54,213 bases of DNA from Singulisphaera sp. GP187 (GTDB taxonomy: Bacteria > Planctomycetota > Planctomycetia > Gemmatales > Gemmataceae): NCBI GenBank assembly GCA_945905925.1, contig CAMDQN010000028.1:1-54213 (forward strand), written 5' to 3'. The notes beneath the pieces were generated by a model. That model did not search any database, was not told the DNA's origin, and was given only the letters and a program-made list of their open reading frames with translations. Below are positions 1 through 54,213 of the stretch, in pieces. The translations under genes were made by a program, and so were the position numbers. Numbering within the stretch: the stretch's first letter is position 1; each line of letters begins with the position of its first letter.

Positions 1-25
1 CTCGCCCTCACTCGTTTCACACCAC

Positions 26-466
26 TCACTTCGCCTCGAACAGCTCGATCTCGAACACCAGCGTGGAGCCGCCGGGGATGCCGGGGCGGCCCTTGTCGCC
101 GTAGGCCAGGTCCGACGGAATTTTGAGCCGACGGACACCGCCCGGCTTCATGCCCGGGATGCCTTCCTGCCAGCCTTTGATCAGCCTACCCAGCGGGAAC
201 TCGGCCTTCTCGCCGCGATCCACGCTGCTGTCGAACTTCGTCGCCTTTTCGTCGGTGAGCCAGCCGGTGTAGTGGATCGTAACGGTCGCGCCTTCCTTCA
301 CCGCTTCACCCTTGCCCTCTTTCACATCCCAGATTTCCAGGCCGGATTTCGTCTTCTTCCACTCCTTCGCGTCGAGCTTCGGGCGCTCCAATTTCTTGTC
401 CTCGCCCGCAGCGAACGGGGTGAACGCGAACGCGAACGCCAGCGCGCAGATTGTCATCAGACGCAT
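26..466 (-). CDS. Secreted FKBP-type peptidyl-prolyl cis-trans isomerase
   Basis: The 146-residue product has a short signal peptide (MRLMTICALAFAFAF..., ending near the Ala-Ala-Gly at about residue 20) followed by one FKBP domain. Family hallmarks are the VTIHYTGWL strand, the FDSS segment, GWQEGIPGMKPGG and the C-terminal GSTLVFEIELFE strand. FKBPs catalyse prolyl isomerisation, here presumably outside the cytoplasmic membrane. The start at 466 is preferred over an upstream in-frame ATG at 514 because an AGGAGG ribosome-binding site lies about 7 bases before it and the signal peptide begins there. The assignment is secure at family level; the substrate is unknown. Confidence 0.93.
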   Translation of the reverse strand: MRLMTICALAFAFAFTPFAAGEDKKLERPKLDAKEWKKTKSGLEIWDVKEGKGEAVKEGATVTIHYTGWLTDEKATKFDSSVDRGEKAEFPLGRLIKGWQEGIPGMKPGGVRRLKIPSDLAYGDKGRPGIPGGSTLVFEIELFEAK

Positions 467-518
467 CGAAGTTCCTCCTGTGTGGTAACGCCGGACCAGC
501 GCCGGCTCTGCCAACTTA

Positions 519-634
519 CAGTGTTCAGTGTTCAGTGTTCAGTGCTCAGTGCTCAGTAAGATGAAGGGCAGTTGGTCTGGGGGGCGTTCATGCGGTCCTG
601 TCGCCAACTGAACACTGAACACTGAACACTGAAC
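519..634. repeat. Intergenic inverted repeat built of GTTCAGT units
   Basis: The left arm (519-557) is a tandem array of the 8-base unit CAGTGTTC and its variant CAGTGCTC. The right arm (607-634) is the reverse complement, ACTGAACA repeated. About 49 bases separate them. Transcribed, this would fold into a long, slippery hairpin. It lies upstream of the FKBP gene and ahead of the gene starting at 790, and belongs to the group of junction repeats seen across this window. Confidence 0.85.
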
Positions 635-789
635 GCCGAAAACTCTAATCCCTTTCTCCTTGCATCTTCATCGCCGCGCCGGATGATACCCCCACGGGGC
701 CGGTTCTCTCGCCCCGGTTCGCCTCCCCCAATTTTGGCTCCGCCTCACGCAAACCGGCGGAGTGGCTCTTCACCGTGTGAGGACTGTTC

Positions 790-1839
790 ATGCGCACCAA
801 GTTGCTCGTGGCCGCGCTGGTATTGGCGTCGGCCGCCGTTGGCCGGGCCGACGACGGCCTGACCAAAGGCACCCCGGACGTGAAGTCCGTCACCGCCCTG
901 GCATTCGGCCCGAAGGGACTGCTGTTCGTCGGCGACTCCGCCGGCGCCACGCTGTTCGCCATCGACACCGGCGATGCCAAGCCGGCCGGCGACAAGCCGC
1001 TGAACATCGAAAAACTCGACTCCAAGATCGCGGCCGCGCTGGGCGTGACCGACAAGGACGTGAAGATCAACGACGTCCGGGTGAACCCGGCGTCCGGCAA
1101 CGTCTATGTAGGCGTCTCCCGCGGCACCGGCGCCGGCACCCCGGCGCTTGTGAAGGTCGCCCGCGACGGCACCGTCACGGCGTTCGCGTTCAAGGACGTG
1201 TCGTTCTCGAAGGTGGCGATCCCGAACCCCGCGACCGGCGGGGCCAAGGGCGCGCCCGAGGTCATCACTCAGATGGCGTTCGTGGACGGCAAGTTGGTCG
1301 TCGCCGGGATGTCGAGCGAACAGTTCGCCAGCACCCTGCGGGTGATCCCGTTCCCGTTCAAGGAAGCCGACAAGGGTTCCAGCATCGAGATCTACCACGG
1401 CGCCCACGGCGCGGTCGAAACGCGGTCGCCGATCCGCACGTTCGTCGCGTACAAGGTCGGCAAGGAAGACCACATCATGGCCGCGTACACCTGCACCCCG
1501 CTCGTCAAGATCCCGGTGGCCGACCTGAAGGCCGGCGCGAAGGTGAAGGGCACGACCATCGCCGAGTTGGGCAACGGCAACAAGCCGTTGGACATGATCG
1601 TCTACACGAAGGATGGCAAGGACTACCTGCTGATGGCAAACAGCAAGCACGGGATCCTGAAGATCCCGACGGGCGAGTTCGCGACCACGACCCCGATCAC
1701 CGCCAAGACCGGCGTCGCCGGCGTCAAGGCCGAGACCGTCAAGGAACTGGCCGACGTGGTGCAACTCGACAAGTTGAACGACACCCACGCCATCCTGCTG
1801 AACAAGAACGGCGACCTGAAGACCGTCCCGCTCCCGTAA
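790..1839 (+). CDS. Secreted beta-propeller-like protein of unknown function
   Basis: A 349-residue protein with a clear signal peptide (MRTKLLVAALVLASAAVGRA, cleavage after Ala-Asp-Ala-type sequence near residue 20). The mature part has repeating beta strands of the kind VTALAFGPKGLLFVGDS and HGILKIPTGEFATT, suggesting a propeller similar to NHL or PQQ-like sheets. No catalytic motif is visible. TGAGGA at 778-783 is a fair ribosome-binding site for the ATG at 790. It appears monocistronic: the downstream neighbour is convergent and separated by an inverted repeat. The fold is inferred from strand pattern only. Confidence 0.75.
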   Translation: MRTKLLVAALVLASAAVGRADDGLTKGTPDVKSVTALAFGPKGLLFVGDSAGATLFAIDTGDAKPAGDKPLNIEKLDSKIAAALGVTDKDVKINDVRVNPASGNVYVGVSRGTGAGTPALVKVARDGTVTAFAFKDVSFSKVAIPNPATGGAKGAPEVITQMAFVDGKLVVAGMSSEQFASTLRVIPFPFKEADKGSSIEIYHGAHGAVETRSPIRTFVAYKVGKEDHIMAAYTCTPLVKIPVADLKAGAKVKGTTIAELGNGNKPLDMIVYTKDGKDYLLMANSKHGILKIPTGEFATTTPITAKTGVAGVKAETVKELADVVQLDKLNDTHAILLNKNGDLKTVPLP

Positions 1840-1848
1840 GCGGGTGCT

Positions 1849-1937
1849 GTCTCAAGTCAACACGTCGCAAATCCCAAGTCGAAGACCACCAGCGTTGAGG
1901 TCTTCGACTTGGGACTTGCGACGTGTTGACTTGAGAC
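1849..1937. repeat. Long inverted repeat between convergent genes
   Basis: Arms 1849-1887 and 1899-1937 are 39 bases long and complementary except for one base, with an 11-base spacer. The right arm ends on the first base of the stop codon of the convergent hydrolase gene. It could act as a bidirectional transcription terminator, although no T-tract follows either side. Confidence 0.88.
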
Positions 1938-2947
1938 TACTTCTTGAGATTCGCGTCAATGAACTCGTAAGCCGTCTTGCGAGCATCTGCGGGGAAGTCG
2001 TGGCCCGCGTCCGGGTAGATTGCCTTCAACTTGTCTTGCGCCTTCAGCGCCTTGTAGGTCGGCTCCGCCACTGCGATCACGTCCTTCACGCCAGTCACCT
2101 CGAAGTTGTTGTCCTTGTCCGGTGCGACCGCGAGGAACGCACGCGGGGCGAAACTGATCACCACGTCCGAGAAGTCGAATGGCATCTTCTTCGGGTCGTT
2201 GTTGTACTCGCTCGCGATTCGCGGCATGTACCGGTCGCTCGTCCAGCCCTTCAAGTTGCCCTTCATGTACTTCTCGAAACTGCAAAAGCCGCAGCTCGAA
2301 ACGATCACCTTCAGCCGCTCGTCGAACGCCGCGGTGTACATGGAGTTGTGTCCACCGAGCGAGTGCCCGATCACGCCGATGCGGTCGCCGTCCACCTCGG
2401 GCAGCGATTGGAGGTAGTCCACCGCGCGCATGTTGTTCCAGATGGCTTTCATCGTGCCGGACTGATACAGCCCCGCCTTGAACGCTTCCTGGAAGTCGTA
2501 CTTGTACTCGCCGAAACTCGGGTAATCCGGGGCGAGGCACACGTACCCGCGCTTCACGAGGTGCAGCGCCTGTGCCTTGCTGTCCTGCTTGCCGAGGCCG
2601 ACCGGTTCGTCCTTGCCGATGTTGATCGTCTGGTGCAGGCAAAGCATCGCGGGGACTTTCTTGTCGCGTGTGGCACCATTGGGGATGAGCAACCACGCGG
2701 GTACGCGGTCGCCCTTCTCCACCGCGAACGTGACCTTCCACCGCGAGTAGCCGTCGAGCTTCACCTCCTCACCGACCATTTTCGCGTCGAGCGGCACCTT
2801 GCGGTCGGCGCCGGGGAGGGGACCCATCGCCTTTTCCATTTTCTTGCGCAGCGCCGCGCGGTCCGGTTCGTCGGCCGCTTCGAGCAGCGCGAGTGCGGGT
2901 GCGAGTGTGAACGAAAGGCAAAGGAGAAAGCGGGGTACGGTGGACAT
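1937..2947 (-). CDS. Secreted alpha/beta hydrolase (dienelactone hydrolase/acetyl esterase type)
   Basis: The 336-residue product begins with a signal peptide (MSTVPRFLLCLSFTLAPALAL). The nucleophile elbow is GVIGHSLGGHNS, the expected G-x-S-x-G form, and a C-terminal IYPDAGHDFP supplies the likely catalytic histidine. The length, the VPAMLCLHQT oxyanion-side strand and an N-terminal extension match planctomycete esterase-like hydrolases, often annotated as acetyl xylan esterase or dienelactone hydrolase relatives. The substrate cannot be read from the sequence. A GAAGG ribosome-binding site lies inside the inverted repeat just upstream. Confidence 0.86.
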   Translation of the reverse strand: MSTVPRFLLCLSFTLAPALALLEAADEPDRAALRKKMEKAMGPLPGADRKVPLDAKMVGEEVKLDGYSRWKVTFAVEKGDRVPAWLLIPNGATRDKKVPAMLCLHQTINIGKDEPVGLGKQDSKAQALHLVKRGYVCLAPDYPSFGEYKYDFQEAFKAGLYQSGTMKAIWNNMRAVDYLQSLPEVDGDRIGVIGHSLGGHNSMYTAAFDERLKVIVSSCGFCSFEKYMKGNLKGWTSDRYMPRIASEYNNDPKKMPFDFSDVVISFAPRAFLAVAPDKDNNFEVTGVKDVIAVAEPTYKALKAQDKLKAIYPDAGHDFPADARKTAYEFIDANLKK

Positions 2948-2948
2948 G

Positions 2949-3045
2949 GTTGCCTTCGGCCCCGGAGGGGCGTTTGGTGTTAACCGGGTGGAGCGGCGCG
3001 CAACCCCGGGCCATCATCAAACGCCCCTCCGGGGTCGAAGGCAAC
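2949..3045. repeat. Inverted repeat in a divergent promoter region
   Basis: Arms 2949-2976 and 3018-3045 are 28 bases with one mismatch, carrying the palindromic core CCCCGGAGGGGCG. The left arm ends one base before the hydrolase start codon (2945-2947), so the GAAGG that precedes that start is part of the repeat. This position is unusual for a terminator and suggests translational control or a mobile repeat. Confidence 0.86.
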
Positions 3046-3197
3046 AAAAACTCCCCGAGCCGTCTTTGTCCGTCACACGCGAGAAACCTCGCGCTGACAG
3101 AATTCCGTTGACAGCACGAGAACCCATGCTATTCCCGCACCCTTCACTCGGGAAATCAGCGGCGGGGGCCGCCTGTGACGCAAACTGGGGACACGCG

Positions 3198-3542
3198 ATG
3201 AAATGGGTCGTTTGCGGTTTGGTCGCGGTGGCGATGATTGCGGGGGCGCCGGCGACCGCGGGGGACGTGGAGTTCCGCCCGGTCGATACGAAGAAACTCG
3301 TGGTGCAGCCGAGCAAGGCCGCGGCGAACCTCGCAGCCGGCACGATCAACCTGGTCGGTCAACAGGCTGCTGGTTCGCTCGAAAACAACGGCTACATCAA
3401 GACCATCAACAACCTGTTCAGTTTCAAGCGGATCGAGGCGAAGTTCCAGTCTGGGCCGAGCGCGCTGCCGTCGCCGAACATGTACCAGTCCACGAAGTAC
3501 AAGAACTACAACACGCCGGTGATGCCGATCTACCCGCGCTGA
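3198..3542 (+). CDS. Small secreted protein of unknown function
   Basis: A 114-residue protein starting MKWVVCGLVAVAMIAGAPATAG, a typical signal peptide with cleavage near residue 22. The mature region is rich in Asn, Lys and Tyr and ends in a tyrosine/proline-rich tail (YQSTKYKNYNTPVMPIYPR). No family is recognised. The ATG at 3198 has no strong ribosome-binding site, but the signal peptide begins there and upstream in-frame sequence is low-complexity. It is bounded by inverted repeats on both sides, so it is probably a single-gene transcript. It may be an envelope-associated protein. Confidence 0.7.
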   Translation: MKWVVCGLVAVAMIAGAPATAGDVEFRPVDTKKLVVQPSKAAANLAAGTINLVGQQAAGSLENNGYIKTINNLFSFKRIEAKFQSGPSALPSPNMYQSTKYKNYNTPVMPIYPR

Positions 3543-3568
3543 CGCGGAACCGCGAAGTGCCCGTCCGT

Positions 3569-3656
3569 GGCGAACCCGGAGCGTGAGCGACGGGGTGAAT
3601 CTTCTCGCGAACTGACGCGCTGAGGTTCACCCCGTCGCTCACGCTCCGGGTTCGCC
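3569..3656. repeat. Perfect 31-bp inverted repeat between convergent genes
   Basis: Arms 3569-3599 and 3626-3656 are exact reverse complements over 31 bases, with a 26-base spacer. The right arm ends directly against the pyrF stop codon at 3657-3659. There is no T-run outside the arms. Confidence 0.92.
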
Positions 3657-4553
3657 TTACGACCGCAACTCGGCTTGCGCCTTCTGCGCCGCCGCGACGA
3701 TCTTCGCTTCCCAGTCCGGGTCGTCGGGGTGAAACGGGAACGTGACCCCGCGCGAGCTGTTCACGATCGCGCCGAGTCCGTCGGCGCGGTACGCGGCCTT
3801 CACGTCGGCCGCGGTCCCACCTTGCGCGCCGTAACCCGGCACGAGCAGCCACACGTTCGGCATCGCGTCGCGCAGTTCGACCAACTCCCTCGGGTGCGTC
3901 GCGCCAACCACCGCGCCCACATCGCCAAGCCCACACGCGCCAATCGTCGAAGCGTTCCAGTTCGCGACTTCCGCCGCGACGTGACGATAAAGCGGTTTGC
4001 CGTCACACACCAAATCTTGAAACAGCCCGGCGCCGGGGTTGCTCGTGCGAACCAACACGAACACGCCGCGATCCGCCTTCTTCGCGGCCGTGAGGAACGG
4101 TTCGACCGCGTCGCGCCCGAGGTACGGGTTGATGGTGAGTGCGTCCGCGTCCCACACGGGGAACGTCTCGCCGTCGATGGTGCAACCGCCGAACGCGGCG
4201 TCGGCGTAAGCGGTCGCGGTGGACGCGATGTCGCCGCGCTTCGCGTCGAGGACGGTGACGAAACCCATCTCCCGGGCGCGGTTCAGCACGGTGTGTTGGG
4301 CCGCAAGGCCCATCGAGCCGAGCAACTCGAAGAACGCGGACTGTGGCTTGACGACCCCGCAGAACGGGCGCACCAGTTCGAGGACGCGCACACCGAATTC
4401 GGCGAGCGCGACCGAAACGCGCCACATGTACTTCATTTCTTCGCGAGGCTTGCGAAATGCCGCGGGCAGCGACTCCCACCGCGGGTCAATGCCAACGCAC
4501 AGCGGGCCTTTCGCGCGAACGGCTTCGGCGAGACGGTCAGAGAACGAAGGCAT
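3657..4553 (-). CDS. pyrF: Orotidine 5'-phosphate decarboxylase (type 2)
   Basis: The last step of de novo UMP synthesis, decarboxylating OMP to UMP in the cytoplasm. The 298-residue length and N-terminal LCVGIDPRWESLP match the longer type 2 bacterial family. The catalytic Lys-Asp array is visible as VLDAKRGDIASTATAYADA, and LVPGYGAQGG with the C-terminal NSSRGVTFP forms the phosphate-binding end. It is the downstream member of a probable two-gene unit with the hydrolase at 4564-5352; the gap is 10 bases. Confidence 0.95.
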   Translation of the reverse strand: MPSFSDRLAEAVRAKGPLCVGIDPRWESLPAAFRKPREEMKYMWRVSVALAEFGVRVLELVRPFCGVVKPQSAFFELLGSMGLAAQHTVLNRAREMGFVTVLDAKRGDIASTATAYADAAFGGCTIDGETFPVWDADALTINPYLGRDAVEPFLTAAKKADRGVFVLVRTSNPGAGLFQDLVCDGKPLYRHVAAEVANWNASTIGACGLGDVGAVVGATHPRELVELRDAMPNVWLLVPGYGAQGGTAADVKAAYRADGLGAIVNSSRGVTFPFHPDDPDWEAKIVAAAQKAQAELRS

Positions 4554-4563
4554 GGGGTCGTCC

Positions 4564-5352
4564 TTAACACGCGCCGAGGAACCCGCGGATCGCGGCGTTG
4601 AACGCGTCGGGGTTCTCGACGTTCGACAGGTGCCCCGCGTCCGGGATGTGAACCAACTTGCTCCCGCGAATCTGCGCCGAGAGGTTCGCGGACGCCAGCG
4701 GCGGCGTGACCCCGTCGTACTCGCCGACGATCACCAGCGTCGGCACCGTGATGTTCTTCAGCCCGGGGTTCGCGTCGGGCCTGTCGCGGAGCGCGACGAG
4801 CGCCGCGACCACGCTTGCGGTCGGTTGCTTCGCGGCAATCGACTTCATGCGCGCCACTACTTCGGGATTTGTTTCCCGGGTCGAATCGCTCATCACCTTC
4901 GGCACCATACCCTCGAACAGCGCCGCGCCGCCCTGTTCGTTCACCAGTGCGATGGCCTTCGTGCGGTTCGCCTTCGCGACGGTGTCGTCCACACCGGCCC
5001 GTGTGTCCGCGAGGACCAGGCCGGCGAGCTTGTCCGCGTGCCTGCGGGCGAACGCGAGGGCAACGTAGCCGCCCATCGACAGCCCGCCGACGGTCGCTTT
5101 CGGGATGTTCAAGGCCGCGAGGAAGTCACTCACGAGATCCGCGACGCCGTCGATGGTGAACGCGGCCGACGACGACTCGCCAAATCCCGGCAGGTCGAGC
5201 GCGATGACGCGGGCCACATCGGCGAGCGCCGCGAGTTGCGGTTCCCACATTGTTCGATCAAGCGGGAACGCGTGCAGCAGCACGAGTGGCGGGCCGCTTC
5301 CGGCTTCGTCGTAACCTATCGTAAGGCCGCCTGACAGCGTACAAACAGGCAT
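4564..5352 (-). CDS. Alpha/beta hydrolase, 3-oxoadipate enol-lactonase-like
   Basis: A 262-residue cytoplasmic alpha/beta hydrolase. It shows an HAFPLDRTMWEPQ oxyanion motif, the nucleophile elbow GGLSMGGYVAL, an acid on EYDGVTPP and the catalytic His in PDAGHLSNVENPDAF. This pattern is closest to PcaD/BioH-type hydrolases. No other beta-ketoadipate genes are nearby, so the enol-lactonase name is a family label only. It is probably co-transcribed with pyrF, 10 bases downstream. The short N-terminus (MPVCTLSGGLTIGYDEAGSGPP) supports the chosen start. Confidence 0.88.
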   Translation of the reverse strand: MPVCTLSGGLTIGYDEAGSGPPLVLLHAFPLDRTMWEPQLAALADVARVIALDLPGFGESSSAAFTIDGVADLVSDFLAALNIPKATVGGLSMGGYVALAFARRHADKLAGLVLADTRAGVDDTVAKANRTKAIALVNEQGGAALFEGMVPKVMSDSTRETNPEVVARMKSIAAKQPTASVVAALVALRDRPDANPGLKNITVPTLVIVGEYDGVTPPLASANLSAQIRGSKLVHIPDAGHLSNVENPDAFNAAIRGFLGAC

Positions 5353-5372
5353 CGTGAATCGCTCCAGGACGA

Positions 5373-7598
5373 CTACTTCCGGCGCTTCCCGCGTTTCGGG
5401 AAGTGGCCATAGTTGGGGAGGGCGTTGCTCCGGTCATCTTCCGCCTTCGGTTGCGTATCGGCTAGCCTGAGATCGAGCATCCGTCTTTGAAGGTCGATGC
5501 GAGCCACGACCAGTCGCACGCGATCACCGAGCCGGAACCGGCGTTTCGTGCGTCGGCCTTCGAGCGTGTGACTCGATTCGTCGAACCAGTAGTAATCGTC
5601 CACGAGCGACGAGATGTGAACCAAACCTTCCGCGGGGAATCGCTCGGCCTGCGCGAAGAACCCGTAGTCCGCGACGCCGGTAATCACTGCGTCCAACTGC
5701 TCGCCCAACCGTGTGCTGAGGTACGTGAGCAGCCGCAGTTTCACCAGTTCGCGTTCGGCGGTTTCGGCACGGCGTTCCATCTTCGAGCAGTGTTCGCCGA
5801 GCGCCACCAGTTCTTCCGTGTTCGCGCTCGCGGAGCCGTGCCGAATCCACCGGTCGAGCAACCTGTGAACCTGCAAGTCCGGGTAGCGGCGGATCGGCGA
5901 CGTGAAGTGGCAGTAGTGTTGGCTCGCGAGCGCGTAGTGTTCGTCCTGGATGGGTGAATACGTGGCCTGTTTCAAGCTGCGGAGCAGTGCGAAGTGGAGC
6001 GCGGCACGTTCCGGCTTGTCCGCGGTTTCGCTCAACACGCGTTGGAGTTCGAACCGGTCCTGCACGCGCTTGATGGGGTAGCCGAGGATCCCCGCGAACT
6101 GCGCGAACGCTTCGAGTTTCTCCTCGTTCGGTGCCGGGTGAACGCGGCGCAGGAACGGCACCTCGTACTTCGTGAAGTGTTCGGCAACGGCTTCATTCGC
6201 GGCGAGCATGAACTCTTCGACGATCTGGTGCGAAAGGTTTTGCTCCGCGAAGTGCGCTCCGTTGACGCGGCCGTCGGCGTCGTATTCGAGTACGGCTTCG
6301 GGCATGGTGAGTTCGAGCGCACCGCGCTTGAACCGCTTCTTGCGGAGGAGCAGCGAGAGGTCGCGCATACGGCGAAGCATGGGGAGGATGTCGGGAGAGA
6401 TTTCGTCTTTTCCCTCTCCCGCAAGGGGAGAGGGAGAAGAAACGCCGCTCAACTCGTCGAGTACCTTCTGCACTTCCTCATACGTGAACCGCTTGCGGTT
6501 CTTGATCGCGCCGTTGGCGAACTCGACGTGCCCCTTCTGCAAGTTCGACGTGAACTCCATCCGCACCGTCTTCACGTACCGAACCTTGCCCTCTTGGAGT
6601 GAAGCCAGCCCGTTGGAGATCACCTCCGGGAACATCGGGATGACCTTCTGCGGCAGGTACGCACTCGTCGCGCGATTGCGCGCTTCCACGTCGAGCGCGC
6701 CGCCGGGCTTCACGAACGCGGCCACGTCCGCGATGTGGACCGTCAGCACCCAGTGTTTCGTCTTTGGGTCGATTGCTACGCTGATCGCGTCGTCGAAGTC
6801 CTTCGCGTCCGGCGGGTCAATGGTGATAACAAGATCGTTCGTGAAGTCGGTGCGCCCGTGCAGGTCGGTTTCCGCGAACTGACTCGCGACCTGCCGCGCC
6901 TCCGCGAGCGCGCTTTCGGGGAACGCTTCCGGTAAGCCGAACGCGCGGATCACCGAGAGTGTGTCCACGCCCGGTGCTCCGTGCGGCCCGAGTACTTCCG
7001 TGACGACGCCTTCGCCACGTGCGTCCGGTGTAGGGAACCGCAGCATCTCGACGACGACCTTGTCTTGCGGCTTCGCGCCTTTCGCCCCGGCATCGCCGAC
7101 CGCGATGCTGTGCGTGAACGCGTTCCCGTCGATGCGCACAAGGGCTTCGCGGTCGCGCTCGAAGTAAGTCCCGACGAACGTGCGGGTGTTCCGCTCCAGA
7201 ACGCGCACGATCTCGCCGGCCGCGTCCTTGATGTTGGTGGCTTCGCGCGTGACGCGGACCATCACCTCGTCGCCGGTCGCGGCGTCGAGCGACTTGTCCT
7301 CGCGGATGAAAATTTCCGGCTTGAACGTTCCATCAACGGTGTGCGGGCGAACGAACCCGTGCCCAGACGCGCTCCGCCGGTAGATGCCGGTGACGGTGCC
7401 GTGAACGTCCGCGGCGCGGAGCGTGTTGTTGCGAGCGAGCGAGAGCCGCCCGGTGCGCACGAGTTCGCGTACCGTCTTGCGGAATTGGGGGTAATCACTC
7501 TCGGGCAGGTTGAGCCGCTTGAACAACGGCTTCGCCTTGAGGGGAACGTAGCTCTTCGCGGTGACCGCGTGGAGCACTTTCGCGAGTAGATCAGGCAT
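5373..7598 (-). CDS. rnr: Ribonuclease R, 3'-5' exoribonuclease
   Basis: A processive hydrolytic 3'-5' exoribonuclease that degrades structured RNA. The 741-residue protein has an N-terminal winged-helix region, cold-shock/OB domains (GHGFVRP), the RNB catalytic domain with DPPDAKDFDDAISV acidic metal ligands, the HFTSPIRRYPDL motif, a C-terminal S1 domain (GVADYGFFAQAERFPAEGLVH) and a basic tail. The start at 7598 (MPDLLAKVLHAV) is chosen because an upstream in-frame ATG lies inside an inverted repeat and encodes repeat-derived residues. Around residues 386-398 an in-frame palindrome encodes SPSPLAGEGKD within the RNB domain. Confidence 0.95.
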   Translation of the reverse strand: MPDLLAKVLHAVTAKSYVPLKAKPLFKRLNLPESDYPQFRKTVRELVRTGRLSLARNNTLRAADVHGTVTGIYRRSASGHGFVRPHTVDGTFKPEIFIREDKSLDAATGDEVMVRVTREATNIKDAAGEIVRVLERNTRTFVGTYFERDREALVRIDGNAFTHSIAVGDAGAKGAKPQDKVVVEMLRFPTPDARGEGVVTEVLGPHGAPGVDTLSVIRAFGLPEAFPESALAEARQVASQFAETDLHGRTDFTNDLVITIDPPDAKDFDDAISVAIDPKTKHWVLTVHIADVAAFVKPGGALDVEARNRATSAYLPQKVIPMFPEVISNGLASLQEGKVRYVKTVRMEFTSNLQKGHVEFANGAIKNRKRFTYEEVQKVLDELSGVSSPSPLAGEGKDEISPDILPMLRRMRDLSLLLRKKRFKRGALELTMPEAVLEYDADGRVNGAHFAEQNLSHQIVEEFMLAANEAVAEHFTKYEVPFLRRVHPAPNEEKLEAFAQFAGILGYPIKRVQDRFELQRVLSETADKPERAALHFALLRSLKQATYSPIQDEHYALASQHYCHFTSPIRRYPDLQVHRLLDRWIRHGSASANTEELVALGEHCSKMERRAETAERELVKLRLLTYLSTRLGEQLDAVITGVADYGFFAQAERFPAEGLVHISSLVDDYYWFDESSHTLEGRRTKRRFRLGDRVRLVVARIDLQRRMLDLRLADTQPKAEDDRSNALPNYGHFPKRGKRRK
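6411..6435. repeat. Palindrome inside the rnr coding sequence
   Basis: TCCCTCTCCC (6411-6420), a five-base loop and GGGAGAGGGA (6426-6435) form a perfect 10-bp stem. On the minus strand it reads SPSPLAGEG, a peptide typical of GC-rich intergenic palindromes that have entered genes in frame. It falls in a loop of the RNB domain before the conserved RRMRDLSLLLRKKR helix. Confidence 0.8.
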
Positions 7599-7610
7599 TT
7601 CGGAAAGCAG

Positions 7611-7732
7611 AAATTCGAAATTCGAAGCACGAAATTCGAAAGGAAGCACCGGACTGGTGCGGATCAGAATCGCGCCCGGGTGTCGTTGGGGCTGTGCTTT
7701 CTTTCGAATTTCGTGCTTCGAATTTCGAATTT
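7611..7732. repeat. Inverted repeat between rnr and the HD exonuclease gene
   Basis: Arms 7611-7649 and 7694-7732 match over 38 of 39 bases, with a 44-base spacer. The arm is made of AAATTCGAA and GAAGCACGAAAT units. The right arm contains part of the TAA stop of the 7731-8735 gene, so that gene terminates in the repeat. A second, diverged member of the same sequence family lies at 24613-24691. Confidence 0.9.
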
Positions 7733-8735
7733 AATCGTAGCCTCCGCCGCCTTCGCCGTACAAATCGCCCAGTGGGCCGCCCTTGTAGATGCGGCGGCCG
7801 AGGTTGTGGTTGTACGGCGTCCACGCGGACGGGTTGTTGCGGTCTTCCTTCAGCTCGCGAAGCACCATGTGCATTCGCGTGTCCATCAGGTCGATCAGGT
7901 GGAGAAGCATCGCCTCCGGGGTCATCGGCACCTTCGGACTGCCGTAATTAAGTTCCCCGTGGTGGCTCAGGATCATGTGCTGGATGCGCAGCATTAGTTC
8001 ACGCGGGAACGGCTCACCCGTTAAGTCCGGCACCTTCGCCGCGGTTTCCGCGAGCATCGCCACCGCGATCGGAATGTGCCCGACCAACTGCCCTTCATCC
8101 GAGTAACCGAAAGCGCGGCTGAAGGTCAGTTCGCGCGTCTTGCCGGCGTCGTGCAGGAAGATGCCCATTAACACGAGGTCGCGGTCGACAACGGGATAGA
8201 GCGGCAGCACCTTGTCGGCCGCGTCCATCATCGAGATCGTGTGTTCCAGCAACCCGCCGACATAGGCGTGGTGCAACTTCACGCCGGCCGGACACGTGGT
8301 GAACGCGCGCAGGAACGCATCGTCCATCAAGAAGCATTCCGCGAGCGCTCGGAGGTGCGGGTTGCCGAGCCGCAGGAGGTAGCCGCGAAGCCGTTCGGTG
8401 AGCTTTGGGATGCTCTGTTCGGTCTGCGGGAGGAAGTCCGTGAACTCGACCTTCTGCGATTCCACCCGATCGACCGCAGTGAGGATCACCTGCAGCGCGC
8501 CCTGGAACAACTGCACCTTGCCGGTGGCGTGCAGGAAATCGCCGGGGTCGAACCCCCGCGCAATGTTGTCGCCCGCGTTCCACATTCGCCCCTGGATGCC
8601 GCCGGTGCGGTCACGCAGTTCTAGAAGGAGGAACGGATTGCCGTTCCGGTTCGCGCGGAGTTGCTTGTCGGTGACGAGATACACGTCGTCGAGGTCGTCC
8701 CCGTCGCGGAGCTGTTCGACGAAACGGCGAGCCAT
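7731..8735 (-). CDS. YhaM-type 3'-5' exoribonuclease (OB-fold plus HD domain)
   Basis: The 334-residue protein has an N-terminal OB-fold nucleic-acid binding region (YLVTDKQLRANRNGNPFLLLEL through LQVILTAVDRVE) and a central HD phosphohydrolase domain. Metal ligands are visible in HHAYVGGLLEHT, GIFLHDAGKTREL and ILSHHGELNYG. This is the architecture of Bacillus YhaM, a 3'-5' exonuclease active on RNA and single-stranded DNA. The YDGEGGGG-type acidic/glycine tail is not conserved. It lies upstream of rnr on the same strand, so two RNA-decay nucleases may form one unit despite the inverted repeat between them. Confidence 0.87.
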   Translation of the reverse strand: MARRFVEQLRDGDDLDDVYLVTDKQLRANRNGNPFLLLELRDRTGGIQGRMWNAGDNIARGFDPGDFLHATGKVQLFQGALQVILTAVDRVESQKVEFTDFLPQTEQSIPKLTERLRGYLLRLGNPHLRALAECFLMDDAFLRAFTTCPAGVKLHHAYVGGLLEHTISMMDAADKVLPLYPVVDRDLVLMGIFLHDAGKTRELTFSRAFGYSDEGQLVGHIPIAVAMLAETAAKVPDLTGEPFPRELMLRIQHMILSHHGELNYGSPKVPMTPEAMLLHLIDLMDTRMHMVLRELKEDRNNPSAWTPYNHNLGRRIYKGGPLGDLYGEGGGGYD

Positions 8736-8746
8736 GCGAAACCTTT

Positions 8747-8850
8747 AGGGGCAAGGGGCGAGGGGACAGGGGACAGGATAGAAAGAAAACAAGGCAAGTA
8801 ACTATTCGGTCTTTTCTGACCCCTCGCCCTTTGCCCCTTGCCCCTTGCCG
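8747..8850. repeat. Imperfect inverted repeat of GGGGCAAGG/CCTTGCCCC units
   Basis: The left arm (about 8747-8777) reads GGGGCAAGGGGCGAGGGGACAG. The right arm (about 8816-8850) contains the complement CCCCTCGCCCTTTGCCCC plus extra CCTTGCCCC units. The right arm is translated as the C-terminal GKGQGAKGEG of the DUF393 protein, so the repeat extends into a gene. Confidence 0.75.
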
Positions 8851-9287
8851 CGAAGCGTCAACTGGCAGCCACCATCACCGCACGGCACCAGATCGTAGCG
8901 GTTGCGTGCGACCCACAAATACAGTTTGTTGCCGAAGCCCGGTACGCCGGGGAGGTACAGCAGCGGCGCGAGTAACACCGTAAGCGGCAATCGCCACGCC
9001 ATCCACCGGAACGCCTTGTACCCCGCGAACGCTCGCCTGCGGTTCGGCGTGACGAGGTGCATCTCTTCGAGCAAGCGTTTCATGTCAAGCGGTTCGGCGC
9101 ACGGTGGCCAGTGGGCCTTGTCGCGACAATCTTGAAGGTGCAGCCGCTTGAACCAGTCGAGCCGCTTTAGGATGCGCGCGCCGCGCTGACACAACGGACA
9201 CATGCCGTCGTACAGCACGACCGCTTTCCCCTTCGCGGAATCAGTGACCGGCGATTCGCTCACGACTGGTTCGACCGCAACGCTCAT
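8802..9287 (-). CDS. Thiol-disulfide oxidoreductase DCC family protein (DUF393)
   Basis: A 161-residue protein with the defining VVLYDGMCPLCQRGARILKR motif near residues 24-43; the C-x-x-C gives the thioredoxin-like redox pair. The following LDW..LHLQDCRD and the hydrophobic helices (AWRLPLTVLLAPLLYLPGVPGFG) match the DUF393 family. The physiological partner is unknown. The last roughly 20 residues (GKGQGAKGEGSEKTE) are low-complexity and encoded by an inverted repeat, which suggests that the original stop was displaced by repeat insertion. Confidence 0.87.
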   Translation of the reverse strand: MSVAVEPVVSESPVTDSAKGKAVVLYDGMCPLCQRGARILKRLDWFKRLHLQDCRDKAHWPPCAEPLDMKRLLEEMHLVTPNRRRAFAGYKAFRWMAWRLPLTVLLAPLLYLPGVPGFGNKLYLWVARNRYDLVPCGDGGCQLTLRGKGQGAKGEGSEKTE

Positions 9288-9383
9288 AACGCCCTCTTGG
9301 TGGACACGAGCATTCTACCTGAGATACCGCAAGGGCGGGGGAAATCCAACACCGTACAATGGGCGAGAAGGTGAAGGCGAAAG

Positions 9384-9502
9384 GCCGACCCACCCCCGAC
9401 CCCTCCCTGCAGGGAGGGGAGGAAGACACCGATAATCCGGGTACGTTTGCGGCGCGCAATCTTCCTCCCCTCCCTGCAGGGAGGGGTCGGGGGTGGGTCG
9501 GC
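9384..9502. repeat. Perfect 42-bp inverted repeat upstream of panB
   Basis: Arms 9384-9425 and 9461-9502 are exact reverse complements over 42 bases with a 35-base spacer. Each arm also contains a nested palindrome around CTGCAG (CCCTCCCTGCAGGGAGGG). It lies between divergent genes, and the right arm ends a few bases before the panB ribosome-binding site. Transcripts could be sequestered by an unusually stable structure. Confidence 0.93.
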
Positions 9503-9516
9503 TTCTGGAGTTCTCC

Positions 9517-10302
9517 ATGCAAATCACCGTTCCCGAATTTCGCGCAGCGAAGACGAAGGGCGCGAAACTCGCCGTCGTCACGGCCTACGACTACACCTCC
9601 GCGCGACTCTGCGACGAATCGGGGGTTGACGCGATCCTCGTCGGTGATTCGGTCGGCATGGTGGTGCAGGGGCACCCCAATTCGCTGCCGGTCACGCTGG
9701 CCGAGATGATCTACCACACCAAATGCGTGATGCGCGGCGTGAAGCAGGCGCTGGTCGTGGGCGATCTGCCGTTCATGACGTATCAGGTGAGCGCGAAGCA
9801 GGCGGTGCGGAGTGCGGGCCGGTTGATGAAGGAGAGCGGTGCGCACGCGGTGAAACTCGAAGGCGGCGTGCGGATGCGTGCCGCGATTCGTGCGTGCGTG
9901 GACGCGGGCATCCCGGTGATGGCGCACGTCGGTTTAACGCCGCAATCGGTTCACCAGATGGGCGGGTTCAAGGTGCAGCGCGACGCCGACGCGCTGCTCG
10001 CGGACATCGCCGCGGTGGAAGAAGCCGGCGCGTTCGCGGCGGTGGTGGAGAGCGTGCCCGCGGACCTCGGCGCGAAACTCACGGCCTCAGTCACGATCCC
10101 CACAATCGGCATCGGAGCGGGTGCCGGGTGCGACGGTCAGGTATTGGTGTTTCACGACCTGCTCGGGTTGTACCCCGACTTCAAACCGAAGTTCGCGAAG
10201 CGCTACGCCGACCTCGGCGCCGCGGTGAAAACGGCAGTGGAGTCGTACTGCAACGAGGTGCGAACGGGGGCGTTCCCGGCTGCGGAACACACCTTCCGGT
10301 AA
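9517..10302 (+). CDS. panB: 3-methyl-2-oxobutanoate hydroxymethyltransferase
   Basis: Transfers a hydroxymethyl group from 5,10-methylene-tetrahydrofolate to 2-oxoisovalerate, giving ketopantoate for pantothenate and CoA synthesis. The 261-residue sequence carries the family motifs VVTAYDYTSA, the metal/substrate region VGDSVGMVVQGH, AVKLEGG, AHVGLTPQSVHQMGGFK and PTIGIGAGAGCDGQVLV. The start at 9517 follows TGGAG at 9506-9510; an upstream in-frame ATG at 9493 falls in the repeat. No other pantothenate genes are adjacent. Confidence 0.95.
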   Translation: MQITVPEFRAAKTKGAKLAVVTAYDYTSARLCDESGVDAILVGDSVGMVVQGHPNSLPVTLAEMIYHTKCVMRGVKQALVVGDLPFMTYQVSAKQAVRSAGRLMKESGAHAVKLEGGVRMRAAIRACVDAGIPVMAHVGLTPQSVHQMGGFKVQRDADALLADIAAVEEAGAFAAVVESVPADLGAKLTASVTIPTIGIGAGAGCDGQVLVFHDLLGLYPDFKPKFAKRYADLGAAVKTAVESYCNEVRTGAFPAAEHTFR

Positions 10303-10311
10303 GGTGAAAAG

Positions 10312-11334
10312 ATGCTCGCACTCCAATCCGATCTGAAGCCGGCGGGCGGTCCGCGAAACCCGGCCCGGCTCGCGTTCTCGCCCGACGGGCTGGCGCTGCT
10401 CGCCTCCACCGGCGACCGGGTACAGGTGTGGCCCCGGCTCGACGCCCCACCGCGCCCGGTCGCGGAGAGCGAATCGATGCTGGAACGGGTCGCGTTCACC
10501 CCGGACGGTGGCCGCGTGTACCTCTACAGGTCCGGCAGCAGCCGCACCGACGTACTCGATGCGGCGACCGGCGGCGTCACCCGGTCCGGGCTGCCGGAAG
10601 ACCCGGCGTGGTTCCATTTCGACACCGCTGGCGGGTTCTGCATCGTCTGCCGCGATCAGGGGAACTTGGTACGGTTCGATTACGCCCCGAAACTGAAGAA
10701 GAAGCAATTCCGCGAAGCGTGGGTGATCGACCGGTGGAGCGACGGTTCGGAGAAGAATCGCAAGCCCCTCGGTTCGCACTACCGGTTCGGCGCGATCGGT
10801 GCCGCGGCCGGTGTGTTCGTCTCGCTGGAGTACAAGTTCGGCGGATCCGAACCATTCCGCGGCTTGACCGTGCGCTCGGTCACCGACGGCTCCATCGTCT
10901 ACCACCAGCCGCTGAAGTCGAACAACGCGGACAAGCTCCTGGACGCTGCCGGGTTGACGCTGGCGATCCACCCGTCGGGCCGCTACATGGCGTACCCGGA
11001 CGGCCCGGTGGTGAGATTCCGCGCGCTCGCCGAAGGCGTGAAGGTGCGGGCCAAGTTACCGAAGTTGCCGGCGAAGAAGCCCAAGAAGCCCGCGAAGAAA
11101 CCGAAGCCGGCACCGGACTACCACGCGGTCGCGTTCAGCCCGAACGGCGTGCTGCTCGCGGTGGTCGGTGATGACAGCCTCGTAACGCTCTACGACACAT
11201 CGACGTGGAAGGTGGTGAAGTCGTTCGCGTGGAAGGTCGGCAAGTTGCGTGCGGTGTGTTTCAGCGCCGACGGGTTCCGCGCCGCGGCGCTGAGCGCGAA
11301 CGGGAAAATCATGGTGTGGGACATAGACATCTGA
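10312..11334 (+). CDS. WD40-type beta-propeller protein, copy 1 of a tandem array
   Basis: The first of five adjacent paralogues. The 340-residue protein has no signal peptide and carries WD40-like blades (LAFSPDGLALLASTGDRVQVW, VAFTPDGGRVYLY). It ends in the array's shared C-terminus: VAFSPNGVLLAVVGDDS, LYDTSTWKVVKSFAWKVGKLRAV and IMVWDIDI. A lysine/proline insert (KKPKKPAKKPKPAP, around residues 250-263) is unique to this copy. Such propellers are protein-interaction scaffolds; no enzymatic residues are visible. It begins 9 bases after panB and may be read through from it. Confidence 0.82.
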   Translation: MLALQSDLKPAGGPRNPARLAFSPDGLALLASTGDRVQVWPRLDAPPRPVAESESMLERVAFTPDGGRVYLYRSGSSRTDVLDAATGGVTRSGLPEDPAWFHFDTAGGFCIVCRDQGNLVRFDYAPKLKKKQFREAWVIDRWSDGSEKNRKPLGSHYRFGAIGAAAGVFVSLEYKFGGSEPFRGLTVRSVTDGSIVYHQPLKSNNADKLLDAAGLTLAIHPSGRYMAYPDGPVVRFRALAEGVKVRAKLPKLPAKKPKKPAKKPKPAPDYHAVAFSPNGVLLAVVGDDSLVTLYDTSTWKVVKSFAWKVGKLRAVCFSADGFRAAALSANGKIMVWDIDI

Positions 11335-11367
11335 AGCCGCTCGCGACATCGTGAGTGTGAGTTCGTC

Positions 11368-12309
11368 ATGCGAATCATCCAGAGCGAAAACCCGCGCCCG
11401 CTGAACCTGCTCGCGCTCGGGCCCGGCGGGCTTGTTGCTGCTGCGTGCAGCACCTTCGCATCCGCGCCCGTTGGTTACGTGGACGTGTGGGATGCCGTCA
11501 GCGGGAAGGAGCGTTTTAATCACTGCGGCCCGGCAGGTCTCCCAATCGGGGGCGTTGCGTTCACCTCGGATGGCAAAGCTCTACTCGTCGCCGAGTTCGC
11601 GCGCGTCACGGTGGTTGATCTTGGAGTTTGGGCGAACTTGCTCCCTCCTGGGGTGATATTTGGAAACCCGGAAATCGCCCTCGCCGCCTCTGAAGCACGG
11701 TTACTGATTGCATCGCATTACCAGCGCCACGCGAATTTGGAATGCTGGTCGCTTGTGGTCGGTTCGGTGCCCTTCCGGGTGTGGCAGAACGGCCCGCACC
11801 ACGACGGTATTCGGTTCTCGAAACCCACTGCGAGCATTGAAGGCCACCGGTTTGCGGTCGCCGAGCAAGCAGCCGATTCCAGCGGGCGACCGTTACAACA
11901 CAGTTCGATTCGCGACGCGAACACCGGTGAGCAGCTCATTTCCATTCCGCTCGACGCGGCCGACCCGGTGCAGCAACTCGCGTTCACCGCGGATGGCGCA
12001 AAGTTGCTCGTCCACACGGACAGCCGCACGGTGCAGATGTTCGACGCGACCACCGGCGCGCCGGCGGGCGAATTGGTTCATCCCGGTCGGCCGTACGTGA
12101 CCGGGATCGCGGTTCATCCGCGCGGCCCGGTCGCGTGCGTGCGCACGAACGGAACCGTCACGCTCTGGGACGCCGACAAGTGCGAACAACTCCGCACGCT
12201 CGACTGGAAGACCGGGAAGCTCGTGTCGGTCGCGTTCAGCCCGGACGGGGCGCTCGGCGCCGCGGGCACTGAGGACGGCAAGGTGGTCGTGTGGGACGTG
12301 GACATTTGA
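11368..12309 (+). CDS. WD40-type beta-propeller protein, copy 2
   Basis: A 313-residue cytoplasmic-looking propeller. The N-terminal half has diverged (LNLLALGPGGLVAAAC, VDVWDAVSGKERF). The C-terminal half keeps the blades QLAFTADGAKLLVHTDSRTV, VTLWDADKCEQLRTLDWKTGKLVSVAF and the terminal VVVWDVDI. It lies 33 bases after copy 1 and 10 bases before copy 3, consistent with one transcript. The last blade includes the DWKTGK signature equivalent to AWKVGK/TWDIGK in its neighbours. Confidence 0.8.
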   Translation: MRIIQSENPRPLNLLALGPGGLVAAACSTFASAPVGYVDVWDAVSGKERFNHCGPAGLPIGGVAFTSDGKALLVAEFARVTVVDLGVWANLLPPGVIFGNPEIALAASEARLLIASHYQRHANLECWSLVVGSVPFRVWQNGPHHDGIRFSKPTASIEGHRFAVAEQAADSSGRPLQHSSIRDANTGEQLISIPLDAADPVQQLAFTADGAKLLVHTDSRTVQMFDATTGAPAGELVHPGRPYVTGIAVHPRGPVACVRTNGTVTLWDADKCEQLRTLDWKTGKLVSVAFSPDGALGAAGTEDGKVVVWDVDI

Positions 12310-12319
12310 GGCCACGCCG

Positions 12320-13237
12320 ATGCTCGTGATGGAACTGGGGCGCAAGGCGTGCGTCGATCACCTCGCGTTCGCGCCGGACGGCGCCACGCTCGCCGCGTCC
12401 GGCGATTTCGGGGTGCGGTTGTGGCGTGAACTGGCCGACGGGCTGCGCGCCGAACGGTTGATCGACGAGCGGTGGCTCGGCGCGGCGAGGTTCACTGCGG
12501 CAGACGATCGCTGGCTGTTCGCCGCGTCGAACCATTCCGTTTACCGTGTTCACACAGCGAACGGCGGATGCACCTCAACCATGATGTGGCGCGGCGACGC
12601 CACATGGGTCGAAGTATCGCCGGTCGCGCCACTGATCCTCGTCGCTCAAGTTCTGTCGATTCGCCTGAGCAGGCTCGCGTGCTGGCACGCCGACGACCTG
12701 TCGCCGAACGGGAAGGTGTGGGAGCGGTCGTTCCGCGCGGCGGGCGCGCACCGGCCGCGATTCCTCCCTGGAGGGAAGCAGATTGCGCACCTCGAAGGTG
12801 TCTGGGTGCCGAAACGGCAACGGCACGAGTTCCGCGCCGTCATTTCCGACGCCGCCACCGGTGAGCCGCTCGGTCCGTCCGACGACGACCAAGTGGTGGG
12901 GTACAACTCGCTCCTCTCGCCAGACGGGAACCTGTTCGCGGTGCGCGACACCACCGGCGTCGAGGTATGCCCGGTCGCCGGCGGGCCGGGCGTGGAACTG
13001 CGGAACGACAGCAAGAAACACTTCACCGACGTGGCTTTTCACCCCGGCGGCAAGTACCTCGCCGCGACCAGCAACGACGCGACCGTGAAACTCTACGACA
13101 CGATCACATGGGAACTCGCGCGCACGTTCACCTGGGACATCGGCAAGATGCGATCCATCGCGTTCTCGCCCGACGGCGCGCTCGCCGCAGCCGGCAGCGA
13201 CAAGGGACAAGTAATCGTCTGGGACGTGGACGTGTGA
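12320..13237 (+). CDS. WD40-type beta-propeller protein, copy 3
   Basis: A 305-residue paralogue beginning MLVMELGRKACVDHLAFAPDG. Its GAGG ribosome-binding site overlaps the stop of copy 2. Its second half matches the other copies most clearly: DVAFHPGGKYLAATSNDATVK, LYDTITWELARTFTWDIGKMRSIAFSPDG and VIVWDVDV. There is no signal peptide or transmembrane segment. The middle region (ISDAATGEPLGPSDDDQVVG) is variable between copies and might carry partner specificity. Confidence 0.8.
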   Translation: MLVMELGRKACVDHLAFAPDGATLAASGDFGVRLWRELADGLRAERLIDERWLGAARFTAADDRWLFAASNHSVYRVHTANGGCTSTMMWRGDATWVEVSPVAPLILVAQVLSIRLSRLACWHADDLSPNGKVWERSFRAAGAHRPRFLPGGKQIAHLEGVWVPKRQRHEFRAVISDAATGEPLGPSDDDQVVGYNSLLSPDGNLFAVRDTTGVEVCPVAGGPGVELRNDSKKHFTDVAFHPGGKYLAATSNDATVKLYDTITWELARTFTWDIGKMRSIAFSPDGALAAAGSDKGQVIVWDVDV

Positions 13238-13348
13238 AGAAACGGCGGAAGGCGGAAGTAAAAACGAGAAACAGAATCCCGGATCGCGGCCCCTCTTCTA
13301 CCTTTCATTCCGCAATCCGCATTTCGCACTCCGCAATACGATAAGCGG
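13238..13348. repeat. Spacer with short CCGCA-type direct repeats
   Basis: This 111-base gap is the longest inside the propeller array. It contains GGCGGAAGGCGGAAG and, near the next start, a run of related units: CCGCAATCCGCATTTCGCACTCCGCAAT. It resembles a single-arm remnant of a junction repeat. No gene is seen. Confidence 0.5.
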
Positions 13349-14212
13349 ATGCTCGTCTGGAAAGCGTACTCGCGGATGATCGACACGCTGGCGTTCGCCC
13401 CGGACGGGCGCGCGCTGGCGTTGGGCGGCTACTACCTCGCGTGCCGGGTCATCGACTCGGCGACCGGCTCGCGACTGTGGACCGCCCACGGCGGCGCGGC
13501 GTTCGGGCTGTCGCTGGCGTTCGGGCCAGGCGGAACGGTGTTGTGCCGCGACGACGGGCTGTCCACGCGGGCTGCGGACACCGGCGTCGAGGTGCGCCGG
13601 TGCGGGCAGTGGTGCCGAGCGTTCGCGCTGACGCCCGACGGGCGCACCGCGTACGCCACCGAGGGCGGCACCCGCGACCTCGTCCGGCGCTACGAGCTGG
13701 AATCAGGCGAGGCGCGCGGCGAGGTGGAACTCGAGTCTGGAGCGATCAACCGGCTCGCGGTGTCGCCGGGCGGGCAGTTCGTGGCCGCCGTCGGGTGCAA
13801 GCGGTTCCACCTGCTCGCGGCCGACACGTTTGCGGTGTGCGCCACCGACACCCACCGGGCGCTTTCAACCGGCGCGTTTGCGCTGGCGTTCAGCCCGTGC
13901 GGGCGCACGCTGGTGTACTCCGCCGGGCGCGTGTTGTTCGTGTGGGACGTGGCGTCGGCCCGCGAAGTCTCGCAGTTACACCTCGAATCGAAGCACTTCA
14001 TGGACGCGGCGTTCACCCCGGACGGACGCCGACTGGTGACCGTGAGCAAGGAGGGGGCGGCTCGCGTGTGGGACACCGCGACGTGGACGTGCGAGCGGTC
14101 GTTCGCGTGGGACGCGGGTCCGCTGCGCGCGGTGGCCGTCGCCCCGGACGGTACCCGCGCAGCGGCGGCAGGCGACACCGGACGCGTGGTCGTGTGGGAC
14201 TTGGACGTGTAA
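13349..14212 (+). CDS. WD40-type beta-propeller protein, copy 4
   Basis: A 287-residue paralogue with clear blades: IDTLAFAPDGRALALGG, LSLAFGPGGTVLC, RLAVSPGGQFVAAVGCK, ALAFSPCGRTLVYS and the shared end AAFTPDGRRLVTVSKEG, WDTATWTCERSFAWDAGPLRAVAVAPDG and VVVWDLDV. It is the most regular propeller of the five, with roughly seven blade-like segments. The ATG at 13349 follows AAGCGG. It is separated from copy 5 by 15 bases. Confidence 0.82.
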   Translation: MLVWKAYSRMIDTLAFAPDGRALALGGYYLACRVIDSATGSRLWTAHGGAAFGLSLAFGPGGTVLCRDDGLSTRAADTGVEVRRCGQWCRAFALTPDGRTAYATEGGTRDLVRRYELESGEARGEVELESGAINRLAVSPGGQFVAAVGCKRFHLLAADTFAVCATDTHRALSTGAFALAFSPCGRTLVYSAGRVLFVWDVASAREVSQLHLESKHFMDAAFTPDGRRLVTVSKEGAARVWDTATWTCERSFAWDAGPLRAVAVAPDGTRAAAAGDTGRVVVWDLDV

Positions 14213-14227
14213 CACGGGAGAGCAATC

Positions 14228-15127
14228 GTGCTGACGTTCAAAGCCCACGACCAGACGATATACGGCCTCGCGTTCTCGCCCGACGGCCGGCACCTCGCCA
14301 CCAGTTCCAAAGACGAACCGGTGATTCTGTGGGCCTTCGACGGCCCAACCGAGGTGAAGAGGTTCCCCGGTTCCGGCTCCGACTCGCCGGTTGTGTTCTC
14401 GCCCGACGGTCGGTTCCTGGCCCGCGGCGGCTGGGATTTCGCCCTTTTGGAAGTGAGCAACGGGAAAGTGATCGCAACCGGCCGTGCGCGCGAGACGGTT
14501 GCGTTCTCGCCTGACAGTAAGGAGGTGGCCGGATGCAGTCCGCTGGAACGCTGGTCACTGCCGAAGGGCAAGCCGCTGTCCGGCGGGTGGGGCGATTGGC
14601 GCGGCCGGTACGCGGGTGGGGACATGGAATACGCGTCCGGCGCACTCGCCTATTCGCCCGACGGAACAACCATCGCCACCGCGTTCTTCGCGCGGCTCAA
14701 GAAGCGGGAGAGCCGCCCGATCGTGTTGTGGGCCCGCAAAACCGGGGAGGAGCGGGGCCGACTGCTCGCGGACTTCACCAACGGCGACCCGCGGTTCCTC
14801 ACCTACTCGCCGGACGGCTCCCTGATCGCGGGCGTTTACGGCGCGCGGGTGGGCGGGCTCGACGCCGCGACCGGGGCGACCGTCGCGGTGCTGAAAGTGG
14901 GAACGAAGCACTTCAAGGGGATCGCGTTCACACCGGATGGCAAGCGGTTGATCACGGTGAACACGGACGCCGCGGTGCGCGTGTACGACACCGCGACCTG
15001 GACCGAGACGACCGGCTACGAGTGGGACATCGGCCGGTTGACCGCGGTGGCTGTCGCCCCCGACGGGCTTCGAGCCGCGTGCGGGAGCGATCGCGGGCGC
15101 GTGGTCGTGTGGGATCTGGATTTGTAA
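14228..15127 (+). CDS. WD40-type beta-propeller protein, copy 5
   Basis: A 299-residue paralogue with a GTG start preceded by GGGAG. The first blade is the most canonical WD40 of the array (FKAHDQTIYGLAFSPDGRHLATSSKDEPVILWAF). The C-terminus repeats the array signature: IAFTPDGKRLITVNTDAAV, YDTATWTETTGYEWDIGRLTAVAVAPDG and VVVWDLDL. It closes the array; the next gene is a separately transcribed DUF1559 protein 118 bases away. Confidence 0.83.
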   Translation: MLTFKAHDQTIYGLAFSPDGRHLATSSKDEPVILWAFDGPTEVKRFPGSGSDSPVVFSPDGRFLARGGWDFALLEVSNGKVIATGRARETVAFSPDSKEVAGCSPLERWSLPKGKPLSGGWGDWRGRYAGGDMEYASGALAYSPDGTTIATAFFARLKKRESRPIVLWARKTGEERGRLLADFTNGDPRFLTYSPDGSLIAGVYGARVGGLDAATGATVAVLKVGTKHFKGIAFTPDGKRLITVNTDAAVRVYDTATWTETTGYEWDIGRLTAVAVAPDGLRAACGSDRGRVVVWDLDL

Positions 15128-15245
15128 CAAACCGAAAGTTGAGGTTAGAACGTCTTGACGGCTCGCCCGCGCCGGGTGATGCTAACAAACGCTCGCATTT
15201 TTCCTTTCCCGTCATCGCTCTACGGTTCTCCCCGCAGGAGGTTCC

Positions 15246-16391
15246 ATGCGTTGGTCGGACCCCCGTTCCGTCGCACACAGACGGACGGCATTCACGCTGA
15301 TTGAGTTGTTGGTGGTGATCGCGATTATTGCGATCCTCATCGGCTTGCTGCTCCCCGCCGTTCAGAAGGTCCGTGCGGCGGCAGCCCGGATGAGTTGCCA
15401 AAACAACCTGAAGCAGATCGGCCTCGCGTTCCAAAGTTACCACGGTGCTCACAGCCGATTTCCCGCCTACGGCTTCGATTACACCAGCAACCCGCGGCCG
15501 GCCAACCCATACGGCGATCAGCGCCAGGGGTTCACCGCGCTGGTTCTGATCGCCCCTCACATCGAGCAGGAAAACTTGACCAAACTGGTCAACACTCAGA
15601 TCTCGATCCTGGACCCAACCAACCTGCCGGCACCCGCACCGCTGGCGACCAACATTGCCGGTTCCACCCCGGTCAAGGTGTTCGTTTGCCCCGCGACCCC
15701 AGACTCGATGGGCCTGGCGAACTACGACGCGATCATGAGCACCTATCCCGGTTTTCCGGCCACCGGCCACCGGTACTCGCGGACCGACTACTGGCCGTTC
15801 GTCGGGTTCGACGACCTGCTACTGGGTACTGGGCGGTGTGGCAACGCGCTCGGCTCTTCGGCCACGAACGCCAAATGGTCGGGCGCCCTCAGCACCAAGA
15901 CCAGCGCCCCGGCGCCGAATGAGGGGAACCCGATCACCGCGATTACCGACGGGACGAGTAACACGCTGTTGTTCAGCGAAATCGCGGGACGCGGGCTGTC
16001 CATTTACGTGAAGGGCAAGGCCGCCGCCGTGATGCCGTCCTCGACCGCACAGTACACCGCCATCAATCCGGCCCCGGTCATCCCGGTCAGCACCAGTGGT
16101 TCCAGTCCCGGTGACGCCACGCAGTTCATTCGCGGCACCTGGGCGGACCAGAACGGGGTACCGTTCTTGCGCGGCTACCAGGTCAACGCGGCCGGAAACC
16201 AGGCGAACGCGAGCGCTGGGTGCGAGGTGATCAACGCGACCAACCACGCCGCCCCGTACTCCTTCCACACGGGCGGGGCGAACATGCTCCGATGCGACGG
16301 CTCGGTGGGATTCTTGCGCGACGGTACCTCGGGTCAAGTGCTGATCGCGATGATCACCCGGGCCGGCGGTGAGGTGTTCGCCGACAACTGA
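15246..16391 (+). CDS. DUF1559 family protein with prepilin-like N-terminus
   Basis: A 381-residue protein with a type II pseudopilin-like N-terminus ([20 protein letters not shown]) whose Phe and following Glu are the expected processing and methylation site. It continues with the DUF1559 hallmark [26 protein letters not shown]. The C-terminus has the family's H-x9-DG motif ([18 protein letters not shown]). These proteins are greatly expanded in planctomycetes and presumed to form surface or envelope fibres. AGGAGG lies 5 bases before the ATG at 15246. Confidence 0.95.
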
Positions 16392-16443
16392 GCGCGAGCG
16401 CGAGCGTGATCCCGCACTCCTCGATGCCGAAGTGGCACTGCTG

Positions 16444-17160
16444 TCACTTCGGCTCTTTTCGTTCCTTCAGTTGCTCGACGGTGAACCCGTCGAACGTGGC
16501 AGCAGCGATCTGGTGCGTGGAGTGGGCGAAGAACACGCCCACCGTCACTTCGTCCGAAAAGTCCAGACCCTGTCGCGGAGTGTACGGCGTCGACCATTCC
16601 TTTCCGTCGAAACTGTGCGACACCGTGACGGCCTTGTCCTTGCGCGCGATCCGCAGATACGTGGACTTGCCCGCGGGAACCTGTGCCCGCGTGCTGCCCG
16701 ACCCACCGCCAGGGAACCACGTGTCGATCCACACCACACGCCTCAGGTCTTCCTGCACCATGTTGTTGAGTTTCTGGTGGTACTGGTACAGGTGCAACTC
16801 GATGCTGTAGCCGCCACCGGTGAGGGTCAGTCCGGCCCGGGTGCCCGGCCACGCGTCCTCGTGCTTGTTCTTCGGGTTCGGCGCTGCCGCGTCGGCCACC
16901 TTCACCATCACCTCGAAGTCGCCGGACACGGTGCGTGTCGCGCGCGGCATGTTCATGCCCTTGCCGTGGATGTACCCGCGGGCCGGTTGCCCGATCGTGC
17001 GCAGTGTGAGTTGCTTGCCGGCGAGTTCAAACTCGCCCACGCCGTCGGTCTTGCCCCAGAGTTTCGCGAGCAGTTCCTTCTCGGACGGCGGCGGCACCGG
17101 AGCCGCGACGACCACGGCAGCAACGGAAACGAGCGCGACGAGAACAGCAGCGCGAAGCAT
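16444..17160 (-). CDS. Secreted DUF1349-like (concanavalin A-fold) protein, copy A
   Basis: A 238-residue protein with signal peptide MLRAAVLVALVSVAAVVVAAP. It then has VSGDFEVMVKV, YLRIARKDKAVTVSHSFDGKEWS, EVTVGVFFAHSTHQIAAATFDGFTV, the order of strands in DUF1349/LamG-like jelly-roll domains. The start at 17160 is chosen by alignment with the adjacent paralogue and by a GAGG site upstream; another in-frame ATG exists 15 bases earlier. Ligand unknown, possibly carbohydrate. It lies 43 bases downstream of its paralogue. Confidence 0.82.
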   Translation of the reverse strand: MLRAAVLVALVSVAAVVVAAPVPPPSEKELLAKLWGKTDGVGEFELAGKQLTLRTIGQPARGYIHGKGMNMPRATRTVSGDFEVMVKVADAAAPNPKNKHEDAWPGTRAGLTLTGGGYSIELHLYQYHQKLNNMVQEDLRRVVWIDTWFPGGGSGSTRAQVPAGKSTYLRIARKDKAVTVSHSFDGKEWSTPYTPRQGLDFSDEVTVGVFFAHSTHQIAAATFDGFTVEQLKERKEPK

Positions 17161-17203
17161 GAAAGCGGGCCTCAAGGGTAGGTCCGTACGCGAGCACAGC
17201 GGA

Positions 17204-17917
17204 TCATTTCGCCTTGACGATCATGAACCCGTCGAACGTGGCGTGAGCGAACTGGTGCGTGGAGTGCGAGAAGAACACGCCGACAGTCACTTCATTGGGA
17301 AAGCCCATGTCGATGTTCTTGAACGGGTTGCTCGGGGTCGACCACTTGTTCCCGTCAGCGCTGTGCGACATCAGGATTTCCTTGTCCTTGCGGGTGAGCC
17401 GGATGTAGGTCGATTTGCCGTTTTCGGGCACCCCGGACGACCCGCCCGCGCCGCCGCGCGGGTACGACGCCTCGATCCGCAACATGCGTTGAAGGTTCTG
17501 GTTCGCAGCGCCGGGGAAACGCTGGTAAGACTGGCCCAGAGAGTAGCGAAAGATGGACGCTTCGCCCTGAACGTACAACCCGGCGTTCGTCTCGGCGGCC
17601 CCGGTGTCGTTCTTCGCGTCCTTGTTCGGTGCGGACGCGTCGAGCACGCAAACGGTAACCTCGAAGTCGCCGCGGACAACGTGTTTCGTGCGCGGTGCGG
17701 ACGGCCGCTGGCCCCACGCAAAGTCACGGTTCGGCCGACCAATAGTCGAACGTACCGTGAGTTGCTTGCCCGCCAACTCGAACTCGCCTTGACCCTCAGT
17801 TTGGCCCCAGAGTTTCGCGAGCAGTTCCTTCTCGGACGGCGGCGGAACCGGAGCCGCGACAACACCGGTGGCCGCGACAGCGGCAACGAACGCGACGATG
17901 GCAGCGGCGCGGAGCAT
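17204..17917 (-). CDS. Secreted DUF1349-like (concanavalin A-fold) protein, copy B
   Basis: A 237-residue paralogue of the neighbouring gene: both share a signal peptide followed by APVPPPSEKELLAKLWG and FELAGKQLT. The core shows VRGDFEVTVCV, YIRLTRKDKEILMSHSADGNKWS and VTVGVFFSHSTHQFAHATFDGFM. The middle segment has diverged. The pair arose by tandem duplication and is probably co-transcribed. The start at 17917 is the first Met with a signal peptide; longer in-frame sequence upstream is not conserved with copy A. Confidence 0.82.
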   Translation of the reverse strand: MLRAAAIVAFVAAVAATGVVAAPVPPPSEKELLAKLWGQTEGQGEFELAGKQLTVRSTIGRPNRDFAWGQRPSAPRTKHVVRGDFEVTVCVLDASAPNKDAKNDTGAAETNAGLYVQGEASIFRYSLGQSYQRFPGAANQNLQRMLRIEASYPRGGAGGSSGVPENGKSTYIRLTRKDKEILMSHSADGNKWSTPSNPFKNIDMGFPNEVTVGVFFSHSTHQFAHATFDGFMIVKAK

Positions 17918-18048
17918 GGATGTGGGTCTCAAGGGGGGCAATACGCGAGCGTAGCGGAACGGCAGTACCGTTGGACACGAGGACGCACGACGCAAGTACG
18001 TCGCGTCGTCGAGTTGAACGAGCCACCGCGCCGGGCGGTCTTCTCCAG

Positions 18049-18229
18049 TTAGGCCAGGCGATCGCGGGCTTCGCGCCCACCGTCTTGAAGCGCGGCGACC
18101 CGCACACGGAGACGCACAATTTCCGCGCGCGGGTCGTGATCTTGGAGCCAGTCGACGTAAACGAGCTTCGCCGTGTGGTCATCCGAGTTCGTCTTGATCG
18201 CGGACAGGAACGCTTGCTCCCTCGGTCAC
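18049..18229 (-). pseudogene. Frameshifted TIGR02996 domain mini-protein
   Basis: Reading from a GTG at 18229, the first codons give V-T-E and then leave frame because of one extra G in GAGGGAG (about 18219-18221). In the next frame the sequence continues QAFLSAIKTNSDDHTAKL, VYVDWLQDHDPRAEIVRLR, and stops at TAA 18049-18051. That is the planctomycete TIGR02996 domain (consensus FL-x-AI ... LVYADWLEE-x-D-PRAE). It follows the DUF1501 stop by 12 bases. Either a recent pseudogene, a programmed shift or a base-calling error in a G run. Confidence 0.7.
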
Positions 18230-18241
18230 CGCGAACCTCGC

Positions 18242-19567
18242 TCAGTACAGTTTGTCGATCGGCAACACGCCACCCGGGAGGATCGGGCTCGGGCGGTTCG
18301 ACACGTCGTAAACCATCGCGTGCGGGTCCAGACCCAGGTTCTTGTACACCGTCGCCAGGACGTTCGCGTAGGGAATCGGCTCGTCCTTCGCCTCGCCCGC
18401 GGCGCTGTCCGTGCTACCGATGGTCTGGCCGGTCTTCATCCCGCCACCGCTGAGCAGCGCGAAGTTCACGCGTGCCCAGTGGTCGCGGCCCGCGTCCTTG
18501 TTGATCTTCGGCGTGCGCCCGAACTCGCCCCACACGCACACCGTCACGTCGTTCTCGAGGCCCCGCGCGTAGATGTCTTCGACCAGCGCCGACACGCCGG
18601 TGTCGAACAGCGGCAGGTGGTTCTTCAGGTACTTGAAGTTGCCGCCGTGCGTGTCCCAGAAGCCGTAAGCCACCGTGACGACGCGGCAGCCCGCTTCAAC
18701 CAGCCGGCGGGCCATCAGTAGTTGGTCGTTCCACTGCGGGGCGCCGTCGCCGAGATGTTTCGGTGAACCCTTCCCGTACCGCTCGCGAGTGCGGTCGGGT
18801 TCCTTCGTCACGTCGAGCGCTTCCACGAGTTTGCTGGACGTGAGCACGTCGAACGCGCGGTCGTGGAACGTGTCGGCGCTGATGCTGTTCGTCTGACCGC
18901 TCGCCTTGCGGAACACGTCCATCTTTTCGAGCAGCGCCCGGCGGTCCTTGAGTTCGTCCGGCGTGACCGCGAGGTTCTTCATCACCGCGAGTTCGTCGCC
19001 ATCGACCTTCGCGGGTGCGGCGCTGCGGCCGAGGTTCGCGGGGCCGGGCGAGTTGTACGGCTTGTGTTGCATCGTCGGCGACAGATCGACGAACGCGGGC
19101 ACGGTCGGGTCGGTCTGCCCCTGCATCCGGGCGACGACACTTCCGAAGTGCGGCTTGTTCTCGCGCTTCGCCGCGTCCATCGTCGTGGCGGTCATGCTCT
19201 GCCACGAACTGTGTTCGTCGCGCTGCCCGACTAGCGAGCGGATCACCGCGAGTTTGTCGGCGCACTTCGCAAGCTTCGGCACGTGTTCGCCGAACTGAAT
19301 CCCGGTGACGTTCGTCGCGATGGGTTTGAACTCGCCTTTAAGTTCGGCCGGACCGTTCGGCTTCAGGTCGAACGTGTCTTGGTGCGCCATCCCGCCCGAG
19401 AGATAGACCATGATGACTGACTTGTGACTCTTCTTCCCGCTCGCAGCCTCGGCACGCATCAGTTGCGGTAGTGTGAGGCCACCGACGCCGAGCGCGCCGA
19501 CCTTGAGGAACGACCGGCGCGAGAGGCCGTCGCAGTATCGAGCCTGGTTACCGTAAACGGTCAACAT
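18242..19567 (-). CDS. DUF1501 domain protein with Tat signal
   Basis: A 441-residue protein carrying a twin-arginine signal near residues 17-35 (SRRSFLKVGALGVGGLTLPQ), implying export in folded form. It has the DUF1501 landmarks VIMVYLSGGMAHQDTFD, LAVIRSLVGQRDEHS, AGCRVVTVAYGFWDTHGGNF and VTVCVWGEFGRTPKINKDAGRDHW. The fold is sulfatase/alkaline-phosphatase-like. Planctomycetes usually pair DUF1501 genes with DUF1549/DUF1553 cytochrome-like partners; none is present here. The role is unknown. Confidence 0.93.
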   Translation of the reverse strand: MLTVYGNQARYCDGLSRRSFLKVGALGVGGLTLPQLMRAEAASGKKSHKSVIMVYLSGGMAHQDTFDLKPNGPAELKGEFKPIATNVTGIQFGEHVPKLAKCADKLAVIRSLVGQRDEHSSWQSMTATTMDAAKRENKPHFGSVVARMQGQTDPTVPAFVDLSPTMQHKPYNSPGPANLGRSAAPAKVDGDELAVMKNLAVTPDELKDRRALLEKMDVFRKASGQTNSISADTFHDRAFDVLTSSKLVEALDVTKEPDRTRERYGKGSPKHLGDGAPQWNDQLLMARRLVEAGCRVVTVAYGFWDTHGGNFKYLKNHLPLFDTGVSALVEDIYARGLENDVTVCVWGEFGRTPKINKDAGRDHWARVNFALLSGGGMKTGQTIGSTDSAAGEAKDEPIPYANVLATVYKNLGLDPHAMVYDVSNRPSPILPGGVLPIDKLY

Positions 19568-19828
19568 GGACTAAACTCCGTTGCGGAGTGAGAAGGTGGG
19601 ATTACGGTGGGAGTGCAGTGATAGAATATACCGCGCCCCGGTGCGGCACGCGACCCGAATCCGGGAGAACTGGCCGGTGCCGCACCAGAGTCAAAGAGTG
19701 GTTCGCGTGAAATGCTCGGGGCACTGCACGATAGTGTCCGGACGCGTAGGTTTGGTGTAGGAGCCACACGAACCGGTTGAAACGGATGCCGGACACGTTT
19801 CGGCAACTGACCGGGATCAGGTGGTGAC

Positions 19829-20029
19829 CTACTTGCGCTGCACGTGCCTGGTGGGGTATGTCAGCCACTCCGACAAGGACCACACGTGATCCGTCAACCC
19901 GGCGGCCATCGCCGAGGTCTGCTTCTGCCACCGACGGTCCTCGCCCTTCACACGCAGGGTCCGAACCAGCCAGCAGAAGTTGTAACTGAAGTCACAGTTT
20001 AGCAGAGACGGACTACTACTTTGGAACAC
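19829..20029 (-). pseudogene. C-terminal remnant of a DDE transposase
   Basis: The minus-strand frame reads YNFCWLVRTLRVKG followed by SAMAAGLTDHVWSLSEWLT, which resembles the conserved tail of IS1-type and related transposases (Y-N-F-C-R ... TPAMAAGLTDHVWSL-x-E). The catalytic part is missing and the N-terminal side is unrelated. The rest of the roughly 500-base gap (19568-20072) shows no gene. It marks an old insertion site between the DUF1501 gene and the decarboxylase pair. Confidence 0.55.
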
Positions 20030-20072
20030 CGCTTCCCGGTATTATTCGCTGTGTGTCAAACCGAGAGGCGTG

Positions 20073-20555
20073 ATGCTCGACCCCAGCGACATCGTATCGG
20101 CCCTCGAAGCGGCCGGGTTTACTCATCTCGTGTGGATTCCCGACAGCCACCTCGGGACGTGGGAACCTGCGCTCCGCAGTTCGCGCCTCGCGCCTATTCG
20201 CGTGTGCCGCGAGGGCGAAGCCGTGGCGATCGCGGCCGGGTTGCTGCTCGGCGGCGCGAAACCGCTGGTCGCGATCCAGTGTACCGGGTTCTTCGAGGCC
20301 GGTGACGCGGTGCGGAACGTCGCGCACGACATGAAGTTGTCACTGAAGCTCATCATCGGCGTGCGGAGCGAGCGAGCCGCCCGCGCCGGCAAGAGCGGCG
20401 ACAACTGCCCGAAGTTCGCCGAGAAACTGGTTCAGGCGTGGGAACTGCCACACACGCGGTTCGACCCAGCCGAAGGCGACGCGACGCAACTCGTGACCGC
20501 GCTGAATACGCTCGCGATGTCCGTGACTGCGTCCGCAATCCTCTGGGCCGAGTGA
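20073..20555 (+). CDS. ThDP decarboxylase alpha subunit (sulfopyruvate/phosphonopyruvate decarboxylase type)
   Basis: A 160-residue PYR-type domain of a ThDP enzyme. It starts MLDPSDIVSALEAAGFTHLV, and CREGEAVAIAAGLLLGG supplies the conserved glutamate that activates the cofactor. It has the split, two-gene architecture of ComD/ComE sulfopyruvate decarboxylase and of phosphonopyruvate decarboxylase relatives. A GTG immediately upstream (20070) is an alternative start; GAGAGG precedes both. Its stop overlaps a GTG in frame with the beta subunit, indicating translational coupling. The true 2-oxoacid substrate is not determined by sequence. Confidence 0.8.
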   Translation: MLDPSDIVSALEAAGFTHLVWIPDSHLGTWEPALRSSRLAPIRVCREGEAVAIAAGLLLGGAKPLVAIQCTGFFEAGDAVRNVAHDMKLSLKLIIGVRSERAARAGKSGDNCPKFAEKLVQAWELPHTRFDPAEGDATQLVTALNTLAMSVTASAILWAE

Positions 20556-20560
20556 ACACC

Positions 20561-21127
20561 ATGATGACTCATCGCGACGCGCTCGAAGTGCTGGCCTGCG
20601 TGCGTGGCGAACAGGTTGTCGTCACGACGATGGGTTCGGTCGCGATCTGGCCGCAGTTGTCCGATTCGCCGCTCGACTTCCACTACTTGCCGTCGAGCAT
20701 GGGGCAGGGTGTGCCGCTCGGCCTCGGATTATGCTTCAGCCAACCGGGACGCGGTGTGATCGTGCTGACCGGCGACGGTGGGTTGCTCATGAACCTCGGC
20801 TGCCTCGTCACCGCGGCGCAGTTTCGGGTGCCGCTGTACATCGTGCTGATCGACAACGGGCTTTACGAAGTGACCGGCGGGCAGGCCGTCGCGAACGCGA
20901 GTCACACCGACTTCGCCACGATCGCGAGGGGCGCGGGAATTCCGCGTGTGTATGACTGCGGTTCGCGCGCCGAATGGGAAACGGTCGCGGGGGAGGCGAT
21001 CACCGGGAGCGGGCCGGTGTTCGTGTGCTTGAAGGTGCAGGGCGAACTCGGCAAGCCTACCCCGACCGCGCCGCGCCCGATGGCCGAACAGGTTGCCCGG
21101 TTACGCTCGGCGCTCGGCGCGGTTTAG
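20561..21127 (+). CDS. ThDP decarboxylase beta subunit (sulfopyruvate/phosphonopyruvate decarboxylase type)
   Basis: A 188-residue PP-domain partner of the preceding gene. It contains the ThDP/Mg motif, GDGGLLMNLGCLVTAAQFRV ending before VLIDN, and the preceding LPSSMGQGVPLGLGL typical of ComE-like subunits. GTG at 20552 is an alternative start overlapping the alpha stop; the ATG at 20561 is chosen. There are no other coenzyme M or phosphonate genes in view, so a role in these pathways is only suggested. Confidence 0.82.
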   Translation: MMTHRDALEVLACVRGEQVVVTTMGSVAIWPQLSDSPLDFHYLPSSMGQGVPLGLGLCFSQPGRGVIVLTGDGGLLMNLGCLVTAAQFRVPLYIVLIDNGLYEVTGGQAVANASHTDFATIARGAGIPRVYDCGSRAEWETVAGEAITGSGPVFVCLKVQGELGKPTPTAPRPMAEQVARLRSALGAV

Positions 21128-21141
21128 CGCGAAGACCAACT

Positions 21142-22401
21142 TCACTTTGTGGCCCACACCGGGGCGGTGACGTGGCCGTTCGCGGCGAGCGCGCGGGCGC
21201 TCACTTGCAACACGCGAAGGAATCCTTCGCTGTCCGCATGGTCGAACGTGCCGATCGCTTCCATGCTCGCGTTCGCTTCGGAGTACATCTGGTGCGGCAC
21301 ACCTTCCGCCGACTCGAACTCCGCACGGCCCTTGTACAGCTTTAACTTGATCGTGCCGGTCGCGAGTTTGCTGATCGGTGCCAGCGCCGAACGCGCCATG
21401 TGTGTGGCAAGATCGAAGCCGTAACCCTGGTAGATTTGCTTCGCGACGAACAGCGAGAGTTGGTCGAACAGTTCGCGCCCGCGGCGGTCGAGTACGAGTT
21501 GCAGCAGGAACGCATACGCGCTGCCGAGCAACTCCATGCCAGGCGCTTCGTACACGCCGCGCGACTTGATGCCCACGAAACGATTCTCGACGAGGTGCGT
21601 CGCGATGCCGACCGCGTGCTTGCCGCCGAGCGCGTTCGCGGTCTGAATCGCTTCAAACGCAGTCGTCTTCTTGCCATTAATGGCGACCGGACGGCCCGCC
21701 TCGAACTTCACGCTCACGGTTTCGGGCACGTCGGGCGCGTCCTTCGGCAGTACGCCCATGCCCGGCGTGACGAACCACGGTTCCGTCGTGAGGTATTCGA
21801 GCTTCCCGGCTTCGTGCGTGAGACCGAGCAGGTTCGCGTCGGTGGAATAGGGCGCGTTCTTGCTCGCTTTGATGGGCAGCTTGTGCGAATTGCAGTAGTC
21901 GATCATCTCGGAGCGGCCCGGGAACTTCGCGAGGAACGCTCGGTCTCGCCACGGTGCGTACACGGTCACTTCGGGCGCGAGCATGTTGGTACACAACTGG
22001 AACCGCACCTGATCGTTGCCGCGCCCGGTGGCCCCGTGGCTGAGCACGGTCGCGCCGCGCTTCCGCATTTCGGGGATCATCCCGGCGACGATCACGTGCC
22101 GGCCGATGCCGGTGGTGTTCCAGTACGCGCCTTCGTAGCGCGCCTGAAACTGAATCACTTCGATGCCGCTCTCCGCGATCATCTCGTGAAGTGGAATCGC
22201 GACGTAATCGGCGGCGCCGCAGGCTCGCATTCGCGTTTCGATTTCGTCGAAGTTGGATTCGTCGGGCTGCGCGATGTCGGCGGTGAAGCAGACGACGGTC
22301 ACGCCGTTTTCGGTGAGCCACTTGGTAACGGTGCAGGAGTCGAGGCCGCCGCTCGCGGCGAACGCAACGGTCTGGCCCTTCAGGTCGGCAACGGTAGTCA
22401 T
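21142..22401 (-). CDS. argG: Argininosuccinate synthase
   Basis: Ligates citrulline and aspartate with ATP cleavage to AMP in arginine synthesis. The 419-residue sequence shows the PP-loop VAFAASGGLDSCTVTKWL, the CFTADIAQPDE segment and GATGRGNDQVRFQL. The start at 22401 has an AGAGGA site 7 bases upstream. It is convergent with the decarboxylase pair (14-base gap) and divergent from the JAMM peptidase gene, with about 70 bases for both promoters. Confidence 0.95.
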   Translation of the reverse strand: MTTVADLKGQTVAFAASGGLDSCTVTKWLTENGVTVVCFTADIAQPDESNFDEIETRMRACGAADYVAIPLHEMIAESGIEVIQFQARYEGAYWNTTGIGRHVIVAGMIPEMRKRGATVLSHGATGRGNDQVRFQLCTNMLAPEVTVYAPWRDRAFLAKFPGRSEMIDYCNSHKLPIKASKNAPYSTDANLLGLTHEAGKLEYLTTEPWFVTPGMGVLPKDAPDVPETVSVKFEAGRPVAINGKKTTAFEAIQTANALGGKHAVGIATHLVENRFVGIKSRGVYEAPGMELLGSAYAFLLQLVLDRRGRELFDQLSLFVAKQIYQGYGFDLATHMARSALAPISKLATGTIKLKLYKGRAEFESAEGVPHQMYSEANASMEAIGTFDHADSEGFLRVLQVSARALAANGHVTAPVWATK

Positions 22402-22470
22402 GGTGTTCCTCTGTGGTTTGCGATGAATAGGATTACGGAACCCGACCCGCGTTGCACACTCGCCGCACTC

Positions 22471-22905
22471 ATGCCATCATTCACCCGCCTCGCTATCCCC
22501 GACTTGCTCCTCGAAGAGGTCATCGAACACGCGCGCGAAGACGCGCCCATCGAGTGTTGCGGGTTGCTCGCGGGCCACATCTCCGAAAGCGTTGGCGTCG
22601 TGACAACGCGCTTCGCCATCGCGAACGAGCTGCGGAGCCGGTCGGACTACCTGACGGAACCGCGCGGAATGTTCCTCGCGTTCCGCGCGATGCGCGAAAG
22701 CGGCTTGGAATTGCTGGCGATCTACCATTCGCATCCGACATCGGAACCGGTGCCGAGCCTCCGCGACATCGACGGTAACACCTACGGCGAGAGCGTCGTT
22801 CACCTGATCGTTGGGCTTGGCGGCGAGAAAGCAGATGCGCGCGGTTGGTGGCTCACGGAGACCGGCTCCCGTGAGGCGGTCGTGGTCGCCGCGGGACTTG
22901 TCTAG
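22471..22905 (+). CDS. JAMM/MPN+ metallopeptidase (Mov34/PAD-1 family)
   Basis: A 144-residue zinc isopeptidase-like protein. All JAMM ligands are present: an upstream glutamate in APIECCGLLAG and the H-x-H-x7-S-x2-D motif as HSHPTSEPVPSLRD. Bacterial stand-alone JAMM proteins remove sulfur-carrier or ubiquitin-like tags, as in the CysO-cysteine system. No ubiquitin-like or thiS/moaD-type gene is adjacent. An ATG at 22423 is an alternative start, but family similarity begins at 22471. It could be co-transcribed with gcvT. Confidence 0.85.
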   Translation: MPSFTRLAIPDLLLEEVIEHAREDAPIECCGLLAGHISESVGVVTTRFAIANELRSRSDYLTEPRGMFLAFRAMRESGLELLAIYHSHPTSEPVPSLRDIDGNTYGESVVHLIVGLGGEKADARGWWLTETGSREAVVVAAGLV

Positions 22906-22986
22906 ATTTCAGTTCGCGACGGGCTACGATAATCCCGGCAGGGGCGGTTCCACGTCGGGGCCGCCCCGCGTTCGTTTTCCATTCGC

Positions 22987-23032
22987 GGCCCGCGCAGCCC
23001 GCTGTGGTCCGCCACAGCGGGCTGCGCGGGCC
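22987..23032. repeat. Perfect 21-bp hairpin in the gcvT leader
   Basis: GGCCCGCGCAGCCCGCTGTGG (22987-23007) pairs exactly with 23012-23032 around a TCCG loop. The gcvT GGAG site starts one base after the stem and the GTG start is 12 bases away, so the hairpin may influence translation initiation or terminate the upstream JAMM transcript. Confidence 0.9.
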
Positions 23033-23043
23033 GGAGTGCTCAC

Positions 23044-24126
23044 GTGTCGAACCTTCGCACCCCGCTGTTCCAGTGGCACGTCGATCACAAGGCCCGCATG
23101 GTGCCGTTCGGCGGGTGGGAGATGCCGGTTCAGTACGCGGGCATCGGGCCGGAACACAAAGCGGTCCGCTCCGCCGCCGGGCTGTTCGACATCTCGCACA
23201 TGGCCCGCGTCAGCCTCGGCGGACCCGCCGCGCTCGCACTCCTCGAACGCATCTTCACCAACTCCGTCGCCACGATGAAGGACGGACAGGTTCGCTACGG
23301 TCTCGTGTGCGAGGACGACGGCGGCATCCTCGACGACGTCCTCGTGTACCGCTGGCCGGACGGGTTCGCAGCCGTCATCAACGCGAGCAACCGCGAGAAG
23401 ATCCTCACGTGGATCGAATCGCAGAGCGACGGTCTTTACGCCGAAGTTCGGGATCAGACGCTCGACACGACGATGATCGCGGTGCAGGGGCCGAAGTCGG
23501 TAGAACTGGTCGCGGGGATGTTCGCGGACGACGTGAGCGGGCTGAAGTACTACTACGCGACGCCTTCGCGATACAAGGACAAACCGTGCGTGGTCAGTCG
23601 TACCGGGTACACCGGCGAGGACGGCTTCGAGGTGATCGTGCCCAACGCGCTCGGCGTGGCGCTGTGGGAAGAGTTCATCGCGAAAGGCGTGGTGCCGTGC
23701 GGGTTGGGTTCGCGCGACACGCTCAGGCTCGAAGCCGCGATGCCGCTCTACGGCCACGAGCTGAACGAAACCATCGACCCGATTCACGCCGGGCTTTCGT
23801 GGGCGGTGAAGTTCGATAAAGGCGACTTCATTGGAAAAGCCGCGATTCAGAAGGCGACCGCCGACACGACAAAGCCAGTTCGCGTCGGATTGGAGATCGA
23901 AGGCAAGCGCGCCGCGCGCGAAGGGTGCGCGATCACGGATGCGGACAACGCGCAAGTTGGCACCGTGACGAGCGGAAGCCTGTGTCCGTGGCTCGACAAA
24001 TCGCTGGCGATGGGGTATGTGAACCCGCAGTTCGCGTCGGTCGGCTCCGCGCTCGATATCGATGTTCGCGGCACCAAACTTCCCGCGACCGTCGTGCCGC
24101 TGCCGTTCTACAAGCGAAAGAAATGA
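23044..24126 (+). CDS. gcvT: Glycine cleavage system aminomethyltransferase (T protein)
   Basis: Takes the aminomethyl group from lipoyl-GcvH and passes the one-carbon unit to tetrahydrofolate, releasing ammonia. The 360 residues show HKARMVPFGGWEMPVQY, the GLFDISHMARV motif, SRTGYTGEDGFEV and CGLGSRDTLRLEAAMPLYGHEL. The GTG start has GGAG 7 bases upstream. It is the first gene of the gcvT-H-PA-(two extra genes)-PB run, all on the plus strand. Confidence 0.95.
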   Translation: MSNLRTPLFQWHVDHKARMVPFGGWEMPVQYAGIGPEHKAVRSAAGLFDISHMARVSLGGPAALALLERIFTNSVATMKDGQVRYGLVCEDDGGILDDVLVYRWPDGFAAVINASNREKILTWIESQSDGLYAEVRDQTLDTTMIAVQGPKSVELVAGMFADDVSGLKYYYATPSRYKDKPCVVSRTGYTGEDGFEVIVPNALGVALWEEFIAKGVVPCGLGSRDTLRLEAAMPLYGHELNETIDPIHAGLSWAVKFDKGDFIGKAAIQKATADTTKPVRVGLEIEGKRAAREGCAITDADNAQVGTVTSGSLCPWLDKSLAMGYVNPQFASVGSALDIDVRGTKLPATVVPLPFYKRKK

Positions 24127-24156
24127 CCGTTCTGCTCATCATCTGTTTCGGTTCAA

Positions 24157-24182
24157 CAGGGGGCTAACGCCCCCCGCTCGCC
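24157..24182. repeat. Single arm of a GGGGGCTTACGCCCCCC repeat
   Basis: CAGGGGGCTAACGCCCCCCGCTCGCC lies between gcvT and gcvH, just before the gcvH ribosome-binding site. It matches the right arm of the inverted repeat inside the E2 gene (50088-50113) except for one base, and is itself a short hairpin. Two copies 26 kb apart point to a dispersed repeat family. Confidence 0.8.
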
Positions 24183-24193
24183 AGGAGAGATTC

Positions 24194-24601
24194 ATGTCGA
24201 ACCCATCGAATCTGCGGTATGCGGCCACGCACGAGTGGGCCAGGCAAGACGGCGACGTCATCACGGTCGGCGTGACCGCGTTCGCCATCGAGCAACTCAC
24301 CGAGCCGACCTACTTGGAACTGCCCGCGGTCGGCGCGGCGCTGGCGGCAGGCGACAAGTTCGGCATCATCGAGTCGTACAAGTCCACATCGGACCTGTAC
24401 TCGCCGGTGGCCGGCACCGTCATCGAACGCAACGAGCCGCTCGTTGACGACGGCAAGCGCAAAGGCGATCCGAAACCCGTGAACGACGACGCGTTCGGCG
24501 CCGGCTGGATGGTGAAGATCAAGCTCGCGCCGGGCGCGACGCTCGATCACCTGCTCACCGCCGAGCAGTACGACCAACAACTCGCGTCCGAAGGACACTG
24601 A
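24194..24601 (+). CDS. gcvH: Glycine cleavage system H protein
   Basis: The lipoyl carrier shuttling the aminomethyl group between P, T and L proteins. The 135-residue sequence has the lipoylation region FGIIESYKSTSDLYSPVAG with the modified lysine, and GAGWMVKIKL near the end. The start at 24194 follows AGGAGAG. Confidence 0.94.
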   Translation: MSNPSNLRYAATHEWARQDGDVITVGVTAFAIEQLTEPTYLELPAVGAALAAGDKFGIIESYKSTSDLYSPVAGTVIERNEPLVDDGKRKGDPKPVNDDAFGAGWMVKIKLAPGATLDHLLTAEQYDQQLASEGH

Positions 24602-24612
24602 CCGCTGCGCGG

Positions 24613-24691
24613 AAATTCGAAACAGGAAGCACGAAATCCGAAACAAGAGTTCGGTGCTTCTTTCGGATTTCGCGCTTCCTATTTCGAATTT
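24613..24691. repeat. Inverted repeat between gcvH and gcvPA
   Basis: Arms 24613-24643 and 24661-24691 match over 29 of 31 bases with a 17-base spacer. The units (AAATTCGAA, GGAAGCACGAAAT) are those of the repeat at 7611-7732, so the two are diverged copies of one family. It sits inside an operon and may attenuate or stabilise the distal message. Confidence 0.88.
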
Positions 24692-24713
24692 GCCCGACGC
24701 AAGGAGGGTTGAC

Positions 24714-26060
24714 GTGTCTTACGTTCTGAACACCCCGGAAGACCAGAAGGCGATGCTCGTCGCGATCGGGGTCGCCTCCGTCGAAGACCTGTTCGCGAAC
24801 ATCCCGGCCGCGTTGCGATTCGGGCGCGCGCTCGACATCCCGCCAGCGATGTCGGAGATGGAACTGCAATCGCACCTCGCGCAACTGCTTGCCAAAAACC
24901 AGTCCGCGTCGGACGCGGTGTGCTTCCTCGGTGGCGGGGCTTACGACCACTTCATTCCGAGCGTGGTGGACGCCATCGCGGGACGCAGTGAGTTCTACAC
25001 CGCGTACACGCCCTACCAGGCGGAAGCCTCGCAAGGCACGCTGCAAGCGGTCTTCGAGTATCAATCGTTGATGTGCGAGTTGACTGGGATGGGGGTCGCG
25101 AACGCGAGCCTCTACGAAGGCGGTTCGAGTGTGACCGAAGCGTCGCTGATGGCGATCGGCATCACGAAGCGTTCGGAAGTACTGATCGCGGAGAGCGTTC
25201 ACCCGGAGTACCGGCAGACACTCGAAACTTACGCCGCGAACCTCAACTGCAAGGTGCGAACGCTGCCCACGCCGAACGGTGTGCTGAACCCAGACGACGT
25301 GAAGGCCGCGGTGAGCGACGCGACCGCGTGCGTGATCGCGCAATCGCCGAACTTCTTCGGCCACCTCGAAGAGATGCAAGCGATCGGCGACGCGGCGCAC
25401 AAGGTCGGCGCGCTGTTCGTCGCGAGCTTCGACCCGATCTCGGTCGGCGTGCTGAAACGCCCCGGTGACTACGGGGCCGACATCGCGGTCGCGGAAGGGC
25501 AAGGTTTAGGCGTGCCGCTCCAGTACGGCGGGCCGTATCTCGGCATCCTCGCGTGCCACGAGGACTCGCGCTTCCTGCGCAAAATCCCGGGCCGGCTCGT
25601 GGGCCAAACGACCGACCGCAACGGCAAGCGCGCGTGGGTGCTGACGCTTCAACCGCGCGAGCAGCACATCGCCCGCGCGAACGCGACGAGCAACATCTGC
25701 ACGAATCAGGGTCTGCTCGCGCTCCGCGCCGCGGTGTACCTCACGGCGGTCGGCCCGCAGGGGCTGAAGGAAACCGCGGAGTTGTGCGTCCGCAAAGCGC
25801 ACTACGCGGCGGAACAGTTGTGCAAGGTCGGTGGCGTGTCGCTCCGCTTCAACGCGCCGTTCGTGAAAGAGTTCGCGATTCAGGTTCCCGGCGACGCCGG
25901 AATGCTTCTGGCGAAGCTCCGCGCGAAGGGCTTCCACGCGGGTCTGCCGCTGGGCCGGTGGTATCCATCGCTGAAGAACTGCATCACGGTCGCGGTGACA
26001 GAGAAACGCACGAAGGCCGAAATCGACAGTTTGGTGGAGGCACTGAAGGCGAGTATTTAA
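24714..26060 (+). CDS. gcvPA: Glycine dehydrogenase (decarboxylating) subunit 1
   Basis: N-terminal half of the split P protein, which decarboxylates glycine with PLP and loads H protein. The 448 residues include DQKAMLVAIGVASVEDLF, FLGGGAYDHFIPSVVDAI, YTPYQAEASQGTLQ and the NICTNQGLLALRAAVYL segment. The GTG at 24714 follows AAGGAGG at 24701-24707 with 6-base spacing; earlier in-frame starts lie in the inverted repeat. Its partner gcvPB is displaced 1.57 kb downstream. Confidence 0.94.
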   Translation: MSYVLNTPEDQKAMLVAIGVASVEDLFANIPAALRFGRALDIPPAMSEMELQSHLAQLLAKNQSASDAVCFLGGGAYDHFIPSVVDAIAGRSEFYTAYTPYQAEASQGTLQAVFEYQSLMCELTGMGVANASLYEGGSSVTEASLMAIGITKRSEVLIAESVHPEYRQTLETYAANLNCKVRTLPTPNGVLNPDDVKAAVSDATACVIAQSPNFFGHLEEMQAIGDAAHKVGALFVASFDPISVGVLKRPGDYGADIAVAEGQGLGVPLQYGGPYLGILACHEDSRFLRKIPGRLVGQTTDRNGKRAWVLTLQPREQHIARANATSNICTNQGLLALRAAVYLTAVGPQGLKETAELCVRKAHYAAEQLCKVGGVSLRFNAPFVKEFAIQVPGDAGMLLAKLRAKGFHAGLPLGRWYPSLKNCITVAVTEKRTKAEIDSLVEALKASI

Positions 26061-26072
26061 GGAGGAATCGCG

Positions 26073-26876
26073 ATGCCGTCACCGTTTCCGGGAATGGACC
26101 CGTGGCTGGAACGCCCTGCGGTGTTCCCCAGCGTTCACAACGCCCTGATTACCTACCTCCAGGCGGCGCTCAACGCCGCGCTGCCGCCGGGTTACGTCGC
26201 GGCTGGCGACAGCCGGGTATACGTCGATCCCGAGTTGCGGCGGGTTCCCGATGTTGGCGTGTTCGGGCCGGACGCGGGGGTGTCCGGGGATGCGGCAGTA
26301 GCCGTGGTGACGCTCACGCAAGCCGGACTGCTCGCGGCGGCGACCGAGGCGGTCAGCGATCCGGTTGAGGAACTGTACCTGGAAATTCGATCCGTGGAAG
26401 ACGAACGGTTGGTGACCACAGTCGAGGTGGTCAGCCCCGCGAACAAGAAGGCGGGCGAGGAAGGGCGGGTGTCGTACCAACAGAAGCAGGGCGAGTGCCG
26501 ACTCTCCAAAGTGAACCTTGTGGAACTCGACCTGCTTCGCGGCGGACCGCACACGACGGCGATCTCCGCAGCCCGCCTCCGCGTCATCGCGCCGGAGTGC
26601 GACTATCACGTGTGTGTGATGGTGGCTGGTTCGCCGATCCGCTTTTTCGTCGCCCCGATCAAGTTGGCCGACCGGCTGCCGAAAGTGCCGATCCCGCTCG
26701 ACCCGGGTGTCACGCCGGTGACAATCGATCTGCAAGCGGTGTTCGACCGCTGCTACGACGAAGGCGGCTTCGCCAAGCGCGCGAAGTACACCAAGCAAAA
26801 ACCGGACCCGCTGCTGACGCCGGAACAGCAGGCGTGGGCTGAAGACATCCTCCGCGCGAAGGGGTTGCTACCGTGA
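26073..26876 (+). CDS. DUF4058 family protein
   Basis: A 267-residue protein with the DUF4058 opening MPSPFPGMDPWLE and the LEIRSVEDERLVTTVEVVSPANK strand region, which is reminiscent of PD-(D/E)xK-like or Uma2-like folds. The function is unknown; the family is common in cyanobacteria and planctomycetes, often in accessory regions. It has a strong AAGGAGG site 12 bases after the gcvPA stop and overlaps the next gene through GTGA. It is an insertion within the glycine cleavage operon. Confidence 0.88.
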   Translation: MPSPFPGMDPWLERPAVFPSVHNALITYLQAALNAALPPGYVAAGDSRVYVDPELRRVPDVGVFGPDAGVSGDAAVAVVTLTQAGLLAAATEAVSDPVEELYLEIRSVEDERLVTTVEVVSPANKKAGEEGRVSYQQKQGECRLSKVNLVELDLLRGGPHTTAISAARLRVIAPECDYHVCVMVAGSPIRFFVAPIKLADRLPKVPIPLDPGVTPVTIDLQAVFDRCYDEGGFAKRAKYTKQKPDPLLTPEQQAWAEDILRAKGLLP

Positions 26877-27610
26877 ACGAGGACGAAGCCTTCATTCGTG
26901 CGATCGTGGACAACCCCGGCGACGATACGCACCGGTTGGTCTACGCCGACTGGCTCGACGACCGCGACGACCCACGCGGCCCATACCTGCGCGCGGAAAT
27001 GGAATGGGTGCGCACCGGTAAGAAGGTGAAAGCGCTGCGATCTCTCGGTGCAACACTCGACGCAGTGTGGATGTATCGCGTGAGCCGCCCGCCAGTCGGC
27101 ATTTGCTTCTTCAGCGATTCAGTCTTCGAGGAAGGGACGCTAGGGCCGCAACTCTCGCTTATCGATGTCGAAAGCGCGGGCGCACAGTTCGGGGGCTTCC
27201 CCCACGACTACACAGCGTTCCTTCTTAACTACAACGGCGGCCAACTGACGGCTTCCCTTAATGTTGGTGGCTATGAGGTGAGCGGGTTTGTGACGATCAA
27301 CGGTGACTTTACATTTCGTGATGTTCTCAAGCGCCTGTCGGATGATGGAGAGTATGCAGATTGGGGTAGAATCCCGTTCGCGTATCAGTTTGGCTACGCC
27401 AATCACCACTACTGCCATGTTGCGATGATCATGAGGAGATCGCATGGGCAGGGAAGAGTCTCACGCCCAGTCTACTATTACGATAATCCGTGGGCAAATG
27501 AAGTGTACGATGAGGACTTGCCCGCTGCGCTGCGTCAGAATAACGACCGGCGTGTAGCGTCCAGCTTCACTGCTTACATCGACGAGATGGATACATTCTT
27601 CAACTCCTGA
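26873..27610 (+). CDS. TIGR02996 domain fused to an SMI1/KNR4 (SUKH) domain
   Basis: A 245-residue protein with an N-terminal TIGR02996 module (EDEAFIRAIVDNPGDDTHRL, VYADWLDDRDDPRG). It then has a SUKH-type domain recognisable from FGGFPHDYTAFLLNYNGG, INGDFTFRDVL and IPFAYQFGYANHHYCH. SUKH proteins are best known as immunity proteins against polymorphic toxins. The GTG start overlaps the DUF4058 stop. The second half is visibly lower in GC than its neighbours, suggesting acquisition by transfer. No toxin gene is adjacent. Confidence 0.78.
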   Translation: MNEDEAFIRAIVDNPGDDTHRLVYADWLDDRDDPRGPYLRAEMEWVRTGKKVKALRSLGATLDAVWMYRVSRPPVGICFFSDSVFEEGTLGPQLSLIDVESAGAQFGGFPHDYTAFLLNYNGGQLTASLNVGGYEVSGFVTINGDFTFRDVLKRLSDDGEYADWGRIPFAYQFGYANHHYCHVAMIMRRSHGQGRVSRPVYYYDNPWANEVYDEDLPAALRQNNDRRVASSFTAYIDEMDTFFNS

Positions 27611-27631
27611 AGAATTTGAGTAACGAGTCAC

Positions 27632-29140
27632 ATGAATAACACGCAATCCACGGAAGTGATCTTCGAACTGTCCAAGTCCGGGCGGCGGTGCCACCGGTTG
27701 CCCGCGTGCGACGTGCCCTCATCACAACCGCTCGACAAGCTCATTCCGCGCGAGCACCTCGCGGACAATTCGCCGCCGCTGCCGGAGGTCGGTGAGATTG
27801 ACTTGATCCGGCACTATACGAATCTGTCCGCGCGAAACATGAGCATCGACACCAACTTCTACCCGTTGGGGTCGTGTACCATGAAGTACAACCCCAAGCG
27901 GCACGAACGGCTTGCGTCGCTGCCGCAATATGCCAACCTGCACCCACTTCAGCACGACGACACCACGCAGGGGATGCTTGAGATTCTCTTCGAGATGCAG
28001 CAGTACCTCGCGGAGATTAGTGGGCTGCCGGCGGTGTCGCTGCAACCGGCGGCCGGTGCGCACGGTGAACTCGCCGCGCTGTTCGTCGCGGCGGCGTACT
28101 TTCGCGACAAGGGCGAGACGCACCGGCGCAAGGTGCTCGTGCCGGACTCCGCGCACGGCACGAACCCCGCGAGCGCCGCGCTCGCGGGGTTCGATACCAT
28201 CACCGTCAAGAGCGGCAAGAACGGCCTCGTCGATCTCGAAGACCTCAAATCGAAACTCGGCGACGATACCGCCGTGTTCATGATTACCAATCCCAACACG
28301 CTGGGATTGTTTGAGACACAGATTGCGACCATCACGGACCTGTTACATAGTAAGGGCGCGCTCGTATATCTCGACGGCGCGAACATGAACGCGATCCTCG
28401 GCATCACGCGCCCGGGCGACTTCGGCGCGGACATGCAGCACTACAACGTCCACAAGACGTTCACCGGGCCGCACGGCGGCGGTGGGCCTGGCTCCGGACC
28501 GATCGCGGTTCGTGACTTCCTCGCTCCGTATCTCCCGGCCCCGGTTGTGGTGAAAGATGGCACGCGATATAAGCTCAACTTCGATATGCCGAAATCGATC
28601 GGGCGCGTACGGAGCTTCTTCGGCAACGTCGGCATCTTGTTCCGCGGGTACTGCTACATCCGCACACTCGGGCCGGACGGCTTGAAGCAGGTCAGCGAAC
28701 AGGCCGTGCTGAACGCGAACTATTTGCGGGCGCGCGTGACCGAGGTCTTCGACGTGCCGCACGCGGGACCGTGTATGCACGAGTTCGTCGCCAGCGCGAA
28801 GCCGCGAGTGCGCGATCCGAGGATCGCCGCGAAGGACATCATCACCGCGAAGGACGTGTGCAAGCGTCTCCTCGACTACGGGTTCCACGCGCCCACCGTT
28901 TACTTCCCGATGGTCGTCGCGGAAGCGTTGATGATGGAGCCGACCGAAACGGAGAGCAAGGAAACGCTTGACGCGTTCGCCGACACGCTGCTGAAGATCA
29001 AGGTCGAGAACCCGGAGGTCGTGAAGACCGCGCCGCACACGCATGCCGTGAGCCGCCCAGACGAAGTGAAGGCCGCGAAGGAACTGAAACTGCGATGGAC
29101 TCCGGCCTCAGTGCCCGGCGAACCGCTGCCGGCCGCGTGA
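27632..29140 (+). CDS. gcvPB: Glycine dehydrogenase (decarboxylating) subunit 2
   Basis: C-terminal half of the split P protein, carrying the PLP lysine within HYNVHKTFTGPHGGGGPG. Other family segments are NFYPLGSCTMKYNPK, LQPAAGAHGELAALF and VPDSAHGTNPASAALAGFD. Length 502 residues, normal for the family. The weak ribosome-binding region and the 21-base gap to the SUKH gene suggest it still depends on the upstream message. Confidence 0.95.
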   Translation: MNNTQSTEVIFELSKSGRRCHRLPACDVPSSQPLDKLIPREHLADNSPPLPEVGEIDLIRHYTNLSARNMSIDTNFYPLGSCTMKYNPKRHERLASLPQYANLHPLQHDDTTQGMLEILFEMQQYLAEISGLPAVSLQPAAGAHGELAALFVAAAYFRDKGETHRRKVLVPDSAHGTNPASAALAGFDTITVKSGKNGLVDLEDLKSKLGDDTAVFMITNPNTLGLFETQIATITDLLHSKGALVYLDGANMNAILGITRPGDFGADMQHYNVHKTFTGPHGGGGPGSGPIAVRDFLAPYLPAPVVVKDGTRYKLNFDMPKSIGRVRSFFGNVGILFRGYCYIRTLGPDGLKQVSEQAVLNANYLRARVTEVFDVPHAGPCMHEFVASAKPRVRDPRIAAKDIITAKDVCKRLLDYGFHAPTVYFPMVVAEALMMEPTETESKETLDAFADTLLKIKVENPEVVKTAPHTHAVSRPDEVKAAKELKLRWTPASVPGEPLPAA

Positions 29141-29382
29141 AAGGTGACCACCGGGATGCCGTGACTCGAGCGCCTCCCGGAACTGATCCTTCGATTGCTT
29201 TTCGCGCGCACCCCTCAAACAATTCCTCCTGCTGCCGAGCGGTTCACATCACTACCGCATCTGGCGTTCTGCCCGCCCGACGGTGTGGCCGGCTGCACTT
29301 CGCGGGCGCGAAATGCCTTGCGGCCACCAGAACCGGCCCTTACGTTAATCGTTGCACCGTTGTCCCTGCCACCCGGACCCTT

Positions 29383-31605
29383 ATGGCCGACCCGATTCCC
29401 CGGCCGCGCGGTCGCGCCTTCTTCCTTGCCGCGCTCGCCGCGCTCGCGCTCTCCGGCGCGGCTCGCGCAGAACCAGCAGACCCCGCCATACCGGAGAAAC
29501 TCGCCAAACTGCGGTACGGGTGGCACGAGCAGCACGCCCGCCACGAAGCCGCCGGGTGGGAGGTCGATCTCATCGCGCCGCCGCGCCCGGTCGGGCGGCC
29601 CATCGGTCAGTTCCAGAACCCGACCGCACTCGTCGGGGAACTCGGCCCAGTCCTTGCCGACGATTACGTCGCGCTCCGCAACGCCGCGCAGAAACTCGCT
29701 GAAGCCGCTCGTACGCGCCGCGAGGACGCCAAAAAAGACTGGGAAGAGGTCTACAAGCAACGGATCGCGTTCCGCAAGTACGCGGACCAGCAGCAGACCG
29801 CCTACGGCTTCGACCTCGACACCGGCGCGCAGTTGGGCTTTCACCCCACTGTGTTCGATGGTGCCGTGGTCGCGTGGGCAGTGGTCGTGTTCGTAGTGGC
29901 GCGATCTCTCGGAAAGCGGGCGCGCCGCGTATCGACGCGCCGGACGCGCCGGGCCGCGGTTCTGGGGGTGCTGCTCGTCGTCACGACGGTGCCGGGGTGT
30001 TCGTCCGGCCTCGCGCTCGGTTTGAGCGACTGGGCCGCGCGCGAGGAAGCCGAACTCGTCGCCGACACGAAGGACGCGACCGAAAAAGCCGATACCGCGA
30101 CCGCCGACGCCGACAAGAAGTGGAAGGCCGCAGTGGATGGCTGGGTGAAACTCGTCACGGTTCCGGGCGCGACCGAGCCGTCGGTCGAAACGGTGGTGCG
30201 TGACGGCGAGTCACAAGTTCGCGAACGGCTCCAGATCGCCGCGCGCGAGGCCCGGCTCGCGGACCGGCTTGCGAAGGAAGCCGAAAGCGACAAGACGCAA
30301 CTCGCGACCGATCGCGACCGGCTCGACAGCCTGAGGAGTGGTTCCCGCTGGCGGTCGATCGCGTTCGCAACGGCGCGGTGTTTGGGAGCCGCGTTGCTAT
30401 TCGGGTTGGCCGTCATGCCGTACCGACGCGCAGTGCGCAAAGAAGCCGCGATCGTCAAAGCCGACGCGAAGAAGTGCCCACGCTGCTTCAGCGAAAAGCT
30501 CGTCGTCGAGAAAACCGGCACGATCCCTGGCGCGGAAGAGTCCGTACGCGAAAAGGACGAGGAGGAAGACGACGCGCCGCGCCCGCGATACCGGTCCGGC
30601 AAGCGGAAGCCACCGCCCCCGAAACGCAAGTCTGCGGCAGCGTCTACCTCGGCCGCGAGCGAAACCGGTTACGTCGAGTGCAAGACGTGCGGCTTTCGCT
30701 TTCTTCGCAGTTACCAGAAGGTGCGTCGGCTGTGTTTCCCGGTGGTCGGTGTGCGGAACAGCGGCAAGACGCACCTGCTCGCGACCGCCTACGACAAGGT
30801 GCGCAAACAGAAGGCGCCCGCCGCCGCGACCGTCGTACCGGCCCCGTCACTCGGTGACGAGCGATTCGACCTGTACATCGACCTGATCATGAACATGAAG
30901 CGCGACGCCGGGAACACGTTGCACGACGTGAACACTCCGCCAGACCCGGTGATGATCCACATTCGCGACACCGACCCGGCTGGCGCGAACACTGCCATCG
31001 TGAACCTGTTCGACTACTCCGGCGAGTTGGTGAACCAGAAGATCGACGTGGACCGTCTGAAGAAGCAGGCGGTCAAGATGGACGGGTTCATGCTGTTCCT
31101 CGACCCGACCCAACTCGACGGGCGATCGGGCGGTGTGACGCTCGACCGGCAACTCGCGGCGCTCAACGAGTTCATGGCCGACATGCGCGAGGCGCGTGGC
31201 GTCGATCCCGGGGACGTGATCCCGGTCCCGGTCGCGATCGTGATTCCCAAGTTCGACCTGCTCGTAACCCGCAACCCGATTCACGGTCAGTCGGTCCCGT
31301 TCATCCGCAGATTGCTCAGCGAAATGAATCCCGCACAGCCCAAGCGGACGACTCTCGGCATCGTTCGGGAGCGCAGCGAACTGGTGGAGGACATGCTGGA
31401 GTTGATGTTTCGCGGTGTGGACGTGCGAGCGCTGGTGGAGAGTTACTTCGGCAACCAGGTGATGTTCTTTCCGGTATCATCGGTAAGCCTGTTCGAGAAC
31501 GAACTCGGCGTCGAAGACCTCTCGCAGCGCACCATTGCGCCGTTTGGCGTGGCGGAACCGTTCCTGTGGTTGCTGCACATGCACGGGTATGAGGTGTTTG
31601 CTTGA
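29383..31605 (+). CDS. Membrane-anchored zinc-ribbon GTPase (TRAFAC/DO-GTPase type)
   Basis: A 740-residue protein. It has a signal-like N-terminus (RAFFLAALAALALSGAARA), hydrophobic segments near residues 160-176, 195-215 and 326-347, coiled-coil-prone helices between them, and a zinc ribbon (C365/C368 and C433/C436) split by an acidic-basic linker. A GTPase domain follows: G1 GVRNSGKTHLL (from 456), G3 as DYSGE (from 544), FLDPTQL and G4-like IPKFDLL (K623). The D-x-x-GE switch and the fused zinc ribbon match the DO-GTPase2 family of NTP-dependent conflict systems. Nothing recognisable is seen in the 241-base gap upstream. It is the first gene of a five-gene cassette. Confidence 0.78.
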   Translation: MADPIPRPRGRAFFLAALAALALSGAARAEPADPAIPEKLAKLRYGWHEQHARHEAAGWEVDLIAPPRPVGRPIGQFQNPTALVGELGPVLADDYVALRNAAQKLAEAARTRREDAKKDWEEVYKQRIAFRKYADQQQTAYGFDLDTGAQLGFHPTVFDGAVVAWAVVVFVVARSLGKRARRVSTRRTRRAAVLGVLLVVTTVPGCSSGLALGLSDWAAREEAELVADTKDATEKADTATADADKKWKAAVDGWVKLVTVPGATEPSVETVVRDGESQVRERLQIAAREARLADRLAKEAESDKTQLATDRDRLDSLRSGSRWRSIAFATARCLGAALLFGLAVMPYRRAVRKEAAIVKADAKKCPRCFSEKLVVEKTGTIPGAEESVREKDEEEDDAPRPRYRSGKRKPPPPKRKSAAASTSAASETGYVECKTCGFRFLRSYQKVRRLCFPVVGVRNSGKTHLLATAYDKVRKQKAPAAATVVPAPSLGDERFDLYIDLIMNMKRDAGNTLHDVNTPPDPVMIHIRDTDPAGANTAIVNLFDYSGELVNQKIDVDRLKKQAVKMDGFMLFLDPTQLDGRSGGVTLDRQLAALNEFMADMREARGVDPGDVIPVPVAIVIPKFDLLVTRNPIHGQSVPFIRRLLSEMNPAQPKRTTLGIVRERSELVEDMLELMFRGVDVRALVESYFGNQVMFFPVSSVSLFENELGVEDLSQRTIAPFGVAEPFLWLLHMHGYEVFA

Positions 31606-31624
31606 TGGGTGTACTGTCTTGGTT

Positions 31625-31804
31625 TTCGCCCTGAAGAGGCGGGACAGCATAACCCAGGGCAACGCCCTGGGTGGCGGTGGGAACGAAATGTACCCTGTGA
31701 AGGGGTGCGACACTCACCTGTCCCAGGCCTTCAGCCTGGAAATCAAATGATGTCGGACCCAGGGCTTTGCCCTGGGCTATGCTGTCCCGCCCCTTCAGGG
31801 CGAA
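31625..31804. repeat. Inverted repeat with nested CCCAGGGC-GCCCTGGG palindromes
   Basis: Arms 31625-31672 and 31757-31804 match over 45 of 48 bases. Each arm ends in a nested palindrome (CCCAGGGC, three bases, GCCCTGGG), and the spacer carries a further one (CCAGGCCTTCAGCCTGG). It fills most of the 217-base gap between the GTPase and kinase genes. The right arm supplies the AGAGGA that precedes the kinase start. Part of the same unit (GAAGAGGAGCATAACCCAG) recurs before the GAP1-like gene. Confidence 0.9.
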
Positions 31805-31822
31805 GAGGAATGCAACGAACCA

Positions 31823-34753
31823 ATGGCGAGTTGGCCGACACAATCCGACTACAAGGACTCGCTGCAGAACCCGGACACCGCGTTTCGCGACCCGGACCTG
31901 CGGCTGAGCCAGGCAGAGCGCAGCCCCATGGGCGTGCCGCGCGCCCGGTCCGGTGCGTTCGCCAGCGTCTACAAGATGACCGGGCCGAAAGGCGTCGTCG
32001 CGCTCAAGTTGTTCAACTTCCCGAACGAAGACCGCGCACGCCGGTACAAAGCCGTTTCCGACTACCTCGAAAAGGAACTCGGACCCAAGAAGCCGCCGTG
32101 CGTGGTCAAGTTCCAGTACCACACCGAAGGCATGCGCGTCGGGAAGGCGTGGTATCCCACGCTCACGATGGCCTGGGTCAAAGGGGTGTCACTCGGCGAG
32201 TGGGTTCGGCAGACCGTCGAGAAGAAGGTGCCCGACCTCGCCGCCGTGCGGAAGATGGCCGACAGTTGGGCCGCGCTCGTTCAGCAACTCCAGAACACGA
32301 AGATCACACACGGAGACCTCCAACACGACAACGTGATGGTTGTCGGCGACGTGCCATTGCTCGTCGATTACGACGGCATGTGCGTGCCCGCACTCGATCC
32401 AATCGACCTGACCAAGAAGCTCGAACAACTCGAATTCGGCAAGCCCGCGTACCAGCACCCGGCACGGTGCGCCGAGAAACTTCACGGCAACCTCGACCAC
32501 TTCTCCGCGTGGGTCGTCTTCGTTGCCCTTCGCGCGATCGCGGCCGACTCGCGCCTGTACGTCGAATACGTTCTCAAGACCGAGAACGAGAACCTGCTGT
32601 TCACCGTCCCTGATATGCAGACCCCGGCAGGCTCAAAGCTGTGGTCGGATCTGATGAAGAGTAAAGACCCGGAGGTCGCGAACTGGGCCAAGGCGCTGCG
32701 GGCATCCCTGGACAAGCCGTTCAAGAATATCCCGGTGTTCTCACTCGACCCGTTCGAGAAACTGCGGTCACTCGCGTCCGCGGCAACACGCGACTGGGTC
32801 CAGATCGAAGCCGAAACCGTTCTTCTGAAGAAGTCCGGCAAAGAGATTCCCGCCGACCTGCGCGACAAGGTGAACCCAGTCGGCGCGCTGAAGGAGTTGT
32901 GCGACACGCGCGTGAAGGACTGGCCCAAGATCGCGGCCGAAGGCGAGCGCCTGCTCGCGACCGGGCGCGTGGTGCTGCCCGACGTGAAGCCCACCTTCGA
33001 GGAAGCTCGCAAGCGGGTTGCCGCGCGCGACGCGGTGAAGAAGGCGCTCGACGAGAAGAACCCACGAGCCGCGGCAGCCGCGTACCCGCCGGCGCTGATC
33101 GACGACTGGGCCGACGCCGCGCTGCTGGCGGGCGCACGGGCCGCGGCGGTGCAGGTGGCACTGCTCGATAAACTGAAAATCGCGGTCGCGACGTCGGGCG
33201 ACGGGCGCGCGATTGTGAAGCTCTGGGACGACTTCGCGCCGCAACTCGCGTCGGTTGCGGAGGCGCGCGCCTATGAGACGGCCGCGAATGGATGGCGGAA
33301 CCGTATCGGCGCCGCGGATGATTTCCTTCGCGCGTTCGCCCGGTCGCCGCAGACCGAGCGCCAACTCGCCGAGGCGTGGCAGGCGGTCAAGACCGCGGGA
33401 CCGCTTCACCCAAGCCTGACCGACGCTCACCGCAATCGCGGCGAGGACGCACTGCGATGGTGGCCGCTGCTGGAGAAACTGCAGCGCGTGTCGAACGTCG
33501 CGTCATACGAGAACGACACCAAACTGAGCGGCGCGTGGGGCACCGGCTCCGCGCTCGCCGGGTGTACCGAAGCCGTGGTATTCACGGTCCGGGCGACCGA
33601 AGCACGGGCACGGCTCGCGCTGGTGGAATCGCTCGAACGCGCGATCCGGCAGGCCGAAACTGGCGGCTCCGAAGATGCCGTCGTCGCAGCCGCGAGCAAA
33701 CTGCCGCTGAACTACCCGCACCCGTATCTGACCCGCGTCGGCGAGGGGTCCGAAGCGATCCGTCTGTTGGGAGAAATTCAGCGAGCCATCGAGCAGCCGA
33801 ACCCGTCGGACCGCGCCATTGCCGCCGCGTTCGACAAACTCAACGCACGGAACCCGAAGCTCGCGGGCCGGCTCGACCGGGTGAACCCGGTACTGTACGC
33901 CGAGGTCGCGCACGCGGTCCGGCGGCGTAAGTTGCTCGACCGGTTCGCGCGCATCGACAAGGACGAACCGAGGCCCTACAAGCAAGACAAGAAGTGGCTC
34001 GAACTGTGGTCCGAGGCCGGCAAGGAGTTGCGAAACCGCCGCGACTGCGAAGAGTTGCGAACCCGGTACACCTTGGCCCGCGATCGCGTCGAGAACTGGA
34101 GCAAGGTCGCCGAGGCGCTGAAAGCCCGCGACATGTTCGCGCTCCGCGAGCGGTACGCCAAGTACGCCCCGATTCTGGGTGACTACCCGCCGCTCAGGGA
34201 CCGCTTGCCCGAGATTCAAGAACTGCTGGCGAAGGCTGATCGCGTGATCGGCATCAAGCAGAAGATCGACGCGACGAAGGCGCTCGCGCCCGACGACCTG
34301 GCGTTCCTGCGGGACAACCACACGGCATTCGGTTCTGACACCAAGGCCGCGATCGAATCGCAAGTGCGGGCGCGGTTGGCCGGCGACGCGAAGTTGGTGC
34401 CCGCGTACCCGGCGTACTCCGTTACCGGCCGGCGCGGCGGTTTGGTGAAAGCGTGCTGGGCATGGAGCGGGCACGGCCTGATCGCGCACTGTATCGTCGC
34501 GGTGGATGGCCGCCGGTTCTTGCGTGACCCGTCCGAGGCTGATCCTTATTCGCGGCTCACGTGTCTTGCCGAGAACCACCAGCGCGAGGGTGGCGGGGTC
34601 ACGGTCGTTCCGCCGGGCGGCGAGTCTCACGCGTATGTGACCATCTGGCCGGTTGTGGAGTTGGGGTGGGAGACGATCTACGGCCCGCCGCTGACCATCG
34701 GCCCGGTGCCGGTGGGCACCGGCAGTGCGAGCACGAGCGGAAGCCGGTGGTGA
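31823..34753 (+). CDS. Atypical protein kinase with long alpha-helical tail
   Basis: A 976-residue protein. Residues about 40-280 form a protein-kinase fold: glycine-loop-like RSGAFASVYKM, lysine K62 in VALKLF, a catalytic loop HGDLQHDN (D165, N170) and a metal-binding D182 in VDYDG, replacing the DFG motif. Helical repeats without a recognised family follow for some 580 residues. The last 120 residues form a beta-rich domain (YPAYSVTGRRGGLVKACWAW ... VTIWPVVELGWETIYGPPL). There is no transmembrane segment. It probably phosphorylates or senses other cassette members. The ATG at 31823 is 13 bases from AGAGGA, rather far. Confidence 0.78.
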   Translation: MASWPTQSDYKDSLQNPDTAFRDPDLRLSQAERSPMGVPRARSGAFASVYKMTGPKGVVALKLFNFPNEDRARRYKAVSDYLEKELGPKKPPCVVKFQYHTEGMRVGKAWYPTLTMAWVKGVSLGEWVRQTVEKKVPDLAAVRKMADSWAALVQQLQNTKITHGDLQHDNVMVVGDVPLLVDYDGMCVPALDPIDLTKKLEQLEFGKPAYQHPARCAEKLHGNLDHFSAWVVFVALRAIAADSRLYVEYVLKTENENLLFTVPDMQTPAGSKLWSDLMKSKDPEVANWAKALRASLDKPFKNIPVFSLDPFEKLRSLASAATRDWVQIEAETVLLKKSGKEIPADLRDKVNPVGALKELCDTRVKDWPKIAAEGERLLATGRVVLPDVKPTFEEARKRVAARDAVKKALDEKNPRAAAAAYPPALIDDWADAALLAGARAAAVQVALLDKLKIAVATSGDGRAIVKLWDDFAPQLASVAEARAYETAANGWRNRIGAADDFLRAFARSPQTERQLAEAWQAVKTAGPLHPSLTDAHRNRGEDALRWWPLLEKLQRVSNVASYENDTKLSGAWGTGSALAGCTEAVVFTVRATEARARLALVESLERAIRQAETGGSEDAVVAAASKLPLNYPHPYLTRVGEGSEAIRLLGEIQRAIEQPNPSDRAIAAAFDKLNARNPKLAGRLDRVNPVLYAEVAHAVRRRKLLDRFARIDKDEPRPYKQDKKWLELWSEAGKELRNRRDCEELRTRYTLARDRVENWSKVAEALKARDMFALRERYAKYAPILGDYPPLRDRLPEIQELLAKADRVIGIKQKIDATKALAPDDLAFLRDNHTAFGSDTKAAIESQVRARLAGDAKLVPAYPAYSVTGRRGGLVKACWAWSGHGLIAHCIVAVDGRRFLRDPSEADPYSRLTCLAENHQREGGGVTVVPPGGESHAYVTIWPVVELGWETIYGPPLTIGPVPVGTGSASTSGSRW

Positions 34754-34770
34754 GCGAGGCGAATTCGGAT

Positions 34771-34790
34771 CCAGGGTCGTGAGACCCTGG
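34771..34790 (+). terminator. Hairpin with short T tract between kinase and GAP1-like genes
   Basis: CCAGGGTC, a GTGA loop and GACCCTGG form an 8-bp stem followed by TTTCTT. It resembles a weak intrinsic terminator or attenuator and lies inside the otherwise tight five-gene run, so it could set the ratio of upstream to downstream products. Confidence 0.5.
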
Positions 34791-34818
34791 TTTCTTGGTC
34801 GAAGAGGAGCATAACCCA

Positions 34819-37581
34819 GTGGGACAACCGGGACGGCACGCGAACGGTGCGGGTGGTGACCAGTTCTACGTCACCCACTGCACCATCACGGACAGCGTGC
34901 TGAACAATCCGGGCTACACGGTGCGCGCTGCCTCAGCGACCGAGTCGGCGGCGCTCGACGGCGCGTTCCACTACCCGCCCTATGAGTTGCCCATCGACCT
35001 GTGGCGTGAGTTGCCGCCGCCCGTGTTCTCGCCGCGCCGGCTCGCTCGCACCAAGAACCCCAAAGGCGGCGTGTGGGCGGTTCACTCCGCTTACCTCGCA
35101 AAGGACACCGTCGATCGCGACCGCTCGTACTTCTCGCACCTGCTCCTGCTGCCCGACGCGGACCCGGCCGCTGTTCTAAAATCGTGGGGCGCCGACGCGT
35201 GGGCGATCAACTACCCGCTCGGCGCGCCAAAGGCGCTCCCTGGGGATGCGGCACTGCCCGCAGGCGCACTCGTCAACGATGCGGCGCTCACCGCGTTCCT
35301 CGGCGACGAGCCTTCTGGACCGACTGAGTTGAGCGTAACCGTGTGCCCGGAACGGCTGCGCGACAACGCACCTGCCCGGCGCGAACTCTTCGCACGCATG
35401 TTGCGCGCGATGCTGCTCCTCGCGGAAGAAGAGAGCGAATCTCGCCGCCGGCTCTACGTTCACGCAGAACCTGGATTGGTCGCGTTGCTGCTCTATGGTT
35501 GCGTGCGGCTACTCCCGCCGGCCGTGACCGATGACCTCACGTTCTCCACCTTCGAGGCGTACCACCGGAACATCCGCGACTACAAACTCGCGGAAGTGGT
35601 CGGCACGTACCTCGGCACGCTCGACCGCGGACTCGACCCGGACCTCGGCACCACGCGCGGCATCGCGCTGGACACGTTCGCCGCGAACCGCTCTTCGCCC
35701 GAACTGCGTGCGGGCGCGGCGCCCGAAGGCGTGGCCGTTCTCATCGACCTCGCTGAGAGCGGCGATTGGGATTTGCTCCCCGCGGTGCGGCGCGCGATCG
35801 GGGAAGACCCCAGCGGACTGCACGAAGCTGGTGCCGCACTCGCCCGCGCACGTTCCCTGGCCCGCGTCGATGCCGGGACCGTGACCATCGACGAACTGCT
35901 CTCGCTCCAGGCCGACAATCGCGCGGCCGAAGGGCTGAAGTCGCGTGCGGAACAGGCGTGGCCGGTGGTGAAGGCCGCCGCGCTCACGCGAGCCGACGTG
36001 CGCACCGCGTTCCGCGAACTGATCGCGTGCCCGGACCACCTCCGGGAACTCTGGGAGGAAGCAATCGAGGCGATTCTGAAGGAGGATTTTCGCAAGTGGG
36101 ACGCGCGCTGGGTCGTGGTTCGCGCCGCGGCTGGGACCGAAGAAGCGTCGCGGTGGCTCGACAAGATGGTGGGCCGCGAGAAGAACGAACACAAGCTGTC
36201 GAAGCTCCCGACCGACATTCGGAACAAGCTGCGGACCGCGTGCGCGGACGTGGGGCTGTTCCCGTCGCGTGCGTTGCTCGTGCCCACCGGGCTGGGCGAA
36301 CTGGACACGCTGCTCCGCGCGCGACCGGACTGGGCCGGGTACACCGCGTTCATCCTCATGGCCGAAGACAAGTGGGACTGGCTCTCGCACGTTCCACAAC
36401 CCGGGCGCTCGCAGATGCGCACACGTGGTCGCGCCTACTTGTTCGCCGCGCCCCCGACCGCTATCGCCGCTTACGTCCGCGCGGCCCGCCCGTTCCTCGA
36501 CACCGACTCCTCGTTCCTCGCCACGCTCTTCATGCCGTACTCGGACGACGCCGCGGCGCTCATGGACAAGTTGCTCGCGTCCACCTCTTTGGAGCCGGGC
36601 GACTGGATGAAGTTGTGCGAAACGGTCGGGTTGCTTCAAGACGACTGGGGTAACTTCCTGTTGGAGAAAGACCGGCTCGCGAACCTGCTCGTGGGTCTCG
36701 GCGGCGACGGTCTCGGCAAGGATGTGTGGGCCGGTTACCTCGGGCTGCTCACACCGGCGCTCGTGTCGCCCGACCTTATCGAGGTGGAAGGCGAAGACGA
36801 TCCCGCGACGATCCACAACTGGGAACGGAAGGTTCACGCACACCTGTGTTCCGCGGCGGCCAAACTCACGGCCGCCGACGTGCGGCTCGTTCAGGCGCTC
36901 CCGCCGGGCGGCGTGGCGCGTCTGTTCGCCGCGAATGGCCTGGTGAAGTGGGTCGATTCGCCCGCGTCCATCCCGCGGGACGCGCCGGACGAAGTGTCGC
37001 ACGCGTGCGACACGTTCGAACTGGACCGACTCGGCCTCGTGAGCGCCGCGTACAAGAAAGCCGGACTCGACCGGCTCGCGCTACCAGAGCAGGCCGACCA
37101 ACTCGGCCCCATCGTGGAACTATTCCGCGCGTGTTTTCCGGTGGACGGCAGTTTCAGCACCGCGCGCCGGGCCGCGACCGAGGTGATCCGCCTTTCGGCC
37201 CAATGCCCCGCTCGTACTCGTGGCGCGCTGCAAGCACATTTCGTCCTCGCGTGCGTGCCGGACATTCACTATTCCAATTTGTTGGACGACGCCGCGCGGC
37301 AGTACCCGTTCGACCCGTTCGCGGTGGCCCGCATCCGAGAGCAATTGCCGAAGCCCGCGAAAACGCCGGGCGCGAAGCACACGGCTCCCGAACCCGCGCC
37401 AGTGGACGAGCCGTTCGCGGACGAGGACGAACCGGGCGAGGAAGCCGCGCCGCTGATTGATAAGCCTCGCAAGAGGGGGCGTAAGAAGCCGTACAAGAAG
37501 GCGAAGAAGTCTGGGTGCCTCGGGACTGTGCTGTTCGTCATTGTGATCGTCGCGCTGATTGCGCGAGCGATTCCCGTGTAG
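34819..37581 (+). CDS. GAP1-like (GTPase-associated protein 1) protein with C-terminal membrane anchor
   Basis: A 920-residue protein. The N-terminus (DQFYVTHCTITDSVLNNPGY, TVRAASATES, LPIDLWRE, YFSHLLLL) follows the strand order of GAP1 N-terminal domains, proteins encoded beside DO-GTPases. The central 500 residues are helical, and the C-terminus has an acidic stretch, a basic block (RKRGRKKPYKKAKKSG) and one transmembrane helix (VLFVIVIVALIARAIPV). GTG at 34819 is preceded by AGAGGAG at 9-base spacing; a TTG at 34795 is less likely. The GAP1 assignment is by recalled pattern and needs a profile search. Confidence 0.65.
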   Translation: MGQPGRHANGAGGDQFYVTHCTITDSVLNNPGYTVRAASATESAALDGAFHYPPYELPIDLWRELPPPVFSPRRLARTKNPKGGVWAVHSAYLAKDTVDRDRSYFSHLLLLPDADPAAVLKSWGADAWAINYPLGAPKALPGDAALPAGALVNDAALTAFLGDEPSGPTELSVTVCPERLRDNAPARRELFARMLRAMLLLAEEESESRRRLYVHAEPGLVALLLYGCVRLLPPAVTDDLTFSTFEAYHRNIRDYKLAEVVGTYLGTLDRGLDPDLGTTRGIALDTFAANRSSPELRAGAAPEGVAVLIDLAESGDWDLLPAVRRAIGEDPSGLHEAGAALARARSLARVDAGTVTIDELLSLQADNRAAEGLKSRAEQAWPVVKAAALTRADVRTAFRELIACPDHLRELWEEAIEAILKEDFRKWDARWVVVRAAAGTEEASRWLDKMVGREKNEHKLSKLPTDIRNKLRTACADVGLFPSRALLVPTGLGELDTLLRARPDWAGYTAFILMAEDKWDWLSHVPQPGRSQMRTRGRAYLFAAPPTAIAAYVRAARPFLDTDSSFLATLFMPYSDDAAALMDKLLASTSLEPGDWMKLCETVGLLQDDWGNFLLEKDRLANLLVGLGGDGLGKDVWAGYLGLLTPALVSPDLIEVEGEDDPATIHNWERKVHAHLCSAAAKLTAADVRLVQALPPGGVARLFAANGLVKWVDSPASIPRDAPDEVSHACDTFELDRLGLVSAAYKKAGLDRLALPEQADQLGPIVELFRACFPVDGSFSTARRAATEVIRLSAQCPARTRGALQAHFVLACVPDIHYSNLLDDAARQYPFDPFAVARIREQLPKPAKTPGAKHTAPEPAPVDEPFADEDEPGEEAAPLIDKPRKRGRKKPYKKAKKSGCLGTVLFVIVIVALIARAIPV

Positions 37582-37608
37582 CGTCTTACGCAACAAGGCT
37601 GGCCAACC

Positions 37609-39081
37609 ATGAACGGGCTGAAGAGCGGCGCACTCTTACTGCTACTCGGCATCCCGTTCGCGCTGTACGCGGCGTGGCAGGTCCACCGCGCCACGCCTAT
37701 CGACACGGGCGCGCCCGAACCGCCTGCCGACAAGAGCGCATCCAAAGAACAACTCGCGGCGGCACGCACGAAAGCGGCTGCGCTGTCGGGCGAATCGCGC
37801 AAAGCCGTCGAAGTGAGTTGGCAGTACCGCACTGCCGTCCCCGCGGACAACTCGCCCGACCCGACCGTGACCGCCGTCGTCAAGGCCGCGTCGGCGCGGT
37901 CCGCGGACCTGACCGACCTCGACCGGTTCCTCTCCGCGGTCAAGGAGCCGACCTTCAACGGGAACGCGGGGTTGAAGAAGCGGTACACCGAGTGGGCGAA
38001 AGACCTGGCCACGCGCGAGACCGACGCGCAGGCGGTCACCAAGTGGCTCAGCGAACCGCTGACGATCGTCTCTGTTGACGACGCGGGCAAGGCGCTGGAC
38101 AAGGTCAGCAAACTCATCAACGATTACTCGACGCGCTCCCAGTTCGCGGACAAGGGCAAGGCCACGGATTGGCGGATCAGGGGCCGGATCAAGGCCATCG
38201 ATGGACTCACGGCGCTGGCCGATGCCCAATACGCCACCACGGTAAGCGCGAACCTGCCGCTCCCGAAAGGCGCCGGCGAGAGCGCCATCGCCACGTTGAA
38301 GGAACTGAAAACGCAACTCGCTGCGCTCGGTGCCGAACTCGCAACGGCCAAACGGGACAAGGTGACGCTCGACCCGGAGGTTCGCGCCTTGGCCGACGCG
38401 AAGAGTGGAAACGCCGACGAGTACACCGCGCGCGAGGAACTGCTCGCGCTGTTCGCGAAGCCCGACCTGTTCACCAACGCGAGCGGCGCGGCCCCGTGGC
38501 TGAAACAAGTCGCGGCACAGTACAAGAAGATGGACAAGAACCCGAAGGTTCAGTCGCTGATCCGCGACAAGGTGCAGCAGTTCGCCGACGCGTTCATCCC
38601 ATCCGCCGCGCGCCTTGACGACGAGGTGCTGATCCGTGGGAAGCCCGTGCCGCGCGCGGCGGTCAGGATCAAGTTCGAGAAGAAGCCGGGAGGCGGATAT
38701 ATCGTGCCAACGGAGCTGCTGGCGGACGCCGCTGCTGGGTTCAACGAGTTCGAGTTCGCGCGGAAGCCACCAGGGTTCAACACACTCGTGACCTTCGCGG
38801 CCAGCGAGTACGACCTGAAAGACCTCGCACCGACCGAACGGAGCAAGGCGGCGGTGGCATTCAACGCGGCGCGTGCGAAATTCGCTGCCAGCACAACCGC
38901 GCCGCGCTGGACGGGGGAATCGGTGGCCGAGTTAAAAAAGGCGTGCGAAGTGCAAAAGGACTTGGTAGACCAGTTGAGAACACTCGACACAGGAACCGTT
39001 CCGAAGATCGCGACCCGCGTGGCCGGGCTGGTCGCCGGTGTGGCTGCGTGCCAGGAACTGTTCGAGGCGGAAGCCCCCTGA
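37609..39081 (+). CDS. Membrane-anchored helical protein of the GTPase cassette
   Basis: A 490-residue protein with one N-terminal transmembrane helix (GALLLLLGIPFALYAAW) and an otherwise hydrophilic, Ala/Lys/Asp-rich helical body likely to form coiled coils. No domain is recognised. A conserved-looking segment near residue 345 (RGKPVPRAAVRIKFEKK) may be beta. It is 27 bases after the GAP1-like gene and 33 bases before the next gene, so it is almost certainly co-transcribed. It may be a scaffold that fixes the complex to the membrane. Confidence 0.68.
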   Translation: MNGLKSGALLLLLGIPFALYAAWQVHRATPIDTGAPEPPADKSASKEQLAAARTKAAALSGESRKAVEVSWQYRTAVPADNSPDPTVTAVVKAASARSADLTDLDRFLSAVKEPTFNGNAGLKKRYTEWAKDLATRETDAQAVTKWLSEPLTIVSVDDAGKALDKVSKLINDYSTRSQFADKGKATDWRIRGRIKAIDGLTALADAQYATTVSANLPLPKGAGESAIATLKELKTQLAALGAELATAKRDKVTLDPEVRALADAKSGNADEYTAREELLALFAKPDLFTNASGAAPWLKQVAAQYKKMDKNPKVQSLIRDKVQQFADAFIPSAARLDDEVLIRGKPVPRAAVRIKFEKKPGGGYIVPTELLADAAAGFNEFEFARKPPGFNTLVTFAASEYDLKDLAPTERSKAAVAFNAARAKFAASTTAPRWTGESVAELKKACEVQKDLVDQLRTLDTGTVPKIATRVAGLVAGVAACQELFEAEAP

Positions 39082-39114
39082 TCGACTCGATACGAAGACA
39101 CCACAAGGGCGGTC

Positions 39115-41208
39115 ATGAACCTGCTCGTGGCGTGGAAAAAGGTTCTGCTGTTCGGTGCGTTTGGCGCGGTCGGCTGCCTGGCCGGCTGGCTCGTCGGCGA
39201 GCCGTATTTGTACGCAATCACGCTCGCGGGCGATTCCGCCGGCGCGGGCCGCGCTCCGTCGCTCATCTCCAACCCGGTGCCGCCCTCAAGTGATCCGCCA
39301 CCACTGCCCGACGATTTTCGTCGGCGGGTTGAAACGGCCGGCGGCAGTTCCGGGGACGTGCAACTTACTCTGATCTGGGACGACTCGAACGACCTCGACC
39401 TTCATTGCGTCGATCCAACGGGCTACGAAATCTGGTACAAGCAGAAAGTGTCTCCGACCCGCGGAAGGTTGGACGTGGATCGCAACGCCGGTTGTCAGTC
39501 GCCCGACCCGAAGCCGGTGGAAAACATCTTCTGGCCAAATGACTCTGCCCCACAGGGCGACTACACGGTCTACGTCAACTTTTTCCAACGCTGTCCGGGT
39601 GGCCCCGATCGCAGCGACTACCGGGTGAATATCCTCGCCAACGGTGAACGCAAGGAAATCCCCGACAGCATCACGAAAAATCCCGGCGTCAATCCGGGAC
39701 CAAAAAAGGTCGTCTACAGATTCAAGGTCGAACCCCGACTCGACCTTTACGTCCCGACAGAATTTGAAGTCCCACAGAGCAAGACAATCAAGGTGCCGGT
39801 TACGGTTCGCCGCGCGTACTTCACCGGATCCGTGGAAGTAAAAGTCGAGAACCTGCCGGACGGGGTTGTTGCCGGGAAGCTCACGATTCCCGAAGGAAAG
39901 GAAGACGGCGAACTCGAATTAAAAGCGGCTGACGACGCGAAGGAACTCACGCGCACAATTCAGTTCGTCGCTACAGGCGGGTCGCTCTCCAAACCCAAAG
40001 ACGTAAAGCTAAGTATTCCCAAACCGGCCGCGACGTTCTCGCTGTGGACGGTCGTCTCGATTGGCATCTGGACGGCACTCCTCGCGGTCGGGTTGGCCCT
40101 CGCGCTCCTGGCCGGGCAGAACAAGTACCTCGGCAAACCGCTATTCGCGTCGGGACGCGTGCCGCTCGCGCTCGTGGTGCTCGGTGCTGCCGCGGCCGGG
40201 TTCGTGTCCGGTAGCATCGGGCAGTCACTGTTCTTCGTGCTCCTCGCGAGCGGCGACGCGAAGCTCGGGTTCCTCGTCGGGTGGGTGCTGCTCGGCGCGC
40301 TGCTCGGCGGGGGCGTGAGCTTCTTCATCCCGAACCTCGACGGCAAGAAAGCCGCGCTCGCGGGTTTAGGCGGCGGGCTTCTTGGGGCAATCGCGTTCCT
40401 GATCATGTCGGAACTTAAAGACTGGATCGGGCGCTTTGGTGGGGCGGCGCTGCTCGGCTTCTGCATCGGGTTGATGGTCGCGGTGGTGGAAGCGGCCTTC
40501 CGCCGGGCGTGGTTGGAAGTGCGGTTCAGCGAGCGCGAGGTGATTACCGTGAACCTCGGCCCGGAACCGGTGAAGGTCGGCGGCGACTCGAAAGCCTGCA
40601 CTGTTTGGGCGCGCGGCGCGGCACCGATCGCGCTTCGCTACTGGATCCGCGACGGCAAGGTGTTCTGCGAGGACGTGCCGACGAAGCGTGAATCGCCCGC
40701 GCTGGACGGCGACACGCGAACCGCGGGCGGTGTCACCGTGGTCGTGCGCACGAGCGGCACCGTGGCGCCTGCGAAGAGTGCGCCGCCGCCCGTCCCGGCA
40801 CGACCACCAGCGCCAGTGCCCGCGAAGCCGCAAGCGGCGCCTCCTCCGATTCCCGCGAAGGCCACCTCGCCGGACGATTACGACGACGGCTTGCCGATGC
40901 CGATGTCGCCACCCCCGCCACCGCGCCCAGCCGCGAAGTCAATCCTCGACTTTGACGACCCGCGACCCGCGCCGGCTGCGAAGCCGCCAGTGCCCGCGAA
41001 GCCGCAAGTGGCTTCACCGGTGCCCGCGCCGCCGAAGCCTACGCCACCACCAGCGCCCGCGAAGCCGCCGGTGCCGACCGCCGCGAAACCGCCCACGCCC
41101 GCGATCGCGCCGAAGGTCGGCGACCCGGATGGGTGCCCGACCTGCGGACGGAAGGCGGTCGGGCGCCCCGGCGATCGGTACTGTATGGTGTGCGACAAGA
41201 CGTTTTGA
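39115..41208 (+). CDS. YfaP/DUF2135-like, multi-spanning, FHA-like and zinc-ribbon protein
   Basis: A 697-residue protein. Domains in order: a transmembrane helix (11-35); a YfaP/DUF2135-like domain (80-175: WDDSNDLDLHCVDPTG, GRLDVD, ENIFWPNDSAPQGDYTVYV); an Ig-like stretch (205-300); five or so membrane helices (305-460); an FHA-like beta domain (465-545: VNLGPEPVKVGGDSKACTV); a Pro/Ala linker; and a zinc ribbon (C674, C677, C690, C693). Topology would put the YfaP-like part outside and the FHA-like part inside, a plausible sensor linked to phosphopeptide reading, fitting the kinase in the cassette. No function is established. Confidence 0.72.
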   Translation: MNLLVAWKKVLLFGAFGAVGCLAGWLVGEPYLYAITLAGDSAGAGRAPSLISNPVPPSSDPPPLPDDFRRRVETAGGSSGDVQLTLIWDDSNDLDLHCVDPTGYEIWYKQKVSPTRGRLDVDRNAGCQSPDPKPVENIFWPNDSAPQGDYTVYVNFFQRCPGGPDRSDYRVNILANGERKEIPDSITKNPGVNPGPKKVVYRFKVEPRLDLYVPTEFEVPQSKTIKVPVTVRRAYFTGSVEVKVENLPDGVVAGKLTIPEGKEDGELELKAADDAKELTRTIQFVATGGSLSKPKDVKLSIPKPAATFSLWTVVSIGIWTALLAVGLALALLAGQNKYLGKPLFASGRVPLALVVLGAAAAGFVSGSIGQSLFFVLLASGDAKLGFLVGWVLLGALLGGGVSFFIPNLDGKKAALAGLGGGLLGAIAFLIMSELKDWIGRFGGAALLGFCIGLMVAVVEAAFRRAWLEVRFSEREVITVNLGPEPVKVGGDSKACTVWARGAAPIALRYWIRDGKVFCEDVPTKRESPALDGDTRTAGGVTVVVRTSGTVAPAKSAPPPVPARPPAPVPAKPQAAPPPIPAKATSPDDYDDGLPMPMSPPPPPRPAAKSILDFDDPRPAPAAKPPVPAKPQVASPVPAPPKPTPPPAPAKPPVPTAAKPPTPAIAPKVGDPDGCPTCGRKAVGRPGDRYCMVCDKTF

Positions 41209-41215
41209 ACCGTTG

Positions 41216-41236
41216 GTGCCGCTTGCCGAGCGGCAC
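41216..41236 (+). terminator. Hairpin just after the GTPase cassette
   Basis: GTGCCGCT, TGCCG loop, AGCGGCAC: a perfect 8-bp GC-rich stem 8 bases after the last stop codon of the cassette. There is no T-run, so termination is plausible but not certain. Confidence 0.5.
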
Positions 41237-41327
41237 GCGATAACCTCCGTTGGCGCGACACGGACATCGGTAACGCGATGCGAGTTGTGTAGCCGCGCCG
41301 CCACCTACACAATTCAGATGGCGGGGG

Positions 41328-41722
41328 ATCGACATCAACGAGAGCCTGGTTCGGCGACTGGCCCATGAGGTCGGAGCGGAACTGATCCAACAGCGTGACC
41401 GGAAGGTGATCGAGCATCGTCGCCAACTGGCGGCACGCACGGAGGTGATTCCCCAAGCCGTGGTGGTCGAATTTGATGGCGGGCGGATTCGCACCCAAGC
41501 GGCGGACTCGGTCCCCGGCATTCACGAGGCCTAAAACAAGGAGGACAAGATCGCTTACTTGGTCACGCTACGCGGACCGACGTTTACTGTCGACCCGTGT
41601 CTCTGATGGCGGCGGAAGCCCAGGAGCGGGACTTCTACGAGGCGAGTCGTCGGGCGTTCGTGGCTGATGGGTCTTGGGGGCACGACTGCGACGGACAATA
41701 CGAACACGAGCGGCATCCCTGA
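41328..41722 (+). pseudogene. Decayed ISKra4-family transposase fragment
   Basis: One reading frame gives INESLVRRLAHEVGAELIQQ, QAVVVEFDGGRIRTQAADS and GIHEA, an in-frame TAA (41532), then NKEDKIAYLVTLRGPTFTVD and TGA (41604). A further piece in a shifted frame reads RRAFVADGSWG (about 41648-41680). These are landmarks of ISKra4-type transposases (VVVEVDGGR, KEDK, VADG) in the right order but with stops, a shift and no ends. The following 230 bases to the next gene are AT-richer and show no gene. Confidence 0.7.
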
Positions 41723-41954
41723 CTGGGTCCTTTTTCTGGGTTGGTGTAGTAACCCCCAAGAAAGGCATAGGCTGGAATTGTTGGAAAGATCAATCACCGC
41801 ACAGCCTTAGCACCTGTCGCGTCCAGCGAGAAGTCTCGTATTTTGTGCGTTTTTGTGGCCTATCTGCATTCTGTCTTGAGTACGCTTTTTTGTGGCGCAA
41901 GTCCGTCGCGGGTCCGCGTTCGAGCGGTGAACCCGGCCCGTAAGGAGTGCCATC

Positions 41955-42701
41955 ATGACCCGCTCGAACGCCAACAACTCGTCGAACCAACCGAGCATCG
42001 AATCGCTGATGATGCGATTCCTCGCCAACCGCTCAGACGCTTCGGCAGTCGAGACGGGCGAGAGCGAAGTTGAGCCGCACGAGGTCGCGGCCGGGTTCCG
42101 GGTAGACCCGCGGGCGGCCTGGCTCGACGCAACATCACCGATCACCACCGGAACCGCGCCTGCGGTCCAACTCCCGCCCGAATGGGCGGCGCTCGTCGGG
42201 CAGCCGTCGTCCGCGTTCGCTCTGCCGATGGCGGCCGGGCACTTCCCACAGCGCGTGAAAGACCTGCAACCGCTGCTCACGAAATTCGCCCCGGCCGAAC
42301 TGCGGCCGACCGGCACGCAAGGCTCGCTGCCCGCGTTCGCCAACCTGCGAAACTGGATCGCCAAGAACGGGCTGACGAACCCGCTCGTGGCATCGGGACT
42401 GGCCCGCACTCTGGGCGACTTCGACACCGCCGAAACGCTGCTTAACGGTGTGAGCGGTGCCGAGAACGAGAAGGCCTCGCTGCGGTGGCAGCGGGGTGAG
42501 TGTGCCGAAGCCCTCAGTGCGTGGGATGCACTGCCGGACTTGCCCGCCGTGCTGTTCAATCGCGGGATGGGCCGTCTGTTCCTGGGTCGGATCGCGGAGG
42601 CCCGCGAATCGCTTCAGAAAGCTGTGGAAGTGATCCCCGAACTCAGCGGCTGGCACACGCTCGCCCGGCTCTACCTCGCGGTCGCCGAAATCCACGGCTA
42701 G
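41955..42701 (+). CDS. TPR-like protein of unknown function
   Basis: A 248-residue protein with a Ser/Asn-rich N-terminus and a C-terminal tetratricopeptide-like stretch (ECAEALSAWDALPDLPAVLF, RGMGRLFLGRIAEARESLQ, KAVEVIPELSGWHTLARLYL). AAGGAG lies about 8 bases upstream of the ATG. The stop TAG (42699-42701) coincides with the boundary of an IS630 element: TA is the usual IS630 target and the G is the first base of the inverted repeat. The protein may therefore have been longer originally. Confidence 0.7.
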   Translation: MTRSNANNSSNQPSIESLMMRFLANRSDASAVETGESEVEPHEVAAGFRVDPRAAWLDATSPITTGTAPAVQLPPEWAALVGQPSSAFALPMAAGHFPQRVKDLQPLLTKFAPAELRPTGTQGSLPAFANLRNWIAKNGLTNPLVASGLARTLGDFDTAETLLNGVSGAENEKASLRWQRGECAEALSAWDALPDLPAVLFNRGMGRLFLGRIAEARESLQKAVEVIPELSGWHTLARLYLAVAEIHG

Positions 42702-43702
42702 AGCGGCGTCAGGTTTTGATTTTAGGGCACAGTGACTTCAGTTTGGTTCTCGCGTCACCGCACTCAACTCGTTCTCCGCGATGTTGAGCCAACTGCCGTG
42801 CTTGGGCGTGTGCCAGAACTCCAAACGACGCACCAGCGCACGCGCCTCAGCCAGATCGAACGCCTCGTCGAACACCCCGATCGTGTGCGTGTTCAGGTTG
42901 TCGCACACCAGGATCACCTTCTCGGCCTCGGCATATCGACCGCGCAACAAGTACGCCATCTCCACCACCCAGTCGATCTTCGTCCGCTGTTCCCACACAC
43001 CTGACGCCACCCCGCCAGTGGCGCACAGAACATGCAGATGCTCGCCGTCCCGGCCCGCTCGTTCTGGTAGTCGACCCGACGCGGGTGATCCTTGGTGTCG
43101 AGCACCACTTCCATGTGTGCCACGAACTCGCCATCGGACTTCGGAGGGATCACTCAGTACTCGATCTTCCGATTCGTCAGTCCGCTTTTTTGAGGGTCTG
43201 GCGGATCGTCTCGTGACTGATCGAGTCCACGATCTCCAACTCCACGACCTTCTCCGCCAACAGCCGCAGGCTCCAGTTGGCGAATCCGGTGGGCGGTGGC
43301 CCCAACCGCATCGCGATGACCTGGGCTTCTTGCTCGCCGTCGAGCACCTTGGGTCGCGGGCCGCGCTCGCGGGACTTGCCGTCGAGAGTGACCCCGAAGC
43401 CCAACGTCACGAACCGCTCGCGGATGTTCTCGACGGTCTTGGTGCGACAACCCACGTCCTCGGCAATCTTCGCGTCGGTCCAGGCCGAGCCATCGGCATC
43501 GGCCTTCAGTAGGATCCGCGCGCGGCGCACCTTCTGCGATGACCCCTTGAGCTTCTTGACCACCTCTGACAGCGTGGCTCGCTCCGCAACCGTGAGCCGC
43601 ACGATGTACTTCTTCTGCATAGCCGAACCTCCGGGTGGTACGACCATCATCCCAGAATCAGCAACCATCGATACCCTCGTTCTTTAACCTGACGCTGCGC
43701 TC
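42701..43702 (-). mobile_element. Degenerate IS630-family insertion sequence
   Basis: The left end at 42701 reads GAGCGGCGTCAGGTTTTGAT. The reverse complement of the right end (43681-43702) reads GAGCGCAGCGTCAGGTTAAAGA, giving imperfect terminal inverted repeats with a 2-base indel. A TA lies immediately left, as expected for IS630 target choice, but no TA is seen after the right end. The interior carries a broken transposase on the minus strand. Confidence 0.75.
42738..43620 (-). pseudogene. IS630 transposase, multiply frameshifted and internally deleted
   Basis: The N-terminal helix-turn-helix part is intact from MQKKYIVRLTVAERATL to SHETIRQTLKKAD (43620-43177), then a stop. Another frame resumes with IPPKSDGEFVAHMEVVLDTKD and jumps directly to YQNERAGTAS, so the segment with the first catalytic Asp is missing. 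A third frame carries VILVCDNLNTHTIG and TPKHGSWLNIAENELS, the second Asp and the Glu of the DDE triad. It cannot encode an active enzyme. Confidence 0.85.
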
Positions 43703-43911
43703 GTCGGAATGCTTAGTTTCTGAGGAAATCTCGCACGGCACCGACTTCCGGCGTCGCACTTTTCAGACGGGCTGGCATTGCGAGCAATTCGCATCGGAAA
43801 TCTGGCACGCGACACTTTTACGAACTATGGTACTTCAACGACAGGCAGGTCCCTGGCATTTGTCTCTCTGCTCATTCGACATCGCCACTCCCGCTCTACA
43901 AGGGCCAAAGC

Positions 43912-46206
43912 ATGGGATTGGATGGGTTTCGGTGCGCCCGTGCGCGCCTCGCGGTGGAACGGCTCGAAGATCGGCTCACGCCGACGGCGCTCGACCCGAT
44001 CAACCTTTCGCTCCCAGAACTGGTATCCACAGGTGCTGTCGCAGGCGGCCGCGTGACCGTGGTCATGAACGCGACCGCCAACACCGCCTCCGACGCGGCG
44101 GCACTCGCGGCGCCTGCCTTCGCACGCGGCGTCGAGTCGCTGGGCTTCGGCATCTACAGCATCACGCTCGCGCCTGGCACCGACCTCGGAACCGCAACCG
44201 CCTTCTACGGTTCGCACGCCGGTGTCCTGAGTGCGGCACCGGACGAGATCGTGCGACTCCAACTCACACCCAACGACCCATCGTACTCGTCGCTGTACGG
44301 CATGACCAAGATCGGCGCGCCGACCGCGTGGAACACGACCACCGGCGGGAACTTCGTCGTCGCGGTCATCGACAGCGGCGTCGATTACAACCACCCCGAC
44401 CTCGCGGCGAACATGTGGCGGAACCCCGGCGAGACCGCCGACGGTCTCGACAACGACGGCAACGGCATCATCGACGATATTTTCGGGGCCGACTTCGCCA
44501 ACGACGACGGTAACCCGTTCGACGACAACAACCACGGCACGCACGTCGCCGGCACCATCGGCGCGGTTGGTAACAACGGCGTCGGAGTGGCCGGCGTGAA
44601 CTGGTCCGTCAAGATCATGGCGCTGAAGTTCCTCAGCGCCGACGGGAGCGGGTACACGAGCGACGCGATCAAGGCCATCGACTATGCCGTGGCCCATGGC
44701 GTGAAGGTCTCAAACAACAGTTGGGGCGGAGGCGGGTACAGCAGTTCGCTCGCCGCGGCCGTCGGGCGCGCACGCACGGCGGGGCACATCTTCGTCGCCG
44801 CGGCCGGCAACGAGAGCCAGAACATCGACACCACCCCGAGTTACCCGGCCAGCCTCATCCAGAACTACAACAACGTTGTCACGGTCGCGGCCACGAACAG
44901 TTCGGACACGCTCGCGAGCTTCTCGAACTACGGCGCGAACTCCGTCACGCTCGCCGCGCCGGGCGTGTCGATTCGCAGCACCACACCGGACAACACGTAC
45001 AGCAGTTTCAGCGGCACCTCGATGGCGACCCCGCATGTCGCCGGCGCGATCGCGCTCTACTGGAACGCGAACCCGACCCTCAGTTACACGCAGGTGATCG
45101 CCAAACTCAAGAGTTCGGTGGACGTGGTCGCGGGGTTGAGTGGAAAGGTTTCCACGGGGGGCCGGTTGAACGTCGCGAACATGTTCGTTTCCACCAACGC
45201 GCCGCCCGTGGTGAGTCCGCCCGCGACGCAGCCCGTGAGTCCGCCCGTGGTGAGCCCGCCCGTGAGCCAGCCGACCCCGGCACCGGTGCAGACTCCAACT
45301 CCCGCTCCAACACCTGCTCCCACACCTGCACCGGCTCCCGTTCTGCGCCCGGTCGTCGTGCCGTCGGTGGTGGTGAACGCACCGGTCGGCACGGAAGTGA
45401 TTCGCGTACTCGCTCCAGGCGGCGACACGAGGTTGGCGCTGACGCCGCACGCCGGCTTCCGAAACGGGATCGTGGCTGCCGCGGGCGACCTGACCGGTGA
45501 TGGCGTGGCCGATGTCATCACCGCCGCCACGTTCGGCGGGCACGTCAAGGTGTTCGACGGCGCGACCGGGGGCGAACTGCGGAGTTTCTACGCGTTCACG
45601 GGTTACTCCGGCGCAATCAACCTGGCCGCGGGCGACCTGACCGGCGACGGAGTGGCCGACATCATCGTGGCCGCCAACCTGAACGGTCACGTGAAGGTAT
45701 TCGACGGGACCACCGGGGCGCTCGCGTTCAGCGCACTTGTTTACGAAGGGTACTTCGGGTCGATCGCGGTCGCGGCGGCGGACGTGGACGGGGACGGGCG
45801 AAACGAACTGATCACCGCGGGCGACGGCGGTGTCGGGGTTCACGTCAAGGCGTTCGCGTCCGGGACGCAGAACCTGCGGGATTCGTTCATCGCCACCGGG
45901 CCGGGCAACGGCAGCGGGTTCAGCCTTTCGGCCGGCGACATCGATGGGGACCGCATCGCGGAGTTCCTGGTTTCCCAGGGTCCGCAGGTTCGCGTCCTCG
46001 ACGCAAAGACGAAGGGCGTGAGAGCCGAGTTCCTCACGTTCGACGGGAGTTCGCCGAACCGCGTGACGGTGCAAGCCGGTCAGTACGACGGCGACTCCAG
46101 CGCCGAACTGATCGCGATCGAGGAGGTGGGTGGGCGCTCGCAGGTGAAGGTCTTCGACGGCGCGAGTTTCGGTCTGCTGGATTCGTTCTTCGCCGACAGC
46201 CGCTGA
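43912..46206 (+). CDS. Subtilisin-like serine protease with FG-GAP repeats
   Basis: A 764-residue exported peptidase of family S8. The catalytic triad is D154 (VVAVIDSGVDYNHPDL), H208 (NNHGTHVAGT) and S370 (FSGTSMATPHVAG), with oxyanion Asn300 (AAAGNES). A Pro/Thr/Gln linker around residues 435-490 leads to FG-GAP/VCBS-like repeats (AAGDLTGDGVADVITAATFG and relatives), probably a C-terminal propeller. The N-terminus has the planctomycete ARLAVERLEDRLTPTAL motif in place of a standard hydrophobic signal peptide. The 209 bases before it, after the IS right end, contain no gene. Confidence 0.93.
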   Translation: MGLDGFRCARARLAVERLEDRLTPTALDPINLSLPELVSTGAVAGGRVTVVMNATANTASDAAALAAPAFARGVESLGFGIYSITLAPGTDLGTATAFYGSHAGVLSAAPDEIVRLQLTPNDPSYSSLYGMTKIGAPTAWNTTTGGNFVVAVIDSGVDYNHPDLAANMWRNPGETADGLDNDGNGIIDDIFGADFANDDGNPFDDNNHGTHVAGTIGAVGNNGVGVAGVNWSVKIMALKFLSADGSGYTSDAIKAIDYAVAHGVKVSNNSWGGGGYSSSLAAAVGRARTAGHIFVAAAGNESQNIDTTPSYPASLIQNYNNVVTVAATNSSDTLASFSNYGANSVTLAAPGVSIRSTTPDNTYSSFSGTSMATPHVAGAIALYWNANPTLSYTQVIAKLKSSVDVVAGLSGKVSTGGRLNVANMFVSTNAPPVVSPPATQPVSPPVVSPPVSQPTPAPVQTPTPAPTPAPTPAPAPVLRPVVVPSVVVNAPVGTEVIRVLAPGGDTRLALTPHAGFRNGIVAAAGDLTGDGVADVITAATFGGHVKVFDGATGGELRSFYAFTGYSGAINLAAGDLTGDGVADIIVAANLNGHVKVFDGTTGALAFSALVYEGYFGSIAVAAADVDGDGRNELITAGDGGVGVHVKAFASGTQNLRDSFIATGPGNGSGFSLSAGDIDGDRIAEFLVSQGPQVRVLDAKTKGVRAEFLTFDGSSPNRVTVQAGQYDGDSSAELIAIEEVGGRSQVKVFDGASFGLLDSFFADSR

Positions 46207-46269
46207 GATCTTGGGCTTTCGCCCATGATTTCAACGGAGTAACTCGCTGACCGACCGGTGTTCCGGGGC

Positions 46270-46305
46270 CGAACCGCGCTACATGGCGCGGTTCGTTGTT
46301 TTTCG
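46270..46305 (+). terminator. Intrinsic terminator after the subtilase gene
   Basis: CGAACCGCGC (46270-46279) pairs with GCGCGGTTCG (46286-46295) around a six-base loop, followed by TTGTTTTTCG. Stem, loop and T-tract make this the best canonical Rho-independent terminator in the window. It argues against a translation start for the transporter at 46283, inside the loop. Confidence 0.75.
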
Positions 46306-46357
46306 TGGTGCGAGGGCGGAACTCACGTGTTACGCTGCGGCACCTCCCCGGACCACC

Positions 46358-47692
46358 ATGCCGATGACCGACCCCGAACCGACCGCCGATCCCCGCGTCG
46401 TACGCAGCGCCAGGCTGAAGGTCGCGTGCCGCGTGTTGCCGCTGCTGTTCTTGCTCTACGTCATCGCCTACCTCGACCGCGCCAATGTCGGCTTCGCCAA
46501 ACTGCGGATGCAGAAAGACCTGGAGTTCTCCGACACCATATTCGGGGTCGGGCTGGGGCTGTTCTTCGTCGGCTACATGTTCCTCGAAATCCCGGGCGCG
46601 CTGCTGGTCGAGCACTGGAGCGCGCGGAAGTGGTTCGCGCGCATCCTCGTCTCGTGGGGCTTCTGCTCGATGGCAATGGCGCTGGTTGAGACGCCCACGC
46701 AGTTCTACGTCACGCGGTTCCTGCTCGGCCTCGCGGAAGCCGGGTTCTTCCCCGGTGTGATTGTCTACTTCACCCACTGGTTCCCGAAGAAAGACCGGGC
46801 GCGGGCCATGTCCGTGATGCTGCTCGGCGTGCCGCTAAGTCTGGCGCTAGGCGCACGCGTTTCCGCGGTGCTGCTCGAACAGAGTTGGTTCGACCTGAGG
46901 GGGTGGCAGTGGGTGTTCCTGATCGAAGGCGCACCGGCCGTGCTGCTCGGGATCGCGGTTCCGTTCTTGCTCACTGACCGGCCCAGGCAGGCGAAGTGGC
47001 TCACGCCGGAAGAACGCGAGTGGCTCGAATCAACGCTCGAAGCGGAGCGCCGCGAAGCCGCCGCGGTCGGCGCTGTTTCGCTGAAGCAGGCGCTCGGAAC
47101 GCGAAACGTGTGGCTGCTAGCGCTCGCGCTGCTCGCGACGAACATGGGCGGCTATGTGTTCGTCTTCTGGCTAGCGACGGTGGTTGAAGGGTTGCTCGGC
47201 GCGGCCGGGCGCGGAACCGACGCGACCAACGTGCTGAACTGGACCGGGTTTGTTTTCTTGTGTGGCTTCTTCGGTGTGTTGGTGTCTGGGTGGTCGTCGG
47301 ACCGCACTGGCGACCGGAAGGGGCACTGCATCGCGGGTCAACTCGGGGCGGGGCTATTCCTCACGCTCGCGGTGATCCCCGGTCAACCGTGGGGCGTCGT
47401 GTTCGGGTGGCTGTGCCTGACCGGGTTCTGCGCGATGTTCTGGTTCTCGCCGTTCTGGGTGCTGCCCACAATGACGCTGACATCGTCGGCCGCAGCAGTA
47501 TCTATTGGTGTTATCAACATGTGCGGGAACATCGCGGGCGCGATCGGCTCGCCGGTGGTCGGCGCGATCAAGGACGCGGGCGGCGGCGACCAGACCGCGA
47601 TGGCGTTCGTGGCCGTGTGCTTCGCGATTGGCGCGGTGTTCGTGGCGCTGGTGAGGGTGCGAAGAACCTCTCCCCCCAACCCCCTCCCCTAA
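46358..47692 (+). CDS. MFS transporter, anion:cation symporter (ACS) family
   Basis: A 444-residue inner-membrane transporter with about 12 helices. ACS-family markers include LPLLFLLYVIAYLDRANVGF, FFVGYMFLEIPGALLVEHWSARKW, RFLLGLAEAGFFPGVIVYFT and WFPKKDRARAMS. The ACS family carries organic anions such as hexuronates, tartrate and phthalate. The ATG at 46358 (or 46364) is preferred to one at 46283 in a terminator loop. The C-terminus (RRTSPPNPLP) and stop are encoded by an inverted repeat. It may supply the 2-oxoacid dehydrogenase genes downstream. Confidence 0.9.
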   Translation: MPMTDPEPTADPRVVRSARLKVACRVLPLLFLLYVIAYLDRANVGFAKLRMQKDLEFSDTIFGVGLGLFFVGYMFLEIPGALLVEHWSARKWFARILVSWGFCSMAMALVETPTQFYVTRFLLGLAEAGFFPGVIVYFTHWFPKKDRARAMSVMLLGVPLSLALGARVSAVLLEQSWFDLRGWQWVFLIEGAPAVLLGIAVPFLLTDRPRQAKWLTPEEREWLESTLEAERREAAAVGAVSLKQALGTRNVWLLALALLATNMGGYVFVFWLATVVEGLLGAAGRGTDATNVLNWTGFVFLCGFFGVLVSGWSSDRTGDRKGHCIAGQLGAGLFLTLAVIPGQPWGVVFGWLCLTGFCAMFWFSPFWVLPTMTLTSSAAAVSIGVINMCGNIAGAIGSPVVGAIKDAGGGDQTAMAFVAVCFAIGAVFVALVRVRRTSPPNPLP

Positions 47693-47788
47693 GAAGGGAG
47701 GGGGAGACGGACAAAGACGGACGCGCCGAACCTTGTGTCTTTGATTTAAGCCCCTCCCTTCTTAGGGGAGGGGTTGGGGAGGGGTTCT
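47663..47788. repeat. Inverted repeat overlapping the MFS gene end and the E1 leader
   Basis: The left arm (47663-47704) and right arm (47751-47788) are complementary with a few indels. Both contain CCCCTCCCCTAAGAAGGGAGGGG or its complement, itself a palindrome. The left arm contains the MFS stop codon; the right arm contains the GGAGGGG nearest the E1 GTG start at 47796. A junction repeat thus supplies the end of one gene and the leader of the next. Confidence 0.85.
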
Positions 47789-47795
47789 TCCAACC

Positions 47796-49757
47796 GTGAA
47801 CGATACCACGCGAGACGAACTGTTCCACCTATATCGACAGATGCTTTTGATCCGCCGTTGCGAGGAGCAACTCGCGAAGTCGCACCAACGTGGCCTCGTT
47901 CACGGGGCGTGTCACACCTACGTCGGTCAGGAGGCAATCGCGGTCGGCGTGTGCGCGCACTTGCGGCGCGAAGACGTGGTGTTCAGCACGCACCGCGGAC
48001 ACGGACACGCGCTCGCGAAAGGTGTCCCGCCGGTGCAACTCATCGCGGAGTTGTACGGCCGCGCCGCCGGGTGCTCGCACGGGCGCGGCGGGAGCATGCA
48101 CCTGTTCGCGCCCGAAGTCGGCATGATGGGCACGAGCGGCATCGTCGGCCCGTGCATCCTGCAAGCCGCCGGCGCCGGGTACAGTTTTCGACTGCTGAAA
48201 CGGAATAACGTCGCGGTCGCATTTTTCGGAGACGGCGCGGTGAACAACGCCGCGTTCCACGAAGGGCTGAACCTCGCGGCCATCTGGAAACTACCCGTTC
48301 TGTTCGTGTGCGAGAACAACCAGTTCGCCACGGAAGTGCCGTTCGCGTACGCCGCGGGCAATCCCTCGGTCGCGTCGCGCGGCGCGGCCTACGGCATCCC
48401 CGGTGTCGAACTCGACGGCAACGACGTTCTCGCGATTCGCGCGGCTGCCGGCGAAGCGGTCGCGCGTGCTCGCGCCGGTGGCGGGCCGACGCTATTCGAG
48501 TGCAAGACGTACCGCACCCGACCGCACGCGGAGGGCATGGGCGATTACACCTACCGCACGCGCGAAGACGTGGAGAGTTGGAAGGCGAAGTGCCCGATCG
48601 ACCGGCTTCGTCAGGTCGCTCGCGGCTTAGCAACTGAGGCCATCGACGCAGAGGTTCAGCGCGAGGTCGAAGCCGCCCAGTGTGAAGCCGAAGTGAGCGC
48701 GTGGCCTGAATCGCACACGGCCACGGACCACATCTACGCGACACCGCGCAAACCGGCCCCGGCACCGTCGGCGGATCAGGGGCGCGACATCACTTACTCG
48801 CAGGCGACTCTCGAAGCGCTCACGTGGGAGATGGCCACGAACCCCGGCATCTTCGTTCTGGGAGAGGGTATCGGCGTTCGCGGCGGGAACTTCAAGACGA
48901 CCGCGGGCCTCTTCGAGAAGCACGGCGCGGAGCGACTGCGCGACACGCCCATCGCTGAACGCGGGTTCGTCGGCCTCGGGTGCGGGGCCGCGATGACCGG
49001 TACGCGGCCCGTCATCGACTTCATGTTCGCGGACTTCGTGCTCGATGGTGTCGGCGAGATCGTGAACCAGATCGCGAAGATGCAGTACATGAGCAGTGGC
49101 CGGCTGAAGATGCCGATCCTTCTTCGCGGTTGCATCGGCATTGGGCACTCCGCCGCGACGCACCACAGCGGCAACTACTACCCAATGTTCGCGCAGTTCC
49201 CCGGGTTGCGTGTGGTAGTGCCTTCGACACCCTACGACGCGAAGGGACTGCTTCACCACGCGCTCCGCTGTGACGACCCGGTGATGTTCCTCGAACCGCG
49301 TGAACTGCTGTCGCTCACCGGCCTCGTCCCGGAAGCCCCCTACGAAATCCCGTTCGGTGTCGCACAGGTCGTGAGTACCGGGACCGACGTAACAGTCGTT
49401 GCCGTCGGGCGCATGGTCCGCAAGGCGCTCGACGCAGTGGCCGACCTCGGGCGCGAAGGAATCTCTGTTGAGCTAATCGACCCGCGAACGGTCGCTCCGC
49501 TCGATGTCGAAACCATCGGCGCGTCGGTCGCCAAAACCGGTCGGCTGCTCATCGTGGACGAAGCGTTCGCGCTGTACGGAATCGGCGCGGAGATCGCGGC
49601 ACAGATCGCTGACCGCTTCTTCGACGAACTCGACGCGCCCATCCGTCGGCTGAACGGCCTTCACACACCGACACCGTACAGCCCGCCGCTCGAAGCTGCG
49701 GTCGTGCCGGATACGGATGCTGTCACAAAGGCGATTCGCGACCTACTCGCGGAGTGA
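47796..49757 (+). CDS. Fused 2-oxoacid dehydrogenase E1 component (alpha plus beta)
   Basis: A 653-residue ThDP enzyme in which alpha and beta E1 subunits are one chain. The alpha part (1-310) has HTYVGQEAIAVGV, RGHGHALAKG and the ThDP motif GDGAVNNAAFHEGLNLAAIW ending in ENN. The beta part (about 325-653) starts ITYSQATLEALTWEMA and has GEGIGVRGGNFKTT, PIAERGFVGLGCGAAM, FADFVLDGVGEIVNQIAKM. It decarboxylates a 2-oxoacid or acetoin and acylates the E2 lipoyl group. Similarity to acetoin and branched-chain types cannot be resolved by eye. Start is GTG; E2 follows directly. Confidence 0.92.
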   Translation: MNDTTRDELFHLYRQMLLIRRCEEQLAKSHQRGLVHGACHTYVGQEAIAVGVCAHLRREDVVFSTHRGHGHALAKGVPPVQLIAELYGRAAGCSHGRGGSMHLFAPEVGMMGTSGIVGPCILQAAGAGYSFRLLKRNNVAVAFFGDGAVNNAAFHEGLNLAAIWKLPVLFVCENNQFATEVPFAYAAGNPSVASRGAAYGIPGVELDGNDVLAIRAAAGEAVARARAGGGPTLFECKTYRTRPHAEGMGDYTYRTREDVESWKAKCPIDRLRQVARGLATEAIDAEVQREVEAAQCEAEVSAWPESHTATDHIYATPRKPAPAPSADQGRDITYSQATLEALTWEMATNPGIFVLGEGIGVRGGNFKTTAGLFEKHGAERLRDTPIAERGFVGLGCGAAMTGTRPVIDFMFADFVLDGVGEIVNQIAKMQYMSSGRLKMPILLRGCIGIGHSAATHHSGNYYPMFAQFPGLRVVVPSTPYDAKGLLHHALRCDDPVMFLEPRELLSLTGLVPEAPYEIPFGVAQVVSTGTDVTVVAVGRMVRKALDAVADLGREGISVELIDPRTVAPLDVETIGASVAKTGRLLIVDEAFALYGIGAEIAAQIADRFFDELDAPIRRLNGLHTPTPYSPPLEAAVVPDTDAVTKAIRDLLAE

Positions 49758-50906
49758 ATGATGCCCGTTCCGGTAACGATCCCGCGCCTCGGTTGGAACA
49801 TGGAAGAGGGTATCTTCGTCGAGTGGCTGAAAGCCGAGGGCGACACCGTGAAGTCCGGCGACGCGGTGTTCCGGCTCGAAGGCGAGAAGGCGACCGAAGA
49901 TATCGAGAGTCTCGACGCGGGCGTGTTGCACATCCCCGCGGGCGGCCCGAAACCGGGCGACAAGATCGCGGTTGGCGCGGTGATCGGCTACTTGTTGCAC
50001 GCGGGCGAAGCGGCGCCGGAATCGCGGCGAGCGGGGGGCGTAAGCCCCCTGATAGCTCAAGAGGCTCCATTGCGCGTTGAGCAGGATCAGGGGGCTTACG
50101 CCCCCCGCTCGCCTCAAGAGATCGCGATCACGCCCCGCGCACGCCGACTCGCGGCGAGCCTGGGCGTGGACGCGGCGCACGTTCGCGGCACCGGGCGCAA
50201 CGGGCGCGTTCGCGAGCGCGACATTGCACCCGCAAAGCCGCAAGCGCCTTCGCGGAAAGTCATCGCGGCGCGCATGGTGGAGAGCCGACAGACGACCGCT
50301 CCGGTCACGCTCACGTCGGTCGTCGATGCGACCAACCTCGTGAACATCCGCCAGCAGTTCAAGACGGCGACGGGCGCGGTGGTGCCGTCGTACACGGACT
50401 TCCTCGTGAAGTTCGCGGCGGTCGCGATTCAGAAACACCCGCTCCTCGCGTCGCGGTGGTCCGACGCCGGAATCGTGCTCACCGCGAGCATCGACATCGG
50501 CATCGCAGTAGACACCGACGCGGGGTTGCTCGTGCCGGTCGTTCGCGACGTGCCCGCGATCGGGCTTCGGCAACTCGCGGAGCGGACGGGGCAGTTAATC
50601 GACCGCGCCCGTCGCGGCGCACTCTCCGCACGCGACACGCAAGGCGGGTGCTTCACAATCACGAACCTCGGTGCGTTCGGCATTGATGCGTTCACGCCGA
50701 TCATCAACCCGCCGGAGTGCGCGATTCTCGGCGTGGGTCGCATCGAGCGGCGCCCGGTGATGGACGGCGACCGCGTCGTCGGCCGCGAGTTGGTCACGCT
50801 GAGCCTCACGTTCGATCACCGCATCGTGGACGGCGCGCCGGCCGCGCGATTCCTTCAAGCAATCGCGGAGTGCGTGAAGAACCCGGCCCCGTGGGTTTCA
50901 AGTTGA
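49758..50906 (+). CDS. Dihydrolipoamide acyltransferase (E2)
   Basis: A 382-residue E2 with an N-terminal lipoyl domain (lysine K44 in LEGEKATEDIES), a peripheral subunit-binding domain (ITPRARRLAASLGVDAAHV, RGTGRNGR) and the acyltransferase domain ending with the catalytic DHRIVDG (H354, D358). ATG at 49758 or 49761 is the start, the second being better spaced from CGGAG. Between lipoyl and binding domains, residues 90-119 are encoded by a perfect inverted repeat in frame. There is no E3 gene nearby, so dihydrolipoamide dehydrogenase must come from elsewhere. Confidence 0.92.
   Translation: MMPVPVTIPRLGWNMEEGIFVEWLKAEGDTVKSGDAVFRLEGEKATEDIESLDAGVLHIPAGGPKPGDKIAVGAVIGYLLHAGEAAPESRRAGGVSPLIAQEAPLRVEQDQGAYAPRSPQEIAITPRARRLAASLGVDAAHVRGTGRNGRVRERDIAPAKPQAPSRKVIAARMVESRQTTAPVTLTSVVDATNLVNIRQQFKTATGAVVPSYTDFLVKFAAVAIQKHPLLASRWSDAGIVLTASIDIGIAVDTDAGLLVPVVRDVPAIGLRQLAERTGQLIDRARRGALSARDTQGGCFTITNLGAFGIDAFTPIINPPECAILGVGRIERRPVMDGDRVVGRELVTLSLTFDHRIVDGAPAARFLQAIAECVKNPAPWVSS
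50026..50113. repeat. Perfect 28-bp inverted repeat inside the E2 coding sequence
   Basis: GGCGAGCGGGGGGCGTAAGC... (50026-50053) pairs exactly with 50086-50113, with a 32-base spacer. It is translated in frame as GGVSPL ... GAYAPRSP in the linker between the lipoyl and subunit-binding domains. A single related arm sits at 24157-24182. Confidence 0.93.
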
Positions 50907-50916
50907 GGGTGAGTTT

Positions 50917-51699
50917 ATGAAGTGCGATCTGAGCGGAACGGTGAGCCTCGTGACCGGCGCGGCCCGCGGCATCGGGCAGGCCATCGCGGACCGCCTCGCA
51001 CGGAATGGCAGCGTCGTCTACTACACCGACCTCGTTCTCACGGAAGCGCAAGCCGCTGCTTCGGTCACGCCGAACGGTCGCGCGCTGCGTCTTGACGTGA
51101 CGAAGCCCGCGGAGATCGCTTCTGCAATTCAGCAACTCACTGCGGAACACGGGCGCCTCGACATTCTCGTGAACAACGCGGGCGTGAACACGATGGCGCA
51201 CCGCGTCACCACGGACGAGTTCCCACGCGAAGAGTGGGACCGCATCCTCGCGGTGGACCTGACCGGCGTTTTCGAGATGAGCAAAGCCGCCGCCGCGGTC
51301 ATGCGAGTACAGAAGAGCGGGCGCATCATCAACATCGCGTCGATCGCGGGGTTGGTGCCGCTGCGCCTTCAGTGCGCGTTCGTCGCGGCGAAGGCCGGTG
51401 TGGTGAACTTCACGAAGGCGATGGCGCTGGAGTTGGGACCGCACGGGGTGCTCATAAACGGCATCGCGCCCGGTTCGACGCTCACCGAGGGCACACGACA
51501 ACTCTTCTACGGCGACAACGGGATGTTCAAGGAATCGGTGCAGCGGATGTTGGATCACGTTCCGCTCGGAAGACCGGGAACGGTGGACGAGATCGCGGTC
51601 GCGGCGCTGTTCCTCGCGGACCCGGAGAACAGCTACATGAACGGCCACATCCTCACCGTGGACGGCGGCTGGACCGCTGGCTACACGCGCGACTTCTGA
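50917..51699 (+). CDS. Short-chain dehydrogenase/reductase fold protein lacking the catalytic tyrosine
   Basis: A 260-residue classical SDR: cofactor motif TGAARGIGQAIA, NNAGVN, catalytic Ser142 in NIASIAG and Lys159. The Tyr of Y-x3-K is replaced by Phe155 (AFVAAK; codon TTC at 51379-51381). The C-terminal LGRPGTVDEIAVAALFLADP and DGGWTAG are normal. A missing Tyr would normally abolish dehydrogenase activity, so it may be a regulator, a lyase-like variant or an inactive copy. It lies 10 bases after E2, so it is probably co-transcribed. Confidence 0.9.
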   Translation: MKCDLSGTVSLVTGAARGIGQAIADRLARNGSVVYYTDLVLTEAQAAASVTPNGRALRLDVTKPAEIASAIQQLTAEHGRLDILVNNAGVNTMAHRVTTDEFPREEWDRILAVDLTGVFEMSKAAAAVMRVQKSGRIINIASIAGLVPLRLQCAFVAAKAGVVNFTKAMALELGPHGVLINGIAPGSTLTEGTRQLFYGDNGMFKESVQRMLDHVPLGRPGTVDEIAVAALFLADPENSYMNGHILTVDGGWTAGYTRDF

Positions 51700-51706
51700 C
51701 CCGGTT

Positions 51707-51743
51707 GCGCTGATGGGTTGCGCGTCGGGCAACTCATCAGCGC
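51707..51743 (+). terminator. Stem-loop after the SDR gene
   Basis: GCGCTGATGGGTTGC (51707-51721) pairs with 51729-51743 with one mismatch and a 7-base loop, 8 bases after the stop codon. There is no T-tract; it is probably an end-of-operon structure. Confidence 0.55.
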
Positions 51744-51837
51744 GCGGGGGATACCTACTTCGGCAGCTCCTTGATGTGTATCTCCAGCTAAAGTGACGAA
51801 CGCCTCGAATTTCAAGTCGTTTCACCGGGATTCATCT

Positions 51838-52306
51838 TCACCTGCACGGAATTCTTGCATGGAATTCGCGTCGGTGATAATCACCACCCTCCTTCAACCG
51901 TCGAATCCGCTTGATGCGCTGTTCCAGATCGTTCAACTTCGACCGCAACTTGTTGTCGTCGTCGGTGGCCCAGGTGTAATCGGTCGAGGCCAGTCTGCTC
52001 AACTCCTCCTTGACCCGCTCGACCGTGATCGCCGGCGGTAGCGCCTTCAACTTTTGCCCTAGCGCCCGGAGGTCCGCAATCAGTGCGGTGAGATCGGCAC
52101 CGGGGTTGAGCGCCGCCAAGACCGCAAGCATTTTGTCGCTGTCGGCGATCAGGTCCAGGTCGGCGATCACCGCCACGGGAACGCCGAGGGAGGTGTAAAA
52201 CCGGCAAAGCTCGGCGAACCCCCGGTCCCGTGCGTGGCGACGAAGTGGATTTCCTTTGACGGATATGTTGCCACGTTCTCGCAGGCAGCGCGACCGGCTC
52301 GGATCG
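51838..52306 (-). pseudogene. Remnant of an OLD-family/TOPRIM nuclease
   Basis: On the minus strand, one frame gives CENVATYPSKEIHFVATHGT. After a shift near 52225-52235, the next frame gives FAELCRFYTSLGVPVAVIAD, LDLIADSDKMLAVLA and a helical tail to the TGA at 51838. The joined sequence has the layout of TOPRIM domains in OLD-family ATP-dependent endonucleases (strand, then P-V-A-V-I-A-D-x-D). The ATPase half is absent and the upstream part is replaced by the SGNH gene. Its last residues are uncertain. The minus-strand ATG at 52176 would give a 112-residue open frame if translated. Confidence 0.55.
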
Positions 52307-53020
52307 TCACTTGAGCAAAGTCTTGAGCGGCTCCTCGATGGCCTCAGCCCAGATGCCGTACCCCTTCTCGGATAGGTGCAGGGCGTCGGGCATTACCTCG
52401 GCCGTCAGGGTGCTGTCGTCGGCAAGGAACTTCTTCCCGATGTCGAGGTACACGACCGTCTTACCGGCCGCGAGTTTCGCGATGGCCTCGTTCGCCTCGG
52501 TGATCTTCTTGCGGAACGCGGTCCCCGCCGCCTTGTCTCGCGGGAAGATGCCGAGCAGCAGCACCTTCGCGTCCGGGGCCTTCTTTCGCACAGCCGCGAT
52601 CACCGCCTCGACGCCTTTGACGGTGTCGACAACCGAGTCGCCGGGCAGGCCGAAGTTGTTCGTCCCAATCATCAACACAACGGCCTTGGGCTTGAGCCCG
52701 TCGAGGACGCCGTCGTTGAGTCGGAACAGCACCTCGCGGGTGGTGTCGCCGCCGATCCCGTAGTTGACCGCGTTCAGCGGCTCGAACCGCTTCTTCCAAA
52801 CGGGGGCACCGGCCCCGCTCCACCCCTGTGTGATCGAGTCGCCCAGGAACACCACGTCCACGCCGCCCTTCTTGGTGCGTGCCATATGCCCCTCGTGCAT
52901 CTTCTTCCACGTCGCGACAGACATCCACGGGTATTCCTTCGCCCGTGCAGCGGGCTCCCATGCAGCGTCCTTGGCCGGCTGTGCGACGACGAGGAGTGTG
53001 GCGAAGACGAGCGACTGCAT
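52307..53020 (-). CDS. Secreted SGNH/GDSL hydrolase
   Basis: A 237-residue esterase/acylhydrolase with a signal peptide (MQSLVFATLLVVAQPA). All four blocks are present: VVFLGDSITQGW (Ser), GIGGDTTREV (Gly), MIGTNNFG (Asn) and the DALHLSEKGY D-x-x-H pair. It resembles the platelet-activating-factor acetylhydrolase-like and carbohydrate esterase groups. The start at 53020 is set by the signal peptide; the open frame extends upstream but is not signal-like. The 282-base gap upstream shows no gene. Confidence 0.92.
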   Translation of the reverse strand: MQSLVFATLLVVAQPAKDAAWEPAARAKEYPWMSVATWKKMHEGHMARTKKGGVDVVFLGDSITQGWSGAGAPVWKKRFEPLNAVNYGIGGDTTREVLFRLNDGVLDGLKPKAVVLMIGTNNFGLPGDSVVDTVKGVEAVIAAVRKKAPDAKVLLLGIFPRDKAAGTAFRKKITEANEAIAKLAAGKTVVYLDIGKKFLADDSTLTAEVMPDALHLSEKGYGIWAEAIEEPLKTLLK

Positions 53021-53302
53021 GTGTGGCTCCAAGCGGATTGGGTACGGGGGTACGGTAGTATTTTCGCCGCAAGGGGCACCGCGACCGGCGCCACCGGTAG
53101 ATGTTCGCGGCGGGCAGACCCGGACCCAGCCAGCCGTCGCGGTGAGTGTGTGGGCGTGGTCGCCTGCCGGCTGCTGGGCCGGCGGCTCGCCGTGGTCGCG
53201 GACGGCCGCAAGGACCAGCACCCGCTCGCCAAGCCCGAATCCCGCACCCTCCCCAGTTGAACGCTCGAAGGGCCACGCAGTGACCGCCGACAGCACCGGG
53301 CG

Positions 53303-53647
53303 CTAGCCTCCGGCTCGATCCGGCGTGAAGAACGGCTTCCCGGCCCGCTGGAGGATCTGGTAGCCCGCCCCGGCGAGCGGGAAGTCCTTCGCCGCGAGCC
53401 GCTTCACCTTGGTCTTCCCGCCGGCCGTCTCCTCGACCACGTCGCCCGGCTTCGGGTCGAGCACCGGCAGGCTGTCGGCGGACACCACGAACCGCTCCGG
53501 CCGGGCACCGTTGCCGAGCATGTCGAGGAAGGCGTCGACGCTCTCCGGCTGGAGGCAGAACGAGCCGGCCAGGAGTTTCATGCGGTAGGTCTTCACCATC
53601 CAGAGCGCGGCGACCGCGTCGGTGTAGAAGAACGTGTGCTTGGCCAC
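53303..53647 (-). CDS. Small protein of unknown function
   Basis: A 114-residue protein, GTG start preceded by GAGGTG. It begins MAKHTFFYTDAVAALWMVKT and includes LPVLDPKPGDVVEE and a Lys-rich segment. No family is recognised. It lies 9 bases after the following minus-strand gene (53657-53974), with which it forms a likely two-gene unit. There is no signal peptide. Confidence 0.6.
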   Translation of the reverse strand: MAKHTFFYTDAVAALWMVKTYRMKLLAGSFCLQPESVDAFLDMLGNGARPERFVVSADSLPVLDPKPGDVVEETAGGKTKVKRLAAKDFPLAGAGYQILQRAGKPFFTPDRAGG

Positions 53648-53656
53648 GGCCGCACC

Positions 53657-53974
53657 TCAAGCGGAAGGGAGGGCACCGGCGACGGCGTCCATCAGGTCGT
53701 CCAGCCCAACGGCCGCGTCCGGCCCACCAATAACGAGCCACACCTCGTTGCGCCGCACCTCGACCTCCAGCGCCCGACCTGCGCCCGTGATAGTTTGCGA
53801 GCCCTTCGGCTGCTCGGTGAGGACGCTCATCAGCGCGTCGGCGGGGACTGTGACGCTCCCCAACTCGGTGCTGAGGTTCCGGTCGCGAATCAGTACCCGG
53901 ATGCCGTCGTCGGTCGCGGTCACGTCGACCAACCGCTCGATCCCGGTGGACTGCGAAACGCCGTCGATGGTCAT
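53657..53974 (-). CDS. Small beta-rich protein of unknown function
   Basis: A 105-residue protein starting MTIDGVSQSTGIERLVDVTA with GAGGAG 6 bases upstream. Alternating hydrophobic residues (IRVLIRDRNLSTELGSVTV, LEVEVRRNEVWLVIGGPD) suggest a beta sandwich or barrel followed by a short helix (LDDLMDAVAGAL). No family is recognised. It is probably translated together with the next gene. Confidence 0.62.
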   Translation of the reverse strand: MTIDGVSQSTGIERLVDVTATDDGIRVLIRDRNLSTELGSVTVPADALMSVLTEQPKGSQTITGAGRALEVEVRRNEVWLVIGGPDAAVGLDDLMDAVAGALPSA

Positions 53975-54113
53975 GCCTGCTCCTCGGTGGAAGCGGGCTA
54001 TGTAGCGGCCCCCGTTCCGCGGGTACACCCCAGATTCGCGATTCGTCGTCCGGCACAGCAATTGCTAGTTTTCTTCCCGCCGACACGACCGCAACCCAGC
54101 ACCGGAGCCCGTT

Positions 54114-54213
54114 ATGTACCTGGATTTACCGCTGCACCCGGACAAGTTGAAGCCCCCCGTCGTGGCCATCGACGAAGAAGAAGATGATGAAGAGGAGGAC
54201 GACGACGATGACC
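54114..54213 (+). CDS. Start of an acidic protein, truncated by the window end
   Basis: From the ATG at 54114 (CGGAG 8 bases upstream) the first 33 residues are MYLDLPLHPDKLKPPVVAID, then an uninterrupted Glu/Asp run. The gene continues beyond the window. Function cannot be judged. Confidence 0.5.
   Translation, partial: MYLDLPLHPDKLKPPVVAIDEEEDDEEEDDDDD

Follow-up and report, generated by a model that had tools for sequence, protein, structure and literature searches.

DO-GTPase/GAP1-N2 systems were defined by comparative genomics, and a role in biological conflict was predicted for them (Kaur et al. 2020, PMC7159879). According to the same source a conserved Walker B glutamate marks the DO-GTPases. 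In one of the neighbourhood types described there, theme 3, the genes are joined by kinase, PP2C and vWA genes; it makes up 10% of the GAP1-N2 neighbourhoods and is reported as restricted to actinobacteria; systems with FGS and GYF domains are mentioned there for planctomycetes (PMC7159879). A second known gene set is the TerY-P triad of a TerY vWA protein, a PP2C phosphatase and a Ser/Thr kinase (PMC11090510, citing Gao et al. 2020 and Anantharaman et al. 2012). For TerY-P or TerY-P-like triads anti-phage activity is reported (PMC11090510, PMC7699616). Here we analysed a gene cluster on a 54,213 nucleotide stretch of DNA from a Gemmata-like planctomycete (the window) for which a preliminary description had offered no named system. 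On closer inspection the cluster fits both GAP1-N2 theme 3 (Kaur 2020, PMC7159879) and the TerY-P triad. A literature search, with subscription papers and bioRxiv mostly outside its reach, found no description of the planctomycete arrangement.

The five genes, here called A to E, are listed in Table 1. All five large open reading frames of the preliminary description are present on the forward strand at 29383-41208, and the gaps of 217, 65, 27 and 33 bases given there match those of A-B, B-C, C-D and D-E. The limit of five genes is too narrow, since up to eight are found in relatives (see below). Homologues could be aligned at 36-83% identity (9 for A, 19 for B, 12 for C, 11 for D and 9 for E), giving alignments of 10, 20, 13, 12 and 10 proteins including the window copy. 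Their rows were picked by eye as full-length or nearly full-length copies; left out were, for example, the A copies of loci L035 and L073-L075 and the frame-split C of L037. Relative to a near relative (genome G003 for A-D, G015 for E) the dN/dS values were 0.17 for A, 0.23 for B, 0.20 for C, 0.50 for D and 0.22 for E. From the homologue alignments together with these ratios we conclude that A-E are real genes. A sequence comparison of the A, B, C, E and TerY alignments with PDB chains gave no match at the limits used.

Table 1. Positions and layout of the genes and other features of the cluster (nucleotide positions refer to the window, residue numbers to the respective protein).
Feature	Position	Strand	Description	Basis
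Gene A	29383..31605	+	DO-GTPase2 membrane GTPase, 740 aa	
GTPase domain of A	30739..31602	+	P-loop GVRNSGKT, Walker B DYSGE, PKFD; PF19993 match from residue 453; C-terminal limit putative, placed from conservation	
Acido-Lenti-1 RNA motif (RF01687)	31758..31802	+	in the A-B gap; 41.9 bits, gathering score 37	cmscan
Gene B	31823..34753	+	protein kinase with long tail	
Layout of B			kinase ~1-315; alpha-helical tail ~320-855; C-terminal all-beta domain 858-963	AlphaFold2 model
Gene C	34819..37581	+	GAP1 protein; GTG start; alternative TTG start at 34795 possible	
Layout of C			GAP1-N2 15-142; GAP1-M 185-248; long C-terminal region; tail anchor 900-918	Pfam, hydropathy
Gene D	37609..39081	+	anchored helical protein	
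Gene E	39115..41208	+	DUF2135(YfaP)-like and Ig-like membrane protein	
Layout of E			membrane helix; DUF2135(YfaP)-like 66-205; Ig-like 207-306; about five membrane helices 310-463; small beta domain 467-546; Pro-rich linker; C-terminal CxxC...CxxC	Pfam, model, hydropathy

The gap between A and B also contains an Acido-Lenti-1 RNA motif. In the near relative L028 the motif occurs twice, once in the A-B gap and once in the B-C gap (6809-6853 and 9825-9870); at the gathering score it was not found in six other loci (L030, L032-L036). In a table row of PMC2864571 it is listed for Acidobacteria and Lentisphaerae. A link of this RNA to the gene system is a candidate only and unproven.

The window copy of A matched the DO-GTPase2 profile PF19993 above cut-off (Pfam, 5.1e-9) over profile positions 4-158 of 226. 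All ten aligned A proteins match this profile, which supports the initial assignment as a DO-GTPase. The motifs quoted for A are present, with G-K-T, D-Y-x-G-E and P-K-F-D invariant in all ten proteins; the DYxGE element corresponds to the conserved Walker B glutamate of a TRAFAC-type DO-GTPase. Hydropathy predicts membrane helices near residues 151-169, 192-210 and 326-344, preceded by a signal- or anchor-like N-terminal stretch that was read by eye. A fourth peak at 610-628 lies inside the GTPase domain and was not counted as a helix. Two cysteine pairs (365/368 and 433/436), invariant in the alignment, form the pattern of a zinc ribbon with a long insert. The source genome contains one DO-GTPase2 match, after which hydropathy indicates no C-terminal membrane helix. 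The membrane anchoring previously proposed is borne out by hydropathy for A, C, D and E.

The kinase gene B sits between A and C. B matched the PADLOC family STK_OB (3.6e-52), covering profile positions 2-301 of 562 only. An AlphaFold2 model (mean pLDDT 82.7) contains a kinase fold that aligned to PKR in a structure search (Z 15.4, rmsd 3.9 over 245 residues), the search mainly covering residues 9-312, such that the kinase call stands on both grounds. The alignment shows the motifs GAFASVYK, ALK, HGDLQHDN and VDYD. VDYD is common to all 20 rows; HGDLQHDN is seen in 19 of them, L071 having G for the second D. The ATP-site lysine is replaced by arginine in L071 and L072, which stem from two other genera. 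The kinase of the TerY-P triad is fused to an OB fold or zinc ribbon; the tail of B is helical with a C-terminal beta domain, which lies beyond the residues that the fold search mainly covered. Kinases of the PknG type consist of a kinase domain followed by helical repeats. B likewise has a kinase domain followed by helices, and PknG of Corynebacterium glutamicum was Foldseek rank 2; however, that alignment, with an rmsd of 36, is no demonstration of a shared tail, and B has the C-terminal beta domain in addition. An FNIII-repeat component is a further feature of DO-GTPase/GAP1-N2 systems. As candidates for it we considered this beta domain of B and the Ig-like domain of E; among the Pfam matches listed for them there was none to FNIII.

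For C the support comes from the family as a whole: GAP1-N2 and GAP1-M were matched by all 13 aligned proteins at E <= 0.1 (best value for N2 1.3e-10), while the window copy alone is marginal, with GAP1-M (PF20014) just above and GAP1-N2 (PF20013) below cut-off. Among the C matches listed there was none to Pfam GAP1-C. The GTPase and GAP1 calls, for which a Pfam profile search had been proposed as a check, hence both held. In G016, C is split across two frames.

GAP1 sequences also occur in natural fusions. Four genomes (G000 on contig C152, G001, G004 and G016) encode TerY fused to the GAP1-N/M part (profile about 8-347); PADLOC also recognizes the G000 fusion as TerY (4.9e-88). A different fusion, in G005, joins a kinase domain (Pkinase 1.6e-44) to sequence from the GAP1 C-terminal region (profile 347-919). 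In the latter genome one protein (L041, 3120-6419, minus strand) contains the kinase domain followed by two GAP1 C-terminal-region stretches, and a second, partial protein on the same contig (3-1523, minus strand) has the same kind of stretch. The C152 fusion of the source genome (L045, 2572-4638, minus strand) belongs to a second, compact GAP1/TerY-P locus. Next to the fusion are two STK_OB kinases, of which one (1806 aa) contains beta-propeller repeats; a PP2C and, close to the end of the contig, a partial TerY also belong to the locus. That GAP1 and the phosphorylation triad may act together is best supported by these fusions.

Protein D consists of an N-terminal membrane anchor, as seen from hydropathy, and a large domain. 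The domain appears helical from its sequence and is probably extracytoplasmic; comparison of D with Pfam gave no convincing family.

For E, DUF2135 was matched by seven of the ten members at E <= 1 (best 9.9e-5, window copy 0.16). The structural model has a mean pLDDT of 63.4, with about 80-93 over residues 66-300 and about 45-69 over the small beta domain. The fold search, which mainly covered residues 207-306, returned an Ig-like domain (Z 11.9, 94 residues, rmsd 2.0). The preliminary description of E as a YfaP-like membrane protein with a zinc ribbon is in line with these results. The FHA-like domain reading phosphopeptides that it added is not borne out by the Pfam and PDB profile searches. 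None of ten members matched FHA in Pfam at E <= 1 and none of four isolated domains at E <= 10, a limit at which the HMMER filters remove most matches above about 0.1. A PDB profile search was empty. FHA domains usually carry the residue pattern GR, SxxH and NG, which by eye was absent from 25 aligned rows. DUF3459 gave weak matches for three of the four isolated domains (0.019, 0.05 and 0.083), all below cut-off. These matches hint that the small beta domain may be another small beta sandwich. Paralogues of E in which a vWA domain precedes the membrane helices are encoded in the source genome at L088 (7830-10097, contig C54) and L089 (5589-7877, C59), the vWA match being above cut-off in L089 and just below in L088. 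In G004, G010 and G018 paralogues of E come after H.

In relatives the gene order is A-B-C-D-E-F-G-H. F is a TerY vWA protein (PADLOC 1e-77 in G011) and G a PP2C phosphatase (7.9e-27 in G011), whose degenerate, vWA-like N-terminal part gives a weak cross-match to the TerY profile. H is a secreted protein for which Pfam gave no match. The source genome carries F-G-H as a group on contig C42, apart from A-E with the kinase on C28. Its F is 90% identical to that of G015, and against profiles built here its TerY and PP2C score 652 and 970 bits, both copies being themselves rows of these profiles.

The order extends beyond the genus. G062 belongs to another genus and has A to G as seven open reading frames on one strand, with 12-60 bases between them (D at 3.1e-14). 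G063, from a third genus, has A-B-C-D-E-F-G, with a D of 136 aa that gives a 35-bit match and was missed by the genome search. In G112, A-B-C and D-to-H are on two contigs that both end at that joint. With A to G contiguous in two other genera, the cluster is a conserved linked unit as had been supposed; homologues are not scattered, and the profile matches held. E adjoins F in 14 of 19 genus genomes. Among the remaining five, the cluster of G000 is split, G014 has no E at this position, and the contigs of G005, G006 and G010 end there. G001 has A-B-C apart from D to H and G016 has A-B apart from C to H; in the split genomes G000, G001 and G016 the parts are kept at two loci. In the window the E-F break does not coincide with a contig end. 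Fragments of an IS630-type transposase (42738-43668, minus strand; HTH families, the other fragment by eye) lie downstream of E, where relatives carry F-G-H, and it is a guess that they caused the split. Further upstream (26073-27610) a DUF4058 and an SMI1/KNR4 (SUKH-1) gene are located between two gcvP subunit genes.

We next consider distribution and inheritance among 19 genus genomes, of which G018 is 65% complete. Strong matches (E < 1e-50) were found for A in 15, B in 18, C in 15 and G in 19. The 15 for C include G005, where the match is the kinase-fused C-terminal region only. D was present in 16 of 19 at 5e-36 or better, in G013 with residues 5-141 only, and remnants of fewer than 70 residues (8e-6 to 7e-4) were seen in G007, G009 and G012. 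Long matches to E, whole or in contig pieces, occur in 18 of 19, G014 having the paralogue type only. G007, G009 and G012 keep B together with E-F-G, E being interrupted by a stop in G009. In these three genomes C was not found with all candidates scored, and A was not found among the 11 scored of 38, 30 and 29 candidates, respectively. G005 gave no match for B, nor for A among the 11 scored of 39 candidates. The three genomes form one clade in both the B and the GcvPB tree and show neither A, C nor an intact D, such that a single loss of the GTPase half looks likely, with the A search there being partly scored. As they keep B and E-F-G with neither A nor C detected, the two halves are separable.

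Pairwise distances were compared descriptively only, because pairs share genomes. The correlation was 0.93 for B-TerY and 0.90 for B-GAP1, and lowest for the pair of A and E (0.44). With the housekeeping protein GcvPB it was 0.36 for A and 0.63-0.75 for the others, with B at 0.75. The mean distance of TerY (0.129) is similar to that of GcvPB (0.126); C, D and H evolve fast (0.51-0.60). The B tree, built without G005, and the GcvPB tree share the groups G000/G003/G015, G007/G009/G012, G011/G017 and G004/G008/G013, not all of them well supported. They differ on G014, which groups with G004/G008/G013 for B and with G112 for GcvPB. No match was found for C among plasmid records and none for the A GTPase domain among phage records; the B kinase domain gave matches of about 30% identity on two cyanobacterial plasmids. 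A phylum-wide search of 392 genomes with the GTPase profile gave at least one match, that of the source genome. Since two candidates were scored per genome among the 21 rows listed, absence of A elsewhere in the phylum cannot be read from 1 in 392. Overall the inheritance is closer to that of a core trait of the genus than to that of a mobile cassette, least clearly for A.

On balance we favour the reading that A-E belong to an eight-component signalling system that spans the envelope and has a constitutive role, over that of an accessory defence cassette; we regard this as probable. It builds on the gene content, order and co-inheritance, the domain families, the hydrophobic segments, and the GAP1-TerY and kinase-GAP1 fusions. 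The extracytoplasmic parts, i.e. the loops of A, anchored D, the DUF2135 and Ig domains of E and secreted H, would act in sensing or binding at the envelope. Facing the cytoplasm, the DO-GTPase A would be the switch and tail-anchored C its dedicated GAP1 partner. Kinase B, PP2C G and the TerY vWA adaptor F would form a phosphorylation triad that adds phosphate to and removes it from a component of the complex, thereby setting the GTPase state. Complex formation, topology, the phosphorylated protein, the signal and the output are presumed in this scheme. Against it speaks that A follows GcvPB (r 0.36) and E (0.44) weakly and that C, D and H evolve fast. The separable halves in G007, G009 and G012, the missing A and B matches in G005, the frame-split C of G016, the placement of the triad partners on another contig in the source genome and the arginine at the kinase ATP site in L071 and L072 also count against it. 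A bolder form, which we consider rather doubtful, is a conserved envelope-surveillance machine in which a GAP1 hub joins the GTPase switch and the triad, serving core cell-surface signalling and not defence. Its N/M half would bind TerY and its C-terminal half the kinase; both pairings are suggested by fusions that occur separately in nature.

A conflict or anti-phage system, in which the DO-GTPase/GAP1 pair senses invasion and the TerY-P triad drives containment or an abortive response, is possible but we give it less credence than constitutive signalling. Such a role is what Kaur et al. 2020 (PMC7159879) predicted for DO-GTPase/GAP1 and what the reports on TerY-P and TerY-P-like triads (PMC11090510, PMC7699616) would lead one to expect. 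The STK_OB match of B, the SUKH-1 gene and transposase fragments nearby in the window, and the fast evolution of C, D and H, as expected of a conflict system, point the same way. However, nearly every genus genome carries B and G, and the parts track a housekeeping gene. No known effector family was recognized among A-E, and at E <= 0.1 PADLOC matched only B among them. The lack of matches for C in plasmid records and for the A GTPase domain in phage records also argues against it, the B kinase domain having matched two cyanobacterial plasmids. The defence role proposed earlier thus survives as a candidate, disfavoured by the inheritance pattern. That GTPase-GAP1-D and kinase-E-TerY-PP2C are two independent modules and mere neighbours is improbable: the retention of B and E-F-G in G007, G009 and G012 with no A, C or intact D detected, and the breakage at different joints in G000, G001 and G016, would be expected, but B lies between A and C in an interleaved order kept in two other genera, four genomes have GAP1-TerY fusions and another a kinase-GAP1 fusion, and the B-C distance correlation is 0.90.

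The case offers a defined gene order, genomes keeping only the kinase-phosphatase half, and fusions with precise predictions, namely GAP1-N/M with TerY and the GAP1 C-terminal region with the kinase. The question of defence versus core signalling thereby becomes testable in Gemmata.

With theme 3 as described by Kaur et al. 2020, the cluster shares the joint presence of DO-GTPase2, GAP1-N2/M with a C-terminal membrane helix, kinase, PP2C and TerY-like vWA, as well as membrane helices before the GTPase domain. The kinase, PP2C and vWA genes of theme 3 are linked in relatives, while the source genome splits the kinase (C28) from TerY and PP2C (C42). The two differ, by description only, in that theme 3 is actinobacteria-restricted as reported and the present cluster is found in Planctomycetota. 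All 12 named loci matched carry planctomycete titles; the query recovers close kin and hence provides no test of actinobacteria. In contrast to theme 3 as described, the present cluster has a single DO-GTPase2 match in the genome, by hydropathy lacking a C-terminal membrane helix, a kinase with helical tail and beta domain, a PP2C with a degenerate N-terminal vWA-like part, and the extra genes D, E and H. The TerY-P triad is resembled through STK_OB (3.6e-52 in the window) and TerY and PP2C (1e-77 and 7.9e-27 in G011), but here it is placed inside a GTPase-GAP1 cluster, with TerY and PP2C of the source genome on another contig. As judged from these families, the cluster fits a joining of DO-GTPase/GAP1-N2 theme 3 and the TerY-P triad and would extend the predicted conflict-system family to Planctomycetota.
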